NCBI RefSeq assembly: GCF_010093815.1
Contig: NW_022985578.1
Coordinates: forward strand, 95,503 to 156,185
Direction of reading: 5' to 3'
Source: Pseudovirgaria hyperparasitica
Taxonomy: Eukaryota; Ascomycota; Dothideomycetes; Acrospermales; Acrospermaceae
Length of the DNA: 60,683 nt
Position numbers and translations under genes: made by a program. The notes beneath the pieces were generated by a model. That model did not search any database, was not told the origin of the DNA, and worked only from the letters and a program-made list of their open reading frames with translations. Shown here piece by piece: positions 1 to 60,683 of this stretch. Within the stretch, counting starts at the first letter, position 1; the number at the start of each line of letters is the position of its first letter.

Positions 1-3000
1 GCCCACTAGGCTTTAAGTACCTCCCTCTATTTATTCTAGATCCACGACCGTATAACGCGGCTAAGCTCCTTAGGGCTCTATTAGCTTAGAACGGTGTCTA
101 GGTTATTTCGAACCTCCTATACGGTCTAGCTCGAGTCCACCTCTATATAGTATTTATATTATACTTAAGTTCGTCCTATAGTAGGGAGGGCCTAGTAATA
201 CACGTAGATACGTGTACGTAGTATGGCGAAGGTATATACCCTATCTCCTCCACGTTCTTATACTTATTATTTAGTAAAGTATATAAGTCTCTATATCTAG
301 TAGAAGTTCTATATACTTATTACGTTTATCTCGCGTCGGAGAAGCGTTATATTAGTAGCTTTATATACGCCGGAGATAAGGCGGAGTATACGGTTTTATA
401 TAGACTTAAGCTTTACCCGCCGAGCTTATATAAGGGCCGTATACTAGTACTCGTGTCCGTATATAAAGGCTAGGCGTGCTAGGGAGACGTATAGCTATCT
501 CGCCTTATCCTAGGCTATTCCCTACGTAGATACCGTAATCTAGTATATAGCGGTTTCTACCTAGAGGGCTCTAGAGACGGCGTGTACCACCTATGGTCCC
601 TATTTTAGCTTATTATTAATCATAACGCCGAGTACTCATATACTCTATACTAGTGGTTCTATAAAGGCGTCGATTTAGGGGCGACGTGCCCCCTCCCTAG
701 TAGCCTATCCTCTACGGCGGTTAATAAAGTATATAAGCTAGTATTTTTTAGATGTAAATTTTACTCCATGGCGCTTTACCTACTAGACGTATTTCTCGTG
801 GTCTCGTTCGAGTCGTATACATGTTCTACTAGTACTACTATTAACCGCGAGGAGATATATATCGTCTACGTATCCAACTACCTCTATATATTCTATTCTC
901 TAAAGGAGGTCTACTATAAAGAAGAGGAAGAGGATCGGGGAGATAGTACTCCCTTACGGGATACCGTATACCGTCTCCTTATATTCGCTTCGGTATCCGG
1001 GGATATATATTTAAGTAGTCCTTTACGCGAGGAAGGACTATATAAATCGTATAATCTACTTAGGTATTCGCCTCATCCGGAGGTTATAGATAAGTCTTAT
1101 ATGGTTTACCTTATTAAACGCCCCTACTATGTCTAGGGAGAGTAGCGTAACGACTCGTCCTTATTTCTATATAGTCTAGATAACCTTAAGGATATATTAA
1201 ATAGCTATAATTAGGGAGCTTTCTACCTTCACCTTCTGGTTTACTAGGAGAAGGCCGTATACCTATACTACTATACTTATCTTCTTAGTAATCATAGCTT
1301 CTAGTACCTTACTAAGGTAGAAGAGGAGGGCGATCGGCCTCCATCCCTTCGGCGTGTTTAGACTCTTCCCTAGTTTTAGAAGTATAACCGTGTATATAGT
1401 TCGGAAGCTCTATAGGTAGTATCCTATACGGGCGCACGCTCGGAATATATGGCCTATAATCGGTAAGGTCGCCTATATAGTCCTCTTAAGGCATCGATTC
1501 GGAATTCTATCTAGCCCGGGCGCTTTATCGTTCGGGAGTGTCTTAATAGCGCCGAGTATATTATCGTCCGTGATTTCCCTAGGGATACTCACGGCTTCTA
1601 GGTATTCCGTACCGTCGATATCTAATAGATCTACGGGTTCTAGAAGAGGGAATATAACCTCTCGTAGAATCTCTATTTTCTCAAGGCTCGTGGAGTACGT
1701 CTTTTCTTAATATATAAGGGGGGGTATAAGTAGTATAGGTGTCGGGGAGGCGGTACTTTTAGCCCATTTTACTATATACCATAGTCTAGTAGTATTACGT
1801 ATATATCTATCCGTGACTATACGCTACTATTTACGTCGCTTATTATAGAGGACCTTATCTTATTATCTTCTCGCCTCTCTCTATTTATTCTACGCTTTAG
1901 ATATATAGTTATAGTATACGCGTATATATAATCTCTAGACTTCTCGCCTATGCTCTCGTACTTAAGGTATACTTTTCGGGTCTAGGGGTCTATATATTTA
2001 GTACGGCACGTGTTTATCTCTTACTCCCTAGTACGCCTATAGGAGTGTATTCACGGCCTGGTTAATGGCCGGGCCATTAGATACGTCGACTATAGACGGG
2101 TCTAGGATCGTCGATTCTAGGTCCTTTAGGTACTTTTCCTAGTTAGTATTCTTCTATAGCTATCGCCCTCGTTAGTCTTAAGGGGTAGATACGTCTATTA
2201 CGGTCTCTATATATTCGTGGTTGGAGTCTATCTATATAAGGCTTAGGCGGTAGTATTAAGTCCTATTATAAATGTGTCTAGTGGCTAGGGTAAGGTCGAG
2301 TGTAGATCCGCCCTTATCTTATTTATATTTTCGCTAGATAATCTATTCTACTAGTATAAGAAGGTATAGAAAGCCGTGGTATTAGATATATAGTTCTCTA
2401 GCTCGAAGCTCTTCGCGGGTAACGGTTAGTCTACCCTACTAGCTATAATAGAGGTTAAAGTCTCCTAGGAGGATGTGTTATCCTAGCTCGGTAGTACCCT
2501 TAAGTATATTATCCGCCTAAAGCAATCGGTTCTAATTATATATATTATATATATAGAGGGGTCTAATATTCGTCTAGAGGTATAGTATTATCTAGAGGTT
2601 ATCCCGTTTAGTATATAACCATAATAAGAGTAGAATAGACTTATAGACATGGAAGAGGACTCTCCTCTCCGGTCCTAGGGGGTGTATTATATAATATTCT
2701 AGGTGTGTTATTAGTTTATTCGTCTGGTAGTATTTATATAGCTCCTATATAGCGAGTATTATAGCTCCGGTCTCCTTAAGGAGTATCGCCTAGTTCTTAC
2801 GTTTATACTATACGTTTACCTATATAATTAGAAGTATATCTTAGTCTCTTATTAGGTACTAGGGAATATATAGGCCTATATATTCGTTCCTCTAAGACGC
2901 GACTATCCTTATATAGTAGCGGCCTTAGTAATTCCTCGGGGCCGTCCTATTATTAGCTTTCTTAGGACGGTTTACCATTCCTAACCGCTTCCTTATAAGG

Positions 3001-3050
3001 AGGTAGTCTATAATAATAGTATTATAGTAAAGAGAGGAACGGTAGTAGGT
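1..3050 (-). pseudogene. LINE copy 1 ORF2 (APE endonuclease + reverse transcriptase), RIP-inactivated, partial
   Basis: This is the catalytic polyprotein of the LINE. The APE signature LLGDFNL is intact at about 2452-2475, with the following His-His now Tyr-Tyr. The conserved LPNDKAPG motif that opens the LINE RT domain lies at about 1510-1545, with Pro-Asp-Gly-Ile now Leu-Asp-Arg-Ile. The GIPQGS.ISPILFL motif is at about 935-985 with the Gln codon now a stop, and the catalytic box reads GYVDD at 861-875. Copy 2 reads GYTDD and copy 3 RYADN there, so the parent was probably YADD. The frame continues past the window start. Any RNase H domain was not identified. Confidence 0.88.
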
Positions 3051-3059
3051 CGCATCGTT

Positions 3060-4312
3060 TATAGCTACCTTACTCTCTTTATCCGGATTAAGTGGATGTA
3101 TTCGGTAACCTATTTACGTTTCGCGCACGTAGCCGACCACGACGGGTACTTACCGTCGTAGTTAGAGCACTTCGCCGTGTCTCTATCCCTCTAGCCCTCT
3201 TCTCGTGTCCCGTAGGGGCACTCCTAGGTACTATATTCTTATTAATACCACCTATACCTAGTCTTTTAGGAGCACCGCTATGCTATATACCCGTATCCCT
3301 AATAGTTAAAGCACTATATTATCGCCTATACTCTATCCTATAGTTCCGCTATAAGAAGCTCCCCTTCCGCTAGAAATCCCTCTTACGTAATTTAATACGC
3401 GAGGGCGGGGTCCTTAAGCTCTATTATTATAGTAGAGTATACCTTCGATCTGGTTTTAATCCCTTATATATTCTTCTACTATACTCTTACGATCTTAATT
3501 CCTAGGTATTTTTACTTATTTAACTATTCTATCCGCGTAATATCCTCTTCTCTAATAACCTATCCGCTTATAGATATAAAGTATACCTATATCGGGTATA
3601 TGGCCGCCCTAATAGAGGCGCCTAGAAAGATACTACTAATCGCGTTCGGATCACGCGAGATAGTCTACTACACGATATTCGTTATTATAGTAAGTACTAC
3701 TTCTTCTAGCGTAAGTTTAGCGACGACGACGTTTAACTATATTCCCTTTTATTTATTAATCTTACTTACTATATCCTTTAGAGATACTTACTAGACCTAT
3801 ACTAGGGTGTCCTTATCCTAGATTACGACGCGTATACTATATACCGCGTCGCCGGTCCGGGGGGCCCGTAGTATAGTCTCCGGTATTACTACTATTTATA
3901 CCTATATACTAGGGCGCTTACCTTAAGTAAGTTCCTCCTAGATTCTACGTAGGCTGGCCTCTATTTAGTCGAGCCTACCCTCTAGTCCTCCTAGTTATAT
4001 CTTCTTCTCCTCCTCCGTAATTCCCTTTAGATTCTAGATAAGGTCCTAGAATATATATAGGAGGGTCTTCTAGCCCTCTCCGGCTTCCTTCTCTATACGT
4101 ACTACCTAGTAGTTAATATAATCTAGGAGGGTTTCCCCTCTCGGGGTCCCCTTTATTCCGTCTATCTATAGCGGCGTGCGCCTTTAGGTATGTTCTACGT
4201 TTTAGATAGGTATATAGTTACCCTTAGTAATATCGCTATATAGCCTTTTCTATCGTACTAGTGGGGGTATATCCGGTATATACCGGGGTATATCGGTGCC
4301 TAAGGCCGCCAT
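3060..4312 (-). pseudogene. LINE copy 1 ORF1 (gag-like, CCHC zinc knuckles), RIP-inactivated
   Basis: Nucleic-acid-binding ORF1 of the LINE. The start chosen is the ATG at 4312-4310, two bases after the 31-bp palindrome. Around 4050-3930 the frame reads as a charged, coiled-coil-like stretch (for example GLEGRLD followed by EASLRRI). Between about 3340 and 3095 there are three knuckle-like blocks: a CFNC...YGHIA...C type, a C..C..EHST.EC type and a C..C..KHPSWSATC type. Several cysteines now read as Tyr and Gln codons as stops, as G-to-A and C-to-T changes at TpG/CpA predict. No frame-shifting indel was obvious. The boundary with ORF2 is uncertain. Plus-strand open frames here, such as 3092-3343, are shadows. 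Confidence 0.8.
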
Positions 4313-4314
4313 AT

Positions 4315-4345
4315 TTATTAGTTAAGGGCTACCCTTAACTAATAA
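4315..4345. repeat. 31-bp palindrome before ORF1, LINE copy 1
   Basis: Perfect 14-bp arms (TTATTAGTTAAGGG and its complement) flank the 3-nt centre CTA. It ends 2 bp upstream of the ORF1 ATG on the minus strand. The same sequence recurs at 31328, 36117, 50544 and 55321. Confidence 0.95.
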
Positions 4346-4583
4346 AAGGGGGTCGGCGTATTAGTATTCTAGTAGCGTGGTCCGTGCCTCTATCTCCGTA
4401 AGGATTTTAAGAGGGTATATATATATCTTTACACGGTAATAACGTCTTGGTTTCGACGCTATACGTACGTGCGTATAGTAGTAGTTAGTATACTCGGTGT
4501 ACTCTATCGATTAAGGTATATATCTCGCTGTATTACCCTAAATGGACCAAGTTAGCCTCTTAGGGATATAAAAGAAGTTTTAC

Positions 4584-7500
4584 GTATTGTTAATAGAAAG
4601 TATATAGATACCTTAGTAGATATAGGGTGTAAGTATTTCGCGGTGGTTAGCCCGGCCCTTACGGCGGACGTAGCTAAGTCGTGTATCTTGGTCCTATGTC
4701 GTTAAGTAGCTCTCGCCACTAATAGAGTATTAGAACTAGAGATTACGGAAGTCATTACTATCTAGTATAATATTACGGGGTAGCGATAACGCCTTACCGC
4801 CTATATAGTACCCGGGCTAGACCGGGATTTTATCCTTAGGAGTCTATAGCTCTACTAGGCCGGCGCCGTTATCGATATACGCGTAGACGAAATTACGCTT
4901 TACCGCGCCCACGGCCTTATAGCCCGGGATATTAATACCTATAGGCGCCTAATAAGTATCTAGGTCCTTACTAAGAAGGGCCGTATTCTTAGGGGTCTAG
5001 AGATAGCTTACCGCCGTAGGCGAGTAGTCGCTACTAGTATCCGCGACATTACCCGCCTCCTATAACTTATACTCCCCTAGTTACCTCCGGTATCTAACTA
5101 GGACGCGACTAAGCTTATAGAGAATAGGCGCCCGCTCCCGTTAACGCTATACGCCTACCGCGATCTCTTTAATAAGGAAAAGGTATCGACGCTATCTCCC
5201 TATAGAGAGAATACCGACTACTATATCCGCATTAAGTCTATACTAGCGGGAACCCCTATAAAGCTCCCCTAGGGACCTCTCTATACTATATCTCGGGAAT
5301 AACTTATAGAGCTCCGCCGCTAGCTTACGGATCTTATAGATAAGGGATAGATACGGGCTAGCTCCTTAGCGGCTAGGGCGCTAGTACTTCTTATCTCTAA
5401 GCCGGGAGAGAAGTAGCGGCTATATATTAACTATAGGGCCCTTAATAGTATTACTAAATAGGACTAATACCTACTACTACTTATATATAAGACCCTATAT
5501 ACTATTAGTAATACGTCGTGGTTTAGTAAGGTAGATATCTAGGCGGTATTCTATAAACTACGGGTCGCCGCTAGGGACAAATATAAGACGGCCTTCCGTA
5601 CCCGGTTCGGCCTCTTTAAATAGATAGTTCTCCCTTTCGGTCTCTCTAGCGCCCCTATCTCCTTCTAGTACTATATTAATAGAGTACTAAGCGGGGTCCT
5701 CGGGGTTACCTATATAGTATATCTTAATAATATCCTTATATATACCCCGGGTACGTTAGAAGACTACTAGGCTACCGTAAAAACTATTCTATCTCTTCTT
5801 ATAAAGGCGGACCTTTACTATAACCTTACTAAATACCGTTTCGCTACTAAGGAGGTCCGGTACCTAGATTATATTATTACCGCTAGGGAGTTAATCCGCC
5901 CTAACCTAGAGAAGATTACCGCTATCTAGAACTAGAAGCCCCTAACTACGGTCCGGGGCGTCTAGCGGTTCGTTAGATTCGTAAACTTCTACTATAACTT
6001 TCTCCCTAACTTCTCTACTATAGCGGCCCTACTCTATACCCTTACTAAGGCCGGGACGGCCTTCTACTAGGGCCTGGCTAAGGACCGCGCGTTTAATACG
6101 CTAAAGAACGCTTTTATTACCGGGCTAATCCTCTAGTCCTAGAACGAGATACGCGATATAATAGTCGAGGTAGATTACTCTAGACACGCAACGGGTAGAT
6201 ATCTATCCTAAAAGGTTTAGGGTATTTAGTATCTAGTAGCCTACTATTCCGTAGCCCTTACGGCCGCTTAGCGGAACTATACGATCCACGATAAGGAGCT
6301 CCTTATAGTAGTTTAGTATCTCTAGGCGTGGGAACCTAAGCTCCGAAGCGTCTACCGCCTCTTTATAGTCTATATAGACTATAAAAATCTCGAGTACTTT
6401 ACTAAGTCTTATCTTCTTATTCTATAGTAGTAACGATAGTCTAACTAGCTTATACTATTTAACTACGACCTCGTATACTAGCTAGAATTCTAGGCGGCCC
6501 GCCCGGATACCCTAAGCCACCGTAACTAGAACTTATCTAAAAAGTCCCTTCTAAGGGGACGGCTTATAACCCTACGGGCCATTAGAATAGCACTAGTAAG
6601 TACCCGCTCTAGGGAGTTCTATCTCCCCTAGGGACGAAGTATCTTTACCGACCCCTATCTCTAGGAGCTCTAGAACTAGGCTATTTAGTTAGTCCCGGTA
6701 TACTAGGTCCGCTATAGGGCCGTAGTAGACGGGGTACGCCTCTTTCTACTAGAGGCGCTTACTACTAAATAGATTATAGACTATATTATATTAGTATATA
6801 GAATACTAATATAGCGGGGGGTCATTTAGGTGCCCGAGTAGGAACCCCTTACTATAACTATTATCTAGAAGTCCTATACCTCCCCCCTCGCGGGCTATCC
6901 TAGTAAGAATAAGACTTATATAGCTATTTGGCGGGAGTACTACTAGAAGCGGATATAGACTAATATCCGGTAGTTCGTGCGAAACTATAACTACTATAGA
7001 GCCTATATAAACTAATATAAGGCCCCTAGCCTTCTCTAGCCTCTTCCGACGCTAGACCGGTTCTAGTCCTAAATTTCTATGGATTTTATAACTAACCTCC
7101 CCTAATTAGATCTATCCCGGCCCCGATATCTTCTTATTATTATAGACCGACTCTTAAAGTTTATTTAGCTAGAGGCGATAACCTCTATAGTAGCTAAGGA
7201 CTACGCTACGTGGTTCCGTAACACGTAGTAGCGTTTCTAGGGGTTCCCCTAGTTAATAATCACGGATCGGAGCTTAGACTAGCTTAGGTAGTTCTAGATA
7301 ACCCTCTACTCTATAATAGGTATATACTAGAATCTCTCTATGGTCTACCACCCGTAGATAGACGGCGGTACTAAGTATACGAACTAGGAGGTATAGACCG
7401 TACTACACGTTATAGTAACTTTTAAGTAAACTAACTAGCCGGAATATCTCCTAGTATATTAGCTCGCCCTTAATAACTATACCTTATTAGTAACTAGTAT

Positions 7501-9193
7501 AGCGCTAAACTTACTTCTAAACGGATACTACGTTAAACTATTACCACGGTAGCTACTCTCTAACGCCTCTACGACCTTAGCGAAAGGTTAGACTATGAAT
7601 TTTCTTAAACACCTTTAGGACGGTACTACCTTAGCTTAAGCGGCTATTACCTAGGCCGAGTAGCGTTTCTAAGACTTGGTAAACCGGTTACGACGCCCGG
7701 CTAAGCGTTTTAAGATTAGTAATATAGTATAGTTCTCTCTCCGGAACGTAAAGACTAACTACCCGAGCCGGAAGCTTAACTAGCTATAGATAAAATACCG
7801 GGTTATAGTCTAATCTACCCTCTTAATAGTAACCCTTAACCTCCCCGGAGACCTTTATAAAACGGTCTATATAAGTCTTATTAAGCGCGCCGTAGAGGAC
7901 CCCCTACCTAGCTAAGAGTAGCTTAATACCCGCCTAGACCCGGCGCTTAAGCTTAACGAAGTAGACGAGGACGTCGCGGAGTATAAGATTAAGAACATTC
8001 TATATATAAAAAATACACGGGGGTAGAATAAGCGATAGGTGCTTATAAAGTAGAAAGGTTAGTTATAACTAATATAGGTTCTACTTAAGGACGTAGAAGA
8101 TACCGAGGCGCTAGACCGGTTTAAGTCTAGATATAGCGACGCTCGATTATATAACGGCCTATAACTCTAACGTATCCCTAAGTAGTAATATTACTCTACT
8201 ATTATAGGTCTACAGCGGCCCTAATAACCTAATATAAGAGTAGAGATTTTAGAAAAGAGAGAAATAAACGCTAAACGCTAGTACCTAGTATAACCTAATA
8301 ATAAACTAATACCCGCCTTAAGATATAAAAAGGTTATTTACCTAGCCCTACCCTAGGTTTACACGGCGCTAGGGCCGGTACTATCCTTATCCGTAAGTCT
8401 TAATATAAGGTTAGTTACCTAGTCCTCCCCTAGGCCGTCTCCTAATAGCGGTAGTAGCTATTAATCTAGGCGGGTAGTAAGGGCGAGTTATACTTATCTA
8501 CGGGAGGGTTATAGCGGGAGTAGGCCGGCGACTAATAGCGGTATAACGCTTAACGATCCTCGTAGGAATAGTACTAACGGCTACCCGAGCGATAGCGACA
8601 ATTATATAATTAGTTATAATAGTTATATAACCAGTTATAACGGTGGGGAGACCAATTACAGTAGGTAGAGGACCGGCTATAACGCTCGTAGAACCGGGAG
8701 TAGTTATAGTAGCGAGGAGGGGTCCGGAGCTAATAATAAGATAGTAAGAACTTATAAGGAGGGGCGGCAATAGAGAGCTAGGGGGGCCTAATAGAGCGAT
8801 AGCGAGAGCTCCGAGTCGGTAACTCCCTATAGCCTATAGACCGGGGTCGGCGCGAGCGGCTACTACCTAATAAGGGCTCCTTATCCTCTATAACTATCTA
8901 AGTAATAAGGCGGTGAGATAGTAGCTCTACTAGGCGGGCTAACCCGGACGCGACTTACTATATAGTGCCCTACGTCACGCGTTAGAATAGGTATTTAGGC
9001 TTATAAAGCTTATATACCTATAAGGTACTAACACTAGTGCGTAGCTTACCTATCTAGGCCTTATTATAGGATATATACTAATTTATCTAGTAAATCACGC
9101 TACTAATCTAGCTATGGTTACTACTACCGTAATACGGCGGCTTAAACGACGTTACGGCGCTATAATAAGGCGTTATAGGAGCCTAACTAATGA
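4584..9193 (+). pseudogene. Gypsy D pol: protease-RT-RNase H-integrase-chromodomain plus long C-terminal tail
   Basis: One continuous frame, ignoring TAA/TAG that RIP would make from CAA/CAG/TGG. I checked the phase at 4616, 5720, 7958, 8192, 8510 and 9182 and all agree, so no net indel over 4.6 kb. The aspartic protease box reads VDIGC (from VDTGC) at 4616-4630. The RT spans about 5210-5890, with the LPFGLSSAP block and the YLDD box mutated to YLNN at 5720-5731. RNase H lies around 6140-6560. The integrase has a degenerate His/Cys finger near 6970-7010, DFI (about 7080), TDRS (about 7262) and a final acidic block near 7345-7400. A chromodomain-like segment lies at 7958-8150. The frame then continues about 330 codons to TAA-TGA at 9188-9193. 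Confidence 0.85.
8211..9193 (+). other. Ser/Asn/Gly/Tyr-rich C-terminal extension of Gypsy D pol
   Basis: In the same frame as the polymerase, the predicted chain after the chromodomain-like segment continues for roughly 330 codons. From about 8510 to 8770 it is dominated by Ser, Asn, Gly and Tyr, with repeated YNS/YTTSYN-like steps. The remaining stops are TAA/TAG, as expected from Gln and Trp codons, until a TAA TGA pair at 9188. The skewed composition and the maintained phase suggest it was coding. The 90-residue minus-strand open frame at 8498-8770 is its mirror image. It could instead be a separate overlapping ORF or non-coding repeat sequence. Function unknown. Confidence 0.5.
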
Positions 9194-10040
9194 TACTAGT
9201 ATTATATCGCATAATATAGATAATCTCTAAGTTAGACTTATAGTCCTTATATAGGTAGTAGAACTTAGAGTTTATACGCGGCTACTTACCGGATAAAGGC
9301 TTTATTAGGTCTAGGCCGCGACTATCACGGTCCGTTATATAGCTAAAGTTATTATTAACTAACTCGTGTATAAACTTTTTAAGACGACTCTACGCCTTAC
9401 GTAAGGCCGGGTACGTGGCGAGCTCCTTAGTATTCTATAAGTAGATCCCCTTTAACGTATAGTACTTTATATAGTTAGTACCGCGGCTAGACTTATAGCT
9501 ACGCTCTAAGATTAGTAGACGCCGCCACGGCGTAGAGACGGTATATACCTAAGCACCCTAGTTTTCTCTAGAGCCTTTATATATATACGATATACGAAGT
9601 ACACGGACTTAGTACGCTTATCTTCTAACGAGTTACCCTCTATAATATATAGCCCTATATAGTAAATAGGCTTAGTCTATCGGGGTATAGTAGAAGGAAT
9701 AGTCTATCTAGTTAGCATAAGGAACGGCGTAGGGATAGGACCCACTCACGGTACGATCGGCTAGTTCCTAGCGCCTAGGCGCGCGACAATCATTAGGGTC
9801 TTAACCTCTAGCACCTATAGCTACCACCAAGACGGCGCCGGCTTCTATAATAGAACTATTTAGGCCTAGAGCACTTATAATAATAGTATAGAAGCTGCGA
9901 GGTGGTATATAAGTTTACTAATATTATAGTAGCTACTACGCGGTATTAAGATAGTAGACATAAGGGTAGTTAAGGAAGAAGAAAGTCGCTAGGCATAGGA
10001 CCTATATACTCGCGTTAGGGAAAATCGTATAGGCCGGGGT
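9194..10040. other. Gypsy D 3' non-coding region, nothing recognised
   Basis: Moderately GC-rich, RIP-marked sequence between the end of the pol frame and the tandem arrays. I see no motif, RNA gene or coherent frame in it. Confidence 0.4.
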
Positions 10041-10300
10041 AGAGCCGGTCCTAAAATAGATAATAATAATAATAAACGCGGGTCGTGCGTAAGCTACTCT
10101 ACTACTACTATATAACCCCTAGCCTAGAGAAGAGCCGGTCTCGAGATAGATAATAATAATAATAAACGTAGATCGTACGCAAGCTACCCTACTACTACTA
10201 CATGACCCCTAGCCCGGAGAAGAGCCGGTCTTAAGATAGACGATAATAATAAAACAGGACGCGCGGTTCGTACGTAGGCTACCCTACCTTTACATAACCC
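10041..10300. repeat. 90-bp tandem repeat, about 2.8 units
   Basis: The marker AGAGCCGGTC recurs at 10041, 10131 and 10221, giving an exact 90-bp period. Each unit holds a run of ATAATAATAATAA and a block of CTACTACTA. Differences between units are mostly transitions, with an indel in the third. It lies in the 3' non-coding part of Gypsy D. Confidence 0.9.
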
Positions 10301-10560
10301 GACGCGGCACGCCATGATATAAGGAGCCTATCTCTACCACGTAACCGCTATAACGCAACCATAAGATTCTACTACCTTATAATTATATAACCTACGACGC
10401 CGTGATATAAGGAATCTACCTCTACTACGTAACTACTAGAACGTAACTATAATATACTACCACGGTATGACCTAATAACCTATAACGCCATAGTATAAGG
10501 AATCTATCTCTACCACGTGACCGCTAGAACGCTACTATAAAAAGCTACCACCTTACTAGA
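10300..10560. repeat. 88-bp tandem repeat, 3 units
   Basis: Units aligned on the phrase GATATAAGGA begin at about 10316, 10404 and 10492, an 88-bp period. The array directly follows the 90-bp repeat and has no resemblance to it. It contains CACGTAACCGCT/CACGTGACCGCT variants. Confidence 0.88.
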
Positions 10561-10689
10561 AGAAATATATAGCCCTATAGTTATTATATAGTACGATATA
10601 AAGACCGTAAACCCAAGACCTAACTAAGCTAGTTATTATTACATAAAATACCAAGCCGGTCCCTAGGATAATCCTAGAGAATAAGGGTA

Positions 10690-10883
10690 TGTTATGGACT
10701 TCGGCTTTACCTTATCTCTAGTATTATATAACGGAGCCGGGACGGATAGAGACTACTATAGGGGTATCACGTGACCTCGCTTAAAGACTATACTTAAAGC
10801 TATAACCATACGGCTTATCCCTACTCTCCTAAGTTAAATTATAATATATCTTAATGACTATTGTAGTAATACCTTGGTTATAT
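10690..10883 (+). repeat. Putative 3' LTR of Gypsy D
   Basis: A purine-rich stretch (GAGAATAAGGG, about 10678-10687) is followed by TGTTATGGACTTCGG, which looks like a polypurine tract and an LTR start. The right end is set where homology to Gypsy C begins. No second copy lies in the window, so the boundaries rest on inference only. Confidence 0.4.
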
Positions 10884-13800
10884 CTATTATAAGAGTAAGC
10901 TATCTATAAAGATCTACTTATAGTCTACTTTAGTCTATAATAACTTATCTTACTATATTTTATATAACTTTAAAACTATTAGATCTATCTTTTATAGATC
11001 TATAATTAACTAGATAAGATCTACTTAATATATATACTAGGTACTATTACCCTCTCTAATAGTACTAATAAATAGCTTACTAGAGACTTTAGTACTATAT
11101 CTTTAGTTACTAGCTTTAGTCTTATAAATTTAATTACTAGTATTAGTATTAGTATCTTACTAATTATTAGATAACTTATTATCTAATCTTATTCTTAAGA
11201 GTTAGATCTATAGCTACTCTAGAACTCTATAGCTACTATAATTCTAGGTACCTTTTTTATAGTTAGGTCTTCTTAATATTCTATTAGCTAGATTTATACT
11301 TCTAGATTAATAGTAGATTATAAAGTAGAAATTTAGAAGCTACTTAGTCTATTAAATCTATTAATAATTTAAAACTATTATACTTATAAACCTCTTTAAG
11401 TTATAGTAATTACTTAATAACTTAATATTATATATAGTATCTTAAAGATAATATTACTACTACTTAAATAACTCTACTATTACTAGTAGCTCTTAGTTAT
11501 AAATAGTATATCTAGTCTTAATATTAGCTATCTTATATAAGAAGAANNNNNNNNNNNNNNNNNNNNNNNNNNNNNNTCTTTAATCTTCTTAAAGGATATT
11601 CTTTTAACCTCTATTAATTTAATAGATTATAACTTAATATTATACTATTTCTATCTACTATAGACTATAATAGATAAATTAGTAGTAATAGTATATATAT
11701 TAAGTAGTACAGCTAAACAGAAGAAGTATTTAATAAATTTTTAATAGTAGTTAGTAAAGCTAATAAAGATATATATATCTTAAACGGATTTTAGTTTAGA
11801 CTAGTCTATAATAGTAGTAACTCTATCTCTCTCTATAGTTATACCTTAGTTAATAATAATAAAGCTAAGAAAGTTAATATAGTTCTAGTGGAACTTATAT
11901 TTAGATAGCTAAATATATAGCTTATACTTTTCTAGTCTATCTAGAACTATATATATATACTAGATTTACTTCTTCTTATTATCTAAGAAGATAAGAATAT
12001 TATCTAGGTATATAATATATATTATATTAAGTAGATCTACTAGTATATTATAAATATATACTTAAAAGATACCTAGTATATTAGTTAGTCTAAAAGAAAC
12101 TATAGTATACTTAAAGTATCTATAATAGATTCTAAAGGCTATTTTCTATTTATTATCCTCCTTAATATAAAGGCGATAGTAGATATTATATAGATTAAGC
12201 TTAGTAAAGATCTTTATACATTCTAGTCTATTAATAGACTTAGAGATAAGAGGTAGTAGATAATAATTCTTTTATATAATATTATTTAGACTATAGTAGT
12301 TAATATATAGATAGAGGCTTCTATCCTTCTTCTTTATAAAGAGAATTAGAGCTCTAGCTAGAAATATATTAGATCTAATCTATTCTTATATAAGATTCTT
12401 TTTAATATATTCTTAAAGAACTTATAATTTAGATTCTAAAAGAGGGTAGATAGATCTATATAGAGGCTACTAGCTATCTTTAAGATTAATAGTAAGGTTA
12501 GTAGATTAGTATTAAGGTAATTTAGAGAAATTAATCGCTAATATAATATATTAGTATATTTTATACTAATATAGTAGGTTTTTATCTACTTTAATACTAA
12601 GCTTACTATTTTAGATAAGTAAGAGTATATAGATAGTAGAAATTATCTTCTTATAATCTTTCTAGAATTATTTATTATTAATAAGCTATACTAGTTTCTA
12701 TTAAGGTAGGTTTATATACTAGCTAGCTATTTTCTTAAGGAAGTCTAGTTTTAGGTTATATTTCTTAAGTTATAGTATATCTAGAATTATATTTAAGGGA
12801 CTATCTACTATAATAAAGGTTAAGTAGTAGGGTTTCTATTTCTCTCTACTATCCTAGATACTATATTTAATAGTATAGGTACTATATAACTTAATAGAAC
12901 TATTAATACTATAGAATATAGTATCTTCTAGAGCTTAGATATTAGTATTAAGTTCTTATACTTATTAGATTAATATAATATTAGTAGCTAAACTATTATT
13001 AAGTATTATAGTCTAATATTATCTAGAAGAATATTAATAGGTCTAGCGTATAGTTTAATATACTATTTAGCGGGTTATCTCTCTATTATAGTTATATCTA
13101 TAAGTTATAAGGGTTTCTTATAGACTATTAGTTTTTTATATTTTATACTAGTTAGTTAGGTATAATATATTCTAGCTACTAGTACTTATAATATATAACT
13201 AATTAGTTAGTTATATTAGTACTTAGTAGTTTCTCTAAATAGTACTTAAGTACTATATAGTCTATTCTACTATAGATATAGTAAGTAACTTTAGATTATT
13301 TATATAAGTCGATTCTTATATCTTAATATATTAATTAGTAGAGAGATCTATAATATAATTCTTATGGTTTTAAGTTTAACATATAGTAGTAGCCTTATAA
13401 TATTCTATGAGATCTATTACTAAATCGGTTTTAGTTAGATAATTTTATATTAGATTAGATTATTAGAGATAGTTATATACTAGCGCGGTATTAGTTATTT
13501 ATTATATACTAGTATTACTCTATAAGATTTATAAGAGCTTAGAGGTCTATAGAGATTATTATTATAAGATTAAGATAGTTCTTTATATTTAGAGTAAGGA
13601 ACTATTTAAAGTTATTATATTATTAAATTATATAATCTTCTTTAGCTTCTCTCTAGAGAGACTAAAGGTATTTAAGAAGTTATAATAGTAACTAATTATC
13701 TTATTATTAAGTCTTAAAGATATAGCCCTAGATCTAGTTATATTATTTAGCTCTATTACTAAAATATTAGAGAAGGAATTTAGTAAATATATTCTAGTTA

Positions 13801-14335
13801 TAGATATTCTTAGAGTATTTAATTTAGTATACTATCTAATATTCTAAAGGTATTAGATTAAGATAGTTCTAGATAAATCTAATTTTATTACTATTATTTA
13901 TAAATAGATAAAAGAATTAGCTATATTAATAGATCTATATATAGAAGCTCTTTCTACTTTTACTATTAACGTAAGATAGTTTCTTAGATTAGAGTAATTA
14001 AGATAGTAGTAGACTAGAATAGACCGTTTTAGTTAGTATAGATCTATATAAATATAGATTAGTTATTACTAGGACTAAAGTATATAATATAGCTTTAAGT
14101 CTTATAGTATATTCTTAAGCTTTATCTAGTTTATATAGTTATTACTTAAGTTAAGTCTAATATTATCTCTCTTTATATAGTCTAGTATATATATTATTAT
14201 AAGATATAGTTAATATTAGATAATTCTAATAGATTAACTTATTAATATTAATAGGGTCTAGCCTTATATTAGAGTTAGGTCTAGTATAGTTTAAACTAGA
14301 CTAAGATAGAGTATAATAGACTCTATCCTTTATTA
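10884..14335 (-). mobile_element. Gypsy 'C' fragment, copy C1 (gag to RNase H part)
   Basis: Reverse-complement homologue of about 45090-48720 in copy C2, matching almost base for base in the stretches compared. Read on the minus strand it has gag-like sequence (about 13450-14250), RT (about 12480-11900, with the YLD(D/N) box near 11995-12040) and part of RNase H (down to about 11100). The integrase half is missing: the match stops at about 10884, where Gypsy D begins. At the other end the match stops at about 14335, against a minisatellite. Stop codons are dense (heavy RIP). A 30-base run of N interrupts it. Confidence 0.85.
11547..11576. other. Assembly gap (30 N)
   Basis: Thirty undetermined bases inside Gypsy C copy C1. 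The gap may be of estimated length. Confidence 1.
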
Positions 14336-14345
14336 GGAAAGATAC

Positions 14346-14527
14346 GGTACTTCTAGTACTTCTAGGTCTTCCGGTACTCCTAAAGTTATCCTAAATAGGT
14401 CCCGGTACTTCTAGAGTTATTCTATTTCTCCTAGAGTTGTTCTAGTACTTCTTAAGTTATTCTAGTCCTTCTAGAGTTATTCTAGTTCTTATAGAGCCGT
14501 CCCGGGTCTTCTAGAATTATTCTATTA
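14346..14527. repeat. 20-21-bp minisatellite
   Basis: Repeated variants of CTTCTAGAGTTATTCTAGT, with units of about 20-21 bp and some longer ones. It starts right where the Gypsy C1 homology ends. Variation between units is mostly C/T. Confidence 0.75.
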
Positions 14528-14562
14528 AATATTAAGAAAACGTTTAATCCCGTTATATACCG

Positions 14563-14740
14563 GCGTATATTAGAATATTCTATTATATACTAGTATATAA
14601 TAGTAATACTACTTTATATTATAACTATATTTTAAGTATCTAGAAATATTCTATAATATACTAGCGTATATTAGAATATTCCGTTATATACTAGTATATA
14701 TAGTAAAGTCCTACTATATACTAGTATAGAATAAATATCT
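14563..14740. repeat. Imperfect direct repeat, about 101 bp apart
   Basis: The 18-mer GCGTATATTAGAATATTC occurs at 14563 and 14664, each followed by TTATATACTAGTATATA-type sequence. AT-rich and probably the remnant of a tandem duplication. Confidence 0.6.
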
Positions 14741-17695
14741 TATTTCTCTTTATATATAGATATATATAGATATATAATTATAAGTAAATAGCGGTTCGTA
14801 TTTATACTACTATACTATCTAGTCTCTTAGAAGCTACTTAACTAACTACCTTACTTACTTCTATATCTCTATAGAATTACTAAAGTATACGCCTAATACT
14901 AGTATATTAGATATAGTTATTACTACTAACTATAGCTATATCTTCTTTTTCTAGGTCTAAGGCTTATTTTCTTATACTTTTAATTATCTAGTCTAACGTG
15001 GTAAGTCTACTCTTAACCCCTAAATAGTCTAAAACTAAAGTATATATATATACTATAGACTAATATTATCTATAGTAATAATATCTTATACTTATCTATA
15101 GCCACGTCTCCTTATATAGATATTAGTCTACTAATATAATATAACTAGTAACTATTAGATCTTATCTCTTATAGACTTATAAAGCTAAGACTAGTAAAAT
15201 ATATAGAGAATCTAACTTATTTAATCTAAAATCTTAGTATACCTTATCTATACTAGACGTACTTAGACCGGCTAGTAAATATACTAATATTTTCGATTTT
15301 ACGTATGAACGTAGTACCTATATATATATTAGTAAATTATATTACTAGTAAGTACTAATATAAATACTTACTATATATAGGAATATTATAGTTACTAGTA
15401 TAGTAGATATAATTACGATTTTCTCTAGTTAGTTAGTAAATGTTTAATATATATATTTAGTATTTTTATTATAAATCTTTTTATTAATAAGCTTATAGAG
15501 CTAGTTTACCTTTAAAGTAACTCCTTTTAAAGCTAGTAAGATTATATTCTTTTATATACTATTATCTAGCTAGGGGAGTAATTCGCGCATAGGATTAACA
15601 ATTACTCTATCTAATATACTATTATTATCTATTAACAGACGTATAAGCCTAATTTTAATATATTTCTTACTTATTCTTTTATTAGTAAGGTATATAAGTA
15701 GTATATATATAGTAGCTAGCCTAGCCTTATAGTAGTACGTATTATACCTAAGCCCGTTTAATTTACTCTAGGCGATAGCTTATTTAAGAAGCCTTTAGCC
15801 TTTATTCTTATATAACTATATAACCCGCTTCTCTATATCTATAGTAGTAATATATATAATATCTACTACTAGGGTTACTATTATAGATAGATAGTTCTTT
15901 CTATTAAACTACTTACTTAGTAGTCCCCTTTATAGAATAAATAGTAAATACTAATTAGCTACTATTCATAGTATATACTTACTATCTATAGTTTCTAATA
16001 CTATACTAACTATACCGGCTATTATCTCCGCCGGCTTATTTTTCATTTAAGAGAGAAGTTTATTTAACTATATTATAACTATCTTTCTTATAGATCTCTT
16101 CTATATACTCTTAAATACTAATTTAGTATTATTATTATTAATATAGTTAGATAACTAATCTAGAATACCTATTTTAATAGCTAATAGAATATCTAATAGA
16201 CTATTTAAGAGGGGCGTTATACTAATCTATATACTAAATATAAAGGGATTAAGTTGCGTATACCTATACTATTTTATTATAGGTTTTTTTAAGGTATAGA
16301 ACTTATCTACTATAAATATACTAATAAATACTATATTATAAGTTTAAATAATATTAGCGCTAAATTTTTTCGCCTTCTTCTCTTTTAGAACTATATATCT
16401 AGTAAAGTTTATAATATATTAGATCTCTATACTTTAGATAGTAGTATAGACTATATTATTCTTCGTATATTATAATAGAAATTTAATAGTAGCGGTCTTA
16501 TTAACGCGAATTAACTACTCCTTAGTAATATACTTCTTACTAGTCTTATATTTTATAGAATTACTAATATTATTATAGTATTTCTATTCGGGGTTAGGGT
16601 ACCCCTTAGCTAGATAGTATATATCTATAGATAAGAGTTATCGGATATTAGAGGTATTAAGAAGGGTTTTTAAGTATATTAACTATACTACTATCTTTAT
16701 TAGATTCTATTTATTAATTTTATTAGCGAATATACTATCTATATTATAGTATATCTAGTTAAAGCGCTATAGCTAATATAATACTAGAAGGTTTCTTAGA
16801 TAGTATAGTATAAATAGTTCTTAGAGGCGGGGTACCTTACTAAATTTATTAGTCTAGCTATATAGATATTTAATCGGATATAGAGGTTATATTAGGTACT
16901 TTCTATCTATATCTAGGTCTTAAGTTAGTAGTAGATACTTTTCTAGATATAGTTCTATATTATTATATAGAAAGTTCTAATAGAATATAAGGTAGATAAA
17001 CGTTATAAGTATAATAGTCTTCTCTAGCCTTAGACTATCTACTAAGATCTAGTAGTTCTATAGATCTATCTACTACTTAAATATAGTAACTACTATAAGT
17101 AATTAGCCGGTCTATAGTCTATATAATCTACTTATACTAAAGGCTAGATATAGAATAGATATATAGCTAAAGTCCTTTATTAGATTATCTAGTATAAGCC
17201 TAAATATACTTATAGTAAGTAACTATATCTCTTCCGTATAATAAGAGATAGCTTAGATTACTTTATTAGAGTTATTAATAATAAATACTCTATAGATATA
17301 TTAGTATAGTAGTATATATTTCTACTTACTACTTAGTATAACTTATACTTTCTAAAGTTTTATACTAAGGTTATTATCTACCGGAAGATTATTATCTATA
17401 TCTAGTTTTACTTTATCTTTATTAGACTTATTATCTAGAGAATAGATAATAAAGATAATATTATCTACTAATATATTATCTAATATATCTAATATATTTC
17501 TACTATATAAATCGTCTATTAACCTAATTAGATTCTAGTACTTAAGTATCCGCCGGTTAATATCTAGTAGTATACTATATTCTAGTTTTAAGTGTTTAGG
17601 AGAATCTATAGAGTTTACTATATTATTTAAGAGTATTCTCTTTACTACTAGTAGCTATAGATAAGCTTTACTAGTATCTAGAGGTTATTATATAA
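14741..17695. other. AT-rich RIP relic, parent element not identified
   Basis: Very AT-rich with CpA nearly absent. A minus-strand frame around 16900-16300 reads for long stretches with only TAA/TAG stops and contains recurring Gln/Asn/Lys-rich phrases, so it may once have coded for protein. I could not match it to a known transposon domain. No LTRs, target duplications or RNA genes were recognised. Confidence 0.35.
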
Positions 17696-18160
17696 TTATC
17701 TAAGTTAGTAATTATAGCTATATCTATCTTTAATACTACTCTAATATTAGTATCTAGTACTAAGTATATATATATATCTAAGTATACTTATTATATTATC
17801 TTCTATTTTAGTATCTTCTATATTCTCTTTCTCTTTATATTCTAATAGTAACTATAACTATATATCTATAGCTAGTATATTTATATATATATAAGCTTCG
17901 CTAGATATAATAGTACTTATAGAGAGATTATCTAAGTTAGTAATTATAGCCGTATCTATCTTTAATACTACTCTAATGTTAGTATCTAGTACTAAGTATA
18001 TATATATATCTAAGTAGTATATATATATATCTAAGTATACTTATTACGTTATCTTTTATTTTAGTATCTTCTATATTCTCTTTCTCTTTATATTCTAATA
18101 GTAACTATAACTAGGTATCTATAGCTAGTATATCTATATCTAGTTTAGCCTCTATTATAT
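17696..18160. repeat. 231-bp tandem duplication
   Basis: The stretch starting ATTATCTAAGTTAG at 17696 recurs at 17927. The copies share the following 200 bp apart from transitions and an extra run of about 20 bases of CTAAGTA(TA)n in the second. Both include ATTCTCTTTCTCTTTATATTC. Confidence 0.85.
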
Positions 18161-19667
18161 CTATAGCTATAACTATTAGTACTAACTTACTATCTATAGC
18201 CGCGATATACTAATTAAATTCTTTAGTAATAGTGTCCTTAACTATTCTAATAAGTATAGTAGTATCTATACTACTATTTTTAAGCTCTTATAATACTTTT
18301 CCGTGTACTATCTTAATAATAGTATCTCTATATATACTATAACTTATTTTAGATAGTTAGTATAGACCTTAGAGGTACTAGATATATAGTAGAAAGACGC
18401 TAATACTTAAGGCCTCCGTACGTTATACGTGTATATTATAGTTAGCTATTCTATAGCTAGTAGTCGAGCTAGAATAGTCGTAACTCTTACTATACTTATA
18501 TATTTCTATATATAACTTAGGTTATAGGTAATAAGATAGAGTTAGTAGTAATAAGAGTTAAAAACTATATTTAGGCGGTAGAGGTTAAGTTACCGCGTTT
18601 ACTAATTATAATATAATTTTATAAAGTATAGAGAAAGTAAAGTATATAAGTAAATATTTAATTATTAGTATAGATCTTATATAAATATAATCATAGTAAT
18701 AATATAGCTAGTAGAACCGGGTATATACTAATATAAAATAGATAGACACCGGCTTATACTAGTATATTAATGTCTTAATTAAATATACGTGCTATAGTTA
18801 TATAGCTAGTAGAATTAGATATATACTAATATACTATAGGTAGAACCTATCTTATATTAGTATTATATTACCTTAGCTAAATACGCACGCTACTCTTACT
18901 ATCCCTAGTATCCTTTTTAATCTTCTATTACTCTTTATAATTAAGATCTATATTATCTATAACTAAGGTACTTCTAAGACTTTTAAAGTTACTATCTTTA
19001 GAGCTTATAGATTAGTCTTATGGCTTTCTAGATACTAATAGTAGTATATATAGTATTACTAGAGGAAGGGTTAAGTCATTTAGATAATACTATCTACTAT
19101 CTATAATACTATCTCTATAGGTATCTCTACTATTATAGATAGTAGCTTTCTATTACTACTATTATACTAGTTATAGTAAGTATAGTATTAGAGATAGAGA
19201 GACGGATTTATTTAAGTATAACCTATATATAGCCGTCTATACTATTATATATTAGTTACTAGTTTATATTTCGTTTTACTTTAGATATACTATCTATATT
19301 CTATCTAAGGTCGAGAAGTATTATACTATTACTATATTCTAGAACACGTTTAATTACTAACTATAGAAGCTATCTAATATCTATCTCTAGTTCTATTTTA
19401 CTTATTATATACTTAACTAGTAGTATAATAGAATATATAGTAGTATAGCTCTAGTTAAATACTCTTCTAATCTTTATTATATATTAGACTCTAATTTACT
19501 ATATAAATACTACTAAATTAATATATAAAGCGTTACTATAATCTTTCTACTAGTTAGATATAGATACTAGTATTTTAAGGAATATATTATTATTAAATCT
19601 AATTATAAATTTAATTTTTCTTATAGTATATATATTAGTAGGCTATAGAACTACTATAAGTATAGAC
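18161..19667. other. AT-rich RIP relic, nothing assigned
   Basis: RIP-marked AT-rich sequence with no recognisable domain, RNA gene or boundary. Confidence 0.35.
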
Positions 19668-19790
19668 TATAAGGTTATAGTATATAAGAGCTATAAGGTC
19701 GTAATAGACAGGGGTTATAAGATTACGATAGATAGAGATTATAAGGTTATAATAGGCAGGGATTATAAGATTATAGAATATAGAGCTATA
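19668..19790 (+). repeat. 24-bp minisatellite, about 5 units, apparently coding
   Basis: Units begin TATAAGGTT/TATAAGATT every 23-25 bp. In one plus-strand frame they read as repeats of about 8 residues of the type DYKVIIDR with no stop, and the frame runs back past 19600. The period of 8 codons suggests a former tandem-repeat protein. Parent gene unknown. Confidence 0.7.
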
Positions 19791-21180
19791 ATTACGTGCC
19801 TCTTCTTATACTTAGAGATAGTTTTTCTATAATATATGGTTTTCTATACTATAGTATGTACCTAGTTATAGATATAGTATAGTATCTTTATCTCTATATA
19901 CTCTACTACTCTTTTCTATACTACTAGAAATTTATCTACTATCTTATTAATAATCTTATATACTCTTTTTATACTAAGCTTATTCTTAGTTTAATATCTA
20001 TAGTCTATAAGTAGAGTAGCTATATATACTTCTATATATAGCTACCTTATATACGCCTCTATAGCTTTACGCTTTACTTATGTATCTAGACTTAAGATAT
20101 AAAGTAGTACTATAGTAATTACTATATTTAGACGGTTACTTTATTATAGAATTAGATTTAATATATTAATTATATATAGTTAATATACATAGTTAATATA
20201 GTGTTTATAATTTATAGACTAATTATATAGTATATATATAGTATATTATAGGCGTAAGAAAGATAGAGATATAGATCGGATAATAGAGATAGAAGCCGGA
20301 ATAATAAGGTATCTACTAGGTAAAACTTATTTATATTCTTATTATTTCTTTAATACGCGTTTATAACACGCACGTAACTTAGTATAGCGTGGTTAGACGT
20401 ATAGTTATTTACTTTCTATTATCTAATACCCTTAATAGAATTAGATAGCTATGATTCTTATCTTATAATATTATATTATAGGTAACTATATCTAGAATAG
20501 TATATAACTATATATATATAAGGTACCGCGTTAGTCTTATTCTATTTTATATTTATATACTTATCTCTAGATACTCTCTAAGTATTATATATCTATATTT
20601 TATTATATTTAAGTATTATATCCTTCTATGCCTTTAAAGTATATAATATTTAGATTTACTATATTCTATATATATTATAGTTGAAGTCTAAAGGTAGAGG
20701 CTTTAATTAGAGCGTATGTTTTTTTATATTTTCTCTTTAGATAGTAATATCTCCTAATATAAAGACTAGAAGTAGTTTTAAAAGTATAAAGGGGATAACT
20801 AAAGAAAGTCTATATTATTAGGCTAGGGCTTATAGTAGATATAGAATTATATATTTATTTCTTAGTTAGTAGATATTAGTTAATGTACCTAGTAGCGCTA
20901 TATTATCTAATAGTATATCTATACTAGAGTAGATATAATAGAAATACCCTTAATAGATCTCTAATAGAGCTAAACTATCTATCTAATAGAATATTATAAC
21001 TATATCTAAAATAGATATAGAGATATACTTACTAAGAAGCTATAACTAAGTAGCTCTAATACGTAAGTCTAATTATATACTATTACTAATTAACTTCTAT
21101 ATCTTTATATATTATAATACTACTATCTTAGTTAGTATTCTCGTAGTCTCTATCGTTCTAGCCGCTAGTAGTTACTTTAT
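19791..21180. other. AT-rich RIP relic, nothing assigned
   Basis: No domain or boundary recognised. CpA/TpG are depleted throughout. Confidence 0.3.
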
Positions 21181-21255
21181 TAGTAGTATTAGCTCTAGTA
21201 GTATTAGTTCTAGTAGTATTAGCTCTAGTAGTATTAGCTCTAGTAGTATTAACTA
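21181..21255. repeat. 15-bp tandem repeat, 5 units
   Basis: Five exact-length units of TAGTAGTATTAGCTC (the second has TTC, the last is diverged). The 15-bp period is 5 codons; on one strand it reads as Ser-rich. Confidence 0.95.
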
Positions 21256-24200
21256 AATTATTACTATTTATACGTGCTAGTAATTTAGTATAACTAGAAT
21301 AATAACGCTAAGTATAACTAGTAGTCCTATAATTATAATAAAATATATCTATAAGCGTCTTGGGTTTAGAGTAAATATTAGCTTTATAGCTAATATTCTA
21401 ATAGTTATTATATATAAGTATTAACCCTCTTAGATACTTAATAGACTTATATTCTTTAATATTATATTTATAGTAGACTAGCGGCTTATAGAGCTTAGTA
21501 CTATTAGTAGTTTATTAATTACTTCGTTCTTCCCTCTCTCTAATACTAAGTATAGAGTAACTATATTAGAGATTAGATATATTAGAGAGTAGAGGGAGAC
21601 TATCTAGATTAGGGGTCGTGTACGTATATATTATATAAATCTTAGAGTATCTATTCTTATCTTACTAAGTATACTATCTAGAACTTTCTACCTCTTAAGA
21701 GATACGAAGTTAGTAATAATAACTATTATCTATTTAGTACGCGTAATAGTAATAATATTATAGTTTACTTCTAAGAGGAAGCCGAAGTAATTAGTTTAGA
21801 CTAGGTTAATAAGAACTATATTATTATTATAACCCTAAGAACCATTCTATAAACGCTATTAGATAAGCTTCTATACCGACTTAGATAGAGTATTAAATGA
21901 AGCTTTATCCGCTATAGTAAGTATAGTTAGAAGTAAGTTTCTAACTATCCCTTTAAATAGATTATGTTAGATAGCGTATATAGAAATATAGAGTATATAA
22001 TTAAGTATAATACTATAATAGAAGAGCTTAGTAATAATCTACTAAGTAAAACGTAATAAGTCTATATTATATATTAAGTTATTTACCGTATATATATAAT
22101 CTCTATTAATATTAGTATATATAATATATTAATAGCTACGGATTCTAAATATTTATTAAACGGTCTCTACGAGTAGTATATTAATATTATTTATTATATA
22201 GAGTAAGGTTATTAGCTTACCTAAGTAAGTAATTAGTAATATAATATTTATTATTCTAGAAACTAAGCGTTCTAACTTAGTAAGGTAAGTAGTTAGAAAA
22301 CTATATTATATCTAGCGCTTTATAAAGGAGATCCTCTAGTTCGCGGTCTATATATTAGTACTATTATACTAGTAGATATTAAGCTAGCGTAGATTACTAA
22401 TATAAATAAATATTAGTTACTATTCTATAGTAGTATAATTAATAATAATCCTAAGTATATTACTTTTAAGAATATATATAGTCTTCTCTATTATAACTAA
22501 AATTAGATATATATTATAGACTACCTTATTAATATTTATAATATATAGGGTCTCTATATAAATCTAGGCGTAGATAGTAACTAGGTTCTAGATAGCGAGG
22601 TATAGCTTATTTATTCTATTATACTTCTTCTTAGATATATCCTTATTATAAGTATAATATTTATAGATAGTATATAATAGCTAAGCTATTTCTTTCTTAA
22701 AATTCTTAGAGATCTATTTATATTAGTATTAAGATTTAATAAGTCTAATAACCTTAAGTATAATATAACTAGTATATAGTTTCTATAGATAAGTACGGGG
22801 ATCCGTACTATATTCTAATAGTTATTTACTATAGTTAGCCTAGACTTATATAAGGATAGTACTATCTATTATATTATTCTAGGTTAGTCTAATAAGAGGG
22901 TCGCCGTAATAAGATAGTCTAGCTATAGTAAAGAAAACCTCTTAATTAATAGCTTTAGGGTATCTTTAAAGAATAACTAGTATCTTTAGAGACTTATAGT
23001 AAGTAAATATATTACTTATATATTTATATACTTTTTCTATAGTATTATTATAGGTTTTATTAGTTAGACTAATAATAATATATATATATATATTCTATAT
23101 ATTTAGGTGGAACCTAGTATAGAGAGGTGCGCTATTATATTACTAGATAGAATAACTATCTTAGTAGTATAAGTAATAATAGAAGTACTATTTATTTTAT
23201 TAATTAGAAGTATAGCTAGTAGTAGATAAAGCTATAAATAGCTCTTTCTAGCTCCTCTATAGCCGTGAAGTAGAAACTAAGCCCTAAGTATATCTATCGT
23301 CTATATATAGATATACTATTATTAGAGAGATAGTTCTAAATATATAATATTCTAGAGATTATAGAATCTTTTATAATCTTTAATATAGTAGTTATAGTCA
23401 ATAGGTTAAAGATTTAGATAGTTATTACTAAGTATTAGATTCTATATAGAGGGTAGTAAAGGGGATAGAATACTAGAGTAGACTTTAGATAATATTAGAA
23501 GTATATATATATTAGTAATAGGGCTAGTAATAGAACCTTCATCACTAATAACATCATAACTATATTCTATATTTATATCCTTATTATTATCTAGAGATAT
23601 AGATAATTTAGAAAGAGTAATAAGGGTATTCTAAGGCTCTATACTATAATCTAGAATCTTATTATTAGAGTTAGAGGACCTATATATTAGAGATATAGAT
23701 ACCGAGTCTATAATAATATTAAGGACTATTATATTAAACGTATTCTAAGCGGCGTAGTTATCTATACTACTATCTCTAGAAGCTTATATAGTATAATAGA
23801 TTAGTTTCTAGTATATATTAATATGTTACTTAGTAAGCTTATTATAGATTTATATACTAACTAAAGCTAGAATATCTATAAACTCTATAAGTATAGTAAG
23901 AGATAATCTAATTATACTTAAACTAGTATTACTAGTCCGAATAAAATATTTAGGACGAGCTTAAGTTATATTAGTAACTATATCTATTAATATAATTAGT
24001 ATCTTAGATACTTTAGAAGAATATCTAATCTTATTAAGGACTTTTAGAGTAAGGCATTTAAATAGAAGAACGCCTAGGCAAAATTAAAGGACTTTAAAGT
24101 AGTATATATTATTATAATAATTCTTTAAATCTACTTTAAGATACCTATAACTATCTAGTTCTATATAATAGAATTCTTTTATATTAATAGAATAGATAAT

Positions 24201-24287
24201 AGCTAAGAGCGCCTAAGTAATATCTAAGAGCTAGATATATCTAATAGTAATATCTTAGAATTAGAATAATAGAAGATCTATCTATTT
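21256..24287. other. AT-rich RIP relic, nothing assigned
   Basis: About 3 kb of RIP-marked sequence. I found no reverse transcriptase, integrase or transposase signature and no terminal repeats. It may belong to the same former gene or element as the frame that follows. Confidence 0.3.
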
Positions 24288-25030
24288 ATCTTATAAGGTA
24301 CTTATAGTAATATATATTAGATAGTAAAATTTCTTATTAAATAACTCGTGGTAGAGAATAGAGATCTAGGGCTAAGTGTTCGGTCTACTTATTATACTAT
24401 ATTATATATAGAGAGTAGTAACTCCTATATACTATAAATTAATTAGATTACTCTCTAGGTTAAGCTTATTATTAAAGCTAGTAAGATCTATAGAGTTATA
24501 TAGTAGTAGTAAGATATAAACTATAGTATAAGTACCTAGATCTTTAAAGAATTACTTTACTTATTCGTGTATTATATTAGATCTAATATATAATAGAATA
24601 GTAAAACCTATACTAAGAAGCTTACTAGCTATAAGTTTAATAATCTAAAAGTTATAAGGGTCTTTATAGAGGCCGGTATTAGTATATAGTATATTAGCTT
24701 TATCTACTTCGCTTATAATAAGATTAGAAAGTTTAGAAAAATACTTAATAAAGTTATCTACTTACTTAATCTTAAAGATCTATACTATAGAGTAGTTAGA
24801 TAATAGAAGAATATTAGTATAATTAAAGTAGAGTAAGCTTATTAAGGATACTAATTTTCCTTTATTAATCTATTAGAAGTAAGTATATAACTTAATCTAA
24901 GAGTAGTACTTGGAGAAATTAAGAAATCTATATATATAACTAATTAACTCTTTAAAGCCGTAACCTTTACTACGAGCCTTAAATACTACTAGCTTAAGCT
25001 TAGCTTAAGTTTTTACTTATTTCTACTTAA
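24288..25030 (+). pseudogene. Unidentified RIP-disabled reading frame
   Basis: About 245 codons in one plus-strand frame in which every stop is TAA or TAG, the products expected from CAA, CAG and TGG. With those positions read as Gln, the predicted chain is rich in Lys, Ile, Leu, Tyr and Gln and includes a basic stretch AYNKIRKFRK near 24710-24740. No TGA or frameshift was seen. I do not recognise the family. The 18-bp Gln-rich minisatellite begins about 220 bp further on, in a different frame. It could be part of an unknown transposon or a duplicated host gene caught by RIP. Confidence 0.4.
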
Positions 25031-25250
25031 GTCTATCTATTTCTCTACTAATACTATAGATATTTCTAAAGATTAACTATAGATTACTCTATATAAGAGA
25101 GATCTAATAGATAGTATAAGTAGAAATAGGAGCCTTACTACTTTAGACCTTCTTAAGTTTATACTTATTATTAGAATAGTAGTTACTAGTAAGTATACTA
25201 AAGACGAGTGGTTTATTATTAGTTAAGATAGTAGTTATATTATAAGCTTC

Positions 25251-25610
25251 GACTTAAGTATAAGGCTTAGCTTAAATATAAGACTTAGCTTAAATGTAAG
25301 ACTCGGCTTAAATATAAGAATTAGCTTAAGTATAAGACTTAGCTTAAATATAAGGATTGGCTTAAGCGTAAGACTTAACTTAAATATAAGACTTAACTTA
25401 AATATAAGACTCGACTTAAATATAAGAATCGGCTTAAGTATAAGACTCGACTTAAACGTAAGGCTTAACTTAAATATAAGGCTTGGCTTAAACGTAAGAC
25501 TCGACTTAAACATAAGACTCGACTTAAATATAAGACTTAGCTTAAATATAAGACTTAACTTAAATATAAGGCTCGACTTAAACGTAAGACTTAGCTTAAA
25601 TATAAGGCTT
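25251..25610 (+). repeat. 18-bp minisatellite, 20 units, ancestrally Gln-rich
   Basis: Twenty head-to-tail 18-bp units of the form (G/A)(A/G)CTTAA(A/G)TATAAG(A/G)CT(T/C). In the frame starting at the second base, each unit holds two TAA codons in fixed places. If these were CAA, the array coded a hexapeptide like (A/T)Q(I/V/M)Q(D/G)S. Residual ATG, ACG and GCG variants at the third codon support that frame. The 92-residue minus-strand open frame at 25235-25513 is the antisense shadow. Confidence 0.92.
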
Positions 25611-26094
25611 AATTATATTAAGCGTAGACTAGTTCTAAATATTACTAAATATAATAAGTTCTTAATCTATATTATAAACTATAAATATAACCTTATTAAC
25701 TATTATATAGAATAGACCTTAAGAGTTAATAGACTTAAGTTTAATAGAGTATTTATATATAGTTATAATTAATATAGAATAAAGTATAGAAGATAAGATT
25801 TAGATTTAAAAACTAAGATAAGTAGAGAAAAGATTTATAGAAGTTTTCTTTTATAATATAGAGATAACTAAAGGAAGCTAAGATTAACGTAGACTAAAGT
25901 AATAGTAGCTTAAGTAGTATATAAAGTAGGGTAGCATACTACTATTATATAAGTCTAGTAGCTTACTAACTAAGTATATAGTATATTATAGAAGGCTATT
26001 AAATCGGGGCTTAGATAAATATAGATATAAGTAAATAGTATTATATAAAAGTTTAGCCATCTAATATACTAATACTATAGATACTAAGTCTATC
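25611..26094. other. AT-rich RIP relic, SINE-like element insertion target
   Basis: AT-rich sequence with no recognised content. It ends in TTCTAAATTCTATA, the left copy of the target duplication of the SINE-like element. Confidence 0.4.
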
Positions 26095-26108
26095 TTCTAA
26101 ATTCTATA
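26095..26108. repeat. Target-site duplication, left
   Basis: TTCTAAATTCTATA, identical to 27054-27067 on the other side of the SINE-like element. Confidence 0.95.
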
Positions 26109-27053
26109 ATAATAATAATAATAATATTAGTGTTTAACTAGGAAGAACTATATATATAGCCATATATATGCTCCACAGGCTTAGGCCTCCTCTAGTATTA
26201 GCTGCTATATATATAAGAAAACCTCCTGTGATTGGCTCCCTAACTAGACCCTGTTACTAACCTAACCTGGCCTAGTCTAAGTCCTCGAATCCCATTAGGT
26301 GATAAACTTACTTCTTATCCTTATATTAGGCTTTTATTACTATATTAGTACCGGCTCTTAATAACGCCCTAACTAACTATAGTAGATATTACCTTTCTTG
26401 TGATTAGGTAGGTCGCTAGGCTAGGCCTAGTCTTTTATTTCTATATTACCGTGTTTTTTCCTATCTATAGGAATATAGCTTTACGCCGGGTAGTAGTTAT
26501 TAATTAAGATAACTAATGCCGGAGGGGGTGTATATCTAATAGGTCCATACCTTAGTACTAACCCTAGCTAGGCCGAATTCGGAAATTATTCTTCGGGGCT
26601 ATATAATCGTCTATAGGTAGGCGGGATACTTAATTAGGTATTACTATCTATTTCGTGGTTACCGAGCCGGAGTAAGTGCGAGCTAAGCCGGATTAGGGTA
26701 GATAAGGCCCCGGTATATAGTGAAAATTCTATGATTCGAGCTAAGCTAGTTATGGGTCTAGCCGCTCTAGGCGTCGCTCTACCACTTAAGGTAGCTTAGT
26801 AGGTGGCTATATTAGGTAATTCTTATTATGTAATAACGGTATAGTCATTTTCATATTATCTAATAGTCGCTTAGAACTAAGTAGTTATATGACGGTAACC
26901 TTCACGTCACGTGCTCGCTTAGCCCCGTATACTTTTTAATAGAGCGTGCGAAAACTAGTGTGTAAAAAGGTAGCTATTATAGGATTCGAACCCACGACGT
27001 TGGATAATAAACGCTTCTAGTAATGTAGTATACTACTACTACGCCACCTGGCC
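26109..27053 (-). mobile_element. SINE-like element copy 1: tRNA-like head, LINE-like tail
   Basis: A 945-bp non-coding element on the minus strand flanked by perfect 14-bp duplications. Its 5' end (27053) is a tRNA-like sequence. Its 3' end (about 26109-26215) resembles the 3' end of the LINE in this window and finishes in a TAA/TTA-type simple repeat (26109-26130). It is over 95% identical in sampled stretches to the copy at 49119-50051, with mostly transition differences. It keeps many CpA/TpG dinucleotides (for example CTCCACAGGC), so it escaped most RIP and is probably young. No reading frame of note lies inside, so it would depend on the LINE machinery. The length is large for a SINE. 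Confidence 0.85.
26972..27053 (-). other. tRNA-like head of SINE-like copy 1 (RNA polymerase III A and B boxes)
   Basis: On the minus strand, an A-box match TGGCGTAGTAGTAG lies at 27046-27033 and a perfect B box GGTTCGAATCC at 26992-26982. A D-arm-like stem GCGTAG...CTAC(A/G)T can form. A run of five T lies immediately downstream (about 26970-26966). It is 82 nt long, so it needs a long variable arm or a short intron to fold as a tRNA. I do not assign an anticodon. Confidence 0.75.
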
Positions 27054-27067
27054 TTCTAAATTCTATA
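27054..27067. repeat. Target-site duplication, right
   Basis: TTCTAAATTCTATA, partner of 26095-26108. Confidence 0.95.
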
Positions 27068-29565
27068 GTAACTATCTCTTCTAGATAGTAAGTTATTACT
27101 AGCTATATCTTATCTATTCTATTTATAGTAGAGATACTATATATCCGTTAGTATACTAGTATATATATCTAACTATAGTCTAAATATAACTTACCTTATA
27201 CTATAATATATACTATTAAGCTAATATTATACTAACATTCATAGGTTCATATCTATAAACTCCTCTTCTATAATATTAAAACTAGTAATATTATCTAGTA
27301 ATAGAACTATATAAGAAGAAGGCGGACTTAGTATATCTAGTTATATATAGACTTCTACTATTACCTTAATAACTACTACGCTAGTAGATACTTCCTCCCC
27401 GGCTCTAAATAGTATATAATATTAGACTTTTATATATTCGCTCGAACTCTTAAGTATACTAGTATTATATATTAATTTATAAGGTAATTAGGTTATAATT
27501 ACTAGTATATTAATATTAATAGATAGAGTAGACGGGATAGTAGCGCTTAACTCTTCTAATATAATATTAGCTAGCTAATAATATAATAGATAAATATACT
27601 AGTTACGTTATTATTAACGTCTATTATTTAAGTAGATAAAGCGTTAACTATATCTATATTAAGTAGACTAGGGCGTATCTATATACTATTAATGAAAGAC
27701 CTAAATCTAGTAAGGTATCTACTATATATATAACTCTATATATAACTAATAACTAAAAACCTAAGATAAATAAATAGTATTAGGTCTACGGAAGAGCGAT
27801 AGTATTATACTAGTATATACTAGATATACTAGTATATATTAGTATACGCCGCTTAGTAGTTATAATATATTAATATATACTAATATCTATTAGTATATAT
27901 ATATCTTAAGCTTATCTACGCGCGCTAGATAGAGGAATTCTACTACTATACTTATAGTATAATATTTCTATATAGTTAGATTATAGTTAATATATTATAG
28001 TAGACTTCTAAATATACTATTTATATCGCCCATGCGGAAAACCACCTAATCTAGTTCTAAGCCTAGTATCTATTTAATAGTCTACTATAATACCTAGTCT
28101 AAACTATTCTTATAAAGAATTATATTACTTAACTTACTTAGTAGAATCGAGTATTCTAGATAGATATAACTATATCTATAACCGCCTATGTTACCTAGTA
28201 TATCTATAGATAAGCTAATAAATTCTAATAGTTTATTTATACTAAGACCTACTATATTATATATTTTTATACCCTTAATATTTAACGGTATCGTACTATT
28301 CTATATAGCTATTATTAGTACTAGAGTAACCTAAGTATAATCACGGATAAGAACTATAGATATATATATATAATATAGTAGTACGGCTACCTTAGAAGAT
28401 ATAGATACTAGTAGTCCGATAGTTAAATAACTAGGTTAGCTAGATATATTAGACGGGTTTATAGAGTATATATAATATTATAATAGCTCGTCTAGCCTAG
28501 GGCATTATTTTAATATATATAATAGTATTTAGCTAACCGCCGCTAGTTATACATAAATACTAAGAATATAGTATTAAGTTAATATATAGTATCTACCTAT
28601 AAAATAGTATAACTACTATTAATAAATATATATTTATCCGCGACTATCTAGAGGTAATACTCTTATTTTATATAGTAGTCCTTTACTTTCTTACTATATA
28701 GATTTAGTAATAGACTAGTAAATTCCTCTTAAATTAACTCGTCTATATATATCTAAAGTTTCTATCTATTAGACGCTCTAAATATATAAAGTATATTAAG
28801 ACTCGCTTCTACTCGGCTATTTATTTATAGCTAGCTAGATATAGCTATAGATAGATAGAATAGAGAATAGAGTATATTACTAGGGTAATAGAGAGATAAT
28901 ATATATACTCTATATAATAGACGTAGATATAATATATATATTATAGCTATATTAACGCGAGTAGTCCGTATAGTTATTAGTAATAACTCGTTAATTTAAT
29001 AGAGATAGGGAAATATATAACTAGTATCTAATCCCGTACTAATATAGGGCACGTAAAATAACGACGTTAAATATATAATACTCTATATATAATATTAAGT
29101 ATAATAGATAATAGCTCTACTCTAGTAATACTATCTCTATATAATAAAAGAGTAGCGTAGTATATAGATATAATAGAATAGTAGACCGTCTTTATAACTA
29201 TATAGATCTACTACTAAAGAGAAATACTATAAGATCTAGTATATACTATTATAAATATACTATTATCTATTATATTTAGGTATACTAACTCGGCGTATAC
29301 GAAATATAGATAACTACTAATCTATTATAGTTCGCTATTATTTAAAGTCTAATAAGTAGAACTAAGAAATAAATAGTAGAAATAGTTAGATATAAGAGTT
29401 TTTAGTAATTAGAGAATAGTCTAGATAGCTTAAGGGAAGGATAGAGGACCTCTATAAAGTATATACTTATATAATATTAATATATAAATATTTAAGAGAA
29501 GTATAAAATACTAACTATTATCTCTATAATAGATTACTATTAATTAGTACTATTATTAAGAAGAG
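27068..29565. other. AT-rich RIP relic, nothing assigned
   Basis: RIP-marked sequence. Long minus-strand stretches around 27250-27750 have only TAA/TAG stops, so an inactivated frame is possible, but no domain was recognised. Confidence 0.3.
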
Positions 29566-29575
29566 NNNNNNNNNN
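29566..29575. other. Assembly gap (10 N)
   Basis: Ten undetermined bases within AT-rich relic sequence. Confidence 1.
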
Positions 29576-31082
29576 TAATAATAAATAATTATAGTAGTAA
29601 ACCCTTATATTAAACACGAATAATGTGATATATTAGTATAGTATATTTATCGATTATAAGAATATATATCTAGTTACTATAGTTTCTAATGGTCTATATA
29701 ATAATATATATATTAATAATATAATAATATAAGTCTAACTATACTTATAAGACTAGAGAAAGAATAAAGAAAGAGAAGAAGAAATATTAGAAGGGGGAGA
29801 TACTTAAGAAAGATATTTCCCTAGTAAGAGCGTTATATACCCGGTATATACTTATTTATACTTATTTATATAGACTTATTATATACCTAGTACTTATTTA
29901 TTAATAGACTCGTTATTTACCTAATACTTACTTAACTATAGACTTATTATATACCCGGTATCTAATAAGATATAAACGTAAATAACGAAAATATTAGAAT
30001 TAGATATAAGCTAGGTCTAGTAGATCTAGAGATATAGTTTGGATTTTAGGGTATTAATATATATAATCTATCTATATTAGATTAATACTATCTATATCTA
30101 GTTCTATCTATAAATAAGAATTATTTAAGTTCTATATACCCCTTTTAGAGATATAGAGTTTTTATACTAGCTAGTAATTATTAGGTAATAAGGAGGTGTA
30201 TCTCTAGATACTCCTTAGCTAAAATTATAGATAGTTATTAAATATAAGCCTTTTATAGAACTAATTATAATAAACTATAATTATTTCTTAGAGATATCCT
30301 AGTATAGAATATAACTATTAAGTACTACTATATATAAACTATAACTTCCGCTATATACTAGTATATACTAGTATACTATAGTAGACGATAATAGATAGTA
30401 AGAGACTTATAATACGCGCCTATATTTTAACGCTATAGTTATGTTTCGTCTATTTATAGTCTAGAAGTCTAGGTTATATACCTTATTATAGATTCTCTAA
30501 TTAGTATATATATTTAACTAGAATAAACTATCTATAACTAACTAATATAATATAATCTATATAGAGTATAGAATATACTCTAGCTCGTAGACACGGAACC
30601 TATCTATTATATAAGTCTTATTACTAGACCTTTAACCTACTATATATAATAGTATAAGGCTACTAATAGTATTAATATCATCTCTATCTAAGTTATTAAG
30701 TAGTTTAACTAATATACCTAGGAATCGTACTACTATACTACTAGTTATATTAATACTCTCTATATTATATACCTCTAGAAATATATAGACTTTACTAACC
30801 TACTTCCTATTAAGGTAGTTACTACCCTTATTAAACTTCTATACTATTATATAATTCTCTCTAGCCTTACTACTCTTTTATTAGTTATAGATATATCTTA
30901 TCTAAATTAGATTAAAGGCCTCTATAGATATATCTCTATCTAGTTATATTAGTATATATATAGTCTTATATATATAGATAGAAAGGACCTATGCCTATAA
31001 AGGGTCCTTTTTAATATATTTAATATTCGCTTCTTTTAATATATTATCTCTAATAAGCTAATTATAATAGTTATATATAAAG
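29576..31082. other. AT-rich RIP relic; purine tract and Gln-rich minus-strand frame
   Basis: A purine tract (AGAAGGGGGAGATA, about 29789-29802) resembles a polypurine tract before an LTR, followed by repeats of TACTTATTTAT and ATACCCGGTAT-type sequence up to about 29950. A minus-strand frame at about 30990-30600 would be very Gln-rich if TAA/TAG were CAA/CAG. Neither could be tied to a named element. Confidence 0.35.
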
Positions 31083-31094
31083 GGTATAACTATA
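31083..31094. repeat. Target-site duplication of LINE copy 2, left
   Basis: GGTATAACTATA, identical to 36395-36406. Confidence 0.88.
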
Positions 31095-31185
31095 ATAATA
31101 ATAATATTAGTAAACTAGGTAGAGTACCACTCTATAGGCGCATGCCTCCTCTAGTCTAAGCTACTATATAAGAAGAAACCTACGA
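31095..31185 (-). repeat. LINE copy 2 3' tail shared with the SINE-like element
   Basis: Reads on the minus strand as ...TAGTAGCTTAGACTAGAGGAGGC...CTAGTTTAC followed by TTA repeats. The block CTAGAGGAGGC and its flanks match the last ~100 bp of both SINE-like copies. Confidence 0.85.
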
Positions 31186-31327
31186 ATAGGAAAAACTCCC
31201 TTATATCCATAACTACGCTCTATCTATCCTCTCGTTCTTTATATATATAGAGCCCTAGGGGCTACCTATGGGCCTATAGCCTATATTATAATAGTTTACC
31301 CTTAGGCAGCACGTGTAGATACAGAGA

Positions 31328-31358
31328 TTATTAGTTAAGGGCTACCCTTAACTAATAA
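31328..31358. repeat. 31-bp palindrome at the ORF2 stop, LINE copy 2
   Basis: The same 14-bp arms and CTA centre as at 4315. The ORF2 frame ends inside it: TAG at 31354-31352, with in-frame TAA TAA at its far edge. Confidence 0.95.
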
Positions 31359-34300
31359 TCGCGGTTCTCCCGGGGTTCTTCTAACGTATACCGGGGTTCT
31401 TCTAGTATATATCGGGCTTCTTCCGGCATATATACGCGGGTCTACTAGAACTAGGGGAGAGGAAGGTATACGAGCATCTATTAGGCGACGTCCTTAGAGT
31501 ACTTATTAAGCTATCGCGTAATGTCGGAGGTCCTCATCATATGTATAAGGGCTTATCTTAGGGTATAGAGGCTAGAGCATATCGCGAGGTAGTAGTATAT
31601 TATATCTCTCCGGCCGTAGTCCTCGTACTAGGGAGATATATCTAGGACGCCTCTCTAGTAGAGGTAATATAGGAGATCTATAGCGCCTATTCGGGCTTAG
31701 AGGAGTATAGATACTTAGGCCTTCGTTAGCCCTTTATATATCTATTTACTTAGTTCCTTCTAAGGCCCTCGAATCTATTCTAGATACCTATTCTATTAGG
31801 AGGCCTACTAGGCTTTAAGTACCTCCCTCTATTTATTCTAGATCTATAACTATATAACGCGGCTAAGCTCCTTAGGGCTCTATTAGCTTAGAATAGTATC
31901 CGGGTTATTTTAAACCTCCTATATAGTCTAGCTTAAGTCCGCCTCTATATAGTATTTATATTATACTTAAGTTTATTCTATAGTAGGGAGGGCCTAGTAA
32001 TACGCGTGGATACGTGTACGTAGTACGGCGAAGGTATATACCCTATCTCCTCTACGTTCTTATACTTATTATTTAGTAAAGTATATAAGTCTCTATATCT
32101 AGTAGAAGTCCTATATACTTATTACGTTTATCTCGCGTCGGAGGAGCATCGTATTAGTAGCTTTATATACGCCGGAAATAAGGCGGAGTATATAGTTCTA
32201 TATAGACTTAAGCTTTACTCGCCGAGCTTATATAAGGGCCGTGTACTAGCACTCGTGTCTATATATAAAGGCTAGGCGTGCTAGGGAGACGTATAGCTAT
32301 CTCGCCTTATCCTAGGCTATTCCCTACGTGGATGCCGTAATCCGGCGTATAGCGGTTTCTATCTAGAGGGCTCTAGAGACGGCGTGTGCCACCTATGGTC
32401 CCTATTTTAGCTTATTATTAATTATAACGCCGAGTACTCGTATACTCTATACTAGTAGTTCTATAAAGGCGTCGATTTAGGGGCGACGTACTCCCTCCCT
32501 AGTAGCCCATCCTCTATAGCGGTTAATAAAGTATATAAGCTAGTATTTTTTAGGTGCGAATTTTACTCCGTAGCGCTTTACCTACTAAACGCATTTCTCG
32601 TGGTCTCGTTCGAGTCGTATACATGTTCTACTAGTACTACTATCGACCGCGAGGAGGTATATATCGTCCGTGTATCCGACTACCTCTATATATTCTATTC
32701 TCTAAAGAAGGTCTACTATAAAGAAGAGGAAGAGGATCGGGGAGATAGTACTCCCTTACGGGATGCCGTATACCGTCTCCTTATATTCGCTTTGGTATCC
32801 GGGGATATATATTTAAGTAGTCCTTTACGCGAGGAAGGACTATATAAATTATATAATCTACTTAGGTATTCGCCTCATCCGGAGGTTATAGATAAGTCTT
32901 ATATGGTTTACCTTATTAAACGCCCCTACTATATCTAGGGAGAGTAGCGTAACGACTCGTCCTTATTTCTATATAGTCTAGATAACCTCGAGGATATGTT
33001 AAATAGCTATAATTAGGGAGCTTCCTACCTTCGCCTTCTGGTTTACTAGGAGAAGGCCGTATACCTATACTACTATACTTATCTTCTTAGTAATCATAGC
33101 TTCTAGTACCTTACTAAGGTAGGAGAGGAGGGCGATCGGCCTCCATCCCTTCGGCGTGTTTAGGCTCTTCCCTAGTTTTAGGAGTATAACTATATATACG
33201 GTTCGGAAGCTCTATAGGTAGTATCCTATAAGGGCGCACGCTCGGAATATATGGCCTATAATCGGTAAGGTCGCCTATATGGTTCTCTTATGGCATTAAT
33301 TCGGAATTCCGTCTAGCCCGGGCGCTTTATCGTTCGGGAGTATCTTAATAGCGCCGAGTATATTATTATCCGTGATTTCCCTAGGGATACTTATAGCTTC
33401 TAGGTATTCCGTGCCGTCGATATCTAATAGGTCTACGGGTTCTAGGAGAGGGAATATAACCTCTTATAGAATCTCTATTTTCTTAAGGCTTATGGAGTAC
33501 GTCTTTTCTTAATATATAAGAGGGGGTATAAGTGGTATAGGTGTCGGGGAGGCGGTACTTTTAGCCTATTTTACTATATACTATAGTCTAGTAGTATTAC
33601 GTATATATCTATCCGTAACTATATACTACTATTTACGTTACTTATTACGGAGGACCTTATCTTGTTATCTTCTCGCCTCTCTCTATTTATCCTACGCTTT
33701 AGGTATATGGTTATAGTATACGCGTATATATAATCTCCGGACTTCTCGCCTATACTCTTATACTTAAGGTATACTTTTCGGGTCTAGGGGTCTATATATT
33801 TAGTACGGCACGTGTTTATCTCTTACTCCCTAGTACGCCTATAGGAGTGTATTCACGGCCTGGTTAATGGCCGGGCCATTAGATACCTCGACTATAGACG
33901 GGTCTAGGATCGTCGATTCTAGGTCCTTCAGGTACTTTTCCTAGTTAGTGTCCTTCTATAGCCATCGCCCTTATTAGTCTTAAGGGGTGGATATATCTAT
34001 TATGGTCTCTATATATTCGTGGTCGGAGTCTATCTATATAAGGCTTAGGCGGCAGTATTAAGTCCTATTATAAATATATCTAGTGGCTAGGGTAAGGTCG
34101 AGTATGGATCCGCCCTTATCTTATTTATGTTTTCGCTAGGTAATCTATCCTACTAGTATAAGAAGGTATAGAAAGCCGTGGTATCGGGTGTGTAGTTCTC
34201 TAGCTCGAAGCTCTTCGTAGGTGACGGTTAGTCTACCCTACTAGCTATAATAGAGCTTAAAGTCTTCTAGGAGGATATATTATTCTAGCTCGGTAGTGCC

Positions 34301-34850
34301 CTTAAGCATATTATCCGCCTAAAGCGATCGGTTCTAATTATATATATTATATATATAGAGGGGTCCGATATTCGTCTAGAGGTATAGTATTATCCGGAGG
34401 TTATCCCGTTTAGTATACAACTATAATAAGAGTAGAATAGACTTTTAGATATAGAAGAGGACTCTCCTCTCCGGTCCTAGGGGGTATATTATATAATATT
34501 CTAGGTGTGTTATTGGTTTGTTCGTCTAGTAGTGTTTATATAGCTTCTATATAGTAAGTATTATAGCTCCGGTCTCCTTAAGGAGTATCGCCTAGTTCTT
34601 ACGTTTATACTATACGTTTATCTATATAATTAGGAGTATATCTTAGTCTCTTATTAGGTGCTGGGGAATATATAGACCTATATATTCGTTCCTCTAAGAC
34701 GCGACTATCCTTATACGGCGGCGGCCTTAGTAATTCCTTAGGGCCGTCCTATTATTAGCTTTCTCGGGATAGTTTACTATTCCTAACCGCTTCCTCGTGA
34801 GGAGGTAGTCTATAGTAGTAGTATTATAGTAAAGAGAGGAACGGTAGTAG
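31352..34850 (-). pseudogene. LINE copy 2 ORF2 (APE + RT), RIP-inactivated
   Basis: Full-length ORF2. The APE motif GDFN is damaged here (reads EDFK, about 34254-34278), whereas copy 1 keeps it. The LPNDKAPG motif sits near 33305-33340 and the catalytic box reads GYTDD at 32663-32677. After the RT core the chain continues through a conserved thumb-like region (about 32220-31900) and ends in the heptad EEPRY repeat and the residues NRDY before the stop in the palindrome. Plus-strand open frames here (for example 32600-32938) are shadows of this gene. RNase H was not identified. Confidence 0.88.
31365..31435 (-). repeat. 21-bp tandem repeat at the C-terminus of LINE ORF2
   Basis: Three units of about 21 bp (CGGGGTTCTTCTAACGTATAC and variants) directly before the ORF2 stop. 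On the minus strand they read as a heptapeptide repeat close to EEPRYTL. Copy 3 has the same block (about 50575-50640). Confidence 0.85.
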
Positions 34851-34859
34851 GTCGCATCG

Positions 34860-36114
34860 TTTATAGCTATCTTACTCCCTTTATCCGGATTAAGTAGATA
34901 TATTTAGTAACCTATTTACGTTTCGCGCACGTAGCCGACTATAACGGGTACTTACCGTTATAGTTAGAGTACTTCGCCGTATCCCTATCCCTCTAGCCCT
35001 CTCCTCGTGTTCTATAGGGGCACTCCTAGATACTATATTCTTATTAATACTATCTATACCTAGTCTTTTAGGAGTACCGCTATACCGTATACCCGTATCC
35101 CTAATAGTTAAAGCACTATGTTATCGCCTATACTCTATCCTATAGTTCCGCTATAAGAAGCTCCCCTTCCGCTAGGAATCCCTCTTATATAATTTAATAC
35201 GCGAGGGCGGGGTCCTTAAGCTCTACTATTATAGTAGAGTATGCCTTTAATCTAGTTTTAATCCCTTATATATTCTTCTACTATACTCTTACAATCTTAA
35301 TCCCTAGGTATTTTTGCTTGTTTAACTATTCTATCCGCGTGATATCCTCTTCTCCGATAACCTATCCGCTTACGTGTATAGAGTATATCTATATTAGGTA
35401 TATGGCCGCCCTAATAGAGACGCCTAGAAAGATACTACTAATCGCGTTCGGATCGCGCGAGATGGTCTACTATATAATATTCGTTATCGTGGTAAGTACT
35501 ACTTCTCCTAGCGTAAGTTTAGCGGCGACGACGTTTAACTATATTCCCTTTTATTTATTAATCTTACTTACTATATCCTTTAGAGATACTTACTAGACCT
35601 ATACTAGGGTGTTCTTATCCTAGATTACGACGCGTATACTACATACTATATCGCCGGTCCGGGGGGCCCGTAGTATAGCCTCCGGTATTACTACTATTTA
35701 TACCTATATACTAGGGTACTTACCTTAAGTAAGTTCCTCCTAGATTCTACGTAGGCTAGCCTCTATTCGGTCGAGTCTACCCTCCGGTTCTCCTAGTTAT
35801 ATCTTCTTCTCCTCCTCCGTAATTCCCTTTAGGTTCCGGATAAGGTTCTAGAATATATATAGAAGGGTCTTCTAGCCCTCTCCGGCTTCCTTCTCTATAC
35901 GTACTACCTAGTAGTTAATATAATCTAGGAGGGTTTCCCCTCTCGGGGTCCCCTTTATTCCGTCTATCTATAGTGGCGTGCGCCTTTAGATATATTCTAC
36001 GTTTTAGATAGGTATATAGTTACCCTTAGTAATATCGCTATATAGCCTTTTCTATCGTACCGGTAGGGGTATATCCGGTATATACCGGGGTATATTAGTG
36101 CCTAAGGCCGCCAT
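34860..36114 (-). pseudogene. LINE copy 2 ORF1 (zinc-knuckle gag-like), RIP-inactivated
   Basis: Starts at the ATG 36114-36112, two bases after the palindrome, and opens MAALGTDIP-like as in copies 1 and 3. The zinc-knuckle region lies at about 35150-34900. Homologous to copy 1 ORF1 throughout, with stop codons from Gln/Trp codons. The open frame on the other strand at 35318-35596 is antisense. Confidence 0.82.
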
Positions 36115-36116
36115 AT

Positions 36117-36147
36117 TTATTAGTTAAGGGCTACCCTTAACTAATAA
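36117..36147. repeat. 31-bp palindrome before ORF1, LINE copy 2
   Basis: Identical to 4315-4345 and 31328-31358. Ends 2 bp before the ORF1 start codon. Confidence 0.95.
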
Positions 36148-36394
36148 AAGGGGGTTAGCGTATTAGCGTTCTAGTAGCGTGGTCCGTGCCTCTATCTCCG
36201 TAAGGATTTTAAGAGGGTGTATATATATCTTTACACGGCGATAACGTCTTAGTTTCGACGCTATACGTACGTGTGTATAGTAGTAGTTAGTGTACTCGGT
36301 GTACTCTATCGATTAAGGTATATATCTCGCTGTATTACCCCGAATAGACCAAGTTAGCCTCTTGGGGATGTAAAAGAAGTTTAGAAAACTCTAT

Positions 36395-36406
36395 GGTATA
36401 ACTATA
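36395..36406. repeat. Target-site duplication of LINE copy 2, right
   Basis: GGTATAACTATA, partner of 31083-31094. Confidence 0.88.
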
Positions 36407-39400
36407 TTAAGTAATATAAAACTACTACTATATATATTATAAAGATCGCCAATAGTAGTCTAGTAGAATATAGATAGTCTATAGCTCTATAAGACATAGA
36501 GTATATATTTACTCTAGTATAGCTTCTTTAGAATATACCGCTAGCTAACTAGCTTATATATATTATTAAGCTACTCTAGGCTAGAGACTACTAATATACT
36601 AGTACTAGCCGCTACCTCTATACTACTAGAGATTTTAGTATTTATTATATATATATCTACTACTAGTATCTACTATAGAAACGTCTCCGTCTTATTTAAA
36701 CCTTAATATAATTTCTTTACTATAATATAAGATTACTCTAGTAGCTCTACTAATATTAGATATAACGAACTATAGTACTTTATAGTATTAACTAGGTATA
36801 ATAATATATAGAACTTCGGAAAGTTAAAATAATTATCCTCTAATTTATCTCTATAATATAGTATAAACTAGTATATTAGATTATCTAGGTATAATATAGT
36901 CTCTTCTAAGTATACTAGTATCTATATATTATATATATAGTATACTACTAATATATATATATATATTAACGACCGCCCGTACTACGCTTAGAAAGTATTA
37001 ATTATAATATAGAAGCGGTTTAAACGTAACTATAAATACTACTACTATATACTTAAACATTGCCCCCGTTTATTATATTACTAAAGTTATATATATAAGT
37101 AGATTATAATAACTAAATACCCTAATAGACGTAAATTACTTATTAATCGTCTTCTTTACTTATTCTATAGAGGGTATACTAGTAAATATACCCTTTAATC
37201 TATATTCTATACGCTCTTAATTAATAATATATAAGACTATCTAATTAAACGTATATTCTAATATACCCTTATATAGTTAATATAGAATATCCGGAGCGAC
37301 CACGCGGTATATATTAACTCTAGTAAGTAACTAGACGAAATTATCTAATAGCTCTATCTATCTACTAGAATACTAACTCTTAACTAATTAGTAAATATAA
37401 TAGCTCTATACTACTAGCGTGAAAGATATCGACGAAAACAATAAGATACTAGGTATACTTATTCTATTATCTATCTTACTACTAGTATACTTACTACTAT
37501 AGCTATTAGTTATTAACTTATAATATATATAGTAAATCTATTTCTATAATAATAAGTATATATAGAACTTCTATATACTAGTAATAGCTTCTCGTAGATA
37601 CTATCGTCTATTACTAGAGACTATATATATTAGATATATATACTAATAGAATACACCTGTAATAAGTATCTACTCTAGAAAATCTATAATATATAAAGCT
37701 AAATATAGATAGTACTTATATAAGCCGCTATTAGTATATAATACTAATACTCTAGTACTTTATATAGTCTATAATACTATATAATAATTAGTATAGTTAA
37801 CGACTCTATTATAGGCGGATATATAGGCTAGAACTTTACTTATAACCTAATAGAATATAAAGTAATTTACTACTATTTCTAGCTTAACTACTAGTAATAG
37901 AGTAAGTAGTAGAAATAATAGTAGACTTCTAGATAAGTGGACGTTTAGTAGTAGATTATAAATAGATAGATAGACTAGCTATACTACTCTATTACTACTA
38001 TAGTTAGTAAGGTTTATCTTATCTAAAGATAAAATAATAGAGATAATAATAGTACTATCTAGAATAGTAGCGTATATATTCTACTAACTATCTACTATAT
38101 AGACTTTACTATATACCTAGTCGCCTAAACTAGTAAATTATTATACTAGCTTAAATATAAGCTTACTAGTAAATAGTTAGTATCTAAGAAGGAATTCTAC
38201 TAACGTAAGCGGATTCCTATACTAGTATTTAACTATAGTAGTACTAAATATATTATAGCTATACTACTAACTTTTATATAGTATCTCTTTAGGGTAGTAT
38301 AATAACTACTTATATATAATATTAGATTTTAGTATAAAAAGGTTAGAAGGTATAGTAGAAGTCTATTTAAGGATAGTAGTTAATTTATTATATACTATAT
38401 TTAAAATACTAAACTAATTTATCTATATTATAAGGCGCTCTATAAACTTACTATTAAATTAATTAAATCGGGCCTACTAAATTAGTTACTATTATAAACC
38501 TAGACCATATATACTTACGTTAGACGGATTATTACGTCTACTCTAGTCTACTATAATATATATACCGCTCTCTTCTTTAAACGTTTTTATTAAATATATA
38601 GTACTAGATACCCTTATTACTATAGATATAGTATTTCTACTATATATATTAGACTAATATACTAAATTAGTACTATAGCTACTAGTAACGCCCTCTATAG
38701 ATTCTAGGTCCGAAATAGAATTAGAGAATATAGTAGTATCTTTATATAGGGCCGTATTAGTAGTAGAAGTATCTAATTCTATAGACTTAGACTTCTAATT
38801 AATACTTAGTAGCTAAATACTAATAGAGCGAACTAAAGAGTTCTATTAACTAATATAACTATAAGTACTAAACCTACGCTATAACCTAGTTAATAGTAGT
38901 AGCTATAGATCTAATAGTTATAATAATAATAGTAATATAGTAAGCTATACTTATCTATACGGTTCCGAGTTATAGTACCTATAGATTATATAGTATATAC
39001 TACTAATCCTTCTACTATAGTATTAGTAGAAGACTATAGTCTATAGTATCTTAAGGTATAGTTACTATAAAGAAAATATACTATAGTATAATTATTAGTA
39101 GATAGTAATAATATAGTATATAATAGATATTCTAGGCGTATACTAGAAGAAGTTAGGTATAAGCCCGTCGAAAGTCTAATATATATCTACTAACCTCTAA
39201 CTTCTACCTAGCTCTTAGCCCCTTAATTCCTATATATACTTACTTAAAATTATTAATAATAATATATAAGTATTACGCGTCTATAAAAACACTATATTAG
39301 TCTATATCTAAACCTTTATTATATCTACTAGCTAGTTATTATCCCGCTATCTAATATTATTACCTAGTAGGTTACTAATCTATAGCTAATAAAAATATCT

Positions 39401-41807
39401 ACTAATCTCTTATATATCTTCTCTATAGAATCTCTAATATAGAAGATAGTTAAGGGGCTATCTAGCTACTATAGTAGTAATACTAATAAAAGATAATCTA
39501 GTAACTATAGTAAACTAAATAGGATAGATAAACGAAGATATAATATAATATAGATATATATTAGTATTAATAATAGGGACTTATATAATAGCTATTAATA
39601 TAAAAAATATATATATATATATCTAGCTTATCTTAATGTGTTCGTTTATCTACTAATAAACTAGTAGTCTAGATATACTAGTAGTAAATATAGTAGTAAT
39701 ACTCTATATAGCTTAGATATTATAGTAATATTCTACTATAATAGTAACTAGGGATATAACGGCCTTACGTTCTCTTCTCTACTATATTAGCTATCTAGCT
39801 TAATAGAAGAAGATAGAGAAATAGTAGTAGAGAGGGAACTAACTATCTATAAAAAGAGGCGGTTCTATAGAGATAGTCTCTAGTCTTATAAACGAGACTA
39901 GTACCTTATAATAATAGAGATTTTAATTACTATTATGTTTTTAGACCAGTTACTACTAGTATTTAATTGCCTTAATATATAGCTAGATAGTAGTCTAGAT
40001 AGTTTTAGAATACTAGTATAATCGATCTAGATAGCCGCCGGAGATATTAATCTTAGTAGCTACTATCTTAATTATAATTTATAAAATATACCTCCCGCCT
40101 ATATTATTATACTAGTAAAGAAAGATATAATAGACTTCTATTACTAACTTCTCTCTAGAGTTAGATAGATAGTATCTAAATACTAGAACTAAAAGATAGC
40201 TAAGAAGAGAAAAGCTAGTATAAGTAATCTAATATATAATAACATATATATAGAAGTAAAGGTATATTACTTATATTATATTAGATATATTACTAATTAT
40301 TAGTATAATACTAGTATAACTTAGAAAATATTTATAGAGCTAGTAGTAATTAAGACTCTAAAGTTAGTTCTATTATAGTCTCTAAGATTCCTTAGATTAA
40401 AGGGGTACTATAGTAGTATATTCTAACCGATTCTACTATCTATAATTACTATTATATATATTATAATAAGGTATACCCTTAATAAATATAGTAGCGGGTA
40501 GGTGCTAAACTTATTCTTTAGTTACTATAGATTTATATACTCTCTACTAATACTAGGTATATATATATACCTTTATCTAATTATATACTAAATTATATAG
40601 AGGAATAGTAAGTACTAAGTCTAATATAGTCGAACTAGGCGCCCTACTATATTAACTATATTTAAAAATCGCTAATAGTATTAGTATTCGTAGTACTAAT
40701 ACTAATTAACCTAGATACTATATATATAAATCTATATAAAGATAACCTAGATAACTTCTCTAAAGTAGATATAGATAACTTAGATAAGAGCGAGGAGTCT
40801 AAGCTATTAGATAATATAAGTATATACTAAAGTTATAGAAGCTATATAGATACTAACTACTATAAAAAGAATAAGTTAGATACTCTAAACTAGTTAGATA
40901 AGTACCTTAAATTATCTTATATACTATTAGATATAGATAAGAGTTCTATACTACTAGTAGTAGCTACGGATAAGATTATACTATCTTAGATATTAAGTAT
41001 AGATCTACTCTAAGTAACCACGGAAATAGTAAATAATAGTATATATATATAGTATAAATAAGTCTATTACTAACTTATTATCTCTAGTTATAGCTACCTT
41101 AACTAGTAGTCTATCTACTCTAACTAATACTTAAATTAAAATAAAGTTAGATAGTAGCGGACGTTTAAGTTAGGTCTTTAACCTATATATAAAGAGTATA
41201 TACTTTTAAGAGAAGTCGGATATTAGTATATAACTAGAGAACTATATAGACTACTATAAGACTAAATAGATAATATAAGAGAGAATAAAAATAGTAACTA
41301 GAAATATAGAGGGAAGTATCTAGTAGAAGAAAAGGTTATTAAAGATAGTTCTAGATAAGGATATCTTTTAATAGATAAAGAATACTATCTAAAGGTAGAA
41401 GAAAGGAAGGTCTACTATATTTTATTATAGCTATATAGTCGGAGAGAGCTTAGAATAGTACTATTACATTGAGTTCCTAGTCTAATTAATATTAAACCTC
41501 TACTCTCTATTATATATTATCTTTCTAGTATTAAATTTAAAGACTATAATTAAATATACTAAAGATATAATTTAGAATAATAAGATATATAGAGTTATAG
41601 AGATACTTTAGATAAAGATATTACTTTAGAAAAGAGACTTCTATTAAAATAGATAGAGTATATAGAGTAGATAGAGTAGATAGAGTAGATAGAGAAGCTA
41701 AAATACTAGATACTATTTATTCTATAAGAGTGATTAGTATATAGTAAATAAGTAGTACTAGTAAGCTAATTAGTATTAAGAAAATAACTAGTACTAATTA
41801 TCCCGTT
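36407..41807. other. AT-rich RIP relic, parent element not identified
   Basis: About 5.4 kb of AT-rich, CpA-depleted sequence continuing the locus to the left of LINE copy 2. Plus-strand frames between about 36420 and 38790 run long with only TAA/TAG stops and suggest one or more inactivated proteins. A less mutated patch (GAGCGACCACGCGG, about 37294) lies inside. I found no RT, integrase, protease or transposase signature. Confidence 0.35.
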
Positions 41808-41969
41808 AGTATAAATAGTACGTTTAGTATAAACGGGACGTTTAGTATAACTAGTACGTTTAGTACTAACGGGATATTTAGTATAACTAGTACGCTTAGT
41901 ACTAACGGGACGTTTAGTATAACTAGTATATTTAGTATAAACGAGACCTTTAGTATAAGCGGGATACTT
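41808..41969 (+). repeat. 18-bp minisatellite, 9 units, Ser/Thr-rich in one frame
   Basis: Nine head-to-tail 18-bp units alternating AGTATAACTAGTACGTTT and AGTACTAACGGGACGTTT, so a 36-bp higher-order unit is visible. The plus-strand frame starting at AGT reads S(I/T)(T/N)(S/G)TF without stops across the array and on to about 42030. The array ends about 130 bp before the Gypsy C3 fragment. Confidence 0.92.
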
Positions 41970-42104
41970 AGTAGAAATTATATAAAGCCGTTCTATTAGA
42001 ATAGATAGTAAGTAGATCCGTCTAATAAATATAATAGAATAAAAGAATACTTAGGGAGTACTTAGAAGTACTTAGGAGCGCCGTATCTTTCCTAATATTA
42101 TATT

Positions 42105-42561
42105 CTATAATATCTTCTATAGTTATATAAAATATTATATAAGTTATTAGTATAATAGTTTATAAGATATAGTTATTAGTAGAGATAGTTATAGATAGAC
42201 TATTCTTCTTATTTAAGTTTAGAGAAGATCTACTATAAGAGATAGTACTATAAGTATTATAATAAGTAGTTAGAGCTATTTCTATAAACTACTATTATAC
42301 TATATAAAGAGGAATTAAAATATAAGAATTATAGATATAAAATAGTAGTCTAATAGATTATAGAAGGATTTAGAAATATATTTAAAAGAGTAGTCTACTC
42401 TTATAATAAGGTTAATTTCTAAAGAGTAGAAATTAAGTATATATAGTCTACTTATATAGTACCTTCGCTTAATCTAGCTAACTTAATCTAGATTTATCTA
42501 TTACGGGACTATACTAGACTATAGTAGTCTAGTTAAGTCTATTCTAGTACTTATTCTAATA
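42105..42561 (-). mobile_element. Gypsy 'C' fragment, copy C3 (5' LTR and leader)
   Basis: Reverse complement of 44620-45080. It contains an LTR (42321-42561) and about 215 bp of the adjoining leader, then stops abruptly at about 42105. Together with the start of C2 it forms an inverted repeat around the LINE fragment at 42562-44619. Confidence 0.88.
42321..42561 (-). repeat. LTR of Gypsy C3 (241 bp)
   Basis: Homologous to the two LTRs of C2 at 44620-44860 and 58733-58974. It begins TATTAG (TGTTAG before RIP is likely) and ends CTTATA. Confidence 0.85.
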
Positions 42562-44619
42562 ACTATAGATAACTAAGATAGAGTAGACCTTACTTAGGGA
42601 TACCCTTATAAATAAGATTAAATACTAGATAGTATATATAGAAAGAGAGATTAAGAAGAGAGAAACTACCCTTCTTAATAGCTTCTAGAGTCTAGTCTAG
42701 AATATCTAAGAACTTACTATAGAAGTAAAGTAGATACCGGAGTTAAACCTAGAATCTAGACTAGACTAGATTAAGACTAGTCTATTAAAGATCTAGATAG
42801 ACCTTATCTAGAAAAAATACTCTAGTATATAGATATAAGTTACTATACTAATAGATAGTATAACTAGAATAGCTTAAATACTAAGAATATCTAAGAGAGG
42901 AGTATATAGTATATAAGTTACTATCTAGGATAAAGTAATACTTATATAGATCTAATAAGCGTCCCTAAAGGATATTATTAATAAAATTAATAACTAGAAA
43001 GAGATATAGTTAAATATAGTTATAGCTAAACTTACTCTAGAAGGTATAGTACTAACTACTACTACTAATATAGTCTAGTAGACTATCTCTTATAATCTAA
43101 ATATAATTAATAATATCTTCTCTAGTATATATATCTATATAAATATATATCTATTATAGATATATACTATTACTATCTAGAGCTATATTATTAGAAATAA
43201 TAATATTAAGTAAATAGAGTAATCTAATAACTAGAAGTACCCTAGAATTAAGATTATAAAGGTATAGTAGAAAAATATATAGAGAATTAAGGTAAAATTA
43301 AAAAAATACTCTACTATAATAGTAGAGCTCTAAGACCCTACCCTTATCTATTAGATTATATAAGAAGACTTTTTAGCTAAGAGAGAGTTACTTATAGTAG
43401 AACTATAGAATAGAGTATAGATAATAATCTAATACTTTAACTATTAGAGATATAGATATACTAGATAGAGATAGTCTTAGAAGACTATCTATAGATAGTA
43501 CTAATAGAACTATAGTATCTAGAAATACTTCTATAGAGCTTAGAGTAATAGTATATATAATAGAGATACTACTAAGTATATTAACTATAATAGAAAATAT
43601 CTATTCTAGTTAGTAATATATATAAAACATAAGTAAGTTACTAAGTATATTAATACTATAAAGATAAGAGAGGTAAGATAGATATACTAGGCTATAAGGC
43701 CTCTACTAACTATTCTAACCTTACTATCTACTCTAATCTTATTTATAAATATATTAACTAATCTATAAGGGGGTAGTAATAATATATAATAGTATACTAT
43801 ATAGAGGAAGATAGACTAATCTAGAGATATACTTTAAGTAGCTACTATATAAGGGTAATCACGCCTTAATACTACTAGTATATAGACTTAAGTATTCCCT
43901 AGTATATAATAAGAAGCTAAGATATACTTATTATTATATAGATAAATATATAATATAAATAAGAAAACTAGACTATACTTCTAGAAGAGATAGATACTAT
44001 AATAATAGCTATTTAGAAGCTATATAAATACTACTAAACTAATAAACTAATAATATATCTAGAATACTATACTATCTACTCTCTAGGCCCGGGTAGAAGA
44101 GTTCTATTCTATATATATAAATTAATCCCGCTCTTAGAATAGTTCTATATAGAATAAGACGACCTCTAGATAATACTATATCTCTAGATAAATATAGAGT
44201 CTCTCTATATCTATAATATCTATAACTAGAGAGAATTACTTATACTAGACGCTATACTAGAGAGTATTATAGTACTAGAATAATATATTCTTCTAGGTAA
44301 CTTTAATCTCTACTATAGATAGTAGAGAGGCCTAATAGTTATAAGGGAAGAACTTACAGTAAGAGAACTATATATAAGGTACTATAACCTTCTATATCTT
44401 CTTATACTAGTTAGATAAATTATATAGAGGAAATATAAATAAGATAAGAAAGAATCTATACTTAACCTTACCCTTACTATAGAATATATAAGCTATAGAG
44501 TATAATACTACTATCTAAGTAAGATATAGATAGACTCTAACTATAAGTATATAGAGACTATAATAGATATATCTATATCTAATAAATAATACGAAAGATA
44601 GCTATAGAAAGATACTAAC
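42562..44619 (+). mobile_element. Second LINE type, ORF1 and APE part only
   Basis: A plus-strand non-LTR fragment between two Gypsy C ends. An ORF1-like frame has a degenerate zinc-knuckle region at about 43430-43600, with Cys to Tyr changes. An APE endonuclease follows with the signature LLGNFNLYY at about 44290-44316 (from LLGDFNLHH) and ends near 44600. It is much more AT-rich than the other LINE copies and only distantly similar. The RT half is absent: the frame stops at the C2 LTR and does not resume after the 3' LTR of C2, so the junction is not a simple insertion. Confidence 0.78.
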
Positions 44620-44860
44620 TATTAGAATTAATTCTAGGGTAGACTTAACTAGACTACTATAGTCTAGTATAGTCCCGTAATAGATAAATCTAGATTAAGT
44701 TAGCTAGATTAAGCGAAGGTACTATATAAGTAGACTATATATACTTAATTTCTACTCTTTAGAAATTAACCTTATTATAAGAGTAGACTACCCTTTTAAA
44801 TATATTTCTAAATCCTTCTATAATCTATTAGACTACTATTTTATATCTATAATTCTTATA
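44620..44860 (+). repeat. 5' LTR of Gypsy C2 (241 bp)
   Basis: Matches 58733-58974 and the reverse complement of 42321-42561. Starts TATTAG and ends TTCTTATA, consistent with TG...CA ends altered by RIP. Confidence 0.88.
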
Positions 44861-45059
44861 TTTTAATTCCTCTTTATATAGTATAATAGTAGTTTATAGA
44901 AATAGCTCTAACTACTTATTATAATACTTATAGTACTATCTCTTATAGTAGATCTTCTCTAAACTTAAATAAGAAGAATAGTCTATCTATAACTATCTCT
45001 ACTAATAACTATATCTTATAAACTATTATACTAATAACTTATATAATATTTTATATAAC

Positions 45060-46840
45060 TATAGAAGATATTATAGAATATAAGAATAGAGTCTATTATA
45101 CTCTATCTTAGTCTAGTTTAAACTATACTAGATCTAACCTTAATATAAGACTAGACCCTATTAATATTAATAAGCTAATTTATTAGAACCATCTAATATT
45201 AACTATACCCTATAATAATATATATACTAGACTATATAAAGAGAGATAATATTAGACTTAATTTAAGTAATAACTATATAAACTTAATAAAGCTTAAGAA
45301 TATACTATAAGATAACTTAAAGCTATATTATATACTTTAGTTCTAGTAATAATTAATTTATATCTATATAGATCTATACTAACTAAAATAGTCTATTCTA
45401 GTCTACTACTATCTTAATTACTCTAATCTAAGAAACTATCTTACTTTAATAGTAAAAGTAAAAAGAGTCTCTATATATAGATTTACTAATATAGCTAATT
45501 CTTTTATCTATTTATAAATAATAGTAATAAAATTAGATTTATCTAGAACTACTCTAATCTAATACCTTTAGAATATTAGATAGTATACTAAATTAAATAC
45601 TCTAAGAATATCTATAACTAGAATATATTTACTAAATTTCTTCTTTAATATTTCAGTAATAGAGCTAAATAATATAACTAGACCTAGAGCTATATCTTTA
45701 AGACTTAATAATAAGATAATTAGTTACTATTATAACTTCTTAAATATCTTTAGTCTCTCTAGAGAGAAGCTAAAGAAGATTATATAATTTAATACTATAA
45801 TAACTTTAAATAGTCTCTTACTCTAAATATAAAGAACTATCTTAATCTTATAATAATAATCTCTATAGATCTCTAAGCTCTTATAAATCTTATAAAGTAA
45901 TACTAGTATATAATAAATAACTAATATTATACTAGTATATAACTATCTCTAATAATCTAATCTAATATAAAATTATCTAACTAAAGCCGATTTAGTAATA
46001 GACCTTATAGAATATTATAAGATTACTACTACTTCTTAAACTTAAGAATACGAGAATTATATTATAGATCTCTCTACTAATTAATATATTAAGATATAAG
46101 AATTAACTTATATAAATAATCTAAAGTTACTTACTATATCTATAGTAGAATAGACTATATAGTACTTAAGTACTATTTAGAGAAACTACTAAGTACTAAT
46201 ATAACTAACTAATTAGTTATATATTATAAGTACTAGTAGCTAGAATATATTATATCTAACTATCTAATATAGAATATAAAAAACTAATAGTCTATAAGAA
46301 ACTCTTATAACTTATAGATATAACTATAATAGAGAGATAACCTACTAAATAGTATATTAAACTATAGACTAGATCTATTAAGGTCCCTTATAGATAATAT
46401 TAGACTATAATACTTAATAGTAGTTTAGCTACTAACGTTATATTAATCTAATAAGTATAAGAACTTAATATTAATATCTAAGCTCTAATAGATACTATAT
46501 TCTATAGTATTAATAGTTCTATTAAGTTATACGGAATCTATACTACTTAATATAGTATCTAGAATAGTAGAAGGAAATAGAAACCCTACTACTCTACCTT
46601 TATTATAGTAGATAGTTTCTTTAATATAATTCTAGATATACTATAGCTTAAAAAATATAATCCGAAACTAGATTTTATTAAGAAAATAGCTAGCTAGTAT
46701 ATAAACCTACCTTAATAGAAACTAGTATAGCTTATTAATAATAAATAATTCTAGAAAGATTATAAGAAGATAATCTCTACTATCTATATACTTTTACTTA
46801 TCTAAAATAGTAAGCTTAGTATTAAAGTAGATAAAAACCT
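45060..46840 (+). pseudogene. Gypsy C2 gag-like and protease region, RIP-inactivated
   Basis: A plus-strand frame carrying a Gln-rich segment followed (about 45600-45900) by a region with the pattern of Gypsy gag proteins. The same region is present in reverse in C1 (about 13450-14250). The part leading to the RT should hold the protease, but I could not find a D(S/T)G box. A zinc knuckle was not seen. Stops are dense. Function is inferred mainly from position. Confidence 0.5.
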
Positions 46841-46845
46841 ACTAT

Positions 46846-46935
46846 ATTAGTATAAAATATACTAATATATTATATTAGTATAAAATATACTAATATATTA
46901 TATTAGTATAAAATATACTAATATATTATATTAGT
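46846..46935. repeat. 28-bp tandem triplication inside Gypsy C2
   Basis: ATTAGTATAAAATATACTAATATATTAT occurs three times head to tail (46846, 46874, 46902) with a partial fourth. The C1 copy has a single unit at the matching place (about 12540-12575), so the expansion is specific to C2. The unit contains the palindrome TAGTATAAAATATACTA. Confidence 0.93.
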
Positions 46936-46949
46936 AATTAATTCCTCTA

Positions 46950-49104
46950 AATTACCTTAATACTAATCTACTAATCTTACTATTAATCTTTAAGATAGCT
47001 AATAACCTTTATATAGACCTATCTACTCTCTTTTAGAATCTAAACTAGAAGTTCTTTAAGAATATATTAAAAAGAATCTTATATAAGAATAGATTAGATC
47101 TAGTATATCTCTAGCTAGATCTCTAATTCTCTTTATAAAGAAGAAGAATAGAAGTCTCTATCTATATACTAACTACTATAGTCTAAATAATATTATATAA
47201 AAGAATTATTATCTACTACCTCTTATCTCTAAATCTATTAATAAACTAGAATATATAAAGATCTTTACTAAGCTTAATCTATATAATATCTACTATCGCC
47301 TTTATAGTAAGAAGGGTAGTAAATAGAAAATAGCCTTTAGAATCTATTATAGATACTTTAAGTATACTATAGTCTCTTTTAGACTAACTAATATACTAGA
47401 TACCTTTTAAGTATATATTAATAATATACTAGTAGATCTACTTAATATAATATATATTATATACCTAGATAATATTCTTATCTTCTTAGATAATAAGGAG
47501 GAGTATATCTAGTATATATATATAGTTCTAGATAGACTAGAAAAGTATAAGCTATATATTAAGCTATCTAAATATAAGTTCTATTAGAACTATATTAACT
47601 TTCTTAGCTTTATTATTACTAACTAAGATATAACTATAGAGAGAGATAGAGTTATTACTATTATAGACTAGTCTAAACTAAAATCTATTTAAGATATATA
47701 TATCTTTATTAGCTTTACTAACTACTATTAAAAATTTATTAAATACTTCTTCTATTTAGCCGTACTACTTAATATATATACTACTACTACTAATTTATCT
47801 ATTATAGTCTATAGTAGATAGAAATAGTATAATATTAAGTTATAATCTATTAAATTAATAGAGGTTAAAAGAATATCCTTTAAGAAGATTAAAGAAGTAT
47901 TTATAACTACTCTATTACTAGTATACTTTAATCTAACTAAATCTATTTATATTAAAACTAATATATTAGAATTTATAATCTTAGATATACTCTTCTAGTC
48001 TAGACTAATAGAGTCTAAAAAGGTCTAATAGTATCTAGTTATATTCTTCTTATATAAGATAGCTAATATTAAGACTAGATATACTATTTATAACTAAGAG
48101 CTACTAGTAGTAGTAGAGTTATTTAAGTAGTAGTAATATTATCTTAAAGGTACTATAGATAATATTAAGTTACTAACTAATTACTATAACTTAGAGAGAT
48201 TTATAAGTATAATAGTTTTAAATTATTAATAGATCTAATAGGCTAAGTAGCTTATAAATTTCTACTTTATAATCTACTATTAACCTAGAAGTATAAATCT
48301 AGCTAATAAAATATTAAGAAGACCTAACTATAAAGAAGGCGCCTAGAACTATAGTAGCTATAGGGTTCTAGAGTAGCTATAGATCTAACTCTTAAGAATA
48401 AGATTAGATAATAAGTTATTAAATAATTAGTAAGATACTAATACTAATACTAGTAATTAAATTCATAAGACTAAAGCTAGTAACTAAAGATATAGTACTA
48501 AAGTTTCTAGCGAGCTATTTATTAACGCTATTAGAGAGGATAATAGTACCTAGTATATATATTAAGTAGATCTTATCTAGTTAATTATAGATCTATAAAA
48601 GATAGATCTAATAGTTTTAAAGTTATATAAAATATAGTAAGATAAGTTATTATAGACTAAAGTAGACTATAAGTAGATCTTTATAGATAGCTTACTCTAC
48701 TATAATAGAAAGTACTATATACTAATAGATAATATATAATTTACTATAGTTAGCTAATACTATAACGCTAACCTAGTAGAACATTTTAGATATATATATA
48801 CCCTAAGCTTAATTTATTAGTACTATTTTTAGAAAGATATACCTAAGTATATTAAAGAATAGATAGCTACTTATCTAATTTATTAAAGAATAAAGGCACC
48901 TAGATATAAGCTATATAGAAATTTATAGCCTCTACTAGTCCCTTACTTTATATAGAAAGATATTACTATAGATTTTATAGTTAACTTATCTCTAAGTAAG
49001 ATACTTAGAATAAGTTATAATTTAATTCTTATTATTATAGATAGACTTATAAAGATATCTAGGTATATTCCTATATAGAAGATAATTATATTAAAAGAAC
49101 TAGT
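46950..49104 (+). pseudogene. Gypsy C2 pol, RT to mid-integrase
   Basis: RT from about 47010, with the LFIKKKNRSLYLYTNY block (VDYR-type), the catalytic box reading YLDN at 47462-47473, and the KLSKYKFY and FLSFIITN blocks that follow it. RNase H lies at about 47900-48180. After a spacer the integrase appears from about 48780: a KAPRYK block, then IDFIVNLSLSK near 48965 and LIIIDRLIKISRYIP near 49030-49070. The frame is broken by the SINE-like insertion right after a LKELA.VF motif and continues at 50067. Confidence 0.85.
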
Positions 49105-49118
49105 ATAAGTATTCTAGA
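49104..49118. repeat. Target-site duplication of SINE-like copy 2, left
   Basis: TATAAGTATTCTAGA, identical to 50052-50066. Confidence 0.95.
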
Positions 49119-49200
49119 GGCTAGGTGGCGTAGTAGTAGTATACTACGTTACTAGAAGCGTTTATCATCTAACGTCGTGGGTTCAAATCCTATAACAGCC
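49119..49200 (+). other. tRNA-like head of SINE-like copy 2
   Basis: A box TGGCGTAGTAGTAG at 49126-49139 and B box GGTTCAAATCC at 49180-49190 (one transition from the consensus). A stem GCGTAG/CTACGT and a second ACGTTA/TAACGT can form, but not both fully. Five T at about 49204-49208 could act as a polymerase III terminator, which would work against transcription of the whole element. Confidence 0.75.
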
Positions 49201-50051
49201 ACCTTTTTACACACTAGTTTTCGTATACTCTATTAAAAAGTATACGGGGCTAAGCGAGCACGTGACGTAAAGGTTATCGTTATATAACTACTTAGTTCTA
49301 AGCGACTATTAGGTAATATAAAAATGACTATACCATTATTACATAATAAGAATTATCTAATATAGCTACCTACTAAGCTACCTTAAGTAGTAGAGTGACG
49401 CCTAGAGCGGCTAGACCCATAACTAGCTTAGCTCGAATCATAGAATTTTCACTATATACCGGGGCCTTATCTACCCTAATCCGGCTTAGCTCGCGCTTAC
49501 TCCGGCTCGGTAACCACGAAATAGACGGTAATACCTAATTAAGTATCCCGTCTATCTATAGACGATTATATAGCCCCGAAGAATAATTTCCGAATTCGGC
49601 CTAGCTAGGGTTAGTACTAAGGCATGGACCTATTAGATATACACCCCCTCCGGTATTAGTTATCTTAATTAATAACTACTACCTAGCGCAAAGCTATATT
49701 CCTATAGATAGGAAAAAACACGGTAATATAGGAATAAAAAACTAGGCCTAGCCTAGCGACCTACCTAATTATAAGAAAGGTAATACCTACTATAGTTAGT
49801 TAGGGCGTTATTAAGAGCCGGTACTAATATAATAATAAAAGCCTAATATAAGGATAAGAAGTAAGTTTATCACCTAATAGAATTCGAGGACTTAGACTAG
49901 GCTAGGTTAGGTTAGTAATAGGGTCTAGTTAGGGAGCCAATCATAGGAGGTTTTCTTATATATATAGTAGCTAATACTAGAGGAGGCCTAAGCCTATGGA
50001 GCATATATATAGCTATATATATAGTTCTTCCTAGTTAAACACTAATATTAT
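49119..50051 (+). mobile_element. SINE-like element copy 2: tRNA-like head, LINE-like tail
   Basis: A 933-bp element on the plus strand inserted in the Gypsy C2 integrase between perfect 14-15-bp duplications. The head (49119-49200) is the tRNA-like sequence, the body is non-coding, and the tail (about 49947-50051) matches the LINE 3' end and finishes ACTAATATTATTA. Removing the element and one duplication restores the integrase frame, so this was a clean target-primed insertion. It is slightly more RIP-mutated than copy 1: its B box reads GGTTCAAATCC. Confidence 0.9.
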
Positions 50052-50066
50052 TATAAGTATTCTAGA
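50052..50066. repeat. Target-site duplication of SINE-like copy 2, right
   Basis: TATAAGTATTCTAGA, partner of 49104-49118. Its first base may belong to the tail. Confidence 0.95.
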
Positions 50067-50290
50067 ATAAGGTTATTAAGGTCTATAGTATACTAAAAAG
50101 AATTATTATAGACTAAGGGAGTATATTCACGTCTAAATTCTAGATGTTATTCTATGAAATAGCCGGTATAAATAGAAATATATTAATAGTATTCTATCTA
50201 TAAATAGATAGTTAGATAGAGTAATAGAATTAAATACTTAAGGTCTACCTTTATATATTCTATAATTTTAAATAAGATAACTAGACCTCT
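50067..50290 (+). pseudogene. Gypsy C2 integrase, middle segment
   Basis: Short piece of integrase between the SINE-like element and LINE copy 3. It contains the second catalytic region (IID.GSIFTSKF, about 50107-50142, from a SDRGS.FTSKFW motif) and runs on through the acidic block region to about 50290. The frame continues after the LINE at 55611. Confidence 0.85.
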
Positions 50291-50305
50291 CTACTAAGTA
50301 TTATA
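50291..50305. repeat. Target-site duplication of LINE copy 3, left
   Basis: CTACTAAGTATTATA, identical to 55611-55625. Confidence 0.95.
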
Positions 50306-50543
50306 ATAATAATAATAATAATATTATATAACTAGGTAGAGTAGTACTCTATAGGCCTATGCCTCCTCTAGTCTAAGCTACTATATAAGAAGAAACCCTA
50401 TAGGGAAAAACTTCCTTATATCTATAACTATATCTCGTTAAACCTCTATTTCGTCTTAAGTATATAGCTATAGAGTACGCCTATTAGCCTATAGTCTATA
50501 TTACCGTTATTTCGCCCTTAGGTAGCACGTATAGGTGCGGAGG

Positions 50544-50574
50544 TTATTAGCTAAGGGCTACCCTTAACTAATAA
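50544..50574. repeat. 31-bp palindrome at the ORF2 stop, LINE copy 3
   Basis: Same hairpin with one change in an arm (TTATTAGCTAAGGG). ORF2 ends within it, with TAG at 50570-50568. Confidence 0.93.
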
Positions 50575-53500
50575 TCGGGGTTCTCCCGGGGTTCTTCCGG
50601 TATATATCGGGTTACTACCGGCGTATACCGGGTCTCTTCCGGTATATATTTCTAGGTCTACTAGTACTAGAGGAGTAGTAGATATATAAGTATCTATCGG
50701 GAGACGTCCTTAGGGTACTTATTAAGCTATCGTGTAATATCTAAAGTCTTTATAACGTGGATAAGCTATTACTATTATATATAGAGGTTAGAGTATATAG
50801 CTAGATAGTGGCGTATTATACCTCTCCGGCCGCACGCCTTATACTATAGAGAGTTATTAGGAACGCCTCTCTTATAGATATAGTATAGAAGTCCTATAGC
50901 GCCCGTTTAGGCTTGGATAAGTATAGATACTTAGGCTTTCGTTAGCCCTTTATATATCTATTTACTTAGTTCCTTCTATAGCCCTTAAATCTACTCTAGG
51001 TATCTATTCTACTAGGAGGTCTAGTAGGTATAGAGTACCTCTTTCTACTTATCTTAAGTCTATAACTATATATTTTTTACGAGTTCTTAAAGGCTCTACC
51101 GGTCTAGGAGAGCGTCCGGGTTATCTCGGACTTCTTATACTACTTAGCTAGAGTTAGTTTCTATTAAGCATCTATACTATATTTAATTCCGGTCTATATA
51201 TAGGAGTATACGGTAATATATACTAATTTATATATATAGCACGGCGAAAGTATATTCTACATTTTCTATACGTTCCTATACTTATTATTTAGTAAAGTAT
51301 ACCACCCTCTATGTCTAGTAGAAGTTATATATACTTATAATATCTATCTCGTGTCGTAGTAGTACCGTGTTAGTAGCTTTATATACGCCTAATATAAGAC
51401 GGAGTATATAGTTCTATATAGATTCGAGCTTTATTCGCCTAGTCTATATAAGGGCCGTATACTAGTACTTATATCCATACGTAAAGGCGGGTCGTGCTAT
51501 AGATATATATAGCTAGCGTGCCTTATCCCGGGCGGTTCCCTACGTAGAGGCTATAATCTATTATATAGCGGCTTCTACCTAGAGGGCCCTAGAGACGGTA
51601 TATACTACTTATGGTCCCCATTTAAGCTTACTATCTAGTATAACTCCGAGCGCGCGTATACTTTATACTAGTAGTTCGTTAAACGCGTTAATTCGGGGAC
51701 GTCGTTCGCCTTCCCTAGTTACCTATTTCCCTTAACGGTTAATAAAGTATATAAGCTAGTATTTCTCCGGGGCGAACTTTACTCTATAGTATTTTACCTA
51801 CTAGAGGTACCTCTTATAGTTCTATTCTAGTTATCTATACGTTCGGTTAGTATTATTATTAATAGCTAGAAGGTATATATTATCGGCGTATCTAACTACC
51901 TCTATATACTTTATTCCTTAAAGAAGGTCTACTATAAAGAAGAGGAATAGGATCGGAGAGATAGTACTCCCTTATAGGATGCCGTATACCATCTCTTTAT
52001 ATTCGCTCTAGTACCTAGAGATATATATCTAAGTTATTCTTCCTATAAGGAATAACTATATAAAGCGTATAATCTATTCTAGTATTCGTCTTATCCGGAG
52101 GTTATAAATAAGTCTTATATAGTTTACCTTATTAAACGCTCCGGCTATATCGAGGGAGAGGAGCGATACTACCCGTCTCTATTTCTATATAGCCTAGACG
52201 ACTTTAATAATATATTAGATAGCTATTATTAGGGAGCTATCTACCTTTACCTTCTAGTTTAGAGGGAGGAGATTATATTTCTATACCGCGGTGCTTATCT
52301 TCTTCGCTACCGTGGCCTTTAGTATCTTACCTAGGTAGAAGAGAAGGGCGATTAGTCTCTATCCCTTTAGGGAGTTAGAGCTCTTTTCTAGTTTTAGGAG
52401 TATAATAGTATAGGCGACTTAGAAGTACTAGGGGTGGTATCCCTACGTGACGTATACTTAGAATATATAAGTAATAAGCGGTAGGGTCACTTTTATAGTA
52501 CTTTTTAGGCATTAATTTAGAATTCCATCTAGTCTAGGTGCTTTATCATTTAGAAGTATCTTAATAATATTAAGTATGTCCTCCTCTATAACTTCTTCGG
52601 GGATATCTACCGCGTATAGATATTCGGCGCCGTGAACGTCTAATAGGTCTACTAGTTCCGGGAGAGAGAACATAGCCTCCCATAGAGCCTTAGTTTTCTT
52701 AAGGCTCGTGGAGTATATTCTCCCCTAATATATTAGGGGAGGTATAAGTAGTAGAGGTGTCGGAGTATCTACGCCCTTAGCCTATTTCGCTATACGCTAT
52801 AGCCCTATTACGTATCGTGTCTATTAGCTAGTAATTATATACTACTATTTACGCCTTTTATTATAGAGGACTTTATTACGTTATCGTATTACTTCCTTCT
52901 ATTCTTTCTACGACTTAGGTATTCTTATATAGTATACGCGTGTATATAGCCTTCGGGCGTCTTATCTACTTTCCTATACTTAAGGAATCCCCTTTACTTC
53001 CGGGGGCCGGTATATTCGGTATAGTATATGTTTATTTCTCGCCTTCTAGTATATTTATAGGAGTATCTATACGGCCTGGTCTATAGCTAGGTCGTTAGAT
53101 ATATCGACTATAGAGGGATCTAGGATCGCCGATTCTAGGTCCTTTAGGTACTTTTCCTAGTTAGTATCCTTCTATATCTATCGTCCCTATTATTTATTTA
53201 GGGTATATATATTTATTATGGTTTCTATATATTTATAGTCGGAATCCGTCTATACCTAGCTTAGGCGGTAGTATTAGATCCGGTAACTAATATACTCCGT
53301 GGCGAAGGTAAGGTTAAGCGTAGACCCGTCTTCGTTCTATTTATATTTTTTCTATATAACTTATTCTATAGGTGTGAGTAGGTATAGAAAGTCGTGGTAG
53401 TAGGTACGTAGTTCCCTTACTCTAAGTTCTTCCCTAACTATGGCTAGGCCTCCCTACTATTAGTAGTAGAGGTTAAAGTCTCCTAGGAGGATGTATTACT

Positions 53501-54060
53501 CTAGTTCCGTGGTACCCTTAAGCATCTCGTCTAGTATAAGTATACGTTATTAGTTATATATGTTATATATATATAGAGGGCCTATATCTATTTATAGGTG
53601 TAGTGTTATTCTAAGGTTATCGCGCTTAGTATACGACTATAATAAGAGTAGTATAGACCTATAAATATAGAAGAGGACTCGTCTTTCTAGTCCTAGAGGG
53701 TATATAGTATAGTATCTAGGGTATATGGTTGGTTTACTCGTCTAGTAGTATTTATAGGGTTCCTAGATGGCGAGTATTATGGCCCCGGTCTCTTCGAGGA
53801 GCGTCGCCTAGTTCTCTCTTTTATATTATACGTTTACCTATATAATTCGGAGTATATTCTAGTCCCTTATTAGGTACTAGGGAGTATATATACCTATATA
53901 CTTATTCCTTAGAGGCGCGACTATCCTCACGCGGTAGTAGCTTTAACTATGCCTTTTAGTCGTCCTATTGTCTTTAGAATAGTCTACTATCCTATCTAAC
54001 TACCTTCTAGAGGGGAGGTTAGAGGTATTATAAAGGAAGGGCCCGTGGTAGGTATTATAT
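50568..54060 (-). pseudogene. LINE copy 3 ORF2 (APE + RT), RIP-inactivated
   Basis: The APE motif lies near 53466-53492 (GDFN, as in copy 1). The PNDKAPG region at about 52515-52550 is strongly mutated, and the catalytic box reads RYADN at about 51890. It ends with the EEPRENPDY residues before the palindrome stop. The divergence from copies 1 and 2 includes changes outside CpA/TpG. Confidence 0.85.
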
Positions 54061-54069
54061 TCTATAACT

Positions 54070-55318
54070 ATCTCGCGTCTCTCGCTTTTATCGTATAAAT
54101 GTATTCTATAACCTATTTGCGTTTTATATACGTTATCGACCACGACGGGTATTTCCTATCATAGTTTAAATACTATGCTATATCCCTGTTTCTTAGTCTA
54201 TCTCCTAGTGGTTCATGAGGGTACTCCTAGATAGTATAGTCCCCACGGTACTATCCGCACTTAGTCTTCTATAAGTACCTTTATATAGTATATCTATACC
54301 CTTAATAGTTAAAGCACTATATTATTACCTATGCCCTATTCTATGGCTCGGCTATAAGGAGCTCTCCTTCTACTAGGAATCCCTTCTATATAATATATTA
54401 TACGAGGGCGGGGTCTTAGAGCTCTATAATTATAGTAGAGTGTTTTTTCGCCGTCGTCTTAATCGCCTATAGGTTCTTCTACTATACTTTCACGATCTTA
54501 ATCCCTAGGTATTTTCGCGTGTTAGATTATTCTATACGCGTAATATCCTCCGTACTAATAGCCTATCCCTATATAGGTACTACGTATACTATAATCGGGT
54601 ATATAGCTACCCTAATAGACGCGCTAGGGAAGATACTACCTATCACGTTCGGATCTCGCGAGATGTTTTACTATATAGTATTCGTTATAGTAGTAAGTAC
54701 TATCCTACCTAGCGTAACTTTAGTAGCTACGACGCTCGACTACATTCCTTTCTATTCGTTAATCTTATTTATAATTTCCTTTAGGGATGCCTATTAGACC
54801 TACACTAGCGTGTTCTTATCCTAGATTATAACATGTATACTATATACTCTATCTATAGTTCTAGTAGTCCTTAGTATGGTAGCTCCGGGTGTTACTATAA
54901 TCTAAGCCCACGTGTTAGGGCGCTTACCTTAGAATAGCTCTTCCTAGATTCTCCATAGGCTGGCTTCTATTTAGTTAAGCCTACTACTAGATTCCTCTCG
55001 TGGTAACTTCCTTTCTTCCTCCGTGATTCCTCTTAGGTTCCGGATAAGATCCCGGAATATATAAAGGAGGGTCTTCTTTCTCTCCTTAGCGTCCCTCTCT
55101 ATATATATTATCTAATATTTAATTTTATCTAGGAGGGTCTCCCCTCTCGGGGTCCCCTTAGTCTAGATTATCTATAGTACTTCGTACCCTTAGTTAGTTC
55201 CTATATTTTAGATAGGTGTCTAGCTATCTATATTAATATCGCTATATGGCCGTTTCTACTATACTAGTAGGGGTATATCCGGCGTCTACCGGGGTATTAC
55301 GATGTCTAAGGCCGCCAT
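54070..55318 (-). pseudogene. LINE copy 3 ORF1 (zinc-knuckle gag-like), RIP-inactivated
   Basis: Start ATG at 55318-55316 in the context ACCATGGCGG, two bases from the palindrome. The coiled-coil-like and zinc-knuckle regions align with copies 1 and 2 (knuckles at about 54340-54090). Open frames on the plus strand (54519-54797) are antisense shadows. Confidence 0.8.
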
Positions 55319-55320
55319 GG

Positions 55321-55351
55321 TTATTAGTTAAGGGTAGCCCTTAACTAATAA
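55321..55351. repeat. 31-bp palindrome before ORF1, LINE copy 3 (centre inverted)
   Basis: Identical arms to the other copies, but the 3-nt centre is TAG instead of CTA, as if the hairpin had been flipped. Confidence 0.95.
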
Positions 55352-55610
55352 AAGGGGGTCGGCGTGTTAGCGTTTATTAGATATAGTCTATACTCGTGTT
55401 ATCGAAGAGTCTTCGAGCGTATATATATAGTATCTCTATATATCGGTATTGTCGCGTATTATATACTATACGTACGCATGTGTGTCGGAGGTTATTATAC
55501 TCGGTATACTCTATTATTTAATATATATAAATCGCTATTTTACCCCGAATTGACTAGTTTAGTCCGTTAGGGTATAAGAAGTTTTTTTTAGAGGAAATAT
55601 AATACTAATC

Positions 55611-55625
55611 CTACTAAGTATTATA
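55611..55625. repeat. Target-site duplication of LINE copy 3, right
   Basis: CTACTAAGTATTATA, partner of 50291-50305. Confidence 0.95.
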
Positions 55626-56460
55626 GAATTTATATATAATAATAGTTATTATAGTATAATAGATATTATACCCTTTTAGATAAACCTAGAATATAGTCTA
55701 AGAATAGGTTTTAAATCTTATATAGTCTAGTTTAACTAAATAATAGATATTAATATCTATATATAGAAACTAGTAATTAAAATCTTTAAAACTATATATA
55801 ACTATTACGTAATAATCTAGTAAGTAAATAAGTTATATATAAAGTACTATAATAGATTAGTTTAAGATTAAATATATAAGAAGAGAGATAAAGTCCTTCT
55901 TAATATCTATAATATATAAATATTATAAGTAAATAAAAAGCTTAATTATAAAATACCTAGTCTCTTCTAAATTAAATATTATATTAGTATAAGAGTCTAT
56001 AAGCTTAACCTAGAAAATAATATAAAAGTCTATAATATATTCTATATCTTATTACTCGAAAGGTTTTAATCTAATATATATAATTATATAAATATATAGT
56101 TATATTCTATTATACTCTAAGATAGACTAGATATATATAAAGTAGACTATATTATCAATTATAGACTTAATAAGAATAGTATCTAGAAGTATTAAATCTA
56201 TTAGAAGAACTATACTAAGAATAAGAATATCTAGAAACCTATAGTATATATCTTAAGTACCGTAATATCTATATATAAATAGAGGTTATAGAATAATATA
56301 TTACTACTATAAACCTAGTACTATTAGAGCTATTATAAAAAGAAGAAGAATACTATAGAGAATAAAGTATTAAATTATAAATCTTAAATATATACTAGGA
56401 AAACTCTATAAAATAGCCCTATAATTTAAGTAATATATAGCTACTAAACACAAAGAAAAT
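55626..56460 (+). pseudogene. Gypsy C2 integrase C-terminal part and probable chromodomain
   Basis: Continuation of the integrase frame after LINE copy 3, with a typical Gypsy progression: NNSYYSII.IIPF (from the YHSTIG..PF block), a long basic helical region with KVLLN and LQVNKKLNYK blocks (about 55890-55950), then FQINIIL and further GPY-like sequence. A less clear tail to about 56440 occupies the place of a chromodomain. All stops are TAA/TAG. The C-terminal boundary is uncertain. Confidence 0.75.
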
Positions 56461-58732
56461 ATAAATAACTATTATAGATATATAATATAATATATTATAA
56501 TAGAATAATATAGAAAAGTCTAGAATAGACTAATATAGACTATTATATATAAGAAAAATATAGAACTAAGAATCTAAAAAGGTACCCTACTATAGAATTA
56601 AACTTATAATATATAATATAAAAAGTTAGAGTATCTAAACTAATAACTACTAGACTACTAGTTTAGATACTCTAATATAATTTAGAGAGATAAACTAATT
56701 TATATATAATATCTATACTTTAGTAACTAAAAGAAAATTAGAATCTAGAATTTAATAGTTATAGAATAAATAAGAGTATATATAATATTATTAAGTTAAG
56801 AATAAAATTACTAGAAAACTAGTAGATAGATATTTAAATAGTCTTAAAAGAACTAAAATAGATAGAAGCTAGATAAATAGAGCTAGTATATACCCTATAG
56901 AAACCCTAGTATATAAAGCTATAGAGCTACTTCTCTATCTTATTCTTACTTTTAAAGTATAATAAATAAACTAGCTAAGTAATAAAGTAGCGGAGGTCTA
57001 AGATCTTATTCTCTAGAGTAACTATATACTTAGTTAGAGTCTAGTAAGATAATAACTAAGTACTAGAGTAGAGTAACTAGGCCTAAAGTTAGCTAATATA
57101 GTCTAGAATAATCTAGAATAAAATATATACCTTCTTATAAGGTAACTTAGAAGAAGAAATAGTAGATCTCTTATAAGATCTATTAGTAGTATAAGATAGA
57201 TAGAAGAAGATACTATAAATCTCTTCTATAGTCTTAGTAGCTAAAACTAACTCTCTAGAATAGATAGTCTAAGTACTAGAAATCTTATAGTAACTAAAAA
57301 TTATAAGATAAGGTTAAGAGTAATTAATAGTTTCTAAACTTATACTTTAATAATCTCTAGAAAGAGCTTATATTACTCTCTAAACTCTCTATATATAGAG
57401 ACTAGATAACTACTAGAACTACTAAGAGTCTTATAGATATAAAGATTATTATATATATCTTATATATAAATAGAAATCTAAAAATATATTAGTATAGATA
57501 ACTTTAGATTACTCTAGACTAAAATAGTCTAATAGACTAATCTAAAGATAAACTTTACTAAGAATAGTATAGTAGTAGTAGTAGATAGATAGTTTAAAGA
57601 TTAGATATATAGATCTATTATAATTAGTAGAGTAATAGCTAATACTAGAGTTAGAGTAGAAGAGGTATTTAGAGCTAGTTATATAAGTCTTAATATACTT
57701 ATAGTATATTAAACTATAGTTTACTATTTTTCTTATAGTATAAACTATAACTATATTTAGTATCTTTAGTAATCTAGGTCTTATTATTAGTAGAGCTAGA
57801 TTTAAAATAAATACTAAGGTTCTAAAAGAATCTAGAGTAACTAAGCTAGTCTATATTAGACTAAAAAGAGAAATAGTATTTAGACTTAGATAGTAAGGGT
57901 ATAAACTCTTAATTATTATCTATAATAAGATTCTCTTTATTCTCTATAGAAGATAGAGTAGATAGATAGTATAAGAAAGTATAAATAGAGTTTATAGCTA
58001 CTTCTTCTATAATACTAGTACTAGAATTATCTAGATTAGAGTAACTAATAGCTACCTTAGTAGTAATAGTAGTAGTAGTCTTAGCTATCTTCTTCTCTAA
58101 CTTAGAGTATATCTTTATACTACTATAATAAGTAGACTTTTTAGCTAGTATAGCTAGAGTAGAGATAATCTCTTTAGAGTAAGTCTTATAAGAGAAGAAG
58201 ATAGACTTAGAAATAGAACTAGTATTAGATATCTATATATATATATATATATATTAGCTAAAGATCTAAGAAAGAAATATTTATCTAGCCTTAAGAGCGA
58301 TTAGAAAAGCTAGATTAGTAACTATAATAATATAAATAGATTATATAGAACTAGCTCTAATAAGAATAGACTACTCTAGATCTAAATAGATCTAAACTAA
58401 GAAAAATAGTATATAAATTAATAACTTATCTTAAGAGTAAGATAGATATACTAAAGAAGAAAATTTAGAATAAGAGAACTAAATATAAGCTTAGATAATA
58501 TAGTAGTTATATAATCTATAGAGCTATCTCTAAGGTAGTAGCTAGAAAGTAAAAGATAAGTATATATATAAGTTAATAAAAGTAAACTAGAGTTTTAAGT
58601 TTACTAATATAAAGACTAATAATATTATTATATAGATTTAATTAGAGGTGTATATATATATAATACTTATAGAATTATAGATTTATATATAGTTAAATAC
58701 TTTAGAGTAAAGTATAAAAAGAAGAAGAATAT
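56461..58732. other. Gypsy C2 3' region, unassigned
   Basis: About 2.3 kb between the pol frame and the 3' LTR, which is long for a Gypsy element. Very AT-rich. Plus-strand frames near 57900-58650 run with only TAA/TAG stops, so an extra ORF or a nested fragment is possible. The last bases (AAAAAGAAGAAGAAT, about 58717-58731) look like the polypurine tract. Confidence 0.45.
56626..56675. repeat. Perfect inverted repeat, 17-bp arms
   Basis: TTAGAGTATCTAAACTA (56626-56642) and its exact complement (56659-56675) around a 16-nt loop. Not present elsewhere in the window as far as I can see. Confidence 0.9.
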
Positions 58733-58974
58733 TATTAGGGCTAATACTAGAATAGACTTAACTAGACTACTATAGTCTAGTACGGTCCCGTAATAGATGG
58801 AACTAGAATTAAGTTAGCTAGATTAAGCGAGACTACTATATAAGTAGACTATATATACTTAATTTCTACTCTTTAGAAATTAATCTTATTATAAGAGTAG
58901 ACTATTCTTTTAAATATATTTCTAAATCCTTCTATAATCTATTAGACTACTATTCTACGTCTATAATTCTTATA
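58733..58974 (+). repeat. 3' LTR of Gypsy C2 (242 bp)
   Basis: Homologous to 44620-44860. Preceded by a purine tract. Ends TTCTTATA. Confidence 0.88.
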
Positions 58975-60442
58975 ATAGATAAGCTAGTATATAGAATATT
59001 AATAAACTAGCTACTAGATATAGAAGTAGTAGGTAGTATATAGCTATCTATAGTTTAACTTATTATTATACCTCTACTAGTAGTACTTATATATCTTAAA
59101 CTCTAGTCTACCAAGTTCGAGAATACTATTATTAAGAATAGTTATTTTAGACTTAAGAGATTTAAATATTTCTATAATATTAATACTTTCTATTCTATTC
59201 TATTCTATAAGAAGCTAATTTTCTAACCTCTTATTATACTTCTAGATAAGAAATATAATACTATTAAGTATCTTCTATATATCTATAACTAGCTTAGATA
59301 TATTAGAGATATAAAAGTAATAGACCTCTAATACCTCTATAGGGTATAGTAGCTAGGTATACTTAGTAAACTATATATAATACTTATTATCTACTTTAAG
59401 GGCTCTAATATTATCTCTTAAGTTAAATACTTTCTTAAGTCTTATTACTAGATTTATATAGAATATACTAACTAATATCTTATTTTTTCTAGCTATATTC
59501 TAATAATACTTAAAATAGACTCTATAAGGGGTAGCTCTATTAACTATCTATTCTTTCTATTTTACTAGTAGGGCTATATCTTTAACTACTATAAAGTTCT
59601 TCTTTAAGAATACTATAGCTTTAAATATCTTTATTACTAAGGGTATATACTTATAATACTTAGAACCTTCTTCCTCCTCTTCTTCTACTACTATAATAAA
59701 TTACTAGCTACGACTATAGAAGGATACGTAGACTCTAGTACGAGTAGTATAAGGGATAGTATAATACGTAGAAGGGGTACTTATAATACTATAGGTAGCC
59801 TTAGGTAATAATCTAAGGCTAAGATAGGCATCTATAGAGAGAGCTAATTATAGAAACTTAGAATAGATATTCTAAGTAGCCTACTAAGTAATTAGAAATA
59901 GAATACTAATATTCTAAGTAACGTACTAGATACTTAGAATAAGCATTCTAATTAAAGGACCTTAGTAGAACTATATAGACCCTTTAAACCTAACCTCTAG
60001 AGATAGTTCTATAGTAATTAATTTCAACTTATACTAATATAATTACTACTTTACTTATCTACTAGCTAGTTACTATTTATACTCTATTAATACTTACTAT
60101 AAATCTACTTATACTCTTCCGAGCCTTCTAAGTATCTTTATCTTTAGAAAAGCCGGGATACTCTATATAATAGACTACTTTAGAGATAAGCTATATCCTT
60201 ACTAGAGAAGGTTTATTATAACTACTACTAGAGTTATCTTAGACTATAAGACTCTAGTAATTAATAACTACTATAAGTATATTTTTAGTAGATATTAAGG
60301 GTCTACTAATAAGATATATCTATAAGTAGACTATACTAGAGAAGTTATAATAGATACTAAGGAAGTCTAAGTATAAGTAGATAGTAAATATATCTCTATA
60401 GTAGATAGATAGTATATTTCTAATCTAGGGGGCATGTCTTAA
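58975..60442 (+). pseudogene. Unidentified long RIP-disabled reading frame
   Basis: About 480 codons in one plus-strand frame in which essentially all stops are TAA/TAG, ending NLGGMS and a final TAA at 60440-60442. With those codons read as Gln, the chain has a Ser run (about 59685), then Gln-rich and basic segments and a stretch ITTTRVILDYKTLVINN near 60215-60265. The real stop lies only a few bases before a purine tract, AAGGGGGTAA, so this may be the last ORF of another LTR element. It is not RT, RNase H or integrase by eye, and it does not continue the interrupted LINE left of Gypsy C2. Start unknown; family not recognised. Confidence 0.45.
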
Positions 60443-60683
60443 GGGGGTAATTTTTATGAAAAGGGCAGGTATAAATAGATATATAATATTCCTTATATAA
60501 GGAATATATATCTAAATAGAGTTATATAATAGAATCTAGCCATAATAGACTATTATATAATAAACGGATCGGCGGAGTATAGCTTAAAGATAATAAGAAT
60601 ATAGTATAATTCTTAAAGTAAAGACTAGATGGAGAGAGAACTAAATACATAGAGAGACCGTTCCTTATATATTCCTCCTTATA
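60443..60683 (+). promoter_or_regulatory. Probable LTR start with TATA box, lightly RIP-mutated
   Basis: After a purine tract (AAGGGGGTAA) comes sequence with several retained CpA/TpG (TATGAAAAGGGCAGG, AGATGGAGAG), a canonical TATA box TATAAATAGA at 60470-60479 and a 22-bp perfect palindrome at 60486-60507. This fits the 5' part of an LTR carrying the promoter. The window ends inside it, so the right end and any partner LTR cannot be checked. Confidence 0.5.
60486..60507. repeat. 22-bp perfect palindrome
   Basis: Centred on CCTTATATAAGG, about 7 bp after the TATA box of the putative LTR. Confidence 0.95.

Follow-up and report, generated by a model that had tools for sequence, protein, structure and literature searches.

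Several tRNA-derived SINEs of fungi have been described together with a LINE that shares their 3′ end. Listed pairs include Mg-SINE with MGL/MgL (MGR583) in Magnaporthe grisea and SINE2-1_BG with the Tad1 LINE Tad1-24_BG in Blumeria graminis (PMC3747384). Mg-SINE is 472 bp long and present in ca. 100 copies, and AfuSINE2-1a of Aspergillus fumigatus combines a tRNA-related head with an ACT repeat and a 3′ terminus resembling the 3′ UTR of the Tad-clade LINE I-1_AF (PMC5063351). Fungal LINE/SINE chimeras are known in Magnaporthe (PMC2104539). Reported lengths of fungal SINEs extend from 472 to 900 bp, the long elements being egh1/EGH24 (900 bp) and Egr1 (700 bp) of Erysiphe graminis and mgsr1 (800 bp) of M. 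grisea (PMC5063351). In the stringent-type pair UnaSINE1/UnaL2 of the eel, a common 3′ stem-loop and short repeats are needed for mobilisation, and common 3′ stem-loops include Tad1 in fungi (PMC5135761).

Here we analyse a window of 60,683 bp from the ascomycete Pseudovirgaria hyperparasitica, which carries two copies of an element of ~930 bp. Our main reading, to which we give a probability of about 0.82, is that of a SINE of tRNA origin that lives as a parasite of two resident LINE families of the endonuclease type, LINE1 and LINE2, by means of a common tail. By description, it is like Mg-SINE in being a tRNA-derived fungal SINE with the 3′ end of a resident LINE, but differs in length and in its ~24 young copies. 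It is comparable to SINE2-1_BG/Tad1-24_BG as a tRNA SINE/LINE pair, and to AfuSINE2-1a, again by description, in its tRNA-related head, LINE-like 3′ end and trinucleotide repeat; AfuSINE2-1a is however much shorter, with its LINE-like part at positions 210-335, and its repeat is ACT instead of TTA. UnaSINE1/UnaL2 share one stem-loop, in contrast to the three-way junction predicted here, whose second hairpin differs in length between SINE and LINE. With egh1/EGH24, Egr1 and mgsr1 it shares a great length for a SINE.

The sequence-only reading of the window had called a SINE of more than 900 bp unusually long; this holds for SINEs generally but only partly for fungi, where elements of 700, 800 and 900 bp are reported (PMC5063351). 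Its remark that documented fungal pairs sharing a tail are few is in line with the three that we met in the accessible literature (Mg-SINE/MgL, SINE2-1_BG/Tad1-24_BG and AfuSINE2-1a/I-1_AF). Our literature search found no fungal SINE/LINE pair with a stem-loop tail. Titles and abstracts, with subscription papers mostly uncovered, gave no description of the ~930-bp SINE, although Repbase or a publication on the genome may contain it; the accessible part of PMC4522978 does not mention SINEs of its fungus. The kind of element is thus already known, and the present family is a new example, for which the evidence on insertion and homology is clean and the Pol III step is putative.

A dispersed SINE family with fixed ends

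The genome searched comprises 35.0 Mb in 59 contigs, the window being C30:95503-156185; its size, its tRNAs with introns and the RIP-like pattern of mutation described below fit a filamentous fungus. The features of the window and of two further loci are collected in Table 1.

Table 1. Positions of the SINE, its parts and its partner LINEs (window coordinates unless a locus is named)
Feature	Position	Strand	Evidence or remark
SINE copy 1, full length including short (TTA)n end	49119..50051	+	one of 21 full-length genome copies
SINE copy 2, full length, target duplication TATAGAATTTAGAA(G) on both sides	26109..27053	-	95% alike to copy 1
5′ target site duplication TATAAGTATTCTAGA	49104..49118	+	exact repeat of 50052-50066, 15 bp
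3′ target site duplication	50052..50066	+	exact repeat of 49104-49118
tRNA-related head, model positions 1-73, long variable region	49119..49201	+	own-genome covariance model R1, 20.5 bits, E 0.007
A-box match TGGCGTAGTAGT	49126..49137	+	match to consensus, read directly
B-box match GGTTCAAATCC	49180..49190	+	match to consensus, read directly
T5 run after head; T4 then C in less mutated copies	49204..49208	+	run scored over 26 copies
Non-coding SINE body	49202..49915	+	no BLAST match to window LINEs
LINE-related 3′ tail of SINE	49925..50040	+	tail alignment, shuffle scores, BLAST
SINE tail core, predicted three-way junction	49976..50035	+	ACUAG/CUAGU stem enclosing two hairpins
LINE1 copy, partner family, frame broken	31095..36394	-	other family copy reads EN (PF14529) and RT (PF00078)
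LINE1 core of 3′ tail	31114..31155	-	42-nt core: same predicted three-way junction; 83-nt piece: not in minimum-energy fold
LINE2 copy, second partner family	50306..55610	-	74% identical to LINE1
LINE2 core of 3′ tail	50331..50372	-	same predicted three-way junction
Candidate SINE/LINE2 chimeras	L074:1-527 (C25), L073 (C8:1582080-1582196)		last 57 bp (L074) and 62 bp (L073) of SINE

Search of the genome with copy 1 gave 34 matches. Of these, 21 are young and full-length (L001-L021, with 90-100% identity to the query), L022 and L023 lack the head, L030 is interrupted by a stretch of N, five are old and mutated (L025-L029, 79-84%), and four are short fragments; the remaining one, L024, repeats the L018 insertion and adjoins a run of N. 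L018 and L024 (C23:67770-69682) share the same left flank, and the single insertion, seen twice by the N run, is probably an assembly duplication. In all 21 full-length copies the unit before the TTA repeats measures 928-930 bp and is followed by (TTA)n. The longest ATG frame in the four copies examined is 37 amino acids, and the element has no coding capacity in them. The two window copies lie where the sequence-only reading had placed them, with the target duplications that it gave, and the further genomic copies that it had suggested looking for exist. The element is a dispersed multi-copy family with fixed ends, and its earlier label, SINE-like, can be firmed up to SINE.

The window also contains tandem arrays at 25169-25681, 41770-41985, 14365-14544 and 10030-10299, with units of 18, 18, 20 and 90 bp, respectively. 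Two copies of ~3.5 kb in opposite orientation (10892-14330 and 45082-48698), 94-96% alike over five stretches, are probably another transposable element.

Insertion sites

Target duplications of 11-19 bp were found around 22 of the 23 copies L001-L023. In the set tested for duplications and empty sites (22 copies: L001-L021 and L023), 21 have exact duplications of this length; L022, which was read separately, has one of 14 bp, and the minus-strand window copy one of 14-15 bp. L005 carries none. L005 and L006 (C4) are identical in the first 14 bases of their right flanks, which looks like exchange between copies. In L021, the repeat stops 3 bases short of the element.

To look for empty sites, the flanks of each copy were joined minus one duplication and compared with all sequence available. 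Gap-free empty sites of equal length were obtained for eight of the 22 copies (L009, L010, L011, L013, L014, L018, L020 and L021), the best matches being 83-95% identical. L010 and L013 are inserted within LINE2 sequence, the uninterrupted counterpart of which is present in the window. Target duplications and empty sites, both characteristic of SINE insertion, are therefore observed.

The duplications abut the TTA tail and start with TATA, TTAT or TATT in 18 of 18 readable copies (25 given, 7 unread). Past the last TTA repeat, the flank starts with TA at 19 of 22 SINE ends (23 loci given, one unread) and at 31 of 33 LINE ends (30 loci, three of which gave two ends), compared to a TA background of 25% in the window. 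Insertion with duplications and the target preference are common to SINE and LINE.

A tRNA-related head

The A-box and B-box matches reported earlier do begin at the 5′ boundary, and nucleotide 1 of the element corresponds to position 1 of the tRNA model; the two boxes form a putative internal Pol III promoter. Detection of the head depended on the model used. ARAGORN found no tRNA in the window or in 14 loci, and Rfam at gathering score gave no match within the window. At E<=10, Rfam matches on copy 1 were far below the cut-offs of their families, with no tRNA among them; among four loci, the Rfam tRNA model reached 19.9 and 19.8 bits in two, below its cut-off of 29. We also used a covariance model, R1, for which 17 tRNA genes without introns were taken from this genome and a cloverleaf, minus the anticodon stem, was set by hand; 30 loci (115,565 bases) were searched with it.

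R1 matches the head in 21 of 21 full-length copies, over model positions 1-73 every time. In 12 heads E is below 0.01, and in the other nine, at the same place, it is 0.016-1.8. The best score (37.4 bits, E 2e-7) belongs to a less mutated copy with boundaries equal to those of copy 1. The match covers nucleotides 1-83 of the element in 20 of 21 copies, that of L011 beginning 8 nt later. Only two of 27 R1 matches lie away from a head, each at E ~0.4. Compared with 49 tRNA loci, the head has its best raw score with tRNA-Leu(CAG) and its best z with tRNA-Ala(AGC), without a clear winner. Against shuffles, the folded head is more stable in L012 (z -3.5) and less clearly so in L015 (z -1.6). The covariance check that had been proposed thus came out positive for the own-genome model and below cut-off for Rfam, and the tRNA-like part, whose absence from most copies would have spoken against the element, is found throughout the full-length set. 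By these model scores, the head is tRNA-related, but it is not a working tRNA.

Partner LINEs and mutation of the copies

Pieces of the LINE1 copy L071, read with X at stops, score above the cut-offs of PF14529 (31.2 bits) and PF00078 (65.7 bits); to judge from these matches, an AP-type endonuclease and an RT belong to one element. Copies truncated at the 5′ end occur (L061, L063, L068 and L069). Among 127 RT-like places scored of 222 candidates, all carry stops except one on C39, only 62% identical, so that none of the places scored represents an intact partner. RT matches in long open frames were noted at C36:53464-53946 (1451 aa) and C39:15157-16095 (573 aa), unlike most RT matches listed (150 scored of 424 candidates), which carry stops. 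The part behind the RT in one mutated LINE copy showed no RNase H match, and Pfam found nothing above cut-off in the plus-strand frames of the window, where the LINEs run minus. A protein search with the RT piece returned one weak unnamed hit. Many fungal LINEs of this build belong to the Tad1 clade. The window LINE1 has a palindrome, TTATTAGTTAAGGGTAGCCCTTAACTAATAA, close to each of its ends (nucleotides ~274-305 and 5063-5093), and so does LINE2.

Transversions from the consensus number 16 in 20,049 SINE sites (0.0008 per site, 23 copies) and 9 in 14,398 LINE1 sites (0.0006 per site), the latter counted on 30 ends that are the best 30 of 517 candidates matched to the query, a choice that favours low divergence. 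These counts suggest that SINE and LINE1 spread within a similar, recent time. The same 23 SINE copies differ by 789 transitions as against the 16 transversions, with C before A in 59 of 83 C/T columns and G after T in 37 of 58 G/A columns. This is the signature of a RIP-like process.

On C8 and C25, LINE2 sequence from the 5′ terminus, in inverted orientation, directly adjoins the final bases of the SINE. These junctions look like products of twin priming or of a template switch between SINE and LINE2 RNAs; chimeras arising by template switch, in one orientation, have been reported for MGL, a LINE of Magnaporthe (PMC2104539). At L074, a LINE2 that had entered the TATA-rich SINE hairpin in backward orientation would look alike. 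The target duplication is unreadable at both junctions, and L124 begins with 1,684 N. At C8, only ~115 bp of LINE2 are present, and none of the other SINE matches listed for the genome lies on this contig; both points somewhat favour one event. L073 and L074 were not counted as proof of a single enzyme, since a backward LINE2 insertion would be similar and the other side of L074 is N.

The shared tail and the transcript: weighing the alternatives

The last ~125 bp of 12 SINE copies (of ~24 young copies), 7 LINE1 and 6 LINE2-type copies align column by column. As both region and tail are AT-rich, we considered whether such a likeness might have arisen by chance or through low complexity in DNA mutated by RIP. 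Compared to 1000 dinucleotide shuffles, the SINE tail scores 69.5 with LINE1 (shuffle mean 31.9, sd 5.4, maximum 58.5, z 6.9) and 61.5 with LINE2 (mean 31.8, sd 5.8, z 5.1), the latter barely above the best shuffle at 60.0. The 69 other SINE windows tested, however, reach at most 34.5 with LINE1 and 49.0 with LINE2, and BLAST of four SINE copies against the two LINEs aligns the tail at 76-85% over 50-54 bp, with E from 8.65e-4 to 2e-11. In addition, a core pattern of 26 letters, searched with a tolerance of one mismatch, has 208 matches in the genome (SINE and LINE unsorted), the reversed control none. These controls rule out chance, the probability of which we consider negligible. The resemblance reported earlier between the tail and the LINE 3′ end is thus real and persists when many copies are aligned; by this comparison, the SINE 3′ end is homologous to those of two resident LINE families, which supports the earlier view of the SINE as their non-autonomous partner. 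The common 3′ tail, target duplications and junction preference would also be expected of a non-autonomous deletion derivative of a LINE that begins with tRNA-like letters by chance. This is contradicted by the tail-only match, since BLAST at E<=0.01 aligns neither head nor body of the four copies with LINE1, LINE2 or the LINE fragment at 42092-45089, and by the fit of the head to the tRNA model from end to end; we regard it as highly improbable.

The source of the RNA is a separate question. The same element, with the same LINE partner, might be transcribed by RNA polymerase II through read-in or another promoter, the head being a relic or an RNA domain. Directly after the head, at nucleotide 86, 10 of 26 scored copies carry TTTTC and 16 TTTTTA (L024, among the 26, repeats L018), and the four full-length copies listed have T4 runs at nucleotides 86, 100, 328 and 833-834, so that Pol III would have to read through all of them. 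Moreover, at 930 nt the RNA would be long for a product of Pol III, and two copies lack the head altogether. Against this, the 21 full-length copies begin at the first tRNA base, as expected with a Pol III start, and the less mutated copies carry only T4-C after the head; Pol III termination in yeasts usually needs more T than T4. Transcription by Pol II thus seems unlikely to us. Since the mutations prefer C when it precedes A, RIP itself probably lengthens the T-run after the head (TTTTC to TTTTT). The longer run may stop Pol III more strongly and could silence copies in that way. The headless copies, each with target duplications, begin at nucleotides 89 (L022) and 88 (L023) as read by eye, in the T-run just past the head; these two events give a hint of an enzyme stopping at the folded head.

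Predicted structure of the tail RNA

The tail core measures 60 nt in the SINE and 42-44 nt in the LINEs. Its predicted fold is an ACUAG/CUAGU stem around a 4-bp hairpin and a second hairpin, which has 6-7 bp in the LINEs and 13 bp in the SINE. This three-way junction is predicted in 23 of 25 tail cores (the exceptions being L018 and L014) and is reached by 0-3 of 200 dinucleotide shuffles per core. Standard pairs occupy 99.7% of the pair cells, compared to 97.0% in shuffles and 29-53% when the structure is slid. Cells changed on both sides number 16 against 4.7 in shuffles, 12 of the 16 being one SINE-LINE difference; pairs changed on both sides number three against 1.2 (20 of 500 shuffles as high), counts to which C-G to U-A changes arising from RIP can contribute. 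Further pair types are no better than in shuffles (7 against 6.6), and helix 1 is invariant.

Fold stability was rejected as evidence, five tails being no better than shuffles (z +0.4 to +1.0) and 42-118 of 200 shuffles being as stable as the cores; only shape and pair counts were therefore used. Among five pieces that include longer flanks, three still have the junction as their minimum-energy fold, namely the two SINE tails and the LINE2 of the window; LINE1 31105-31187 and L038 do not. The shape and pair counts point to a 3′ RNA structure common to SINE and LINE tails, with few independent pair changes.

A further reading is that the LINE enzyme recognises the tail by its shape: the outer stem, the 4-bp hairpin and a second hairpin free in sequence and length (~6 bp in LINEs, 13 bp in the SINE). 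The tRNA-folded head would in addition act as a road-block to reverse transcription, giving headless copies. Because only three of the five longer tail pieces keep the junction, we hold this reading to be rather doubtful, if possible.

Proposed mechanism and significance

In the reading that we prefer, a tRNA-derived SINE exploiting LINE1 and LINE2, the head would serve as an internal Pol III promoter with its start at nucleotide 1, and Pol III, passing the T4 runs, would produce a non-coding RNA of ~930 nt. The last ~125 nt of this RNA, which copy the LINE 3′ end, are predicted to fold into the three-way junction and are followed by (UUA)n. The LINE reverse transcriptase would mistake this tail for that of its own RNA and begin target-primed reverse transcription where the TTA repeat meets a TA-rich target, presumably with TTA/TA priming. 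Insertion leaves the 11-19-bp duplications, and the inserted copies appear to have been mutated later by the RIP-like process.

One genome that holds many LINE copies of two families together with a young SINE, all with the same tail, is well suited to the study of such pairs, since the obligatorily constant part of the tail can be read off from them. It also shows a ~930-bp SINE under RIP-like mutation, for which a longer T-run after the head is suggested as a side effect.
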